Below are positions 1-41,476 of a stretch of 41,476 nucleotides of DNA, piece after piece. The stretch lies in the IMG/VR virus record IMGVR_UViG_3300045051_000818, positions 1 to 41,476 of that record; one strand, 5' to 3'. Both the position numbers and the translations under genes were made by a program. The DNA is from a virus. The notes under the pieces were generated by a model. It did no database searches. It had not been told where the DNA came from and saw only the letters and a list, made by a program, of their open reading frames with translations. How positions within the stretch are numbered: position 1 is the first letter of the stretch; every line of letters begins with the position of its first letter.

Positions 1-88
1 ATATCTCTAATAAAGTTTTTAGAATCAATTTCTTAATTTTCATATCCACCTTCCCCCCAAGCGGCAAGTTTTGATTATTTTTCGCCAT
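1..88 (-). CDS. Small ORF cut by the left edge of the window
   Basis: The reading frame begins at ATG 88 and is still open at base 1, so only the first 29 codons are seen. It starts AKNNQNLPLGGK and continues with a lysine/leucine/isoleucine-rich helix. A second ATG at 43 follows a strong purine run (GGGGGGAAGGTGG) and may be the true start. The first ATG overlaps the end of the 75-248 gene. The N-terminal motif and its DNA are nearly duplicated in the 255-476 gene. No function is recognised. Confidence 0.4.
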   Translation of the reverse strand, partial: MAKNNQNLPLGGKVDMKIKKLILKTLLEI

Positions 89-248
89 TTATTTTATTCA
101 CTGCTTCTATAATCTCGTTTATTTTGTTTCTGATAGGGACTAGCTCGTTATGTAATTCAGTAAAGTTAACCTTATCAATTCCAAAATGAATTGTTTGATC
201 AAACTTCTCAATCTTCTTCTTGCTTTTTGAATTCATGTTATTTTTCAT
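75..248 (-). CDS. Small hypothetical protein (57 aa)
   Basis: The start is ATG 248, with an alternative ATG four codons later. The product is a charged, mostly helical protein with a lysine-rich N-terminus (NSKSKKKIEKF) and an amphipathic C-terminal helix that could form a short coiled coil. There are no cysteines or membrane segments. It lies 6 bases after the 255-476 gene and overlaps the partial gene at the left edge, so the three appear co-transcribed. No family is recognised. Confidence 0.5.
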   Translation of the reverse strand: MKNNMNSKSKKKIEKFDQTIHFGIDKVNFTELHNELVPIRNKINEIIEAVNKINGEK

Positions 249-254
249 TTTTAT

Positions 255-476
255 TTAGAAACGATACATTCCAAGTGGCCAACCACAGGTTTTGCCATCA
301 TCGCTTTCGAAAAGACCAAATCCCCTATGGGCAAACTCACTTGTGTCGGTTAGCGATTTTACGATCCCATATTTAATTGCCGTTTTTTTAGTTTTCCACC
401 AGCCGTATCCGTTACCCCTATACATAAATCCGTAAAATTTTTTCCCCCCAAGCGGCAAACTTTTATTATTTTTCAT
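255..476 (-). CDS. Small hypothetical protein with LPLGGK N-terminus (73 aa)
   Basis: Starts at ATG 476, overlapping the stop of the upstream zinc-ribbon gene by the ATGA arrangement, with AAGGG as ribosome binding site. After a KNNKSLPLGGKK N-terminus the protein is rich in aromatic residues and glycine (FYGFMYRGNGYGWW, GFGLF, GWPLGMYRF), which suggests a small compact beta domain. The N-terminal DNA repeats that of the gene at the left edge. Function unknown. Confidence 0.5.
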   Translation of the reverse strand: MKNNKSLPLGGKKFYGFMYRGNGYGWWKTKKTAIKYGIVKSLTDTSEFAHRGFGLFESDDGKTCGWPLGMYRF

Positions 477-664
477 TTTTGACCCTTCATAAATTTATCA
501 ATCAGCATTTTATATTCTATAAAACAGTCTCTACAAATATCCACTTTTTGATCCATATTAAAACCATTTCTGGAAAAAAGACGGTCAACCAAAATAGGAA
601 TCTCATCGGGTCTATCCCAATCTCGAATCTGCCCGCACCTTTCACATTTAAATAATAAACTCAT
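473..664 (-). CDS. Small zinc-ribbon protein (63 aa)
   Basis: Two cysteine pairs (CERC near residue 7 and CRDC near residue 44) form a likely Cys4 zinc site, with a helical C-terminus rich in lysine. It begins directly after the stop codon of the glycosyltransferase gene and its stop overlaps the next start, so the genes are translationally coupled. It is one of several mini zinc-binding proteins in the left part of the genome. Such proteins in phages often bind nucleic acid or host proteins; the role here is not known. Confidence 0.6.
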   Translation of the reverse strand: MSLLFKCERCGQIRDWDRPDEIPILVDRLFSRNGFNMDQKVDICRDCFIEYKMLIDKFMKGQK

Positions 665-1843
665 CTAGCGTGTCCCCCATCCATTTTTCCCTAGTGTGGC
701 TAGTGACACAGCTTTTAGAGGAACTAGCATAAATACATATATAAATCCATAGGCCAAGAATGTAAGAAATCCCAGATCATGTGTTCTATAAAGGCCATAT
801 AGTGCGCGAATAAGGGCAACGACTGCAATAACAAGGGCAAAATTGACTAGGTGAATTGGGTTACGAGTAACTATAATTACTTCGTGCGTGATGGCGCCAA
901 ATAATAATATCAAAGTAATAAACTGCATTAGTACATCATAGCTCATGTACCAACTTTGTTTAAATATACTTTTTGTGTTCCAAAGAATCTCTCTATAAAA
1001 ACTTTTGTTCCACCTAATTTGCTGCTTGGCGTAACTAATTAGATTTTCTGGGGCGTGAGTATAGGCTATGGCTCGATTATTGTATAAAACTTTCATGCCA
1101 GTATTCAAAATAAGGTTGGTTAAATGGCGGTCATCCCCAAACGTACAATCGTGGCCCAAAAATCTCTGGGTAGCGTATTTCTCTTTTACCCTTTGAATAA
1201 CTCTATTTCTATATGCTGAAAATGGGCCAGAACAACAAGTAACACAACTCCAGTAGGACTGAGCAGCACGCTCCTGATTAAATGCGAGCCAATAACGATA
1301 ACTAATTAGGCGTGTAAGAAAGTTCTTTTCTTTGTTTTCAACCCCCACATAGCCGCTTACCGCTCCCACTTTATAGTCCCTAATGAAGTCGTCCACAATT
1401 TCTACTAATCCATTCTCAGAGATTAAAGTGTCACTATCAATTGTGACAATAATATCTGTGTCAATCAAATCAAAGGCCTGTTTATGAATTAGTCTTTTTC
1501 CTTTGTTTTCTTTATTTAAAATAATTTTAACCTTATTACCAAATAACTCTTCTGCCCGTTGATAAACTAAGACAAGATTTTTAATGTTTTTACTTCCATC
1601 ATCAATAACATATATTCTCTTTGGGCCTTTATATGTGGCCTCAACTGCTTTTTTAATACAATCACCTAAAAGAGTGGGGTCCTCGTTATACACAGGAATC
1701 ACAATAGAGAGACTGGGGTATTTGTGAGTAATAAGTGGCCTCCTCTTTTCTTGTCTTTTTGCATACAAATGCGCAAACATAGCTTGTGGCACAAAGTGAG
1801 CAAAGGCCAAGGGGCCATATATGTTAAACAATAATTCCACCAT
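665..1843 (-). CDS. Processive GT2 glycosyltransferase, hyaluronan/chitin-synthase-like
   Basis: This 392-residue membrane glycosyltransferase should polymerise an amino sugar or related sugar from a UDP donor at the inner face of the membrane. Family marks are in the expected order: DDGS at 81-84, DSD at 136-138, SGPFSAYR at 205-212, GDDRHLTN at 236-243 (catalytic base region) and QQIRW at 274-278, the product-binding motif of processive GT2 enzymes. Three hydrophobic segments follow at about 305-326, 333-351 and 358-380. The GDDRHLTN and QQIRW blocks resemble hyaluronan synthase and NodC more than cellulose synthase. The N-terminal membrane part is short compared with class I hyaluronan synthases. 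The start is ATG 1843 with GAAGGA before it. Which polymer is made cannot be read from sequence. Confidence 0.85.
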   Translation of the reverse strand: MVELLFNIYGPLAFAHFVPQAMFAHLYAKRQEKRRPLITHKYPSLSIVIPVYNEDPTLLGDCIKKAVEATYKGPKRIYVIDDGSKNIKNLVLVYQRAEELFGNKVKIILNKENKGKRLIHKQAFDLIDTDIIVTIDSDTLISENGLVEIVDDFIRDYKVGAVSGYVGVENKEKNFLTRLISYRYWLAFNQERAAQSYWSCVTCCSGPFSAYRNRVIQRVKEKYATQRFLGHDCTFGDDRHLTNLILNTGMKVLYNNRAIAYTHAPENLISYAKQQIRWNKSFYREILWNTKSIFKQSWYMSYDVLMQFITLILLFGAITHEVIIVTRNPIHLVNFALVIAVVALIRALYGLYRTHDLGFLTFLAYGFIYVFMLVPLKAVSLATLGKNGWGTR

Positions 1844-1866
1844 ATTCCTTCAATCTACAATTCTTT

Positions 1867-2010
1867 CCTTGTGGGGCACGGCTTTAAATTCTATTCTCCG
1901 ATCAAAACCGGAGTGCTAAACCGCAAAAAACTTAAAACCTAACCCCAATCACACACCTAAATTGTAATAGAGTGAAGACAGATCAGTTCCATCCTCTCTA
2001 CCCCACAAAG
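1867..2010 (-). ncRNA. Candidate structured RNA or leader before the HAS-like gene
   Basis: A 173-base gap lacks an ORF but folds well on the minus strand. Ends 2001-2010 and 1867-1876 form a 10-bp closing helix with one G-U pair. Inside it, 1918-1923 pairs with 1879-1884, again with one G-U pair, and 1909-1913 pairs with 1896-1900 to form a hairpin. Both wobble pairs are allowed only in minus-strand RNA (they would be A-C mismatches on the plus strand). It may be a 5' leader element of the glycosyltransferase gene or a free small RNA. No known RNA family is recognised. Confidence 0.4.
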
Positions 2011-2016
2011 AAAAAA

Positions 2017-3086
<1,070 letters not shown>

Positions 3087-3090
<4 letters not shown>

Positions 3091-3377
3091 TCCACCACCA
3101 ATCTAACTGCGTCTTTATTTGTATATTCACGCTGTCTAACAATTTTATAAAGTCCTTTTGATAGTTTTATTGGTTTATGTTCTTCGTGCACTAATTGGCC
3201 AATATTGGCTACAGCCAAATATAAGAGGCCGTTTTTATCTGAGAACACATCACCATCCACCAAACGATGGGCGTGGCCTGTAACTTCGCCTCGTAATACT
3301 ATTCCACTAGGGATTTCTTTTAATCCCGTAGGCAAACTATCTATTTTTGTTATTAATAAATCACCTTGTCTATACAT
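3087..3377 (-). CDS. Small conserved protein (GEVTGHAHRL type), partner of DUF6745 gene
   Basis: The 96-residue protein begins with an excellent ribosome binding site (GGAGGTGATAT before ATG 3377). It contains GEVTGHAHRL (about 30-39), a glycine/valine strand region, VHEEHKPIKL (about 64-73) and ends YKIVRQREYT...VRLVVD. From memory, this small beta-rich protein is found next to DUF6745 proteins in many bacteria and some phages. The conserved histidines suggest a metal or catalytic site, but no activity is known to me. It overlaps the downstream gene by 4 bases, so the two are co-expressed. Confidence 0.6.
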
Positions 3378-3391
3378 ATATCACCTCCATT

Positions 3392-3550
3392 TTAATCCTC
3401 AACCTTCACTATATCCTTAATTACCCCCGATTTTCCATTACACTTACTGCACTTACAACCCCTTCCTCTTGCATTGTCACACTCAACCCACACTTCTTTC
3501 CGGCAGGTAAAACAAAATATTTTAATCCTGTATTTACCTATGCTTGGGGC
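3392..3550 (-). CDS. Possible zinc-finger mini-protein lacking a standard start
   Basis: The frame is open for 52 codons and has CFTC, then ECDN, then GCKCSKC, a clear cysteine-rich zinc-binding pattern. A stop codon lies immediately upstream at 3551-3553 and there is no ATG, GTG or TTG before the first cysteines, so translation would need ATA or ATT, or a frameshift from upstream. It lies between the 52-residue zinc protein and the strong ribosome binding site at 3377. The frame could also be the tail of a decayed gene. Confidence 0.4.
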   Translation of the reverse strand, partial: APSIGKYRIKIFCFTCRKEVWVECDNARGRGCKCSKCNGKSGVIKDIVKVED

Positions 3551-3580
3551 TTATACACCCCTCACTTACCTTTTGTCAAT

Positions 3581-3739
3581 TTATTTTTCCAATCTTTGGC
3601 AAAGCCGGCATAGTGCTTTCCCGAAAACTCTCATACTAAATTTAAGTTGGGCGTTTGTAAGAACCCTAGAGCATGTATAACACTTCTCACTACTCCAACC
3701 TGTATGATTTTTTTTGATTCTATCCGCGTATGACTGCAT
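3581..3739 (-). CDS. Zinc-finger mini-protein (52 aa)
   Basis: From ATG 3739 the product carries CYTC (20-23) and CRLC (44-47), a Cys4 zinc knuckle with basic residues between, so nucleic-acid binding is plausible. It begins 6 bases after the membrane mini-protein stop, in the same operon. No specific family is recognised. Confidence 0.6.
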   Translation of the reverse strand: MQSYADRIKKNHTGWSSEKCYTCSRVLTNAQLKFSMRVFGKALCRLCQRLEK

Positions 3740-3744
3740 ATTAG

Positions 3745-3903
3745 TTAAAATGGCCTTTGAATTAAAAGAGCCATAATTCCAGGCAATACACTGGTAAACA
3801 AAAGTAGGTATTTAAATTCATATGTCTGAATGTATTTATGAATCCACCAAGCTGCTAAAACAAAAAGTGAAAACATAAGTGATATGTAAAAAATTAGTGC
3901 CAT
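3745..3903 (-). CDS. Small membrane protein (52 aa, two hydrophobic helices)
   Basis: ATG 3903 starts two bases after the stop of the upstream gene. The product has a hydrophobic helix at about 2-19 ending in AAWW, a short polar turn (IHKYIQTYEFKY) and a second hydrophobic helix at about 32-47, ending QRPF. This two-helix hairpin resembles small phage membrane proteins or holins, but it is far from the lysis genes. Its role is unknown. Confidence 0.55.
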   Translation of the reverse strand: MALIFYISLMFSLFVLAAWWIHKYIQTYEFKYLLLFTSVLPGIMALLIQRPF

Positions 3904-3905
3904 AT

Positions 3906-4361
3906 TTAGAATGTTGTTGGGATTTCTCTTTTTTCTTCAGTTCCTTGATTTAGCCAATCCACAAAACTGCAAGTTCCTATATTTGTTTTGGTAGTAAAAT
4001 CGTATTTGTAGTTTTCACAAGTGTGATATTCTTTTCCGTCTTTTGTAAGTTTTTTGACCAATCTTCCTCCACATTTAGGACACTTCTTACCCTCAACATA
4101 CTGAACTTCTTTTTTGGGAAAACCGCTATTTCTTAATGGCTGAGGAGTGAATTTTTCCTCGACCAGATTTTTCTCAAGAGCGGTCATCTTTGAAAGAAGT
4201 AATTTTCCAGAGTTCTCTCGTAGCGTAAATAAAACTGGAAAGCCGTTTGGGGTAACAATGCTATAAGTAACCGATGCACCCGCTTCTGGAAGTCCTAGAG
4301 CACTTGGTACGCTCACAAGGCCTTTTAAAGAATCATTCATTTGTTTTTCTTCGTCTGTCAT
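3906..4361 (-). CDS. Hypothetical protein with C-terminal zinc ribbon (151 aa)
   Basis: The first 90 residues form an undefined mixed domain. A linker with PQPLRNSGFPKKE follows, then CPKCGGRLVKK (about 94-104), CENY about 20 residues later and GTCSFVDW, which looks like a topoisomerase-type zinc ribbon (C-x2-C...C...C). A role in binding single-stranded nucleic acid is reasonable but inferred. The gene overlaps the preceding coiled-coil gene by 4 bases. Confidence 0.6.
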   Translation of the reverse strand: MTDEEKQMNDSLKGLVSVPSALGLPEAGASVTYSIVTPNGFPVLFTLRENSGKLLLSKMTALEKNLVEEKFTPQPLRNSGFPKKEVQYVEGKKCPKCGGRLVKKLTKDGKEYHTCENYKYDFTTKTNIGTCSFVDWLNQGTEEKREIPTTF

Positions 4362-4516
4362 TTTAACTCCTCCTCACACTCCCTAACTATCGTAGCCATT
4401 TTTAATATTTGTTCCCTAAGAACACCGTTTAATTTCTCCGAATCTTCGTTTAAAACCCCCAGATAGTTTTTCAATACTTCCAAGTCCTCTTTAATTACTT
4501 TTCGTTCGACTTCCAT
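4358..4516 (-). CDS. Small coiled-coil protein (52 aa)
   Basis: I chose ATG 4516, which follows GCGAGGAAATT, rather than the in-frame ATG 4543 lacking a ribosome site. The product (MEVERKVIKEDL...) is strongly charged and helical with leucine spacing typical of a coiled coil, ending ECEEELK. It starts inside the end of the zinc mini-protein (4495-4662) in another frame. Function unknown. Confidence 0.5.
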   Translation of the reverse strand: MEVERKVIKEDLEVLKNYLGVLNEDSEKLNGVLREQILKMATIVRECEEELK

Positions 4517-4662
4517 AATTTCCTCGCTTCTACCAAGAAACAATCAAGACAAAGTCTTTCTCCAAATTTCCTTTCCGACATTTCTATTTCGTGTGTACTT
4601 AACGCCGGCCTATTTTTGTTACAATTTATGTTTTCACAATGGGCCTCGGCAAGTTTTTCCAT
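4495..4662 (-). CDS. Zinc-ribbon mini-protein (55 aa)
   Basis: From ATG 4662 the product has C-x4-C near the start (HCENINC) and CLDC at 38-41, the Cys4 pattern of small phage zinc proteins, followed by a basic helix. It begins 3 bases downstream of the previous stop and its end overlaps the next gene's start, so it is part of the same tightly packed operon. No specific function can be assigned. Confidence 0.55.
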   Translation of the reverse strand: MEKLAEAHCENINCNKNRPALSTHEIEMSERKFGERLCLDCFLVEARKLWKSNEK

Positions 4663-4665
4663 AAC

Positions 4666-4893
4666 TTAAAAAGGTAAATCTTCGTGAACTTTCTCTTTTT
4701 CTTCCTCGTTATTAATTGACAAAATTGCTAAATATTCCTCGTAACCGTTAAGCCCCAGATTAATTACATCGCTTGTTACCTTTTGTCCTAATACATTTCT
4801 TTTGTAAAACTCGTCTAACTTCTTTCGGTAAACTTCCAGTCGGGCTAAATCTATTTCTAACTCGTTGGCTAATTGACTTAATGATTTGTTCAT
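4666..4893 (-). CDS. Small helical protein under operator control (75 aa)
   Basis: Starts at ATG 4893. The sequence is helical and charged (LSQLANELEIDLARLEVYRKK resembles an HTH or SinR-like start, here split into two helices) and ends acidic (EEEKEKVHEDLPF). Its promoter has TTGACA at 4922-4927 and TAGACT at 4899-4904, only 5 bases from the start, so the mRNA is probably leaderless. A 19-bp palindrome covers the -10 region. It is possibly a regulator, but no family is certain. Confidence 0.5.
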   Translation of the reverse strand: MNKSLSQLANELEIDLARLEVYRKKLDEFYKRNVLGQKVTSDVINLGLNGYEEYLAILSINNEEEKEKVHEDLPF

Positions 4894-4897
4894 AACT

Positions 4898-4927
4898 TAG
4901 TCTATGGTATAGACTAGGTATTGTCAA
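4898..4927 (-). promoter_or_regulatory. Promoter overlapped by a 19-bp palindromic operator
   Basis: On the minus strand a perfect -35 (TTGACA, 4922-4927) is spaced 17 bases from TAGACT (4899-4904). The palindrome TAGTCTATGGTATAGACTA (4898-4916; 8-bp arms) covers the -10 and spacer. A related palindrome lies upstream of the small HTH gene, which supports binding by that HTH protein. Confidence 0.6.
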
Positions 4928-4941
4928 TAGGTCAAAATATG

Positions 4942-5118
4942 TCAATTTAGCTTTGCGGACGTTTTGCTCAATTTCTTCTTCATCTGAGTAATGATCTGAT
5001 AAAGCCTGGGATATGAAATGGCATATTTAATTTGAAGCTCGGTTTTACTCATACCCGCCTGGTAATCTTTGAACAACTGTTCGTTACGTTCTTTCTTCTC
5101 TTGGACAGCACTTCCCAT
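4942..5118 (-). CDS. Small helix-turn-helix regulator (58 aa)
   Basis: ATG 5118 gives a basic 58-residue protein. Residues about 17-45 (DYQAGMSKTELQIKYAISYP) look like a resolvase/Mor-type HTH: a helix, a GMSK turn, a recognition helix, then a basic tail. The gene sits between two related palindromes, one at its own promoter and one at that of the next gene, so it is probably an autoregulated repressor. The promoter's -10 (TAAAAT) ends 8 bases before the ATG and no Shine-Dalgarno is present, so it should be leaderless. Confidence 0.6.
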   Translation of the reverse strand: MGSAVQEKKERNEQLFKDYQAGMSKTELQIKYAISYPRLYQIITQMKKKLSKTSAKLN

Positions 5119-5126
5119 ACAAAGTC

Positions 5127-5166
5127 ATTTTATATCCTAAACAAGTTCTAGTCAATCTATAGACTA
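5127..5166 (-). promoter_or_regulatory. Promoter and operator of the HTH gene
   Basis: TTGACT (5150-5155), a 17-base spacer and TAAAAT (5127-5132) on the minus strand. The imperfect palindrome TAGTCAATCTATAGACTA (5149-5166) overlaps the -35 and shares the TAGTC...GACTA ends of the operator at 4898. Confidence 0.6.
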
Positions 5167-5367
5167 ACTACCAAGAATCTTCTCAGCCTCGGCAATGAAT
5201 TGATCTTTTTCGCTTTCTCTTTGCCACTTCCAGTATCTTTTTAATGATTTTTGAATCATGTCTTTGTTGCCAATTAAAATCTGGCGGTGAACGAAAGCCT
5301 TGGGGGTTTCTTTTAAAGGTAGCGAATCCGAGACCTTTAAATTTGAAGCACTAACTTCATTACTCAC
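5164..5367 (-). CDS. Hypothetical protein (67 aa, GTG start)
   Basis: The frame opens at GTG 5367. The product has a polar N-terminus, then RQILIGNKDMIQKSLKRYW and a charged helix ending AEKILGS. It has no cysteines or membrane segments. An extended -10 promoter lies 12 bases upstream and there is no ribosome site, so it is nearly leaderless. Its stop overlaps the operator of the HTH gene. Function unknown. Confidence 0.45.
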   Translation of the reverse strand: MSNEVSASNLKVSDSLPLKETPKAFVHRQILIGNKDMIQKSLKRYWKWQRESEKDQFIAEAEKILGS

Positions 5368-5379
5368 GGCAGTATATTA

Positions 5380-5388
5380 ATTATAACA
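5380..5388 (-). promoter_or_regulatory. Extended -10 promoter (TGTTATAAT)
   Basis: The minus strand reads TGTTATAAT, a perfect extended -10, in the context GTGTTATAAT shared with the portal and glycan-block promoters. No clear -35 is seen at standard spacing. Transcription should begin near 5373, 6 bases before the GTG of the 5164-5367 gene. Confidence 0.6.
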
Positions 5389-5392
5389 CGAC

Positions 5393-5719
5393 CAAATTCC
5401 CGACATCGGCAAAATGGTCTAAATTTTTTCGCTCGAGGCGTTTCTAACTCTGGACTACAAATAACTACCATATTACCCCTGCGGGTAAGGTAGGCTACCC
5501 TCGGACATTCCCCCGTCTTGTTTGTTTTCTCTCTATACCACTACTTCCTCTCGCCACTTCGTGTGTTTTTTTAAAACTTCCATTTAAGAGGCGAGTCATC
5601 TCTCGATGAGGTGATCTTACCTTTAAGGCAGATATTATTCCGCCTCGAGGAAACTCAGTTACTTGCTCTTACCAACGGGTCATCTAGTGCATGCATTATT
5701 GGGAAACCTAAACTGATGT
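5393..5719. other. Gene-free, strongly structured region (possible ncRNA or origin)
   Basis: No convincing ORF is present. Inverted repeats are dense: CTCGAGGCG near 5430 pairs with CGCCTCGAG near 5641; TTACCC/GGGTAA form a tight hairpin near 5473-5490; CATC-GAGA-GATG lies near 5600; and CCTAAAC-TGAT-GTTTAGG lies at 5707-5724. The region could encode a folded RNA, act as a replication or packaging site, or hold regulatory elements. The strand is not determined. Confidence 0.4.
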
Positions 5720-5881
5720 TTAGGGGATGCCGGCTGATGAGTCTCCCACTATCAAAGGAATATGGCTAGATTGGAAGTATGTAGTTTTTGACACAGCAGT
5801 ATCTAATTTCTGGGCAAGTGCAAGGCAATTATCTAGCGTGTAAACTAGCTCTGCAATTACATCTTTGTAAGTCAAAGACAT
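5720..5881 (-). CDS. Hypothetical small protein (53 aa)
   Basis: The product from ATG 5881 is MSLTYKDVIAELVYTLDNCL..., a helical N-terminus followed by a less ordered C-terminus ending GDSSAGIP. An in-frame ATG at 5932 would add 17 residues, but the extra residues look non-coding. The stop lies within a 7-bp hairpin (5707-5724). The start region is overlapped by an opposing promoter for a plus-strand RNA. Function unknown. Confidence 0.4.
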   Translation of the reverse strand: MSLTYKDVIAELVYTLDNCLALAQKLDTAVSKTTYFQSSHIPLIVGDSSAGIP

Positions 5882-5891
5882 ACACCAGAGC

Positions 5892-5920
5892 TTGACATTT
5901 TTATTTATATGTTTTAAATT
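5892..5920 (+). promoter_or_regulatory. Plus-strand promoter for a small RNA
   Basis: TTGACA at 5892-5897, a 17-base spacer and TAAATT at 5915-5920. This is the only plus-strand promoter noted that is followed by a plus-strand terminator. Predicted start is near 5927. Confidence 0.5.
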
Positions 5921-5926
5921 ATTCAT

Positions 5927-6039
5927 GTACATAGGTGTTGGCTAATCGGGTACACAAAACAGCCTCTTGGTTTCGCGAAAACCAAGTTGGTTAAATTAGA
6001 TAACTTAACTGCGTCTATTTTAGGCGCAGTTTTTGTTTT
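5927..6039 (+). ncRNA. Candidate plus-strand small RNA, about 113 nt
   Basis: The interval is bounded by a good promoter and an intrinsic terminator, and it has no ORF. It contains a hairpin CTTGGTTT/AAACCAAG with a CGCG-containing loop near 5975-5995, then an AU-rich linker and the terminator. It runs against the minus-strand operons and could act as an antisense RNA on the leader of the 5720-5881 gene. No known RNA family is recognised. Confidence 0.45.
6007..6039 (+). terminator. Intrinsic terminator, plus strand
   Basis: AACTGCGTCTA (6007-6017) pairs with TAGGCGCAGTT (6021-6031) through 11 bp including one G-U, with a UUU loop. TTTTGTTTT follows. On the minus strand the hairpin has no U-tract, so it works for plus-strand transcripts only. 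Confidence 0.75.
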
Positions 6040-6079
6040 GAGTCAAGACCGTTATCACTACTAGATAAGTACTTAAAAT

Positions 6080-6229
6080 TCATTCTGCTCTATGGACTTC
6101 TTTGTTCCATGCCTCCTCTAAATCATTTATTAACTCCCGTAGAATAGATTTTTGTTCGTCAATATCTACATCATAGCTTTTTACGATTTCTAAAAGCATG
6201 TTTAAATATAATAATTTTCTTGCCTCCAT
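6080..6229 (-). CDS. Small acidic helical protein (49 aa)
   Basis: ATG 6229 is preceded by a near-perfect ribosome site (AGGAGGTTAAA). The product is a helical, acidic protein (LLEIVKSYDVDIDEQKSILRE...LEEAWNKE) with no cysteines, probably forming a helical bundle or a dimer. It is last in the operon that includes the ATPase. Function unknown. Confidence 0.55.
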   Translation of the reverse strand: MEARKLLYLNMLLEIVKSYDVDIDEQKSILRELINDLEEAWNKEVHRAE

Positions 6230-6250
6230 TTTAACCTCCTTTCTTTCATT

Positions 6251-6288
6251 TAATTATCATTTTGTATACGCTCGCAAAATGATAATTA
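6251..6288. repeat. Perfect 14-bp inverted repeat
   Basis: TAATTATCATTTTG (6251-6264) and its exact complement (6275-6288) flank a 10-base loop. It covers the stop codon of the upstream mini-membrane gene and lies just before the strong ribosome site of the 6080-6229 gene. There is no U-tract, so it is more likely a processing/stability hairpin or a protein-binding site than a terminator. Confidence 0.8.
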
Positions 6289-6378
6289 TTTATTCCTCCT
6301 AATCTGCCACACCATGCAAAGAATTATGATGATAATTCCAATGGCACGGAGGGTTAAGAATATGGTTTGGTTATTCAT
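6286..6378 (-). CDS. Single-helix membrane mini-protein (30 aa)
   Basis: ATG 6378 overlaps the stop of the upstream gene (ATGA) and follows AGGTGA. The product is MNNQTIFLT followed by a hydrophobic helix (IGIIIIILCMVW) and a basic end QIRRNK, the layout of a one-pass membrane peptide with a positively charged cytoplasmic tail. Upstream in-frame codons exist but overlap the RHH-like gene and look non-coding. Confidence 0.5.
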   Translation of the reverse strand: MNNQTIFLTLRAIGIIIIILCMVWQIRRNK

Positions 6379-6671
6379 TTCACCTTTCCTAAAAACTTGC
6401 CAATAATATATCTGTAGATTAAAACTTTCTTTATTTCCATCTTGTTTGCAATATTGTTTACCTCCCTCATCCATTCCTTGGGAAGTTCCATGTTCAAGTT
6501 CTTTGTAGATAAATTTCTATATTTAAAACTAAATTCCTCCAAATCTTTCTTTGTAGGTATATTGGTAGGAATCTTGGTTGGAGTCTTGGTTTCTTCCAAG
6601 ATTTCTTTCTTGGGTTCTATCTTGGTCTCTTTTTTAGGATTGATTTTATCTAAATCTGTATACATTCCCAT
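6375..6671 (-). CDS. Probable ribbon-helix-helix DNA-binding protein (98 aa)
   Basis: The first half is a Lys/Thr/Pro/Glu-rich low-complexity arm (PTKIPTNIPTKKD). The C-terminal 40 residues (NMELPKEWMREVNNIANKM, then a hydrophobic helix IYRYIIGKFLG) match the strand-helix-helix layout of CopG/Arc-type proteins. It follows the ATPase gene by one base. An ATPase plus a small DNA-binding partner could form a partition-like or MuB-like pair; this is inference. Confidence 0.45.
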   Translation of the reverse strand: MGMYTDLDKINPKKETKIEPKKEILEETKTPTKIPTNIPTKKDLEEFSFKYRNLSTKNLNMELPKEWMREVNNIANKMEIKKVLIYRYIIGKFLGKVK

Positions 6672-6672
6672 A

Positions 6673-7485
6673 TTAAACAGCCTCCACTAACATCTCAGGC
6701 CACATCTTAACAACAATGTTTTTGGTGATTTTTTTCTCTTTATTTATAGCGGCATTTAAAAGACAAAGATCGGCGAGTTTTATGATAGCGCGGGGGACAC
6801 CATGAGTTAATTCTCTTATCTCGTCTATACTTTCTTTTGTAAACGGAAAACTCTCATTAGTTCCTCCTGCCACAGTCCAACGAAACTTCATCATGCTTTC
6901 AGTTTGAGCTCGGTCAAGAGGGGAGAGTTTGGCGGCCATGAGGCGGCTTTTCAAAGAGGGGAGTCGGTTTAATTTCTTTTGTAGCTCAGGCTGGGCGAAT
7001 AGGGCAATCTGAATTAAGAACTCTTTGTCTGTTGAGAAGTTAAAAAGATGTTGAATGAGCCTAAGCATTTGCCCATTCATATTTTGAGCCTCATCAATGA
7101 GTAGAATAGGGGAGCTTCCGTTTTTAAATTCATCTTTTAGAAATTGCTCAAAGAGTCTTAGGTTTTTAGCGTAGGCACGGTCGGTCTTAATCCCAAATTC
7201 ATCCATTACAAAGCGTAGGAATGCGTTTGTGGTGGGGAGTTCAGGAGCCATGACATATACAACCTTTTTAGTGCTATCTGCGTTTAAATCAAGTTTTATG
7301 CGCTTAGCGATAGAGGATTTACCTGTTCCCGTGGGAGCAATTAAGTAAATAGGGCCTTGAGACAGTCTTACATAGTAAAGTATCTTTTCTTTGGCTTCTT
7401 TGTGCTGTTCAGATTCCCAAAGATAGATCGGATCAGGCAATATCCTAAACGGCATTTCTAAAAGCCCAAAATAGTCTTTGTACAT
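6673..7485 (-). CDS. AAA ATPase, ExeA/TnsC/MuB-like (270 aa)
   Basis: The protein begins MYKDYFGL.EMPF..LPDP, the typical ExeA-family start. It has Walker A APTGTGKSS (50-58), Walker B ILLIDEAQ (127-134), an arginine-rich sensor region (PSLKSRLMAA) and a C-terminal HGVPRAI segment with a helical lid. Such ATPases act in DNA target choice, secretion-related assembly or partition. No transposase is nearby. I start at ATG 7485 because an ATG at 7503 would lie upstream of the promoter's -10 box. There is no Shine-Dalgarno, so the mRNA is probably leaderless. Confidence 0.8.
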   Translation of the reverse strand: MYKDYFGLLEMPFRILPDPIYLWESEQHKEAKEKILYYVRLSQGPIYLIAPTGTGKSSIAKRIKLDLNADSTKKVVYVMAPELPTTNAFLRFVMDEFGIKTDRAYAKNLRLFEQFLKDEFKNGSSPILLIDEAQNMNGQMLRLIQHLFNFSTDKEFLIQIALFAQPELQKKLNRLPSLKSRLMAAKLSPLDRAQTESMMKFRWTVAGGTNESFPFTKESIDEIRELTHGVPRAIIKLADLCLLNAAINKEKKITKNIVVKMWPEMLVEAV

Positions 7486-7492
7486 AATAAAA

Positions 7493-7522
7493 AGTATAAA
7501 CACAATTAACTACCCATGTCAA
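7493..7522 (-). promoter_or_regulatory. Strong sigma70-type promoter of the ATPase gene
   Basis: TTGACA (7517-7522), an 18-base spacer and TATACT (7493-7498) on the minus strand. The predicted start, near 7486, is next to ATG 7485. Bases 7523-7623 upstream hold no gene that I can recognise. Confidence 0.7.
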
Positions 7523-7623
7523 GTTGATATTAAGTATGGGGTATAAATGAGCTAGGGGAGTATATAGAACTGATATTTACTATACGTCGTACAATAATAG
7601 TTTTGCGACGTATTTGGTCTTAT

Positions 7624-7749
7624 TTACGGCCTTTTCTTTATTTTAGCATCTTTTACATTTTGCGACAAATGGGTAAAACAAGCGTAAAGATTATTTCTAA
7701 CTCCACAAGCAATTACTTTGACCTTGCAATATTCACACCTAACTAGCAT
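7624..7749 (-). CDS. Cysteine-rich mini-protein (41 aa)
   Basis: ATG 7749 overlaps the end of the preceding gene by 11 bases. The product, MLVRCEYCKVKVIACG..., has CEYC (5-8), a third cysteine at 15 and a fourth at 24 with a histidine at 27, consistent with a small zinc site, then a basic tail KIKKRP. Function unknown. Confidence 0.5.
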   Translation of the reverse strand: MLVRCEYCKVKVIACGVRNNLYACFTHLSQNVKDAKIKKRP

Positions 7750-8008
7750 TCCTGTTTTGTACTTTTTCATTTTCACAAATTCTTTGTCTTAATGCACGCT
7801 CTACCCAAATTGCTCTTTGGTGTTGGCGGTCAATTGATTGTTGAGAAATTGTTTTATTTCGTGCTGCTTCTTTATATATTCCGTATTCAATTAGAAGTTG
7901 GCTCACTAAATTGTCGGTATTGAGTTCATCTAGAAGTTTAAAAAAGTCGGCGTTTTCATGCGCCATGCGCTCCACCTCACAATAGTTACTTACGTACTCC
8001 CTTGCCAT
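7739..8008 (-). CDS. Hypothetical protein (89 aa)
   Basis: I choose ATG 8008, preceded by GGAGACAAGAA, over the upstream ATG 8041 inside the previous gene. The protein is helical (MAREYVSNYCEVERMAHENADFF) with LDELNTDNLVSQLL and a basic segment (RQHQRAIWVERALRQR), possibly a DNA-contacting helix. No family is recognised. Confidence 0.5.
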   Translation of the reverse strand: MAREYVSNYCEVERMAHENADFFKLLDELNTDNLVSQLLIEYGIYKEAARNKTISQQSIDRQHQRAIWVERALRQRICENEKVQNRNAS

Positions 8009-8210
8009 TTCTTGTCTCCAATTTATTAAAAAACTTCTCAACTTGAGAGGAAACCTTAACTACATCTTTTAATTCATTAAACATACACGTCTGTCCATCA
8101 CAGGCGTTGCCGGTTAAAAGTGGGCAAAATACAAGTTCAGGATTAAACCCACGTGACTGGGCCTTGGCCTTTGCATTTATGACTACTTGACATCCTCTTT
8201 CTGCGCTCAT
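7986..8210 (-). CDS. Hypothetical protein with conserved-looking cysteines (74 aa)
   Basis: Starts at ATG 8210. Four cysteines occur in the pattern GC, FCP, ACDGQTC (about 7-42), which could bind a metal, followed by a helix and a basic end (RNGKGVRK). It overlaps the next gene by 23 bases. Function unknown. Confidence 0.5.
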   Translation of the reverse strand: MSAERGCQVVINAKAKAQSRGFNPELVFCPLLTGNACDGQTCMFNELKDVVKVSSQVEKFFNKLETRNGKGVRK

Positions 8211-8219
8211 AATTCGTGA

Positions 8220-8429
8220 TTACAAACCTGTATTGTTCCCTGTGTTCCAACCCAAACCGGATTTGCAAAGAGCTGGCTCCATTACCTTTCTGATTTCGTC
8301 AGTTTCAGTTAAAAAATTATGTATTACAAATTCCCATTCTTTTCTACACTTCGTGCAATAGACTACATCACAATGATTGCAATATTCTAATTTGTGTTCA
8401 CATTTGACTGGTTTTTCGTGTTTATGCAT
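8220..8429 (-). CDS. Cysteine/histidine-rich zinc-binding protein (69 aa)
   Basis: ATG 8429 follows AGAGGTGATAT. The N-terminal half has KCEHKLEYCNHCDVVYCTKC, a dense cluster of five cysteines and two histidines able to hold one or two zinc ions in a B-box/RING-like array. The C-terminal half is polar and ends NTGNNTGL. It is one of the mini zinc proteins just after the lysis genes. Confidence 0.55.
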   Translation of the reverse strand: MHKHEKPVKCEHKLEYCNHCDVVYCTKCRKEWEFVIHNFLTETDEIRKVMEPALCKSGLGWNTGNNTGL

Positions 8430-8451
8430 ATATCACCTCTTTTCTTCGTAT

Positions 8452-8712
8452 TTATGTATTATTTGGCTTCATCACTGTTGAATGCCATGCGTTAGCTGTA
8501 AATCCAGTTAAAAGTCCAATCGCCACAACTGATCTTGGCTCCCAGCCTAAAAGCACCCCAATAATTCCATTTATTCCAATTGCCAAAACAATGGCAATAA
8601 TGGGAGCAAATTTTGAGGGTATCCCCCACTCTCCCTTCATGTATTCAATAATCTGCTCAATAACAGGAGCAGTACCAATTCCTGCCAAAACTAATGGATC
8701 AAAATTATTCAT
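8452..8712 (-). CDS. Probable holin or small membrane protein (86 aa)
   Basis: ATG 8712 is preceded by AAAGGTGGTGAAG. Hydrophobic segments lie at about 8-24, 35-56 (IIAIVLAIGINGIIGVLLG) and 63-77, with charged residues between and MKPNNT at the end. Its place just after the endolysin genes and its size fit a class I/II holin that would open the membrane for the CHAP endolysin. There is no sequence proof of the family. Confidence 0.6.
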   Translation of the reverse strand: MNNFDPLVLAGIGTAPVIEQIIEYMKGEWGIPSKFAPIIAIVLAIGINGIIGVLLGWEPRSVVAIGLLTGFTANAWHSTVMKPNNT

Positions 8713-8728
8713 TTTTACTTCACCACCT

Positions 8729-8860
8729 TTACTTATCCAACCACATTAAAACACATCCTATTATCATTAAAACTTGCCCCACAACCACTGCGGCTGGCAA
8801 ATTAATTAATCCAGTTGTCATTATAATTGTGAGTCCTGTCCAGAGCAATTTTCCTCCCAT
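8729..8860 (-). CDS. Small two-helix membrane protein (43 aa), possible holin partner
   Basis: ATG 8860 follows a perfect GGAGGTGA. The product has hydrophobic stretches at about 7-21 and 22-40 separated by GLINLPAA, and ends MWLDK. A second small membrane protein beside the holin candidate fits a holin/antiholin pair, but this is inference. Confidence 0.55.
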   Translation of the reverse strand: MGGKLLWTGLTIIMTTGLINLPAAVVVGQVLMIIGCVLMWLDK

Positions 8861-8865
8861 TTAAT

Positions 8866-9195
8866 TCACCTCCAGCCTTTCACTTTCCTATGTAATTTTT
8901 GTAACATACCTAATTCTTTCACCTGATCTTTATTCACTTTTAAAATCTTTTTCTCTACCAGAGTATCCACTTTCTCGCTCATTGGCTCAATCGTTTGACT
9001 CACTGCGTTTTCAACTGCGCTTTCAATCTTTCCCTGAGTACGGCTTTGCATCCCCAGTATCTTGTCATTTTGAGCCTTAACGGTTTCTAGGATAATTGAG
9101 ATTTTGTCAATGTCTCGCCTGTCATCTGCAATACTGGACTCAATATCCCCCAGTCTTCTAACTAACTGATCCCATTGTTTCGGTGTAATTTCCAT
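8866..9195 (-). CDS. Coiled-coil protein in lysis cluster (109 aa)
   Basis: ATG 9195 overlaps the endolysin stop (TGATG). The sequence has a long heptad-like region (IESSIADDRRDIDKIS...KILGMQSRTQGKIESAVENAV) and a basic C-terminus (LHRKVKGWR). There is no membrane helix. It may be an attachment or assembly factor of the lysis machinery, or a virion protein. Function unknown. Confidence 0.5.
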   Translation of the reverse strand: MEITPKQWDQLVRRLGDIESSIADDRRDIDKISIILETVKAQNDKILGMQSRTQGKIESAVENAVSQTIEPMSEKVDTLVEKKILKVNKDQVKELGMLQKLHRKVKGWR

Positions 9196-9851
9196 CACTT
9201 CCCAACTAAACGAGCCACCAAATCTACTAGTTGGGAAAGTAGATTGGTATTAGATTTAGATTCAATTTTGACGTTTTGAGGGTATTTGGCAATCACATCC
9301 TCTAAGTGCAAAATTTGGGCATCCTTGGCAATGAGCATAGCTTTTACTTGTTGAAACTCTGTTTTTCCATAACCCTCTCCACATGGGGTAAGATCAAGTA
9401 GAGTTTGGTTTGTTACCTCAACTATAGCTCGTGAAGCATTTTGGTCAACTGCATCAGAGATGTTCTTTTTAGGACGAAGCCAACCATTAATGTTTGTATA
9501 ATTGTGGCTCCCGAAATGACAAAGCGAGCCTATCGGGTTATTTTGTTCAAAACATATAAAATGATTAATATCGGCTGTCAAACAAATTGCAATGTGACCA
9601 TAAACTCCTATTCCATTTGTCCATAAAATTACATCCCCCATTTGAGGAAAATTAGTGAGGGTATTTTTAATAAAATCGTATGATTCCTTGAGATACCTTT
9701 TAATAACATCAATGGCGTTAGATGGCACAACGGGCGCTCCTACCACCTCTTTATTATACTGTTGGTATACATCCATACATTGGAAGCCGAAACTTTTATC
9801 TTGATCGATTCCCACTCCGTTATATTTTAGAAAGAACTCGTTAATTGTCAT
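9195..9851 (-). CDS. CHAP-domain endolysin (218 aa)
   Basis: The N-terminal half is a cysteine/histidine amidohydrolase/peptidase domain that cleaves peptidoglycan. FQCMD gives the catalytic Cys25, GHIAIC the His86, and FEQNN around 101-105 the third polar residue. MGDVILW is the usual strand before the histidine. The C-terminal part (about 130-218) is helical with a coiled-coil stretch (LLIAKDAQILHLEDVI) and may be a wall-binding or oligomerisation region. No signal peptide is seen, so it needs a holin; two holin candidates lie just downstream. Confidence 0.85.
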   Translation of the reverse strand: MTINEFFLKYNGVGIDQDKSFGFQCMDVYQQYNKEVVGAPVVPSNAIDVIKRYLKESYDFIKNTLTNFPQMGDVILWTNGIGVYGHIAICLTADINHFICFEQNNPIGSLCHFGSHNYTNINGWLRPKKNISDAVDQNASRAIVEVTNQTLLDLTPCGEGYGKTEFQQVKAMLIAKDAQILHLEDVIAKYPQNVKIESKSNTNLLSQLVDLVARLVGK

Positions 9852-10120
9852 TTTTGATCTAGTAATCTATCCATTTTTCCCTCAATGGCATCAAGCTTTT
9901 TGCCGTTTTCCTTTGACTGCTCCTCAACTCTTGTCATCCGGTCCATCAATGGCTCGCGTCTTTTACTCTCCCCTTCAAGCCATTCCAAGCGTTGTTTCAA
10001 AAGAGTTACATTGTTTGTTATTGGGGAAAGTTTGTTGGCAATCCAGAGGTTAATAATGATGGCCACAGGGCCAGCTAAAAATGAAATCAGTTGAACGATA
10101 TTGATATTTTGTAGGTCCAT
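9848..10120 (-). CDS. Membrane-anchored coiled-coil lysis accessory protein (90 aa)
   Basis: One hydrophobic helix near the N-terminus (about 8-27, LISFLAGPVAIIINLWIA) is followed by a long charged coiled coil (ITNNVTLLKQRLEWLEG...KKLDAIEGKMDRLL). The layout resembles XhlA-like or spanin-like accessory proteins next to endolysins. It overlaps the endolysin gene by 4 bases and is presumably in the same operon. Confidence 0.6.
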   Translation of the reverse strand: MDLQNINIVQLISFLAGPVAIIINLWIANKLSPITNNVTLLKQRLEWLEGESKRREPLMDRMTRVEEQSKENGKKLDAIEGKMDRLLDQK

Positions 10121-10122
10121 GA

Positions 10123-10845
10123 TTAATATCTAATTGAATAAGATCCTCCTTTTTGCTTCATAATTGAATCTAAGACTGTCGCGTACTTATTCATTACTGT
10201 CTTTAAATTATTGGCATAGACTGGACCTGCATTTGGATTTTGGGATGTAATCGGACCAGCATATATATTGGCATATTGATTAATATCCCCCGAGTCCCTG
10301 AACGGTTGGTATATTTGTGAAGTTCTAAGTTGGGATGGAGTGTAACCTGTTCCTTGTCTTCCACCCACACCTGATATCATGTCTGAGAAAACTTGTCCTA
10401 CGTTGGGGGGATTATAACTATCTACTCCCATTCCCCAACCCAATGCCTGTTTGGGTTTGTTAACCAGTTTAGGTATCTTCTGAAAGTCTTTTAATCCTCC
10501 AGATTCCAATTGGCTTTGGGCGACTGCAAGAAATGGAAACTTTTGAAAGATTGGGTACTTGGATTGTTCATTGACAATTTGAGCTGAAAGAGTAGCAACT
10601 GGGTCCTTGCCAGAAGCTATCCTAATTGCGTTTATATAGTCCTCTTTGGTGGGTTCCATTGAAGTCTGAGGTTGGGCGGCGAATGCAGTTTGAGGCCCTT
10701 GCGGAACCGTTGGAGGAGTGACATTAGCAGACTTTTTTGAATCAGACACATATCTAATAGGTTTTCCTTTTTCCAAGACCACAGTTTGAGATGGAAAAAT
10801 AGAGTTGAGTAATTGTTTCACAATATCTAAAGGTCCGTTTGCCAT
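10123..10845 (-). CDS. Virion-associated protein, possible peptidoglycan hydrolase (240 aa)
   Basis: Residues about 90-110 (FQKFPFLAVAQSQLESGG) resemble the helix of lysozyme-like or glucosaminidase folds with a catalytic glutamate (QLESGG). The middle is Gly/Asn/Gln-rich, and a C-terminal helix follows (YANNLKTVMNKYATVLD). The N-terminus, NGPLDIVKQLLNSIF, resembles that of the next larger virion protein. It may be an internal virion enzyme that opens the cell wall during DNA entry. Confidence in the enzyme call is modest. Confidence 0.45.
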   Translation of the reverse strand: MANGPLDIVKQLLNSIFPSQTVVLEKGKPIRYVSDSKKSANVTPPTVPQGPQTAFAAQPQTSMEPTKEDYINAIRIASGKDPVATLSAQIVNEQSKYPIFQKFPFLAVAQSQLESGGLKDFQKIPKLVNKPKQALGWGMGVDSYNPPNVGQVFSDMISGVGGRQGTGYTPSQLRTSQIYQPFRDSGDINQYANIYAGPITSQNPNAGPVYANNLKTVMNKYATVLDSIMKQKGGSYSIRY

Positions 10846-10847
10846 GA

Positions 10848-10985
10848 TTATATTTTTATTCTTGATTTGAATTGGTAGGGCTTAAGTTTAGGAAGTTTCA
10901 TGGGCTTAATTTTTAAGGCTTTAGGAGTCCTGATCCTGTTTTGTGCTATGAAACTGGCTAATGTTCTCTTTTTTGCCATACTCAT
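10848..10985 (-). CDS. Small basic protein (45 aa)
   Basis: ATG 10985 comes directly after the stop of the 958-residue gene. The product is very basic (SMAKKRTLASFIAQN, then repeated KP motifs: PKALKIKPMKLPKLKPYQ). It lies between two internal virion proteins and may be a packaged DNA-binding peptide. No family is recognised. Confidence 0.5.
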   Translation of the reverse strand: MSMAKKRTLASFIAQNRIRTPKALKIKPMKLPKLKPYQFKSRIKI

Positions 10986-13862
10986 CTATTTTACTGTCTT
11001 ATTCACCGCGAAAGCTATAGATTTTAATTCCTCATCGACTCGCGCCAAAAGAGAATCCTTGTCGGATTTGGAGAGGTTGGAGCTTGAGCTAATATCCTTT
11101 TTAATTTTATTAAGTTTTGTGAGTTTGCTATCAACTGATTTTAAAACTTGCCCATATTTAAAGGTCTGTTTGTTGTCCTGAATAAATTTAATAGCTTCAT
11201 CTTTTTTGCCTGATTTAATAAGGGCCTTTACTTGTTGCTCAACTCCGTGATACTTGTCAATTGCACTATATAAGTTGTCTAGTTGTGTGCCACCTGACGC
11301 TTTCCCAAACCTTCTTTGGAGATTTTCAACGGGACTTTCCACTCCCATGAGTTGATTTCCGAGTCCCCCTGCTGCGGTACTAACAAAATTTTGAACCTTA
11401 AGTGGAGATACCCCTAATATTCCTCCAATTGCTCGAGGAATTGGAGGAGTATAGTCTTTGACTTGCGCACTTGCTGGCAAGTTTTTCATAGAAGTGGGCA
11501 CTATATCTTGGCCTGTATATAGATTTTTGTTTAACGCAGTCTCTAGAAATGGTTTAACTGCTTGAGGGGTAAAACTCGATACTAGTTTTTTAGGATCAGT
11601 TACATCAATGGAAGTTCCTGCAGTAATTAAATTACTGGCCACTTCTCCAAATCCTACTGGGTCCATGCCCTGAGAAGCTTCTAATGACCTTGTAAAAATG
11701 CGAGTAAGATTTGAAAGCCCTGGGGGGATAGGAATTTTTATAATGTTATATCTGCCTTGAGAGTCTTTTGTGGCTCCGTCTGGAATAATAATTAAGTTAT
11801 TGTCTTTTTCGTAGGGCTTAATATCTTCGTATATTTGTCGACGCGCTGGGTCTGACAAGTTCCAAGTAGTAGCGGCTGCAGCTGGGAGAAATAAACCTAT
11901 TCCAATTTTGGCAGTGGTGGCGACTGGAGCTCGCGAGAAACTTCTTGTGAGTTGTCTGGCCCCTTGAATGCCTGCATTAAAAAATGGAATTACTGCATTT
12001 AACACTCGGCTAAACTCCCCCTTTCTGGCAAAGTTGGCGGTATTCTCGCGGGCGGCCTTGGCTCCTAAAAGAGCCGCGTCCTCTGCGGTTCTGCCTTGAG
12101 CAAGTAACCCATTTTTAGTTCCTGCATATTGTTGGATACGCGTTAATTCTTCGCCTCGGCCGATAATGTCCTCGACAGCCCGTAGAAGTTCAGACGGTCT
12201 TGTGACTGTATACTTAATTTTACTTCCCAAACTTTTTCCCGCGCGAAGTGCTTCAACTGTGAGATTTGGAGCATCGCGGGCTATATCAAAGCTGGTGCCA
12301 CCTGCTGCGTTTCTAACAACCTCATCATATAAATCTCCGTGGCCCACTGCGGCAAAAAGTGCTTTCACAAAATTAATAGGATTAAGTAGAGATGTTCGTG
12401 CTACGTTATTGGAATTAACAAACGCAGTCATTTGGTCCTTAGCCACATTGGTAACCGTAAAAGGAAGGTTAAGGCCCGTGGCTCCCAGTTGAAGAATACG
12501 AGTTGGTGTTCTAAAGATTTTGCCTAAAAGCCCAATTTGTTGAACATTCAAACTCTTAGCCGCTGACGCTATCTCAGGAGTCGTTTCAAAGACTTTTTTC
12601 ACTCCGTTATCAAGATATGAAAATGAATGAGTGGGAGCGTTACCCGTAACTTCTTTAATAAGACCCTCAAATCCAGGAAGATCTTTGTATGATGCCAGCT
12701 GGCGTCCTGCCACATTTCGCTCTCCTTGACTAAAGGCATCACTTGTTTTGGCAAGGATTGACTCCAGTGGATTAACAATCTCGCGGGTTGATCCTTTTAA
12801 TTTTTGAACAACACTTTGGCTAGAAAGCGATGCCACAGCCTTTGTCCCCACTTTTGGCAAGGATTCTTTTTCAAGATCACTAAATACACGGTTTAGTGGA
12901 ACATACTCTGGATACTTTTTAATTAAGGCGTCGGCTGTGTCTTGACTCACAAGTCCAGTGTCCACTGAATATTGAAGCAGTTTTCTTGTGTATGCATTAA
13001 CTTGTTTGGCAAAAGGCTCATAGATTGGGGCCAAGTCCTGAACCAATTGTTTGTCTTTTCCTAAGTTTCTTCCAGTTTGAACACCTAACTCTTCAACACT
13101 TCCTGCGTGTTTTGCAATCATATATTGGTTAAGGGCATTTAAATCAGGAGCTCCCTTAATAATATCAACTAGTCCATTATCTTTGGCAAATTGTCCAGCC
13201 AGGTTATTCGATCTGAGAGTTCGGTCAATTTGAAGTCGTATGTCGTTTTTGGGTAACACATTAAATTTATTTTTCTTCTCCGCTTGGCTTAACACGTCCT
13301 CAATTGGAGCCGTTGAGTCTACAATTTTCGCCTTTACATCGTTTAGAAAATTATTAACCTTGGCTCCAAATTTAGGAACAATCCCCTCTCCCGCTTGGGC
13401 TGCTTTTTGACCCGTTATTAATTCTTTTAAGTAAGCTTCCGTTCCAGAGACTGGTATTTTTGGGATTTTAAGTTCGCTAGGAGCCGAAAGTCCCATGAAT
13501 ATGGTGGGGTCGGCCATCTTTTTGGTATCAAATTCGTGTACAATTTTTCCTGAAGAGTCTTTATATGTCCTTCCTGTATAGAGGCGATCATTTACACCCT
13601 TTAGATAATCTTGTCTTCCTTGTGGAGTAGCTACTTGCTCAATGGTTTGTCCCACATTACTAATTGGATTTCCAACAAACGGGATTTTGTTCCCGACTGT
13701 TTGAACAGCTCTTCCTACATTTTGTGTGTTTTGTTGAAACTGGGTTCCCAGATTAGTGCCAGTGTTGTTTACCTTCCCTCGTTGAACTGCAGGATTTATA
13801 AGTTTGGTCCCAATATCCTGTATGAAGTTTCTAACTAAATCAAGTGGATTGTTGGATTGCAT
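10986..13862 (-). CDS. Large internal virion / polyvalent protein with LPD38-like region (958 aa)
   Basis: The 958 residues include a long helical middle and, at about 600-670, ENTANFARKGEFSRVLNAV followed by PFFNAGIQGARQL, which resembles the LPD38 domain found in phage polyvalent and ejected proteins. A hydrophobic stretch (IGIGLFLPAAAATTW) follows. The N-terminus is NNPLDLVRNFIQDIG, similar to the 10123-10845 gene. The C-terminus is a Lys-rich helix. It is most likely injected with the DNA or forms the trans-envelope channel in a podovirus. No catalytic motif is seen. Confidence 0.65.
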   Translation of the reverse strand: MQSNNPLDLVRNFIQDIGTKLINPAVQRGKVNNTGTNLGTQFQQNTQNVGRAVQTVGNKIPFVGNPISNVGQTIEQVATPQGRQDYLKGVNDRLYTGRTYKDSSGKIVHEFDTKKMADPTIFMGLSAPSELKIPKIPVSGTEAYLKELITGQKAAQAGEGIVPKFGAKVNNFLNDVKAKIVDSTAPIEDVLSQAEKKNKFNVLPKNDIRLQIDRTLRSNNLAGQFAKDNGLVDIIKGAPDLNALNQYMIAKHAGSVEELGVQTGRNLGKDKQLVQDLAPIYEPFAKQVNAYTRKLLQYSVDTGLVSQDTADALIKKYPEYVPLNRVFSDLEKESLPKVGTKAVASLSSQSVVQKLKGSTREIVNPLESILAKTSDAFSQGERNVAGRQLASYKDLPGFEGLIKEVTGNAPTHSFSYLDNGVKKVFETTPEIASAAKSLNVQQIGLLGKIFRTPTRILQLGATGLNLPFTVTNVAKDQMTAFVNSNNVARTSLLNPINFVKALFAAVGHGDLYDEVVRNAAGGTSFDIARDAPNLTVEALRAGKSLGSKIKYTVTRPSELLRAVEDIIGRGEELTRIQQYAGTKNGLLAQGRTAEDAALLGAKAARENTANFARKGEFSRVLNAVIPFFNAGIQGARQLTRSFSRAPVATTAKIGIGLFLPAAAATTWNLSDPARRQIYEDIKPYEKDNNLIIIPDGATKDSQGRYNIIKIPIPPGLSNLTRIFTRSLEASQGMDPVGFGEVASNLITAGTSIDVTDPKKLVSSFTPQAVKPFLETALNKNLYTGQDIVPTSMKNLPASAQVKDYTPPIPRAIGGILGVSPLKVQNFVSTAAGGLGNQLMGVESPVENLQRRFGKASGGTQLDNLYSAIDKYHGVEQQVKALIKSGKKDEAIKFIQDNKQTFKYGQVLKSVDSKLTKLNKIKKDISSSSNLSKSDKDSLLARVDEELKSIAFAVNKTVK

Positions 13863-13863
13863 T

Positions 13864-15027
13864 TCATTGTGATTGTGCTGGACTTATTCTTTGTTGTTGT
13901 AATAATTGTTCCAAAGGATCTTGCGTCTTGTTGGGATTAATAGATGATATATAAGTCGGAGCATAATCGCTTGACACAGGTACACCAGCAGACTGGAGGT
14001 ATTTGGCAATCGCCGAGGACATAGGTAGACCCGCTTGAGCCAAACTTTGCACTGTATTTGCAGCTTGTGTTAGTTTACTAAAATCAACCTCGGTTTTAGA
14101 AAGTTTCTGCGTATTTTGTACCTGCCATTGTTGTAAACTTTGAGCAAACTGTTGGGCTTGTACTTGGAGATCAGCCACTTTTGATTGCGCGTCTGTTATT
14201 AGTTGCTGTCGAGATTGGGCTTTTTGACTAGCTGCCACATTTCTTTGGTTATTTAATTGCTCAATGGAATTAAGAAGTTGAGTCTGAATGGAATTTTTTG
14301 CAGCAACAACTTTTCCTTCCAGATCTGTCATTTGCTGTCTTACATAATTAGCTTGATTGGCTTTCTCTTTTTGAATGTTTTGAAGAACTTCGTTAGTAGA
14401 ACCCGTAACTCCTGCAATACGACGGGCAGTTTCCACTCCCAAGTTCTCAGCCAAAGCCTCGGCTACCGATGAGGACGAAAGGCCACTTCCAGATAATTGA
14501 GCTACGTTTTGTTGCTGAAGTTGTCTATATAAATCCCTAGCTTGTTGAGTAGCGGTTGCTCCCTGTTTTGTAGCCTGTTGAGCTTGTGTATCATAACTTT
14601 GGTTCGCAGTATTTAGTTGATTGTTTAACTGGTTTCTTGCTCCCTGAGCGTTGACGTCTACATTTGCTGAGGCATCGGCTGCGCTTCTTTGGATATTGCC
14701 TTGTTGTGTGTCGATTTGAGAAATGTAATCATTATATCCACTATCGATTGCGCTTAGCCCATTCCCCAACTGATTATTAATATTGTTAGTTGCAGTATTC
14801 AAGCCTGCCATACTTGCAGATTGACCAGAGCTTCCTATCCCTCCACCACCATAAGTCGTTGAAGCCCCCAGAACTTGGTTACTAACTGGAGTATTATAGT
14901 TTTGAGAGACCACGTTATATTGGTCTGGTACAGATTGTCTGGGGTTTGATTGCATAGATCCTGCATAATTCGCAGGATTAAAATATGAGTTACTCTGCAT
15001 TTGTGGTTTGGATTGTAAGACTGGCAT
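13864..15027 (-). CDS. Gln/Asn-rich coiled-coil internal virion protein (387 aa)
   Basis: Residues about 75-330 are rich in Gln, Asn, Ala and Ser with long helical stretches (QLNNQLNTANQSYDTQAQQ and similar), typical of podovirus internal core proteins. A C-terminal DPLEQLLQQQ motif ends the chain. It is the first gene of a unit that begins with a promoter and attenuator-like terminator at 15042-15126. A role in genome ejection is inferred from position and composition. Confidence 0.55.
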   Translation of the reverse strand: MPVLQSKPQMQSNSYFNPANYAGSMQSNPRQSVPDQYNVVSQNYNTPVSNQVLGASTTYGGGGIGSSGQSASMAGLNTATNNINNQLGNGLSAIDSGYNDYISQIDTQQGNIQRSAADASANVDVNAQGARNQLNNQLNTANQSYDTQAQQATKQGATATQQARDLYRQLQQQNVAQLSGSGLSSSSVAEALAENLGVETARRIAGVTGSTNEVLQNIQKEKANQANYVRQQMTDLEGKVVAAKNSIQTQLLNSIEQLNNQRNVAASQKAQSRQQLITDAQSKVADLQVQAQQFAQSLQQWQVQNTQKLSKTEVDFSKLTQAANTVQSLAQAGLPMSSAIAKYLQSAGVPVSSDYAPTYISSINPNKTQDPLEQLLQQQRISPAQSQ

Positions 15028-15041
15028 AATTTTTAAGACAC

Positions 15042-15084
15042 AAAAAAGACCGAGATTTCTCTCGGCCGTTACGTAAATAAACGT
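15042..15084 (-). terminator. Leader hairpin plus intrinsic terminator before the internal virion genes
   Basis: On the minus strand a small hairpin (ACGT-TTATTT-ACGT, 15071-15084) followed by AACGGC leads into CCGAGA-GAAA-TCTCGG (15050-15065) and a T6 tract. Since the promoter is upstream of it and the gene begins 15 bases downstream, this is an attenuator-type arrangement. The same hairpin pair is present before the portal. Confidence 0.75.
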
Positions 15085-15097
15085 GTTCCTAACCCCT

Positions 15098-15126
15098 ATC
15101 TTATTGGTTCACTGTTTGAAAGTCAA
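15098..15126 (-). promoter_or_regulatory. Promoter of the internal virion protein unit
   Basis: TTGACT (15121-15126), 17 bases, TAAGAT (15098-15103) on the minus strand. The leader from about 15091 runs through the terminator hairpin at 15050-15065. Confidence 0.5.
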
Positions 15127-15162
15127 CAATTTTTTAAAAAAGGGTATTCTAAATTATAAACG

Positions 15163-16017
15163 TTAGTAGGCACCTTCCTTGGTTCCTATCCCATAAATAT
15201 GAAGAGTAGCTCCAGTTTCGCCAGCTCCAGCTTTATTTTCTAGTCTAGTTCCCGCTGTATTTATATTAGAGTTTTCGTGGGTCTGAAGAGTGAGCATGTT
15301 GGTTTGGTCGGTGGCCCGTGCGATATGAGACCACCCTGTTATGAAAGTAGAAAAAGCCGTATCCCAATTTTTGGTAACTGTTATTCCCGCTCCTGATGCC
15401 ACGCTCACCCCTGAAATAATGGCAACCTGAAGGAATAAGTTAGAATTAATGTTACTTCTCATCACCTTAGGAGCAGATGCCAACGAAGCAAAATTAGCCC
15501 TAGAAGTTATATTTATTGTACCCAAAGTTAACGGATCAGCCGTTGATATTCCAGTTACTGAAGCGCCTGATATATTAAGCCAAGTTTTAACGTGCATGAC
15601 GCTAACCGTAGCAACAGATAAGAGATTAAGTCCCGCCACCGTCATGTTACCCACAATGACATGCCCTCCGGCATTATCGTGTTCGGTATTTAAAACTGGA
15701 TACCAATCGGTAAACATAGCAGCCGTTGCGACTGCCTCAACAATAGCTCCTGCTGAGTGGGATTGATTGGTTGATCCACCTTGCCCTCGGGTTACCGTTA
15801 AATCATTTCCTGCAATATTTGTAACTTTCACATATTCCCAAAGAGAGGTTGATTTTAGTGTTCCAGCTGAATCAACTCGGTCTATAACCAAGTAACAAGG
15901 TGCAACAAGTTTTGAAGCATCTCCAATTGTAATTGTAGTAGTTGTGTCGTTTATCCCACTAGAAATAGTAGATGAAATGTTTTCTTGTGTCGGGGCTCTT
16001 GATATTCCTGCTGCCAT
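15163..16017 (-). CDS. Tail fibre or appendage protein (284 aa)
   Basis: A beta-rich protein with many Thr, Ser, Gly and Val, and an N-terminal domain (about 15-110) with DTTTTITIGDASKL and VTNIAGNDLTVTRGQGG, the type found in phage fibre and baseplate-associated proteins. The C-terminal half looks like a beta-sandwich (GATLHIYGIGTKEGAY). It follows the 654-residue nozzle candidate. Receptor binding is inferred. Confidence 0.55.
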   Translation of the reverse strand: MAAGISRAPTQENISSTISSGINDTTTTITIGDASKLVAPCYLVIDRVDSAGTLKSTSLWEYVKVTNIAGNDLTVTRGQGGSTNQSHSAGAIVEAVATAAMFTDWYPVLNTEHDNAGGHVIVGNMTVAGLNLLSVATVSVMHVKTWLNISGASVTGISTADPLTLGTINITSRANFASLASAPKVMRSNINSNLFLQVAIISGVSVASGAGITVTKNWDTAFSTFITGWSHIARATDQTNMLTLQTHENSNINTAGTRLENKAGAGETGATLHIYGIGTKEGAY

Positions 16018-16059
16018 ATTGTTATATTAGTTCCTCGTTTTTCATAAATCTATAGATTT

Positions 16060-18024
16060 TTAAGATGTGTTCCAAGTTGAGGGGATGATTGCGTCGCTTA
16101 GTGGTCTTGCTCTGAGTTGAGTCCCCAGTAATTCATATTTATCATTGTTGCCTGTTGTTGTAATTTCCAACTGTACTGTTCTGGCTGCTTTTGCAATATA
16201 TGTTCTACGAACCAGATCATTTGAGCCTTGTGAAGAACCCGCTCCTTGAGTGCTCCCCCACTTGGCCGTTCCCCACTTGTCAAATCCCCATCCCACTCCT
16301 GAGAATGCCGTGGAAATTGAAAAGGATTCAGCGCTTCCCACTGCCCCATCTCTAGTTTCTAATATCACGTTAACATTTGGAGATCCATATACATTTCTCC
16401 AGTTGGTCATGAGTTGCTCAATTTGTTTAAATCCAAACGGACTCCCAAACGAGGTTTTCTTTGTTAAAAGTGCCGTTTGAATCTTGACTCCTTTGTCGTC
16501 TGAGTTTGAGCTTGAAAATTCAGTGACATAATTATCATTACTGTCTCCCCACAGAAGATGCTCAGCATTCGCTCCATCATAATAAACCTCATAAACTGAA
16601 GGAACGGCAGGATATATGTGAGGACCCATCCAGGCAAGACGTTCTCTGTCGTATACGATTTCTTTTGTGTTCATAGCACTTCCACCTGTTGAAAAAGATA
16701 ATCGATATTTATTGTCCTGATAAATAGCGCAAGCCGACTGGAGTTGTTGAGTCGAAAGTGTTGCGAAAAGTGGTCTAATTTTAGCTGAGAGCTCGTTAGT
16801 ACGTAAGACGTTTGCCACATAATTAGCTTCGTTTCCTAGAGTAAATACTCCGCGCCTACTTAGGAAAAAGACATCGTTTTCAACGTGCTTAATGGTTCTG
16901 TGGGATACCGCCCCAACTCCCCGGATCACAAGCTTGACTGTTGGGATTACAAGAGAACCACTCACACTTAGCGTCACTTGCCAAACCGATCTTTCCTTAA
17001 AAACAACAATTGCATCTTGAAAAACTTTAAGTCCTGTTATTTGATCTCCTGAGTCTTTGTCGATATCAATATAACCTCCTCCGAACCTCCAATTAAATTT
17101 ATCAATATTACTTCCCCCTCCACTCCACATAATGCGGGATGGAAAGGCTATAATGTTGCCCACCACTAGTTTGTCCTGGTAACTTTCAATGTATTTGGCC
17201 ACAGGGCCTGTTGTTGAATCGGCAGCCGGCGGGAATACTAGCTGAGATGGATCAGGAACTCCTTTGTAATCATATTGTAAAGTTGAATTATCTACCGTCG
17301 TAATGAGGCGTTCATCCCCTTGATCTATACCATATATGCCGTAGCCTAAAACCAGAGAAGCAGGCGATGAGGAAGCCCACGTAATTCTAATTGTTGTATT
17401 TGTTAAGTCTTGCGGAGTAAAGGACACTAAAACAGCATCTGATGCAACGGTTTCCCCAACTGCATTAAACGCGCTCACTCTGAATGATCGTTCAAAGGTT
17501 CCCGTGACTCCTGAAAGATTAGTAACCAACACTGAAGTGGGTCGGGAAAGCTGGGTAAAACTACTAATTGTGACTCCGTTATATTTAGTTAAGTTATTAA
17601 ATCCGTTAACAATATAAACATTATTGAAAGACTGAACCATCTCGGCGTTATAACCAGAGGCGTATGATGCTCCTGGAATTTCGGTATTTACTGCCCCATT
17701 CCTTTTAACAAGTATCCCGTAATCAGATAGTGCTAAAAGCTCATTTATCCCGGAGGCACCCGATGCAAAGAGTACTCCCTTAAGGCCTCTAACTTGCTGG
17801 GAGCCAGTGGCCACTGAGGTGCCAGTTAAAAAGAAGTTTGCCGTACCTTCACGCTTAGTGGGAACCCCTTGACCTACAAGTTTCAAATTATCCGCTTGGG
17901 CCAACTCGTTATCTTTAATCTCGGTTTGTTTTAAAAGGGTATTGAGTCCTCCACGAAAATTATTCCAATCAAGCTGAATTGATTTTGCAGCTTTGTAAGC
18001 TGGGGCATTAAATTCAAATTTCAT
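16060..18024 (-). CDS. Probable tail nozzle / stabilisation protein (654 aa)
   Basis: The N-terminus (WNNFRGGLNTLLKQTEIKDN, then ADNLKL..GVPTKREG) matches the start often seen in podovirus tail-tube or nozzle beta-propeller proteins (T7 gp12/P22 gp10-like role). The rest is beta-rich with repeated YGI, VFLS, and W-containing strands (SRIMWSGGGSN, RRGVFTLGN). It lies directly after the 221-residue adaptor gene, the usual podovirus order. Assignment rests on order, size and N-terminal motif. Confidence 0.6.
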   Translation of the reverse strand: MKFEFNAPAYKAAKSIQLDWNNFRGGLNTLLKQTEIKDNELAQADNLKLVGQGVPTKREGTANFFLTGTSVATGSQQVRGLKGVLFASGASGINELLALSDYGILVKRNGAVNTEIPGASYASGYNAEMVQSFNNVYIVNGFNNLTKYNGVTISSFTQLSRPTSVLVTNLSGVTGTFERSFRVSAFNAVGETVASDAVLVSFTPQDLTNTTIRITWASSSPASLVLGYGIYGIDQGDERLITTVDNSTLQYDYKGVPDPSQLVFPPAADSTTGPVAKYIESYQDKLVVGNIIAFPSRIMWSGGGSNIDKFNWRFGGGYIDIDKDSGDQITGLKVFQDAIVVFKERSVWQVTLSVSGSLVIPTVKLVIRGVGAVSHRTIKHVENDVFFLSRRGVFTLGNEANYVANVLRTNELSAKIRPLFATLSTQQLQSACAIYQDNKYRLSFSTGGSAMNTKEIVYDRERLAWMGPHIYPAVPSVYEVYYDGANAEHLLWGDSNDNYVTEFSSSNSDDKGVKIQTALLTKKTSFGSPFGFKQIEQLMTNWRNVYGSPNVNVILETRDGAVGSAESFSISTAFSGVGWGFDKWGTAKWGSTQGAGSSQGSNDLVRRTYIAKAARTVQLEITTTGNNDKYELLGTQLRARPLSDAIIPSTWNTS

Positions 18025-18026
18025 AA

Positions 18027-18692
18027 TTACTCCCTACCAATTCTGAATCCTGCTATTGATGGAACTTGGAAAGTTCTATCCACATACGCTTTTCCAACTG
18101 CGTTTTCGTTTTCAATCATGCGGGCCAAAATTCTATCGCTTTCAGCTTTGGCTTCTGGAAATCTTTGATCCTCAATTGCTTTATAAACATAATAAAGGGC
18201 CCTTTGAACCAAAAATGTAGGGTCTGGGCAAGGAGAAACACTTGTTGTGGTTGAAAGGGACGTAACTTGAGAAAAGTAAGTAAACTGAATTGATGTGCCA
18301 GAGGCTAGTGTCCCGGCGTGCAAGAACATGACATATCCTGTATTTTCGTTTCCTAAAAGGTTAACAAAATTATCAGAATCTAAATATCTCCCATTATCAG
18401 TTGGGTTAATTACTAAAAGAGGTGAGGTGAGCCCACCTACTCTTAGGTTACCATCTAACTTTTTGAAATCAGCAGGAAGCGCATATGAGGCGTTTCCATC
18501 AGAGGTTGAGACATTCCCGTTAAATATTTTAAGAAGTGGACTCCAATCGTAACTTTCCGCCCAATCGCGGTTTGCACGGTCCAAGACGGCCCGTCGAGTT
18601 AAATAATCCGACGTTGTCACCGCAGGCGGTGTCGTAGATCTATCTAACTCAACAGCCATCTGGGCTTGTAAATCAGATTCTTGCCATGCCAT
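18027..18692 (-). CDS. Head-tail adaptor protein (221 aa)
   Basis: The helical N-terminal half (RAVLDRANRDWAESYDWSPL) and the strand region SYALPADFKKLDGNLRVGG are typical of podovirus adaptor proteins (T7 gp11/P22 gp4 role) that link portal and nozzle. The C-terminal half has AKAESDRILARMIE. It is followed after 2 bases by the nozzle candidate. A GACC-N6-GGTC hairpin lies in the upstream 42-base gap. Confidence 0.6.
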   Translation of the reverse strand: MAWQESDLQAQMAVELDRSTTPPAVTTSDYLTRRAVLDRANRDWAESYDWSPLLKIFNGNVSTSDGNASYALPADFKKLDGNLRVGGLTSPLLVINPTDNGRYLDSDNFVNLLGNENTGYVMFLHAGTLASGTSIQFTYFSQVTSLSTTTSVSPCPDPTFLVQRALYYVYKAIEDQRFPEAKAESDRILARMIENENAVGKAYVDRTFQVPSIAGFRIGRE

Positions 18693-18734
18693 TCAAAGTA
18701 TATGCCAATGACCTATTTTGGTCAGCGAGGCATA

Positions 18735-19190
18735 TTAGAATGCGCCTGCTCCGACCAAACTTGCCAAACTTGTAACAGGAATTCCCCTGATTACTCCGCC
18801 TAGCGAAACTGGAATAACGTAGTCAAAACCCAATCCTGCTCCTGTTGCTCCAATACCTAATATTGAGGTTGTGGAAACATATCCTCCATTAAAGGTAATA
18901 ATTGCGGCTGAGGCCATGGATGTATGGTTGAATGTAAGTAATCCAACTGTAGGTGAACCAACAACCGTTCTTCCAACGGTTAATGCAGTTCCCGCTGTTG
19001 CAATACTTCTAAATCTTGCTGAAAATCCAGCAAAGCTATCTACTTGAATAGGATTAGCTGAAGCTGTCGATGCAACTTGAAATGCAGTTTGAGATGCATT
19101 GCTGTTCACTTCCAAAGATGGACCTGGTGTATCAGTATCCCCAAGGATCTTTCCACCATATTCATTATCCAAATCATAAATCATTGACAT
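18735..19190 (-). CDS. Structural protein, beta-rich (151 aa)
   Basis: ATG 19190 follows AAAGGTGGTGAT. The chain is rich in Ala, Ser, Gly and Thr (SNASQTAFQVASTASANPI, GTALTVGRTVVG) and lacks charged helices. It resembles phage fibre-tip or decoration-like proteins. It is between the repeat-containing appendage genes and the adaptor. Function unknown. Confidence 0.45.
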   Translation of the reverse strand: MSMIYDLDNEYGGKILGDTDTPGPSLEVNSNASQTAFQVASTASANPIQVDSFAGFSARFRSIATAGTALTVGRTVVGSPTVGLLTFNHTSMASAAIITFNGGYVSTTSILGIGATGAGLGFDYVIPVSLGGVIRGIPVTSLASLVGAGAF

Positions 19191-19252
19191 ATATAATCAC
19201 CACCTTTCATATATATGATTTTAATAATACAAACTGTCTTTGTATATAGATT

Positions 19253-20500
19253 TTAACCACTGAAACGAGGATTCATGAATCCACGTGACATGAAGGTGGG
19301 CCAGTCATTACCTGCAGATCCACCTGCTGTTGCAACTTCTCCCAAAACACTCATCCATTGAAGTGTGAGTGAACCAGAAGTGTTTGGGGTTACGACTTTA
19401 TAGCCAATATCGTCTTGAATAGAAATTGTCGCAGTGTTGACACTGTCATTTTTAAGACCCGTTTCCGCCGCCGCAAATGAAACAGTAATAGAAGAATCAG
19501 CTAAATTATCTCTTACTGTAATAGTGGTTGCACTCGTTGCAATAGTATTTGCCGAAACAAAAGCCCCAAGTTCTTTTGCGGTAAATTGGAAACGTGGATA
19601 AATAACGGCATCTGCCTCAGCTCCGGTTGATTCCATGCGGCCGGAAGCATAGTAATAAAGCGTTGTATTAAAGCTTTGCGCCTGCGCCTGACCAACTAAG
19701 AAAACGAATTGACCGGCTGTACTTAGAAGACGCGAAAATAAAGCTGTAAATTGACAATTGCCGATACCCGCATTCGTAATAGAATAGTTATAGTCATTTC
19801 CTGCGACCAGTGAATCAGTGTTTGATGTATCTTCCTTTTGGCCTGTTTGACCTGTAGTATAAGCAACCGATTGTCCCCCATCAGCACCATTTTTTCTTGT
19901 TTTGATCGTGGTAGTTCCATTTGAAGCATTGGAATTAACATAAGTGTAAAGATTGGAGGCCGTAAAAGTCCCTCTTACTCTTAATTTTACGTTAGCCTCA
20001 GTTGCAGTCGCATCATTTAAAGTTCCCCCTCCTGGAAGAGAATATTTTGTACCATTACCTTGAGCCAGTGCGCTTGTAGCTCCTAAAACGCTTATGGAAT
20101 TACTAGAAGTATCGGGTGTAAATTGTATAGCAAACTGCCGAAATGTTATATTTCCACTCCCCGCAGAATTAGACTTTTTAAGAGTTGCTTCATCGGTATT
20201 GGCAAAACTTGCACTATTCGAGGTGTCTTCTTTTATTCCAGTTTGAGCCGCAGTATAAGCAACTGTGACAGTGGTATCACTAACACTCTTTCGAAGTGTC
20301 ATATTTACAGTCACATTAGAGGCATTAGCAGAAACATAAGTAAATAAGTTACTAAAAGTTCCTGCATCACGAATTGGAGTTTCTACTTCAGCTTCAGTAG
20401 CAGAAAAAGTTATACCACCACTTATAGGTAAAAAACTATTACCCGCCCCTGCAGTATTATAAGTAATTTGGGTTGCAAAAGAGAAAAGTGAATTAGCCAA
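19253..20500 (-). CDS. Appendage/decoration protein with three internal repeats (415 aa)
   Basis: Three degenerate modules of about 120-130 residues can be aligned: each has an EA-V start, an RDAGTFSNLFTYVSANASN-like strand pair, a TxRK/RDN..D..V-V.Y/F.AA.TG.K-DT.N block and a loop. They begin near residues 33, 165 and 290. This is a beta-sandwich repeat suited to a virion surface protein. Asparagine and serine content is high, which would suit glycosylation, though none is shown. Confidence 0.6.
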   Translation of the reverse strand: MANSLFSFATQITYNTAGAGNSFLPISGGITFSATEAEVETPIRDAGTFSNLFTYVSANASNVTVNMTLRKSVSDTTVTVAYTAAQTGIKEDTSNSASFANTDEATLKKSNSAGSGNITFRQFAIQFTPDTSSNSISVLGATSALAQGNGTKYSLPGGGTLNDATATEANVKLRVRGTFTASNLYTYVNSNASNGTTTIKTRKNGADGGQSVAYTTGQTGQKEDTSNTDSLVAGNDYNYSITNAGIGNCQFTALFSRLLSTAGQFVFLVGQAQAQSFNTTLYYYASGRMESTGAEADAVIYPRFQFTAKELGAFVSANTIATSATTITVRDNLADSSITVSFAAAETGLKNDSVNTATISIQDDIGYKVVTPNTSGSLTLQWMSVLGEVATAGGSAGNDWPTFMSRGFMNPRFSG

Positions 20501-20501
20501 T

Positions 20502-20945
20502 TTATAAAACCTCCACCTTTCCTACACCGAATTTTGTATCACAAAGAGTCTTTATGGCTGTTTTTTGTGCTTGAGTTAGATTGGCTCCCTTGATATCTAC
20601 CTTTAATTTTCTGTCTTTTCCAGTTCCTTCAAAGCTCCAGTTATATTCAATTCCTTCTTTGAGCCCCAATCCTGCATTGCTTCCATCTGTATTTTTTTTT
20701 GATTCTTCTAAATTAAGCTTTAATCCCTCATATCCAAGGAGAACTCTCAACATCTGGTTCTTTACTTTGTTTTCTTTATCAAAAATGGTATCCCAAAGCT
20801 CTTCATCTGTAAGACCTTCGTGAACTGGGCATCTTTTAAGAACTTTACTTAAAGTAAATGCTTCACGGCCATCAATTTCAGTGTCGTGCCTTTCTTCCAC
20901 TTGGCATTCACAAGTATCTGGTTTCCAATTATAAAATTTAATCAT
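20502..20945 (-). CDS. Hypothetical structural protein (147 aa)
   Basis: ATG 20945 follows AGGAGGTGATTTGA. The N-terminal part has CEC, a later RCPVH, then LTDEELWDTIFDKENKVKNQ; the C-terminus is beta-strand plus helix (KLKVDIKGANLTQAQK, then GVGKVEVL). It lies among appendage genes. No recognised family. Confidence 0.45.
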   Translation of the reverse strand: MIKFYNWKPDTCECQVEERHDTEIDGREAFTLSKVLKRCPVHEGLTDEELWDTIFDKENKVKNQMLRVLLGYEGLKLNLEESKKNTDGSNAGLGLKEGIEYNWSFEGTGKDRKLKVDIKGANLTQAQKTAIKTLCDTKFGVGKVEVL

Positions 20946-20993
20946 TCAAATCACCTCCTGCATGGTATGAAAATTTTAGCACCACTGCCATAA

Positions 20994-21788
20994 TTATGCT
21001 TCAAATCTAACGTTAAACATATATGATATTGTTGCCCCCCCATTTAGATTAATTACCAATGCATCCGCTTGAGCTCTTCCTGGTAATCCCATTTCTCCAA
21101 AATGCTCTGCATATCCTGAAGTTGTAGCAAGAGCTGTGAAAGGAATAAGAGTTGTTGCTCCCGATCTTATTTCAAGTTCTGATCTGCCTAATGACGAGAT
21201 ATGAATATTTTTAATAAAGAATCTATTGGATGCCGGGGCTGTTAATATTGTGGTGTTTCCTGTTCCTGAGATGATACCTGTATATACGGTGGAATTTGAT
21301 CCATATGCAGGAGTGTTGGTTACAAGACCAATGTATCCTTTAGAATCTGAAATGGTTACATTTCCAATTACTGCAACATTTGGCTGATTGCCGACTGTGA
21401 CTAGACCAATAAATGCCTTTGGGTCAGCCCATGCAGTTCCACCAGTTAAAGTTACAAGACCAATGTTTGTTTTGGAGTCAGTTAGGGTTACATTCCCTAA
21501 AATACCCACATTCGGATTACCTAGAGTTGCAGTCACTAAGCCAATATATGTCTTGGAATCACTAAGAGTTACATTACCAACTATCTGAGTTTTTGATCCT
21601 GGATCTAGGGTAACATTGCCTGCAAAACCAACGCTTCCAGTAATAGTAACTAATCCAATGTAAGTTTTAGGGTCTGGCCATGCCTGAACAGGGCTGACAG
21701 TAACTTGGCCAGCGGCTGCAGAACCTACAGTCTTTAGAGCTTTGTTAGTCCCATCATAAACCTCGTGTAATATGTCTTGAAAATTCAT
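20994..21788 (-). CDS. Fibre-like protein with repeated IGLVT/GNVTL strands (264 aa)
   Basis: Residues about 35-170 contain at least six copies of a strand motif YIGLVT or FIGLVT, alternating with GNVTLxDSKT (for example DSKTYIGLVTATLGNP). The repeat is about 18-28 residues and is also visible in the DNA. Such beta-strand repeats are typical of trimeric phage fibres. The C-terminal domain (about 175-264) is likely a small beta head with GRSELEIRSGATTLIPF. It probably assembles on the virion surface. Confidence 0.6.
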   Translation of the reverse strand: MNFQDILHEVYDGTNKALKTVGSAAAGQVTVSPVQAWPDPKTYIGLVTITGSVGFAGNVTLDPGSKTQIVGNVTLSDSKTYIGLVTATLGNPNVGILGNVTLTDSKTNIGLVTLTGGTAWADPKAFIGLVTVGNQPNVAVIGNVTISDSKGYIGLVTNTPAYGSNSTVYTGIISGTGNTTILTAPASNRFFIKNIHISSLGRSELEIRSGATTLIPFTALATTSGYAEHFGEMGLPGRAQADALVINLNGGATISYMFNVRFEA

Positions 21789-22258
21789 TTGTTTAATTTA
21801 GAAAATATAAAGAGATCATCGATTCTTCTTGCTCCCATAGTCGGCACACTTCTTGCTCTCTCGCTTATATATTTAACTATCGTCTCCACTTTATTTGTGT
21901 TTAATTTCCCTTTTACCCATTCGACTATTTGATATACTTTGTCGTAATACATATTCCATTCCTTTTTAGTATCAATTCCAAGTACTTTACCAACTAAATT
22001 GTAAGTATGATCTGTTACCATTTGTTCTGCTGTTGGGATAATAGGGGTATTATTATCTTTTTGTTGTTCAAGAATTAAGTTGCGAGCAAAAGGATCAACT
22101 CTTTTTTGTTTTAAAATCTTTTTTTCGAATTTCTGGATATTATCTGATAATAAAACTGGGTCAAAAATCACTTCTGGCTTTGGGGTACTGATCTTTGGTT
22201 CCATTGAAACCAATCTTTTTCTAGTATCGACAGGATTCTTTATCTCTACATCATCCAT
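21785..22258 (-). CDS. Hypothetical helical protein (157 aa)
   Basis: The first 60 residues are polar and proline-rich (MEPKISTPKPEVIFDPV); the rest is helical (TYNLVGKVLGIDTKKEWNMY, VETIVKYISERARSVP). It overlaps the repeat-rich fibre gene by 4 bases and may be its assembly partner. No family recognised. Confidence 0.45.
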   Translation of the reverse strand: MDDVEIKNPVDTRKRLVSMEPKISTPKPEVIFDPVLLSDNIQKFEKKILKQKRVDPFARNLILEQQKDNNTPIIPTAEQMVTDHTYNLVGKVLGIDTKKEWNMYYDKVYQIVEWVKGKLNTNKVETIVKYISERARSVPTMGARRIDDLFIFSKLNK

Positions 22259-22265
22259 AATTAAA

Positions 22266-22982
22266 TTATAGTTTCGATAAATATGGAAGTATACAATTTT
22301 TCTGATATTCTCTTAGTTTTTCCTGGTATGGTCCATTAAAAGGGAGATTTTCTTCCCACATAGGCATACGTCCATGTTCAAGACTATATGATTTATTTGT
22401 TTGATCTAGTTTAAAATTCCATCCACCTTGGAGTTTAAGACGATCTAGTACATCAAGACCACAAAGAGAGGAATATTTATCAAGTTCCTCATCAAATCCA
22501 CCAACAGAGTATATTGCTTCTTTTGGTATTGCACAAAAATTCCACTCTATTTCATTGTGGTTACACTCATTCAATCCCGTTCCTTTCTCTCTAGGGTCTT
22601 TCCAACTAATAACAGTAAATGTTTCATCTGTATATTTATTACCCACACCAGATATTATCGACTTCTCGTCGGCTTGATAGTTAATCCAAAACTTTTCAAG
22701 AGCATCAGGATCAAATGAGGTATGGTCTTGAATAGAAACTATTAGTTCACCTTTTGCGTGTCTAATCATTTTATTGTACGACTTATACACACTCCAATAA
22801 TCTCCTTCATTTTTGGGTGGATCAGTAAGAAGTTGGTCTATTTCAAAACCTTTAATTTTAATATGTGAGGGAGCTGAAACTATCCACTCCCAATTTTTAA
22901 ATGTTTGACGATTAAGTGCTTTCTCAACTAGCCTCAGTCCTTCGGGACGAATAGTAGGAGTTATTACGGAAATGGTCGCCAT
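22266..22982 (-). CDS. GT2-type glycosyltransferase (238 aa)
   Basis: A GT-A fold glycosyltransferase: ISVITPTIRPEG at the N-terminus, IQDHTSFDPDALEKFW in place of the usual DxD, and a W-rich acceptor half (WNFCAIPKEAIYSVGGFDEE). The DxD motif is altered to QDHTSF, so the metal site is unusual. It has no membrane segment and should be soluble. It starts inside the end of the neighbouring GT2 gene (22964-23704) and the two are probably co-translated. Confidence 0.7.
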   Translation of the reverse strand: MATISVITPTIRPEGLRLVEKALNRQTFKNWEWIVSAPSHIKIKGFEIDQLLTDPPKNEGDYWSVYKSYNKMIRHAKGELIVSIQDHTSFDPDALEKFWINYQADEKSIISGVGNKYTDETFTVISWKDPREKGTGLNECNHNEIEWNFCAIPKEAIYSVGGFDEELDKYSSLCGLDVLDRLKLQGGWNFKLDQTNKSYSLEHGRMPMWEENLPFNGPYQEKLREYQKNCILPYLSKL

Positions 22983-23704
22983 GGAATCACCACCTGTTCG
23001 GGAAACTCTTTGGCAAATAACACGTCAGGATATTCACCATGTTTTTGTTTGAAGTATTCACGATTTTTAATATCTCTCTCACTTCTGTTTTTTCCATCAT
23101 CCATTGATCTATATGTAAGTGAATCGGCATGTTGATAAACAGCTTTATTAGTATATGCTTGTTCCCATCCCTTAGAACGCATTCGGTGGTGGTGAGAGTA
23201 ATCGTCATATCCACCAGCACCATATGCCTCATCATAGCCCTGGAAGGCCTCACGACGCACTACAAAGAAGCTGGAGCTACACCACCTCTCTTTGCCACCA
23301 ATCCATGTGTCTTTGCCTTGTTCCATCGGTTCATCATAACCGATCATCTTGTAGTGAAGAGTACCTACTTTAGGATCTTTGAAGACCTCTTCTGCTATTT
23401 CCATCCAATTTGAACTAACACGAATATCATTATTGGAAAGTGCCACAAATTCGCCATGAGATAATTTCATTCCCTGATTAACAGCTCCAGGATAACCTAC
23501 ATTTTCTTTATTTCTAATATAAATATCAGCATTAGGTCTAACGACCCCTGCTCCATATGGTGATCCGTTATCGACAATTACAAATTCAAATTCACCGTTT
23601 GTTTTCTTTAATGATTCAACTGCACGCATTGAATAGTTAGCCAAATCTGGTGTTATATCGTATGTAAGCATTACTACACTAAATGAAGTATTGTTTTGTG
23701 TCAT
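22964..23704 (-). CDS. GT2 glycosyltransferase, rhamnosyltransferase-like (246 aa)
   Basis: SVVMLTYDITPDLANYSMRA at the start, FEFVIVDNGSP, IYIRNKENVGYPGAVNQG and ALSNNDIRVS are the classic donor-binding blocks of GT2 enzymes (DNGS and NND in place of DDGS and DxD). GGYDDYSHHHRMRSKGW follows, as in rhamnosyl- or galactofuranosyltransferases. It is soluble. It overlaps the 23701-24516 gene by 4 bases. Donor sugar is not identified. Confidence 0.75.
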   Translation of the reverse strand: MTQNNTSFSVVMLTYDITPDLANYSMRAVESLKKTNGEFEFVIVDNGSPYGAGVVRPNADIYIRNKENVGYPGAVNQGMKLSHGEFVALSNNDIRVSSNWMEIAEEVFKDPKVGTLHYKMIGYDEPMEQGKDTWIGGKERWCSSSFFVVRREAFQGYDEAYGAGGYDDYSHHHRMRSKGWEQAYTNKAVYQHADSLTYRSMDDGKNRSERDIKNREYFKQKHGEYPDVLFAKEFPEQVVIPWRPFP

Positions 23705-24516
23705 ATAAGCGCCTCCATGACAACATTAGCATATTTTTGTGCTGAATAATTTTTTAGTATAAATTCTCGGGGGCCAAGTCCTGACTCTTTCAATTCTTCC
23801 AAATAAGAACACGCCTTTATGTTTTCTGGATTAACCGTTGGAACAATGTCATTACTCATAGCTTCAAGAACTGTTCGCTCACTTCCATGAATGGCAGGTA
23901 TAGTAACTCGCTTGGATTTTCTGTAATAATTCCTTATTTTTATAGCAGGAAAATATCCAACTTCTACTTTTACTCCCTTGTCTATACATTCCTGATATTC
24001 TGTTTTTCCATCTGGTTGGATAGTCCCAACACACAACAACTTATCTCCCAAGTAAGCGATTTTTGACTGTCTCTTCCAGGGACTAAAAGTAGCTGGGTAA
24101 AAATATTCAATTGTTTTGTTTATTGGTTTGATGGGAGGACTAAAAAACTCTTGGTCGGTGGCGAATGCTTTTACCCCTTTGGCACCAAGGTTACGAACTT
24201 CTTGTAATACAGGCGTGCTTTCACAAAATACTGCATCAAAAGCTAGTAAATTCCCCTGATTATGGGGATTTGTAGTTAAAAACAAACCCTTTTTGGCACT
24301 ATAATCTGGCAAGTGCTTAATAAATTCACACGAATCATCACTCCAAAGTAATATTATGTCAAAATTGTCTTCTGGACTGGGAACCTCTTTATCAAAGAAC
24401 CACTGTACATGATGATTTTGGCTAATAAATTCCATCGCAGCTCTTAGTCCATCACGCCAATTAGGCATAACTTCCGATGCTTGTTCCCAAAACCACACAA
24501 ACGCAATCTTTTTCAT
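23701..24516 (-). CDS. GT-B glycosyltransferase, GT4-like (271 aa)
   Basis: Starts at ATG 24516 (KKIAFVWFWEQAS). The C-terminal half contains VEVGYFPAIKIRNYYRKSKR and IPAIHGSERTVLEAMSND, which match the GT4-type donor site (E-x7-E-like GSERTVLEAMS). The N-terminal half is a Rossmann-like acceptor domain with weaker similarity. It is shorter than a usual GT4 protein. Soluble and operon-borne. Confidence 0.65.
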   Translation of the reverse strand: MKKIAFVWFWEQASEVMPNWRDGLRAAMEFISQNHHVQWFFDKEVPSPEDNFDIILLWSDDSCEFIKHLPDYSAKKGLFLTTNPHNQGNLLAFDAVFCESTPVLQEVRNLGAKGVKAFATDQEFFSPPIKPINKTIEYFYPATFSPWKRQSKIAYLGDKLLCVGTIQPDGKTEYQECIDKGVKVEVGYFPAIKIRNYYRKSKRVTIPAIHGSERTVLEAMSNDIVPTVNPENIKACSYLEELKESGLGPREFILKNYSAQKYANVVMEALI

Positions 24517-25142
24517 GGTGTATACTCCCACCAACTAGACTCCCAATTAGTATCCTGACTTGCACAGTAGAGCATTTTTAATGGTAAAGTCCCGTTTTTA
24601 TGTCTTCTAACTATCTCGTTTGTTTCGTCAAATACTCCATCTTTTTTTAAATTAAACCCATCTATTAGGGGTATGTCGTGAATTTGCACTATTGCTCCAG
24701 GAATACATTTCTTAAGAAGAGTATCAAATAACCACTCGGTTGTTGGCCCATCGTGTGAGTTATCTACAAACAAGTATTCTATATTGTCTGGGATATCTTT
24801 TGCTTTAAGAATATCTCCTCCTAGAATAACAGCCTTATCTTTCAATAACCTTTTTAAATTGCTTTGTGCAACCTCTCTTAATCCATCATCTTTCTCGTAA
24901 CTTTTGAAATTATATTTTCCACCATTCTTTTCTAAAGCTTGTACAATATCGTAGGTACACCTTCCGGTGCGTGATCCGAATTCTACTATTACCTTGGGTT
25001 TGAGTTCACGTACGACAGAGTAATTAACAGCAGCACTATAATCATCATATTGAGATTCCCACATGGCTGCTATCTCTAATCCATCAGTCGCCTGTATTTC
25101 ATCTTTGTATTTTTCAAACAATTCTTTAGGATTTATTTTCAT
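24513..25142 (-). CDS. Class I SAM-dependent methyltransferase (209 aa)
   Basis: Starts at ATG 25142. VIVEFGSRTGRCTYDIVQAL is the SAM-binding motif I (E/DxGxxxG form), and LFVDNSHDGPTTEWLFDTLL then IVQIHDIPLIDGF are motifs of the Methyltransf_24 group. It acts on a small sugar or acyl substrate, or on a lipid-linked sugar; the substrate is unknown. It overlaps neighbours by 4 bases on each side. Confidence 0.7.
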   Translation of the reverse strand: MKINPKELFEKYKDEIQATDGLEIAAMWESQYDDYSAAVNYSVVRELKPKVIVEFGSRTGRCTYDIVQALEKNGGKYNFKSYEKDDGLREVAQSNLKRLLKDKAVILGGDILKAKDIPDNIEYLFVDNSHDGPTTEWLFDTLLKKCIPGAIVQIHDIPLIDGFNLKKDGVFDETNEIVRRHKNGTLPLKMLYCASQDTNWESSWWEYTP

Positions 25143-25492
25143 GGGAATGGAACAATACACTTGCCTTTATATCCGTTTTCTTTTAGTTTTTCCATTATTG
25201 GTTTTGCAAAATTCCAAGCTAATATCAATACATAATCAGGTTTATTTTTATATAACTCTTCAGATGAGACTATCGGGATGTGATTCCCGGGCATATATCT
25301 ACCAATTTTCAGAGGTGAATCATCAACAACAAAATCGATTACACTAGCTCCTATTCCAAAATAGTGAAGAAAAGTTGTAGCTTTTGCCGGAGCTCCATAT
25401 GCAGCAATCGTCTTACCTTCTCTTTTGATTTTACACAAGGTAGATATTAGTTTACTTTTATTTAAAAAGATTTTATTTTGAAAGTTTTGCAT
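25139..25492 (-). CDS. C-methyltransferase C-terminal domain, separate ORF (117 aa)
   Basis: This matches the C-terminal domain of sugar C-methyltransferases (NovU/TylCIII type): GKTIAAYGAPAKATTFLHYF, VVDDSPLKIGRYMPG, HIPIVS and PDYVLILAWNFAKPIM. The usual order is zinc-binding domain, SAM domain, then this domain in one protein. Here it starts at an ATG 20 bases before the stop of the SAM-domain gene, in the +1 frame. Part of the usual linker seems missing. It could be an independent subunit or the product of an indel. Confidence 0.65.
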   Translation of the reverse strand: MQNFQNKIFLNKSKLISTLCKIKREGKTIAAYGAPAKATTFLHYFGIGASVIDFVVDDSPLKIGRYMPGNHIPIVSSEELYKNKPDYVLILAWNFAKPIMEKLKENGYKGKCIVPFP

Positions 25493-26237
25493 ATACTCTT
25501 AATGAACCACCATGAACAGGTGTTCTTTCAACTTTGTCCACCAACATATTATGTAAATTAAAGAATGTTGTTAAAGATTTCTCATTCCAATAGTTTAAAT
25601 GTTCGTGATAAATCAAATCAAAAGAACCTTTCCGAAGCATAATATCAAGATCAGGTACCTCTACAACAAATCCTCCTTTGGAATTAAGCATTATTTTAAC
25701 TCCACTTATTACTTCTTCTAGATCATCTATGTGTGCAAACACATTCGTTGCAGTAATTAAATCTGCCTGTCCATACTCCTTCACGATTAAATTAGATATT
25801 CTTGTGTCAAAAAACTCTGGTATCGTAGGTATCCCCTCTTCTGTTGCTTTCTTTGCTATTTCAACAGCCGGATCAACCCCTAATACCCGTATTCCACGGT
25901 CTTTAAAAGGTTTAAGAAGTATTCCATCATTACTTCCTATGTCAATTATAAAGTTAGGATTAACTGTGTTTGCAAAATTAATAAAATGATCACGGAATAC
26001 CTTGGAAGTAGAAGACACATATAGGTAATTTTCAAACATTACTCTAGGATCAATAACGTGAGATAGTTGCAGATTTCCACATCCCACACACTTATTAACA
26101 ATAAGTGGATAGAATGTTTTAGGATTATTTAACTCTTCTTTTGTTAAGTAAGAATTAGCAAGTGGAGTCATCCCAAAATCCCATAATTTTTCTAATTTAT
26201 CTCCTAAACAAACTCTACAGGTGTTTCTTGGTTTCAT
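25473..26237 (-). CDS. Sugar C-methyltransferase N-terminal and SAM domains (254 aa)
   Basis: The N-terminus is a zinc-binding Methyltransf_13-like domain: CRVC (8-11), then PLANSYLTKEEL, NKCVGCGNLQLSHVIDP. The SAM domain has FIIDIGSNDGILLKPF and GVDPAVEIAKKA, then TATNVFAHIDDLEEVI and GGFVVEVPDL. In full-length enzymes a C-terminal domain follows; here it is on a separate overlapping ORF in the +1 frame (25139-25492). It likely methylates a keto-sugar nucleotide. Confidence 0.75.
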   Translation of the reverse strand: MKPRNTCRVCLGDKLEKLWDFGMTPLANSYLTKEELNNPKTFYPLIVNKCVGCGNLQLSHVIDPRVMFENYLYVSSTSKVFRDHFINFANTVNPNFIIDIGSNDGILLKPFKDRGIRVLGVDPAVEIAKKATEEGIPTIPEFFDTRISNLIVKEYGQADLITATNVFAHIDDLEEVISGVKIMLNSKGGFVVEVPDLDIMLRKGSFDLIYHEHLNYWNEKSLTTFFNLHNMLVDKVERTPVHGGSLRVYAKLSK

Positions 26238-27175
26238 ATATTATTCATTACGTAGTCAGCCATTACTTCACATGTCTTTGTTTTAACCCAATCGTTCGCT
26301 CCCTTTGATATTTTATTATACGTTCCGTTCCCTTCTATTCTTTCTATTTTGTCCATTAACATCTTTGGATCATCCCAGAGGATGCAGTTTTCCATATCAA
26401 CTAACCCGAGAGGATGAGTTTCTTTTGGTTTGTCGTACCACGTTTTACCATCCCATTTCCAACCCTTTGTATATATACAAGGTACACACCAATTAGCTGC
26501 ATACTCCATAAACCTGGGAGTATCCCAACCACTCTTTTTCATTCCAAGTCCATATTTGGAAGCTGCCAAATCTGCATAATATTCTTCTTCTTTTATGAAT
26601 CTTTCTTTACTGCACTGTTCTTTAATCTGAGGAATCGTATATGCTTCATCTACTTGACAATATCTAGCAAACGTCTTAGTTTTTATTGGTTTCTCTGTCA
26701 ATATTTTTTCCTCCGGAATGGAAAGTCCAATTATCTTAATACCATTATATTTGAAAGGGTTCTCTCTTTTAAAATAAGTTCCCCAATGAAGTGCATCATA
26801 TACAGTTGGTTTGCCATCATCCGTGCCATCAAGAAATACCAATTTTTTCCCAGCAATCTTACAATTCTCAAAGAGAAGAAAAACAGTCCAATGTGAAAAT
26901 GGCTCTTGTTGCCTATATATGTCAGAGAAAACAATTACATCAAATTCGTTATTATCAACTCTTTCTTGCATATTTTCTCGATCTATTAAGATGTTGGGCA
27001 ATAGTCCCCACAAGGTAAACCCACCACCATAATCAACAATATTTTTTCCCCCTTCATACATCGATTCTTTCTTGGGAAAATCAATAACATCCGATCCATA
27101 CTTCATACGAAGACCATATAAAATACCATCAGATAAATAGTCCTCCATGTCTGTAGTTATATAAAGTATTTTCAT
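26234..27175 (-). CDS. Probable GT-B glycosyltransferase, CgeB-like (313 aa)
   Basis: Start ATG 27175 (KILYITTDMEDYLSDG). The protein has a first Rossmann-like half with FDVIVFSDIYRQQ, a middle KTKTFARYCQVDEAY, and a C-terminal part with KYGLGMKKSGWDTPRFMEYAA, which fits the CgeB/GT-B donor domain where a glutamate binds the nucleotide sugar. A Trp/Lys-rich loop is unusual. The gene overlaps neighbours on both sides by 4 bases. Donor unknown. Confidence 0.55.
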   Translation of the reverse strand: MKILYITTDMEDYLSDGILYGLRMKYGSDVIDFPKKESMYEGGKNIVDYGGGFTLWGLLPNILIDRENMQERVDNNEFDVIVFSDIYRQQEPFSHWTVFLLFENCKIAGKKLVFLDGTDDGKPTVYDALHWGTYFKRENPFKYNGIKIIGLSIPEEKILTEKPIKTKTFARYCQVDEAYTIPQIKEQCSKERFIKEEEYYADLAASKYGLGMKKSGWDTPRFMEYAANWCVPCIYTKGWKWDGKTWYDKPKETHPLGLVDMENCILWDDPKMLMDKIERIEGNGTYNKISKGANDWVKTKTCEVMADYVMNNI

Positions 27176-28152
27176 TTCTTCCAATTAGCTGGCATTTTGT
27201 CACTTGGAATTTCAATATCTGTATAAATAAGTTCCTGTGGACCAATACTTTTTGCATATTCCCAAGTCCTTTTTAATCCCTCTTCTAAAGTAACCGTTGT
27301 CTTGTATTCCAGTAGTTTCTTTGCTTTGCTGTGATTTTCAAGAGAAATTTTCACCTCTTGAGGACGATCTGGTAAATGGAGTGGGGGTAATTTACCTCCT
27401 GTAACCTTTTGCAGTGCGTCAGAAAGCTCTGTAAGCGAGTAAGACTCGTCTGCTCCTATATTAAATATTTCATTGGCTACAAACAAACATTTATATAATC
27501 CATCAACTAAATCGTCAATGTAGGTGTAGGCTCTCTTTTGACCTCCAGATCCATAGATTACATATTGTTTATTTTTCATTAAAGCGTTCATCCAAAGTGC
27601 TATCACATTTCTATAGGGAGTAATGAATGATTGTTTTGGTCCATATACATTATGGGGGCGTGTGATTACGTACTGAAAGTCATGAACATTTGAAAGTATT
27701 TGAAGTGTCTTTTCCATAGAATATTTAGCAAGAGCGTAAATGTCTTCTGGATGTAGTTCGTCTTCTTCGGAAAAAGGAGATTTTATATTTCCATACGCTG
27801 CAATAGAACTTGTCACAATAATTTTTTTCATTCCACAAGCAAGACCGGCAACCAAAGTATTAAGAAATGTATTATAGTTATTAGTAAATATCTCTATCGG
27901 ATTAAACTGTGCTTTTGATTCGGCAGCATGCGAAGCCAGGTGGTATATGATTTCTGGTTTTATCTCGGCTAATGCTTTATTCGTAAAGTCTTTGTCTCTT
28001 AGATCACCAATAGAGTAAATACATTTATCGTTTCTATTGTTTAGTCCCTCAGATAAATCGTCAATGCCATATACTTCATGACCCTCCTTGATAAGTTTAT
28101 CTACTAAATGACTTCCTATAAATCCGCAGGCGCCAGTGATTAAAATTTTCAT
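27172..28152 (-). CDS. NAD-dependent sugar epimerase/dehydratase (326 aa)
   Basis: A short-chain extended-type enzyme: GACGFIGSH (7-15) binds NAD, YGIDDLS follows the second strand, VTSSIAAYG supplies the catalytic serine, and YALAKYSMEK the Tyr-x3-Lys pair. RPHNVYGPKQ and YTYIDDLVDGLYKCL are typical of UDP-glucose 4-epimerase and related GDP/dTDP-sugar enzymes. Length fits the family. It should supply an epimerised or reduced sugar nucleotide for the neighbouring transferases. Exact substrate is not fixed by sequence. Confidence 0.85.
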   Translation of the reverse strand: MKILITGACGFIGSHLVDKLIKEGHEVYGIDDLSEGLNNRNDKCIYSIGDLRDKDFTNKALAEIKPEIIYHLASHAAESKAQFNPIEIFTNNYNTFLNTLVAGLACGMKKIIVTSSIAAYGNIKSPFSEEDELHPEDIYALAKYSMEKTLQILSNVHDFQYVITRPHNVYGPKQSFITPYRNVIALWMNALMKNKQYVIYGSGGQKRAYTYIDDLVDGLYKCLFVANEIFNIGADESYSLTELSDALQKVTGGKLPPLHLPDRPQEVKISLENHSKAKKLLEYKTTVTLEEGLKRTWEYAKSIGPQELIYTDIEIPSDKMPANWKK

Positions 28153-28808
28153 ACAATGAAATGGCCGAATCCAGTATGATGATTAGGATTAGTTGTCTCG
28201 CACTTATCATACGGGAGTGCTCGCCAAATATCCCAAAGACCATCCATACGAATATCATCAAGAACTACAACTGTACCTTTCTTGAAGAAGGGAGTGTATA
28301 AATCTAATTCCTTTTGTAAATGCTCTTTTGTATGAAGTGCATCTATAAACCAGATATCGGTCTTACTAAGATCAGGTCCTAATTCCATATCAAACGTGCC
28401 ATCAAACTTGGATCCAGACCAGTTTTTTCTCCACAAGTCAGGATCTGTGTCATCTCCCAAAACTTTTTCCACTTGTGGATAATCTCTATTCATCCACTTC
28501 CAAGCAATTGACTTATCTATATCTACTGAATAAAGCTTTGATTCTTTTGGTAGTTGGGATGCCATCATGATGGTGGAGATACCAGCAGCGGCCCCCAACT
28601 CCACTACTTGTTTAGGTTTGAGTACCCTCATTAGGCAAGCAAGCCACTGATAATATCTATTTGCATTTGGACCACGGTCATATATCTCATCCAGTTGACC
28701 GGACGCAATCAAAGAAAGTTGATTACCCAATTCTCCAATATCAAATATTTTAATATACTCACAAACTTTGGTATCAAGCTCGTTGGCGGTTAATGAATTT
28801 TTTTTCAT
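28149..28808 (-). CDS. Class I SAM methyltransferase (219 aa)
   Basis: The chosen ATG 28808 follows GAAGGGG at normal spacing. VVELGAAAGISTIMMASQLP is motif I, SVDIDKSIAWKWM motif II, GDDTDPDLW and DIWFIDALHTKEHLQKELD then VVVLDDIRMDG follow, as in sugar O-methyltransferases or Methyltransf_24 proteins. It overlaps the zinc mini-protein upstream and the epimerase downstream. Confidence 0.75.
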   Translation of the reverse strand: MKKNSLTANELDTKVCEYIKIFDIGELGNQLSLIASGQLDEIYDRGPNANRYYQWLACLMRVLKPKQVVELGAAAGISTIMMASQLPKESKLYSVDIDKSIAWKWMNRDYPQVEKVLGDDTDPDLWRKNWSGSKFDGTFDMELGPDLSKTDIWFIDALHTKEHLQKELDLYTPFFKKGTVVVLDDIRMDGLWDIWRALPYDKCETTNPNHHTGFGHFIV

Positions 28809-28947
28809 AATTGGCATCCCCTTCACACTTAGAAGAACAGTAGACAGTTGGTAAGTCTCCCCTCTTGTTTTTTGCAAATACTTTCATGGGTTTGCCACAA
28901 TATGAACAATATGCTTCAAACATCCCGTCTCTTATTACATTTGTCAT
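28774..28947 (-). CDS. Zinc-ribbon mini-protein in the glycan operon (57 aa)
   Basis: ATG 28947 overlaps the stop of the upstream GT/methyltransferase gene (ATGA). The product contains YCSYCGKPMKV and VYCSSKCEGD, a compact Cys4 zinc ribbon, with polar flanks. Its presence inside a sugar operon is odd; it may be a small accessory factor. It overlaps the next gene's start by about 35 bases in another frame. Confidence 0.55.
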   Translation of the reverse strand: MTNVIRDGMFEAYCSYCGKPMKVFAKNKRGDLPTVYCSSKCEGDANYEKKFINRQRA

Positions 28948-30266
28948 TTGTTTTTTACCTCCACTAACATACAATGTTCTTGATCTATGACGAATTGGAT
29001 TATTTCATAATCTACAAGTAAACTTTTTAACTCTTCCTCAGAATATAATCTTAAATGACCGCTGGGAAGAGAATCATCCCAATGCTTATGATTAGGCTCA
29101 TTTTTGTGTAGTTCAATTCCTAAGTGATCAGTGCGAGGAGTAGATAAATATAAACTCCCGCCATCGGCTACAAGACTCATGCAGTGGTCAATTCCCTTTT
29201 TTGGATCTGGTAGGTGTTCCAATACTTCCATAAGTACCACGGCATTATATTTGCCGGTTTGGTCAAACAGATCACCACAAATAAACTTGGCATTCAAATT
29301 AAGATCTTGTGCTCTACTGTTGGCTAAATCTACTGAAGGCTTATATAGATTAACTCCTATTGATTCAATTCCATTCTTTGCAGCGGTTAGACAAAGAACA
29401 CCGTCAGCACAACCAAGGTCAATCATAGTTTTAACACTTTTATTTTTAATAGATTTAAAGAACCAATCCCATCGTGGATAAATGTTTTCAGCTTGAGTCA
29501 TGTACTTTTCATCAATAGGGGTTTCTGGTAAATGTTCTGAATAGAACTTTTTATATTCCTCTGGTTCAAATGCATGACGGACTTTTGCATATACTTTTTC
29601 TTTCAATGGTGAATCTGTGTCTTTCACCAAATCCCATGCTTTCATTGGTTGGTTGTCGTCCATCAGTATGTCTATCTGTTTTTCAAGTGAAGGAGCTGAT
29701 TTAAATTCTTTGTCCCAATCACTTGCTACCTTACCCCAAGGAAATGTTTTACGTGCCCAGTCAATCATTTCCTGTCTTTGCTCTTCCGTTGGTGGATTTT
29801 TTAAAGTCTCTATTAGTTGTTTTGTGTATTCTTCTTTTACTTCAGGTTCATATATATCTCCTTCGACTTTAACGCCGTACTGTACTGTTTCTTTAAGTGC
29901 TGCCCAGTTAGTTACAACAGGCCATGCTCCGTATGCCTGGCTTCTCATGCCGGTTATACAACTGATCTCTCCGAAGTGGCATGGATACGCCCAGATACCT
30001 GCTTTCTCAAACTCTTTAATACAGGCTTCATGGCTAATACGTCCTAGCTCTGTAATACCAGGTTGAGTCATTAATCTTTGCATCTTTTCTTTCCAAGACA
30101 TCGATGCAGGATTTCCACTAAGCATTTTGTCAAAGAGATTCCACCCATAAAATATAACTAACTTAGCGTCTGGGACTTCTTTAATTACATCAGGCCATAT
30201 CTCCAATAGATGCTGGAGACCTCTATCGTAGCTAGAACCGTAAACTATTTGTTTTGTATTTCTCAT
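28944..30266 (-). CDS. GT4 C-terminal half fused to SAM methyltransferase (440 aa)
   Basis: The first 200 residues are the donor-binding half of a GT4 enzyme (VYGSSYDRGLQHLLEIWPDV, KLVIFYGWNLFDKML, TELGRISHEACIKEFEKAGI, PCHFGEISCIT). Only the C-terminal GT-B domain is here; the N-terminal half ends the upstream gene. The second half (about 230-440) is a class I methyltransferase with MIDLGCADGVLCLTAAKNG, ICGDLFDQTGKYNAVVLMEV and EHLPDP. The start overlaps the upstream stop by ATGA. The two ORFs thus look like one multi-domain polypeptide that has been split. Confidence 0.7.
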   Translation of the reverse strand: MRNTKQIVYGSSYDRGLQHLLEIWPDVIKEVPDAKLVIFYGWNLFDKMLSGNPASMSWKEKMQRLMTQPGITELGRISHEACIKEFEKAGIWAYPCHFGEISCITGMRSQAYGAWPVVTNWAALKETVQYGVKVEGDIYEPEVKEEYTKQLIETLKNPPTEEQRQEMIDWARKTFPWGKVASDWDKEFKSAPSLEKQIDILMDDNQPMKAWDLVKDTDSPLKEKVYAKVRHAFEPEEYKKFYSEHLPETPIDEKYMTQAENIYPRWDWFFKSIKNKSVKTMIDLGCADGVLCLTAAKNGIESIGVNLYKPSVDLANSRAQDLNLNAKFICGDLFDQTGKYNAVVLMEVLEHLPDPKKGIDHCMSLVADGGSLYLSTPRTDHLGIELHKNEPNHKHWDDSLPSGHLRLYSEEELKSLLVDYEIIQFVIDQEHCMLVEVKNK

Positions 30267-32011
30267 ATATTTAAACCATTACTACTTATCATCACTTTGT
30301 CATCAGGTACATTTGGTATTCCACTTCTGTGATACTTACTTAGTACAAATACTTTATCTATTTTTGCTAACCTCTCAGGAGTAAATTCAAGTTGATTCAA
30401 AAGATCATGGCACCAAAGATAACTCTTCTTTGATTTTATTGGTAAATCAAACATTCCAATTTGCCTCCAACTGATAATGATATTAAAGTTATCATTCCAG
30501 TTAATTTTGTAGTGAGGAATCCAGTTGACACCATCGTAAACTCCCTCGTCTTCCTGTGGATCACCAAACACTGTTACTTCCCAACCTAACTTTGCTAATT
30601 CTTTTGAAAGATAGATAACAGCTTCTTCACTTCCTCCAATTCCTTTTGCAATATTCTTTGGACTCCACTTTTCAAATCCTGGACCACAATAAATAACAAC
30701 TGATTTATTGCCCCAAGTGGTGGGTTTAATAAACTCATTTTTAAGATTAATTAATGTTGGTTCCCATTCAATCTCTTTCGGAATTGCGTTTATAATTGAT
30801 TGAAGTTTATCTATTTGTCCGGTGTTTTTAAGATGATATGCAAGTTTAATTATCCAGTGAGCCATATTGTTTCTATGTTTGACATCCATAACTCCCTCTA
30901 GCCTTTCCTTATTTATCTCGTTGGGCAGAAGTTCAAGAAGACCAATGGCTACTTTTTCGGCTTCGTCTAATTTTCCAGTATTTAAATATATATGGAAAAG
31001 AGCTTCTAATATCATTGATTTATAGTCGCGTGGTTGGGTAACAAGCGTCGTCTTCGGTATCTCCATGTTTCGGGCAATATCTATATAATGCATGGCGTTT
31101 TCCCACTGCTTTTCCATGACATACGTCAAAGCTTGTTGAACATAAATCGATATCCACCTGGGCCATTCGTGCTCTGCCTCAAGGAGTGCGTAATGAGCTT
31201 TTTTCATTTCCCCTTTGTCGCGGTGGATCATCGCCAAATATTCCCAAGCTTGGGAGCGTTCCTCTGGCCAACCAGACTTCCTAATATAGTCTTTAATGAG
31301 TTCGGCCGTAATTGAATCTAGACCTGGTCCCACTGAATCGTAGCAAAGCAAGGGATCTCGTGTATCAAAATAGGCTTTGGCCAAGTAATAAATAGGTCTA
31401 GGATCTGAGGAATCTTTAATGATTGCGTTTTCTAAGATCTCCACATTTCTATCTAATGAAGCTAACCTGTCTGCGCCTGTTGCCAAGTGCACTACATAGA
31501 AACTATCTACATCGGTTTTGCCACTTGGGACTTGTTCTATGAGTGTCTCATGAATTGGGGCAATCCACTTATACGTCCCATCATTTTTAATGAGACGCTC
31601 GCGTAAATGTTCAATTAAAATTTGTTTAATACGTCCCCTTTCGTCTTGCTCAACTGAATAGAGGTAACGTGCATAAATGGCTTTAATGTTTTTCTCATCG
31701 GCCATCTGGGCTGCAACTTTTAAGTTTTCCCCACCAACTAGGACATCGTCGGTATCCAACCAGAAAATCCAGTCATATTCTCTGGGGACTTTTGAAAAAC
31801 AGTAGTTACGGGCTTCAGAGAAATCTTTTGTCCAGGCAAACCAACTCCATTGAGCAGAGTATTTCTTACATAGTTTTTTAATTTTTACCTGTGGTTTTTT
31901 TGTGCCAGTAATAAAAACATTATCTACAAATGGAGCAACTGACTTAAGGCAACGGTCTAACTGTTTTACTTCTGTGTCATCTTTGACAATTAAAGCTGCT
32001 GCTATTTTCAT
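30263..32011 (-). CDS. GT2 + TPR + GT4 N-terminal half glycosyltransferase (582 aa)
   Basis: Start ATG 32011 (KIAAALIVKDDTEVKQLDRC). Domain order: GT2 with WIFWLDTDDVLVG near 90-100 and PIHETLIEQ; helical TPR-like repeats at about 195-410 (PIYYLAKAYFDTRD, AWEYLAMIHRDKGEM, ALTYVMEKQWENAMHYI); then the N-terminal half of a GT4 domain (VVIYCGPGFEKWSPKNIAKG, GGSEEAVIYLSKELAKLGWE). It ends SSNGLNI where a GT4 donor half should follow; that half begins the next ORF. It is the first gene after the L2 promoter/terminator module. It may build a multi-sugar chain. Confidence 0.75.
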   Translation of the reverse strand: MKIAAALIVKDDTEVKQLDRCLKSVAPFVDNVFITGTKKPQVKIKKLCKKYSAQWSWFAWTKDFSEARNYCFSKVPREYDWIFWLDTDDVLVGGENLKVAAQMADEKNIKAIYARYLYSVEQDERGRIKQILIEHLRERLIKNDGTYKWIAPIHETLIEQVPSGKTDVDSFYVVHLATGADRLASLDRNVEILENAIIKDSSDPRPIYYLAKAYFDTRDPLLCYDSVGPGLDSITAELIKDYIRKSGWPEERSQAWEYLAMIHRDKGEMKKAHYALLEAEHEWPRWISIYVQQALTYVMEKQWENAMHYIDIARNMEIPKTTLVTQPRDYKSMILEALFHIYLNTGKLDEAEKVAIGLLELLPNEINKERLEGVMDVKHRNNMAHWIIKLAYHLKNTGQIDKLQSIINAIPKEIEWEPTLINLKNEFIKPTTWGNKSVVIYCGPGFEKWSPKNIAKGIGGSEEAVIYLSKELAKLGWEVTVFGDPQEDEGVYDGVNWIPHYKINWNDNFNIIISWRQIGMFDLPIKSKKSYLWCHDLLNQLEFTPERLAKIDKVFVLSKYHRSGIPNVPDDKVMISSNGLNI

Positions 32012-32023
32012 TTTCAGTCCAAT

Positions 32024-32055
32024 AAAAAAGACGAGGCCCAATTAAGTTCCTCGTC
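32024..32055 (-). terminator. Attenuator-like terminator before the glycan block
   Basis: Minus strand: GACGAGG (32049-32055), a 12-base loop, CCTCGTC (32030-32036) and a T6 tract (32024-32029). The start codon of the GT gene is 13 bases downstream, and the promoter is upstream, so termination here would control the whole sugar block. Confidence 0.75.
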
Positions 32056-32085
32056 ATGAGGCTTTTAGCCCGTTCGATTAACTGT

Positions 32086-32100
32086 AGTATAACACACTAG
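32086..32100 (-). promoter_or_regulatory. Promoter with CTAGTGTGTTATACT core
   Basis: TATACT (32086-32091) within CTAGTGTGTTATACT, the same 13-base upstream context as the portal promoter (CTAGTGTGTTATAAT). It overlaps the stop of the 32097-32402 gene. An extended -10 (TGT) is present; no good -35 is seen. Confidence 0.55.
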
Positions 32101-32402
32101 GGACTGCCTGCAACGCTGGTGAAGAAGAGGAATTTATTTGAATTTATGTGACGAGTTGGGGTTAAGCCTTGTCCAGCCACGGCTTGTAACCACATATCGT
32201 TTAACCTCTGAGAGGTAACCCCAGTTAGGGTTTGAAGCCACTCTCTTTCCATCTGGGAAAGAGGTTTTTTAGAGCCCGTAATCCCTTTTGAGACATAATA
32301 AGCACGTTTGTGTTCATCCAAGGGAGCGTTAGCAGCCATTCCACTACGAGTTGCATACCAATCGTGTTCAGCTCCTGCGAGGGTTGTGTTTTGTATTGCC
32401 AT
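32097..32402 (-). CDS. Small structural protein (101 aa)
   Basis: The frame begins MAIQNTTLAGAEHDWYATRS, a start I associate from memory with small phage virion proteins. A polar central part has GSKKPLSQMEREWLQTL and the C-terminus is short and aromatic (KFLFFTSVAGSP). It overlaps the end of the 197-residue gene. Its stop overlaps the promoter of the glycan block. Role unknown. Confidence 0.5.
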   Translation of the reverse strand: MAIQNTTLAGAEHDWYATRSGMAANAPLDEHKRAYYVSKGITGSKKPLSQMEREWLQTLTGVTSQRLNDMWLQAVAGQGLTPTRHINSNKFLFFTSVAGSP

Positions 32403-32952
32403 TTTTTTCCTTCTTTTCTTCTTTCAACTCTGATAATAGCTTCTCGACGGCCTCTTTTACAACATCTTTTCGTTGTTGGGGGGCGTTTGGGATTGTAAAC
32501 CAAGTGTCCACTTTTTCCCCAACTTTACTAATCTTAATATTATTTGTAAATTTATCAACAAATTCTCGGTTCCACTGTTGGTAGGGAAAATATACTTTGA
32601 TAAGGCGCATCAGGCGAGGTGGAAGTGCTCCAAGATAGCGCATACCTTTTACTCCCTTCTCCTTTGAATAACCGTCTTTTCTGGCACGAGTAGCACGAAT
32701 TTCACGCATAGATTTTACATAATCACTCCACTCATTAGGCCAAGTCCTTGACCAAAACTCGAGTATCTTTGAGATTGCCATCCAGTCGTCGGAGGTCTCA
32801 ACCTTATCCCGACTCATGCCAATTTCTCTTTCCAGCCAATCAATTCCGTCAACCACTCGTCTGTTATATGCACGAAAAACTATCCTCTTCGAGGGATTTT
32901 TCATTTTCTCGTATGCGTATAACTCCAAATACGGATCTTTTGTTTGTATCAT
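32368..32952 (-). CDS. Hypothetical virion-region protein (194 aa)
   Basis: I prefer ATG 32952, 8 bases after AGGA, over ATG 32961. The product is charged and helical with WLEREIGMSRDKVE, WMAISKILEFWSRTWP, a basic RATRARKDG segment and a Lys/Glu-rich C-terminus. It directly follows the capsid gene, where head completion or minor capsid proteins occur. No family recognised. Confidence 0.45.
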   Translation of the reverse strand: MIQTKDPYLELYAYEKMKNPSKRIVFRAYNRRVVDGIDWLEREIGMSRDKVETSDDWMAISKILEFWSRTWPNEWSDYVKSMREIRATRARKDGYSKEKGVKGMRYLGALPPRLMRLIKVYFPYQQWNREFVDKFTNNIKISKVGEKVDTWFTIPNAPQQRKDVVKEAVEKLLSELKEEKKEKNGNTKHNPRRS

Positions 32953-32962
32953 TTTTGTCATC

Positions 32963-32986
32963 CTAGCCCGTGAGGGAACGGGCTAG
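32963..32986 (-). repeat. 9-bp hairpin between capsid and next gene
   Basis: CTAGCCCGT (32963-32971) pairs with ACGGGCTAG (32978-32986). No U-tract, so it is not a terminator; AGGA at its base serves as ribosome site for the downstream gene, so the hairpin may tune translation or mRNA decay after the capsid gene. Confidence 0.75.
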
Positions 32987-33002
32987 AGGACAAAGTTAGC
33001 GG

Positions 33003-34608
33003 TTACCCGTTAACGTTATATCCGCTCCTATTTACAGAAGACCTTTCTGCAAGGTATTCGAGAGTAAATTCTCCAACGATTTGACCGTTCTCACGATCAC
33101 CATCTTTGGAAAGCATTTCTCTGAATGGTTTACGTAGGTAAGCCACCCTAAAGAGATCCTCTTTAAGACCTAAGAATCTTGGTCCTGGCGTTGCTGCTGC
33201 GGATGGAACATATCTGGATTGCATTATACGTGCAACTCCAGCAGAGGTTTCATAAATAGCAACTGGCTGGGTAAGTTTCTTGTCAGATTGATCAACATAT
33301 TTAGTAGCGCCCGCAGTAAATCCATCGATTTTTCTCTTGAGTCCAAAAGGAACAAGAACTAAGTCGAATGAATTGTCTGTACCACCCTGGTTCCATGAAT
33401 CCTGATGCATATCTTGGAATTCGGTTTCAGATAGTGATGTACCAGAATTGCGTGCAGTATAAAGCGTCGTGATGACATTAATAAGTCCTGCCATTCCGCG
33501 CGCAGTACCTGATGCTCCTGATGCCACCCCATTAGTAGAACCGTTTATAAGATTGTATTCCTGATTCATTTTCCAGATTCTCAAGGCCTTAGCTGCCTGG
33601 TAGTCCATGGGGTCTTGTCCATTTGCTGGATTAACCGACCTTTCTGTACCAGACACTCTAAAGGTTTGTGTCAATATCGCTGTGATATTGGTTCTTCTTT
33701 GAGGAACTGTAAGGGCTGCATAAGTTGCTTGTGCACCTTCTGCCGCATTTGTTACTGAGGTTGGAGGAGTAATGTACTCTTCTGACCATTGATGTAACGT
33801 ATTGCTAGCAGTTGATGTTTTAAGCATAGTAGCAATTGGCGTATCATCGGGAGTAATATCTCCGACGATATCCAATAAATCTTCACGCCTATCAACAGCG
33901 TCATCTTTATTGTTGCTCGCCTTATGGCGGGAGTAGTCATTTCTGCTACTCTCTTAATATTCCTATTAAGAACAGACTATAGCTTCATCCCAGTGGGAGC
34001 TTGTCGCTTAGTCGTTACACCTCTTGTCTTGGTTTTAAACCGAATGGATGAGTCGAGAAATAATTTAATATTTCATTTGCTCTAGCTTTTTTATAACCTA
34101 CTAAATAAGGTTCTATTAAAGGCAAGAACTGTTCTATGTCATTACGTCGTCTTATTGTTATTTCGTAACAAGGCTTCGTAAATTTATAAGATCCTTCTCT
34201 TTGTTTTTTGCTGGAACTTTTAAGTCGATATTTAACCGTGTATCCTAGTATTTCCCAAATCCGCTTTACTTCATTTATTATTGATAAATCTGTATTAACA
34301 ATAACTACTCCGTAAAAAGGTGAAGGTCTACAAGGCAAACCGCTTTTTAAAGGTTTCTTTCTTTTACTAAAGTAAAAAGCCAGAGAACCTTCTCCTTCGA
34401 CTATTCCTGCTATCCATCCGATGTTAAAGTGCGAAACAAGTTGGCTCGGGGTTGGCCTTTTCATGTTTTGATTGTAACATATGTTGGTTACGTTCTCAAC
34501 AAGCAATTGGCTATTCACCGAATTCAGACAAGTGTTTTCTCACAAAGATTGCTCTTTGCGTACACCTAAGCATGTAGTATTCCTACCCACGCTCAATGTA
34601 ACTAACAT
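33003..34608 (-). CDS. Major capsid protein, interrupted by a group I intron
   Basis: HK97-fold-type capsid protein in two exons: exon 1 34568-34608 and exon 2 33003-33915 (317 aa joined). Exon 1 starts at ATG 34608 after AGAAAGGAG; exon 2 supplies NNKDDAVDRREDLLDIVGDI. The core includes TPDDTPIATMLK, QTFRVSGTERSVN, a middle with NLINGSTNG and VAYLRKPFREML near the C-terminus. The DRREDLLDxI..I.P.DTP start and the size are typical of phage capsids. The splice joins codon TT|C in frame. A start at TTG 33875 would remove the DRREDLL segment. Confidence 0.75.
33916..34567 (-). other. Group I intron in the capsid gene
   Basis: Minus-strand folding: P1 exon TGCTT (34568-34572) with GAGCA (34550-34554), ending in the U-G splice pair. 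P3 CTTGTC (34527-34532) pairs with GACAAG (34000-34005). P4 ATTCGG (34518-34523) pairs with CCGAG (34445-34449). P7 ACGACTA (34009-34015) pairs with TAGTCTG. P8 is TCCC/GGGA. P9 is a perfect 8-bp hairpin with a GGAA loop (33952-33971), followed by two smaller hairpins. The final G is at 33916. The splice sites are predicted, not proven. Confidence 0.85.
34015..34464 (-). CDS. LAGLIDADG homing endonuclease in the intron (149 aa)
   Basis: Single-motif LAGLIDADG enzyme: HFNIGWIAGIVEGEGSL carries the G-E-G acidic site (E for D). FYGVVIVNTDLSIINEVKRI, YEITIRRRNDIEQFLPLIEP and YKKARANEI follow, as in family members of about 150 residues that act as dimers. Start ATG 34464; the ORF covers P4 on its 5' side and its stop is in P7. 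It should cut intron-less capsid alleles at the intron's insertion site. Confidence 0.85.
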   Translation of the reverse strand: MKRPTPSQLVSHFNIGWIAGIVEGEGSLAFYFSKRKKPLKSGLPCRPSPFYGVVIVNTDLSIINEVKRIWEILGYTVKYRLKSSSKKQREGSYKFTKPCYEITIRRRNDIEQFLPLIEPYLVGYKKARANEILNYFSTHPFGLKPRQEV

Positions 34609-34643
34609 TGTTTGTAATTCTCCTTTCTAAGATCAAGGATCTA

Positions 34644-35441
34644 TTACCTCCGGCCAGCCAATCGTTGGGCAATCGCGTCAATGGCTTCTTCTCCTCCTCG
34701 TCTTGTTTTAAGGCTTAATGCCTCTTGTTCTTCAGCAGAACGTGCCTGACGAGATGGTGCTGATGTTGTACCACTCACGGCTAATGATGCCTGTTCTTTC
34801 GGACTAAGCTCGGTCAATGCCTGTTCAGCTCCCTGCTGGGCGGCTTTATCAAGAGCTTTATTCACTCTTTTTGCAACTTGCCCGGCTAGGCTTTCAACTG
34901 TGACATTAGTATTCCCATTTAACTTTTCAAAAAGGTAGCGCGCTGCTACTTCTTTTTCCAGTTCTTTGTCACTAAAGACATCTGGGTACTTAGATCTAGC
35001 TTGATATTCATCAAGTTGATCCTTAACTGTTTGGGCTGATTGGGCTGCGGCTACCGCTTGCACATTTGCAGTTTGTGCGGCGTTATACGCGTTCCAATTG
35101 ACCTCACCTGTATTGGGATCTGCAAATTGATTAATATCAACTTGTTTCACCCCAGGCTGCGTCGGTGCCCTGAACGAATCGAAGGCGGATTCATTCCTAA
35201 TCCTTCCATCCTGTTCAGACTTCAGTCTGTCCAGCTCTTCCTTAAGCTGTTTATTTTCCAATCTCTGTTGTTGAAACGCCCTCCGCGCTTCACTTTCTTC
35301 GTTTGGTAAATCAGGCTCAACTATTGGTTGCTCCTTTATTGTCGTTTCTACCTGGGTCTCAGGTACTTTACCCTGTGGCGAGCTGGGTTGGGTAGTTGTC
35401 TCTACCGCGCTTTTTGCAGCCACGTTTTTGGTTTCATCCAT
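34644..35441 (-). CDS. Scaffold protein (265 aa)
   Basis: Starts at ATG 35441 (DETKNVAAKSAVE) after GGGGGTGATAAAT, the strong ribosome site. An acidic, low-complexity N-terminus (QPIVEPDLPNEESEARRAFQ) is followed by a coiled coil (QQQRLENKQLKEELDRLKSEQ is over-long to print in full) and a helical C-terminus with Arg at the end (AIAQRLAGRR). This composition and position directly before the capsid gene are typical of a scaffold. No protease domain is seen. Confidence 0.7.
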   Translation of the reverse strand: MDETKNVAAKSAVETTTQPSSPQGKVPETQVETTIKEQPIVEPDLPNEESEARRAFQQQRLENKQLKEELDRLKSEQDGRIRNESAFDSFRAPTQPGVKQVDINQFADPNTGEVNWNAYNAAQTANVQAVAAAQSAQTVKDQLDEYQARSKYPDVFSDKELEKEVAARYLFEKLNGNTNVTVESLAGQVAKRVNKALDKAAQQGAEQALTELSPKEQASLAVSGTTSAPSRQARSAEEQEALSLKTRRGGEEAIDAIAQRLAGRR

Positions 35442-35467
35442 ATTTATCACCCCCTTTATGCAACTTG

Positions 35468-35499
35468 GGTTACGTAAGTGACACGTCAAATTTACAAGT
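35468..35499 (-). promoter_or_regulatory. Leader motif (ACGT-loop-ACGTAAC) before the scaffold gene
   Basis: Minus strand reads ACTTGTAAATTTGACGTG then TCACTTACGTAACCC. It resembles the portal leader (TTGTAAATTCGTACACG... then GCGTAAC) and the 15.0-kb leader (ACGT...ACGTAAC), but lacks a terminator. Confidence 0.45.
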
Positions 35500-35515
35500 C
35501 ATGAATTTGTAAACT

Positions 35516-35558
35516 GAGATTGTAGGGACTCCTGGGCAGAAAGTTACCCCACAATCTC
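35516..35558 (-). repeat. Imperfect 12-bp inverted repeat between small head genes
   Basis: GAGATTGTAGGG (35516-35527) pairs with CCCCACAATCTC (35547-35558); one G-U is allowed on the minus strand only. It overlaps the stop of the 93-codon gene. It has no U-tract and probably is a processing or stability hairpin. A second hairpin (TTTACAA/TTGTAAA, 35491-35513) follows it. Confidence 0.7.
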
Positions 35559-35829
35559 AAATCACAAGTTCTCCCTCTTTGTTATAGAGATGTCCATCTT
35601 TAACCTTGTCTCCCCAGTCAAGTTGGAACCCCCAAGAACAATGAGTACACTGGGCCTGGTGTCCAGGAATTCTCACAAAATAGTGATCTTTCAATGTGCT
35701 CTTAACCTCTTTAGCAGCCCCTTCCTTCGTCTGCCAAAACAGATTAGTATGAACTTCAGACTGTTTCCAAAAATCATTTTGACTTTCTGGTAGATCCTCT
35801 AACTTTTTTTTTAAATCCGTTGGTTGCAT
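35557..35829 (-). CDS. Hypothetical protein in head region (90 aa)
   Basis: Likely start ATG 35829 (MQPTDLKKKLEDLPESQ). The C-terminal half is richer in aromatic residues with CTHC, GFQLDW and GHLYNKEG. The start is inside the preceding 45-residue gene in another frame and there is an A9 run in the overlap. No family is recognised. Its role could be a minor head component. Confidence 0.5.
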   Translation of the reverse strand: MQPTDLKKKLEDLPESQNDFWKQSEVHTNLFWQTKEGAAKEVKSTLKDHYFVRIPGHQAQCTHCSWGFQLDWGDKVKDGHLYNKEGELVI

Positions 35830-35911
35830 AATATGCAATTACTTGCTTTTTAGTCCATTTACGGCCACTCGGACTAATATATTTATTTTGTCCAACTTTG
35901 GTAAAAGGCAT
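35774..35911 (-). CDS. Small basic protein of head operon (45 aa)
   Basis: ATG 35911 shares one base with the stop of the upstream gene (TAATG). The product is MPFTKVGQNKYISPSGRKWT, then a basic helix ending STRKSK. I associate SPSGRKWTKKQVIAYYAT with small phage proteins encoded near capsid genes. It overlaps the next gene's start by about 55 bases. Role unknown. Confidence 0.6.
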   Translation of the reverse strand: MPFTKVGQNKYISPSGRKWTKKQVIAYYATNGFKKKVRGSTRKSK

Positions 35912-36102
35912 TAAAGCATCCCCTTTCTACGCATGTGTTGAAACATAGCTCCAGCTACACGCTTTCCTGCGGCCAATGAGCCATATTTCTTGGCTGCTTT
36001 GGCGGCAACCTTTTTAAAATTTTTACCCTTTTTACCCATGTCTGCTCCTCCTCGGGCTTTTTTAGCAGCTACAGATTTAGACATTATCTTTTTCTTTGCC
36101 AT
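35911..36102 (-). CDS. Small very basic head-region protein (63 aa)
   Basis: Start ATG 36102 (MAKKKIMSKSVAAKKARGG). The rest, KGKNFKKVAAKAAKKYG and AGKRVAGAMFQHMRRKGML, belongs to a commonly seen basic phage protein type near the portal and capsid; it probably binds DNA or the scaffold inside the head. Start upstream at 36111 has no support. Confidence 0.6.
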   Translation of the reverse strand: MAKKKIMSKSVAAKKARGGADMGKKGKNFKKVAAKAAKKYGSLAAGKRVAGAMFQHMRRKGML

Positions 36103-36115
36103 ACAATTCACCTCC

Positions 36116-36376
36116 TTACGTTCTCAATGTAAGACTTGCATTGCCAATAACAGACGCTTCTCTAGTTCCAACTGCTCTTAGACGTGAGTCTTGAGCAATA
36201 AGATTGAGAGCGATTCCATCTTCCAATGACCTTTCATTGTTTGGACCAAAAACATACTCTCTGTTTTCATACGAAACACGAACCGTCCCTTGATCACCAA
36301 AAACTTTACTTAAATTAGTATCTTTGTTACTCGCTCCACTTGTCTCAATTGATCCTACGTTTTTTACTGTAATCAT
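36116..36376 (-). CDS. Hypothetical head-region protein (86 aa)
   Basis: A beta-rich sequence (MITVKNVGSIETSGASN, GTVRVSYENREYVFGP, RSLEDGIALNLIAQDSRL) with no cysteine or membrane segment. The size fits a decoration or head-completion protein. It begins right after the 50-residue gene (TAAATATG). No family is recognised. Confidence 0.5.
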   Translation of the reverse strand: MITVKNVGSIETSGASNKDTNLSKVFGDQGTVRVSYENREYVFGPNNERSLEDGIALNLIAQDSRLRAVGTREASVIGNASLTLRT

Positions 36377-36378
36377 AT

Positions 36379-36531
36379 TTACTTAACGGGTTTCTTGCCT
36401 CCAGAATTCTGACTATTATCCTGACTTGGAAACTTTCTGGACTTACTTTCCTTTGACGCTCTTTCAAAAGTATCTTGGGCTGATTGTCCATTTCCTGGTT
36501 GCCTCACTTTAAATAAACTTCTTAAACCCAT
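36379..36531 (-). CDS. Small polar protein (50 aa)
   Basis: ATG 36531 adjoins the stop of the upstream gene. The product has a basic start (MGLRSLFKVRQPGNGQ) then a polar Ser/Lys/Gln/Gly-rich tail. It looks disordered and may be an assembly peptide. The gene is tightly packed between the 36532 and 36116 genes. Confidence 0.45.
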   Translation of the reverse strand: MGLRSLFKVRQPGNGQSAQDTFERASKESKSRKFPSQDNSQNSGGKKPVK

Positions 36532-36846
36532 TTAACTCACCCCCTCCCGCAATTTATCTATCATTTGTCCTTTTTCTTTTTTACTTAACATTTCAGCCTG
36601 TTCAATATTCGTGTTTACGTAATCAATAATTTGTTGAGCACAACTTGCAAAAGCCCATGCTGTTTTATTTGCATACGCATATTCCTCGTCGTTTTTAAAC
36701 GATCTGGGATCAACCCATGAATTGTGTATTTTGTCCTCCAACCATTTGCATAGGAGCTGCCATCCCTCCTGGGACGACATTTCCTTGAGACGGAACCCCT
36801 GCTGTTGCAGCTGGAGCTCCTCGGTTGAGAGCTTGATTTTGGACAT
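36532..36846 (-). CDS. Small protein overlapping the portal 3' end (104 aa)
   Basis: The frame from ATG 36846 overlaps the portal's last 137 bases in another frame. A later ATG at 36780 (MSSQEGWQLLCKWLEDK) is the more credible start, because similar small phage proteins begin close to the GW.LL..WLE motif, and it leaves an 83-residue helical protein ending KKEKGQMIDKLREGVS. Probably a head-assembly helper; the role is not proved. Confidence 0.5.
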   Translation of the reverse strand: MSKIKLSTEELQLQQQGFRLKEMSSQEGWQLLCKWLEDKIHNSWVDPRSFKNDEEYAYANKTAWAFASCAQQIIDYVNTNIEQAEMLSKKEKGQMIDKLREGVS

Positions 36847-38749
36847 CTTGTATTTGTCCTGGCATCATTCCAGGAACTTGCGGTTGTTGGGGAATATCCT
36901 CGAAATACTGCTCGGCATCTTTAATTACGTTGGTGGATTCAAACATCTTAATTAAGAGATCTGATATCTTTGGTTTCTTGCCTTCCATTTGAAGTTCTTG
37001 TAATACAACAGGGTTAGTTAGTACGCCAAGTATTGCTGTTAACTTTTGTTCTACAGATTGACTGCTTGGTGCTTGCATACTCTCTACATCTGGAATGTAG
37101 TCATATTCACCACTCAGATCTCCTTGCTCCACATAAAGGTTTCCACCTTGTCCTGTTTCGTCTGGAGCAAATTTAGGAACCACTCCATTTGATGTTTTAA
37201 CTCCAAATCTCGGTCCTGGCGTAATTGTATTGGGATCAAGTGTCCCCATGGCCACGGCTTGTGTGTCTTCATGGGTAGGCCTAATATCCGATAATCCTTG
37301 ACGATTAAAATACTCGGCTGCGTCTTTGCCTACAATCCTAATAACTTTTACCTTGCCTGCGTTTCCAGCAAACAAAAATTGTTTATTCATAGACAGTGAA
37401 AACATGACATCACGCTTTAAAGCTTCTGATAAAAATATCAAATTCATGTTGTCACGTACGTTACGAGTGAAACTGGTGTCTCTAACCTCAGTTGCCGTTT
37501 TGTCTTGCTGCAAAGGATCAATGTTGCTAATGCCCTGAGAAGCTTCGCCTAATGCGTTTAGAGTAGAGCTTTTCATAATTGTGTAAACTGACTGGAAGTT
37601 AGAGGTAATTGAGGAATCTCCCTTATATGCTATAACATCCGCTCCAGGATTATTCATGAGCCACTTGGCCTCTGGAATCATTTCAAGCGTATGCATGCGT
37701 ACATTAATTGGATTAACCATGATAGGAGGCTTAGTGAGGGTAGCCACTGTATCTGAGTATGCAGACAAGTGAGCATTTACTCCCTTAATTTGAGAAACAG
37801 CGGGTTCCAGTTCCGGAATACCGTAGATATCATCTGGAAGAGCATAGTACTTTAAATGAATGACAGGAATTTGTTGATGATTGTATGGGTTTGGTATATC
37901 TCTAACCACTACTCCATAGCGTGGGGCGAATGTTATCCATCTGTTTGGGCGATACTCAGTAATAAGTTCCACCACCTTATACACTTGGTCTTGGCCTAAT
38001 GTGTCAGTTAATCCTTTAATTTGTTTGTTTTTACTCACATAATTACTTTCTCTTCTGTCTGAAGATTTGGATTGGTTATCCTCTTGAATGGCGCTGCGCA
38101 AAATATCCAAGTTTTTATATATGGGCTTGGTGCGAGCAGTATCATTTACACTAGTGAGCTCACTGAGTGTGTTATATTCCCTATACTGAAACCATTTATT
38201 GATATAAGGATATGAGGGATTAACAAGTACGTCTCTCGGATTACATACAATAAAATCTGGGCAATCGTAGAAAACTTTTCTTTTTTTGCCACTCGGATCT
38301 ATTCTTGTTTCATATCTCCACTTTTTAATGGCAAAGCCAGAGCCATATTTACGCGCGTTTTGAGAAAGCATGTGCCAGCGTTCAATTGCCGATGGCCCAA
38401 TTTTAGATAACTCATCTCTTTGGTATCTAATTATTTCATTATTAATCTCAGCTCCCAATGCATCAGAGTCCTCGCGGGGGGCAAGTCTTCCTGTTAACTT
38501 CCCACCCATGAGTCTTGCGTCTTTTTCAATTATCGTGCTGAATGGGGTAGCATCAAAGAGTACTGATCTATATGGCCAAGTAGCTGGGTCAATATAACTA
38601 GCAAACAACTTGTCCATATCATCAAAACCGTTTTTACGTCTGATTCTTTGATCCAAATCAAGCTTAGACATAATGTAGTGGTTGTTAACCTCACTGAAGA
38701 GTTTTTGTTCTTCCTCTGATCCACGGGCTTGTACTTGAATTTTTGCCAT
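36710..38749 (-). CDS. Portal protein (679 aa)
   Basis: A large podovirus-type portal: a helical N-terminal half (MSKLDLDQRIRRKNGFDDMD), WHMLSQNARKYGSGFAIKKW, a stem region with HLKYYALPDDIYGIPELEPA, then GEASQGISNIDPLQQDKTAT. The C-terminus is a low-complexity Gln/Pro/Met/Gly barrel tail (QQPQVPGMMPGQ). It lies between the terminase genes and the scaffold, as expected. It forms the dodecameric ring through which DNA enters and leaves the head. Confidence 0.8.
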   Translation of the reverse strand: MAKIQVQARGSEEEQKLFSEVNNHYIMSKLDLDQRIRRKNGFDDMDKLFASYIDPATWPYRSVLFDATPFSTIIEKDARLMGGKLTGRLAPREDSDALGAEINNEIIRYQRDELSKIGPSAIERWHMLSQNARKYGSGFAIKKWRYETRIDPSGKKRKVFYDCPDFIVCNPRDVLVNPSYPYINKWFQYREYNTLSELTSVNDTARTKPIYKNLDILRSAIQEDNQSKSSDRRESNYVSKNKQIKGLTDTLGQDQVYKVVELITEYRPNRWITFAPRYGVVVRDIPNPYNHQQIPVIHLKYYALPDDIYGIPELEPAVSQIKGVNAHLSAYSDTVATLTKPPIMVNPINVRMHTLEMIPEAKWLMNNPGADVIAYKGDSSITSNFQSVYTIMKSSTLNALGEASQGISNIDPLQQDKTATEVRDTSFTRNVRDNMNLIFLSEALKRDVMFSLSMNKQFLFAGNAGKVKVIRIVGKDAAEYFNRQGLSDIRPTHEDTQAVAMGTLDPNTITPGPRFGVKTSNGVVPKFAPDETGQGGNLYVEQGDLSGEYDYIPDVESMQAPSSQSVEQKLTAILGVLTNPVVLQELQMEGKKPKISDLLIKMFESTNVIKDAEQYFEDIPQQPQVPGMMPGQIQDVQNQALNRGAPAATAGVPSQGNVVPGGMAAPMQMVGGQNTQFMG

Positions 38750-38760
38750 TATTTAGACAT

Positions 38761-38807
38761 AAAAAAAAGCGACACCGATTTAAGTGTCGCCGTTACGCAT
38801 TAAGCGT
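38761..38807 (-). terminator. Leader hairpin plus intrinsic terminator before the portal gene
   Basis: Minus strand: ACGC-TTAAT-GCGT (38795-38807) followed by AACG, then GCGACAC (38784-38790), an 8-base loop, GTGTCGC (38769-38775) and T8 (38761-38768). The portal ATG is 12 bases downstream, so the promoter at 38826 would be attenuated here. The structure matches the 15.0-kb leader. Confidence 0.8.
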
Positions 38808-38825
38808 GTACGAATTTACAAAATT

Positions 38826-38853
38826 ATTATAACACACTAGACACTCGTGTCTA
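38826..38853 (-). promoter_or_regulatory. Portal promoter (CTAGTGTGTTATAAT) and adjoining palindrome
   Basis: TATAAT at 38826-38831 with TGT immediately upstream. The palindrome TAGACACTCGTGTCTA (38838-38853; 7-bp arms) overlaps the region where a -35 would sit, and may bind a regulator. Confidence 0.6.
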
Positions 38854-39169
38854 TATGTTTAGTGCTAATTTTGACGTCCCTCTCACGCGCCTCCACCATC
38901 ATTGTGTTTTTTCTAACGTGGATGAGAACTTCTCCTTGCCCGCTCCCCAATATTATATTTTGCACGCTACGAATGACACGGGGCAATATCTCAGGGTTAA
39001 CTGATGTTTGATCTAGGTACTGAAGAATTTTATACACATTGTCGTGTGGAATAGTGAGATTAGGAAATAGTGAATCTAAAACAAGTGTTAAATTACGATT
39101 GTTACTCTCCAGTTGTTGATCATACTGAGTAGGATCAAATATGGTGGGAAGGGACTTTATATTCTCCAT
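38837..39169 (-). CDS. Hypothetical protein (110 aa)
   Basis: ATG 39169 overlaps the terminase end by 13 bases. The protein is helical (NIKSLPTIFDPTQYDQQLES, LVLDSLFPNLTIPHDNVYKI), then beta-rich at the C-terminus (GEVLIHVRKNTMMVEARER). It may be a packaging accessory factor. Its stop overlaps the portal promoter. No family recognised. Confidence 0.5.
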   Translation of the reverse strand: MENIKSLPTIFDPTQYDQQLESNNRNLTLVLDSLFPNLTIPHDNVYKILQYLDQTSVNPEILPRVIRSVQNIILGSGQGEVLIHVRKNTMMVEARERDVKISTKHIDTSV

Positions 39170-40512
39170 TTATCTTTCAAATTACTGTTCACATTTTCAT
39201 AGTTTTGGCCAAAAAGAGCAATGTCCTTTAATCTTCCTTCGTTCTTCTGGTAACTAACTGCAAAGTAACTTAAAGCATCCATAGCATGATCATTAGCTTT
39301 CTCTGGTACATCTGGTTCATTCAAGTCTTGTGCCTGTGTGACACTTTTTTCTTTCCACCGATAGGTTTCGAATTCTCGAATAACATTTGTGCAATTGCTA
39401 AAGATGAACAAGCTTGGCATTCCGAGAGTCTGCGACTGCTCTGAAAAGGTAGATGACTGCATGCTCCCCACTGTGTGTCCAGGTATTCTTTTAAGTTTCT
39501 CTGCAACCTTTTCAATTTTAAATCTGACCCATGTGTTAAAGGCTGTACTTGTTTCTTTTGTCGCAGGTGTGATATATATACCTCTGGTAGCAAACTCTGT
39601 AATAAATTGTGCTCCACTAGGGTCTCCAAAAGTTTGGACCACTGACTTGCTGTAAGGACTGGCATTGATTTGACCTGCGTGATAATCGATTGATTGTCCC
39701 GACTCATAATGCTCATTTGCAATGAACCAGTTCTCGTCTCCATCAACCGCAATCCATAAGCAGACTGTTGGGTTTGTGCTACCGAAGTCCATACATCTGT
39801 AGATTGACCAGGATTCGTTAATATCAAACGGTTCGATAACATGGACTTCTCTCTGGAATTCTTTGTAAACCAAGCCCGTATACTTCCTAAAATCTGCCAT
39901 ATACTCTTGTTGGAATGTGTCTTCTGTAAGTTCTTTTTTAGCATTGTCTATTTCTTGGGCTGGGATGTAAGGATTATCATAGGACGTAAATTTCCATGAT
40001 TTATAGTCACTGTCTTTTTGTTGGCCCAAGTTGTAGAGTTCGTAAAAATGATTGTAACCTTTAGGGGTAGATATAAATATCGTAGGGGATTCGTAATCTG
40101 TAAGAGTAGGCCTAAGTACTTCTTGCCAAAGCCAATCCCAGTTTCGTATAGATGCGATCTCATCAATGACAAGTCCCCTGAGCTTAATTCCCCTAAGGGC
40201 ATCTGGATTCTCAGCTCCCTTGAGTTCAATAGTCGACCCATTTTTGAGCGTGAAGGATAATTCTGTTTCATTTGTTTTCAATATCCAATCTCTCGGGATA
40301 ATATTTTTAAGTTCCCGCCAATGAATACTCTTTGCCTGTTTATATGTTGGCGAAACTATGTAATATACTCCAACATTTTTAGTTGCCCACTGTAATGTAA
40401 TAAGTTGTGCAAGTGTGGATTTACCACTTCTTCTTCCAGCACAAATTACTTTGAATCTGTGTGTGTCTTTTGCTACTTCTAATTGCCATGGGCTAAGTTT
40501 GACTCTCAACAT
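39157..40512 (-). CDS. terL: Terminase large subunit (451 aa)
   Basis: The packaging motor. Walker A is AGRRSGKST at 25-33, Walker B GLVIDEIASIR follows at about 113, and TIFISTPKG is the coupling motif. The nuclease domain has MDFGSTNPT (first acidic residue, about 240-250), FGDPSGAQF and NDHAMDALSYF. Length and motif spacing fit terminases of this type. It overlaps the small subunit gene by 20 bases. Confidence 0.95.
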   Translation of the reverse strand: MLRVKLSPWQLEVAKDTHRFKVICAGRRSGKSTLAQLITLQWATKNVGVYYIVSPTYKQAKSIHWRELKNIIPRDWILKTNETELSFTLKNGSTIELKGAENPDALRGIKLRGLVIDEIASIRNWDWLWQEVLRPTLTDYESPTIFISTPKGYNHFYELYNLGQQKDSDYKSWKFTSYDNPYIPAQEIDNAKKELTEDTFQQEYMADFRKYTGLVYKEFQREVHVIEPFDINESWSIYRCMDFGSTNPTVCLWIAVDGDENWFIANEHYESGQSIDYHAGQINASPYSKSVVQTFGDPSGAQFITEFATRGIYITPATKETSTAFNTWVRFKIEKVAEKLKRIPGHTVGSMQSSTFSEQSQTLGMPSLFIFSNCTNVIREFETYRWKEKSVTQAQDLNEPDVPEKANDHAMDALSYFAVSYQKNEGRLKDIALFGQNYENVNSNLKDKWRI

Positions 40513-40930
40513 TTCCTTCTATAAATTCCACTCCCATTTTGTCTATATTAAACTGCTGTAGTATAGCAGCGTCTTTGACCTTGATACCCAGATCTTCTCT
40601 AAGCATTTCACCCGCTTTGAGTTGGGTTTGATAATCGGGAACCACACGGTCTGGATCAGTTAAACTGGTTGTTACTCTATTGGCATCCAACCATTCTTTA
40701 TATTTTTCGATGATTTTATTTTCGTTTAGTCCCGATCCTCGTAAGGCCTCTCTCCATTGATCCAAAGCCGTAGTGGTTCCTTTTGATGCGACGAAGTTAT
40801 AACCCGGATGCCTAGCCGTGGATGGACTATAGCCAGCTTCTACCATGGCTTTTGCTAAAGACATTTTTGGATTATCCTTTAATATCTCTACCGTTGTTCT
40901 TTGTAACTTAGTCGGCTTTACTTTTTTCAT
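40493..40930 (-). CDS. terS: Terminase small subunit (145 aa)
   Basis: Recognises the packaging site on phage DNA and recruits the large subunit. The N-terminus is basic (MKKVKPTKLQRTTVEILKD) with an HTH-like MSLAKAMVEAGYSPSTA, then a helical region, and a C-terminal tail VEFIEGNVESQT. It directly precedes terL. There is no strong ribosome site at ATG 40930. Assignment is by context, size and HTH. Confidence 0.8.
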   Translation of the reverse strand: MKKVKPTKLQRTTVEILKDNPKMSLAKAMVEAGYSPSTARHPGYNFVASKGTTTALDQWREALRGSGLNENKIIEKYKEWLDANRVTTSLTDPDRVVPDYQTQLKAGEMLREDLGIKVKDAAILQQFNIDKMGVEFIEGNVESQT

Positions 40931-40981
40931 ACAACTTGTTTAAATCAGTTAATATCGTCATGCCAAGAAGAACTCATCAGT

Positions 40982-40990
40982 ATTATATCA
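40982..40990 (-). promoter_or_regulatory. Extended -10 promoter before terS (TGATATAAT)
   Basis: The minus strand reads TGATATAAT (TATAAT at 40982-40987) with no clear -35. It would start packaging-gene transcription near 40975, about 45 bases before the terS start. No terminator is present in this leader. Confidence 0.55.
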
Positions 40991-41022
40991 CTTCTTCGGA
41001 TTCATAAATTTGACCATATACT

Positions 41023-41172
41023 TCATTTCTTTTTCTTGTGGTGGGTCTTTTTCCATCCCTCACCATGATCTTCTGGGTCTTGCAATTTACTTAGAGTATT
41101 AAAAGCCCAAGCAACACAAAGCAAAAATATTGCAACTATCATTAAAATAATAGGTAAAACTATTTCTTTCAT
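41023..41172 (-). CDS. Small membrane protein (49 aa)
   Basis: ATG 41172 follows the previous stop by 3 bases. The product has one hydrophobic helix (IVLPIILMIVAIFLLCVAW, about 4-22), a polar stretch and a Lys/His-rich C-terminus (HHKKKK). It is a bitopic membrane peptide of unknown role. Confidence 0.5.
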   Translation of the reverse strand: MKEIVLPIILMIVAIFLLCVAWAFNTLSKLQDPEDHGEGWKKTHHKKKK

Positions 41173-41175
41173 ATC

Positions 41176-41283
41176 CTACGCTAAAACTTCGAGGCTTTCG
41201 GGGGCGAGCACGTTCGGGATACCTTCCTTGGTTATCAATGTCACTGATTCCATATCCCCATACTCCCCCCCGAGAACCTTCAA
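41176..41283 (-). CDS. Short ORF (35 aa, TTG start)
   Basis: The frame reads from TTG 41283: MKVLGGEYGDMESVTLITKE, then GIPNVLAPESLEVLA. It could instead begin at an internal ATG (25 aa). The mixed beta-strand composition looks protein-like, and it fits exactly between two other small genes. No function is recognised. Confidence 0.4.
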   Translation of the reverse strand: MKVLGGEYGDMESVTLITKEGIPNVLAPESLEVLA

Positions 41284-41284
41284 A

Positions 41285-41452
41285 TCATGCGTCTAATAAC
41301 ATTTTTAAATTCTTCTTCATCTCTGCCTTAAATAGTTGTTCAAGTTTAGGAATTACACTTTCATAATAGCTCCAGCCATCTTTATAGTCATCAAAACCTT
41401 CTTCTAATATTTTTTCAATTTTCTTTCTTAACCTCTCTGGTGCGTTGGTCAT
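41285..41452 (-). CDS. Small helical protein at the right edge (55 aa)
   Basis: ATG 41452 follows AAAAGGAACCC. The product MTNAPERLRKKIEKILEEGF then YKDGWSYYESVIPKLEQL is helical and charged; it ends with a Lys-rich helix. It begins the small operon upstream of the terS promoter. No family recognised. Confidence 0.5.
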   Translation of the reverse strand: MTNAPERLRKKIEKILEEGFDDYKDGWSYYESVIPKLEQLFKAEMKKNLKMLLDA

Positions 41453-41476
41453 GGGTTCCTTTTCTTTCTTTTAATT

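Follow-up and report, generated by a model that had tools for sequence, protein, structure and literature searches.

A predicted group I intron with a LAGLIDADG endonuclease near the start of a phage major capsid gene

Introns in viral capsid genes and the layout of the locus

Phage capsid genes are already known to contain group I introns, and the one predicted here is a further example. In mycobacteriophage LittleE, a group I intron lies in the major capsid gene, and RT-PCR together with N-terminal sequencing demonstrated that it is spliced (PMC3706429). The LittleE intron resembles ours in its location in the major capsid gene, in being accompanied by an endonuclease ORF and by intronless relatives, and in an exon that ends with U and an intron that ends with G; however, its 819-bp insertion encodes an HNH endonuclease on the opposite strand, whereas ours encodes a LAGLIDADG protein, and its splicing was shown on RNA, whereas splicing in our case is predicted from sequence and involves a first exon of 13 nt (PMC3706429). 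The intron in the capsid gene of lactococcal phage Tuc2009, a similar case, is taken here from its citation in the LittleE paper, and cyanophage S-PM2 is known to have introns in psbA (PMC3706429).

More generally, group I introns are numerous in Jug phages, where terL, nrdD, and other genes carry them (PMC12363816), and homing endonuclease genes cluster near essential phage genes (PMC10448857). The capsid genes of mirusviruses are targeted by HNH-bearing spliceosomal introns, and there too HK97-type capsid genes are preferentially invaded by endonuclease-bearing introns; however, these are spliceosomal by their donor and acceptor sites, carry HNH or GIY-YIG endonucleases, and belong to eukaryotic viruses, whereas the present one is a predicted group I ribozyme in a phage (PMC12768974). 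Interference between co-infecting phages has been reported for an intron endonuclease of phage PhiPA3 (PMC11620839). A literature search that fell short of most subscription journals turned up no account of group I introns with LAGLIDADG endonucleases forming a lineage that concentrates on the capsid genes of phages.

The stretch analyzed, hereafter called the window, is an IMG/VR virus record of 41,476 bases from a tailed phage. On its minus strand, the genes are arranged in the order terminase large subunit (39157-40512), portal-like protein (36710-38749), an ORF (34644-35489) in the usual scaffold position just before the major capsid gene, and the major capsid protein itself. When joined at the junction given in a first-pass annotation of the window, the capsid protein matches SU10_MCP over its full length (PF17236, E = 1.1e-62, profile positions 7-284 of 292), and in PHROGs it is assigned to phrog_1328. 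Its relatives in GenBank phages are distant matches only (best 37%), and a comparison with bacterial genome contigs, made as a lead to the host, found no relative. Elsewhere in the window, ORF 2017-3090 encodes a long SAWSARSAG-type repeat, of which the opposite strand and another frame are also open as repeats, and a block of ORFs among the virion genes (22266-32041) contains, as judged by eye, glycosyltransferase-, methyltransferase-, and NAD-dependent epimerase-like sequences.

Exon map of the capsid gene

The capsid frame is open on the minus strand from 33003 back to 33904 and contains no usable start, in agreement with the first-pass annotation, which had seen no proper start near 33875 and had proposed that a group I intron with a LAGLIDADG endonuclease splits the gene. 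Intronless relatives, covariation, and fold matches all argue for that proposal. By scanning IMG/VR with exon 2, we obtained 14 capsid relatives, and 13 of these, near-duplicates among them, have an uninterrupted capsid start, for example MLVTYDDGSRREDLL (L004), MLVTFDDVSRREDLL (L005), and MLMTYDDTSKREDLL (L010). The remaining relative, L009, carries the same intron without the endonuclease ORF, as an insert of about 240 nt between ATGCTAGTTACAT and ACGATGACGCC that matches RF00028 (49.2 bits, E = 3.3e-11). An alignment of L004 and L009 gives the junction directly, as ATGTTAGTTACAT/ACGATGATGGATCACG and ATGCTAGTTACAT/ACGATGACGCCTCACG, and the predicted exon and intron borders in the window follow from applying this junction there.

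Exon 1 (34596-34608, minus strand, as are all the following features) is ATGTTAGTTACAT, 13 nt that encode MLVT and the first base of a Tyr codon; its extent is supported by the intronless relatives, L009, and the P1 pairing. Its ATG at 34608 is preceded by the ribosome-binding site AAAGGAG (34620-34626), which the first-pass annotation had also recognized before exon 1. The predicted intron (33905-34595), supported by an Rfam match, covariation, and a covariance model, is 691 nt long and ends with G at 33905, and exon 2 (33003-33904) is supported by the PF17236 match and by the 304-aa product of joining. The spliced RNA would read GTTACAT/ATGACGCTG across the 34596/33904 junction, and the predicted protein, which begins MLVTYDAVDRREDLL, has the same length as the intronless MLVTYDDGSRREDLL of L004 and aligns without gaps to its close intronless relatives.

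Three further genomes, a 62-kb phage found through its endonuclease (L016) and two distant capsid relatives (L031 and L046), have the capsid gene interrupted at the same Tyr codon and in the same phase as the window and L009. In the window, P1 is the helix between exon UACAU (34596-34600) and the internal guide sequence GUGUA (34561-34565), and a U.G pair stands at the splice site. With the P1 strands chosen by hand from the sequences, the exon/guide pairs are UACAU/GUGUA in the window and L009, AACUU/GAGUU in L016, GACCU/GGGUC in L031, and CACGU/GCGUG in L046; thus, the U.G is kept in all five same-site introns, and every one of the four Watson-Crick pairs occurs at position -5 and likewise at position -2. 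At the 3' end, the window intron has the tail AACAAUAAAG (33905-33914) with its terminal G, and all of the same-site introns end with a tail of the AGYAACA...G type, in the variant form GGTAACA in L016.

These comparisons bear on where the intron is spliced. The first-pass annotation had placed the splice sites at 34568/34567 and 33916/33915, which gives a 652-nt intron after a 41-nt exon 1. In favor of these sites, they leave the reading frame intact, and a pairing of exon UGCUU with GAGCA is available that puts a U.G at the splice site. However, the joined product MLVTLSVGRNTTCFNNKDDAVDRREDLL carries 13 residues that are absent from all the intronless relatives, whereas the product of the corrected junction aligns with the close relatives without gaps; only the revised sites give a correct join in L009; GAGCA would fall in a hairpin region common to the relatives (the loop region of P2, CAAAGAGCAAUCUUUG), and GUGUA is the better supported guide; and the tail AACAAUAAAG is like those at the ends of the other same-site introns. 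Judged by the intronless relatives, L009, and the same-site introns, the earlier 5' site lies 28 nt downstream, and the earlier 3' site 11 nt upstream, of the corrected positions, and the 652-nt loss that had been suggested as an RT-PCR signal is 39 nt off the corrected length. We therefore regard splicing at the earlier sites as very improbable. An interim junction, with exon 1 ending in ...ACATT and the 3' site after GGCGAG, also kept the frame, with four extra residues, and was dropped on the basis of the L009/L004 alignment.

The remaining SU10-type relatives searched gave no strong match to the intron model (L043 matched weakly, at 15.3 bits), and the window intron had no DNA match in GenBank phages. 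L041 has a group I intron with an HNH-like ORF (52.3 bits, locus 2000-3010) at a different site in its related capsid gene, after the RRED codons. In L016, the capsid gene that holds the same-site intron matches group I once more, further in (3170-3546, 32.5 bits).

The ribozyme core and its endonuclease

The helices P3, P4, P7, P8, and GNRA-capped P9, which the first-pass annotation had obtained by folding, are present in the window upstream of the capsid frame, with GGAA as the P9 cap. The guide is followed by the P2 hairpin CGCAAAGAGCAAUCUUUGUG (34541-34560), to which a similar hairpin in the other introns corresponds by eye. The 5' strand of P3, CUUGUCUG (34525-34532), has its partner within GCGACAAG (34000-34007), a strand identified in the pairing analysis of eight introns; four of its seven pairs are changed on both sides. 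P4 is formed by UUCGG (34518-34522) and CCGAG (34445-34449), the pairs of which are invariant, and P7 by GACUA (34009-34013) and UAGUC (33975-33979). The 3' region contains P8 (33988-33998, three of four pairs changed on both sides), P9 (33953-33970, five of seven), P9.1 (33931-33951, five of six), and, from the sequence, the P9.2 hairpin CCGCCAUAAGGCG (33918-33930).

For the pairing analysis, eight introns were aligned after the endonuclease ORFs had been cut out of the three that carry one. P3, P4, P7, P8, P9, and P9.1 comprise 34 pairs, all of which are paired in all eight introns and 18 of which are changed on both sides; P4 and most of P7 are invariant and hence fall outside the covariation test. 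None of 500 shuffles reached the observed values of pairing or covariation. Slid registers scored far below the observed one; this control is biased towards the structure, for which the window sequence served as the template, but the compensatory changes seen in the other introns are independent of that choice.

A covariance search with a group I model had been suggested as a check. A whole-window Rfam scan gave no match at the gathering score, which is 50 for RF00028; with relaxed thresholds, the 3' half of the window intron matches this family at 25.9 bits (E = 2.9e-4), a low score that is explained by the ORF lying between the two core halves. A covariance model built from eight related introns, with the window excluded, gives the 3' half 88.7 bits, with E = 4.5e-22 for 380 kb searched, and the 5' half, searched separately, 16.6 bits. 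No second group I intron was found in the window by Rfam at E <= 0.5. Matches to the P7 pattern in L062, L067, and L071 look like chance, as their flanks have no intron-like features by eye.

Such a core could also belong to a degenerate intron that no longer splices, in which case the capsid protein would be made from TTG 33875, where a long ORF opens, and would lack the DRREDLL stretch. However, all the core pairs are intact in the window, E-D-L of DRREDLL is invariant among the relatives and R-R nearly so, and a ribosome site and start are found at exon 1, whereas no Shine-Dalgarno-like sequence precedes 33875. Moreover, a phage that had lost its normal capsid start would probably not persist. 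We consider a non-splicing intron highly unlikely.

The P6 loop, which consists of only a few bases in L009, holds in the window a 149-aa ORF (34015-34464) assigned to the LAGLIDADG homing endonucleases by profile and fold matches. Its ATG at 34464 lies in P5; from there it runs through the 3' strand of P4 and the 5' strand of P6 and ends shortly before P7. The acidic catalytic position is kept in its motif, IAGIVEGEG, and the motif is retained across 25 relatives. Alone, the protein matches Pfam LAGLIDADG_3 just under the cut-off (E = 0.001, 19.7 bits against 22.5), and a four-member profile matches I-MsoI (E = 2.2e-8). An AlphaFold2 model built from 25 sequences (pLDDT 87.4) matches I-CvuI, I-CreI, and I-MsoI over about 130 residues, with Foldseek E-values of about 1e-6.

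These three enzymes come from algal organelle introns. The modeled protein is like them in size, in its single motif, and in fold, although sequence identity is about 15-20%; on these grounds we assign it to the LAGLIDADG family and fold of the I-CreI/I-CvuI/I-MsoI type, and by analogy it should act as a homodimer. The label HNH, which PHROGs gives to the closest endonuclease family, is contradicted by the motif and the fold. Matches of the endonuclease in GenBank phages are at most 30%.

Since LAGLIDADG domains are also carried by inteins, the insert might in principle be translated with the capsid protein and removed by protein splicing. The frame from ATG 34608, however, hits a stop after 22 codons, which refutes this explanation; in addition, domain searches with the capsid and endonuclease queries reported no intein domain, and a covarying ribozyme core is present. 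An intein is thus the least probable of the explanations considered.

The whole is very probably explained by a mobile group I intron that lies 13 nt into the major capsid gene, is spliced at 34596/33904, and homes by means of its endonuclease. In the folded transcript, exon UACAU would pair with guide GUGUA as P1, and a guanosine held in P7 would cut after the splice-site U. The freed exon would then attack behind the last base of the intron, G at 33905, so that 34596 is ligated to 33904 and the 304-aa protein beginning MLVTYDAVDRREDLL is restored. The endonuclease, probably as a homodimer, would cut an intronless capsid allele at the insertion site in co-infecting phages, and repair of the cut allele would copy the intron in. 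Note that the borders, the core, and the family and fold of the endonuclease come from comparison, and that we infer splicing activity and homing. With a first exon of only 13 nt, a ribosome that initiates on it is expected to cover part of P1, and the transcript would need to be spliced before it is translated; as the capsid protein is needed in hundreds of copies, an intron in its gene implies efficient splicing.

Related introns in other phages

A search of viral contigs in which the endonuclease alignment was the sole query yielded 56 loci, in about 35 of which intron model R1 matches closely downstream of the endonuclease. The exon-2 proteins are major head proteins in 19 of 20 tested (PHROGs: phrog_1357, 1328, 10/617, 752, and 9953). 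By PHROGs and tblastn, the major capsid gene is interrupted or directly abutted in 34 of the 56 loci, a tally that includes some near-duplicates and covers several unrelated capsid families. The remaining loci include psbA (L112 and L131), DNA polymerase (L126), terminase (L111), tail (L106), and unassigned genes. In L112 and L131, the related LAGLIDADG ORFs (endonuclease near 3001) lie beside genes for psbA, the photosystem II D1 protein.

Sampling by the RNA core pattern found SU10 capsid genes (L009, L016, and L046) and other capsid genes (L077, L066, and L078), together with a tape measure gene (L073) and unassigned genes (L063/L064/L069 and L074/L076). As a separate observation, 5-6 group I matches occur within about 3 kb in L094 (2218-5150; also L093 and L095), with LAGLIDADG-like ORFs and one GIY-YIG-like ORF between short coding pieces, and one phage gene may be split there by serial introns.

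That related introns recur in the major capsid genes of phages with no other relationship is a hint of a family that targets capsid genes. Because the endonuclease query came from capsid introns, the counts suggest a capsid preference as a lead and not as an established enrichment. We consider it possible, though slightly short of an even chance, that the window intron is part of a widespread LAGLIDADG group I lineage that specializes in major capsid genes and has repeatedly invaded unrelated families, frequently close to the start codon; these families include the SU10-type, HK97 Phage_capsid, and phrog_1357 proteins.

For annotation, gene callers would start the capsid gene at TTG 33875 and lose its conserved start, which the corrected exon map restores, and the TCTGAATTCGGYGAA core together with the AGYAACA...G tail provides a signature for finding more such introns. 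The most interesting aspect of the window intron is the family to which it belongs. If one endonuclease lineage does target capsid genes across unrelated phages, this would bear on how introns choose their targets and on interference between co-infecting phages.
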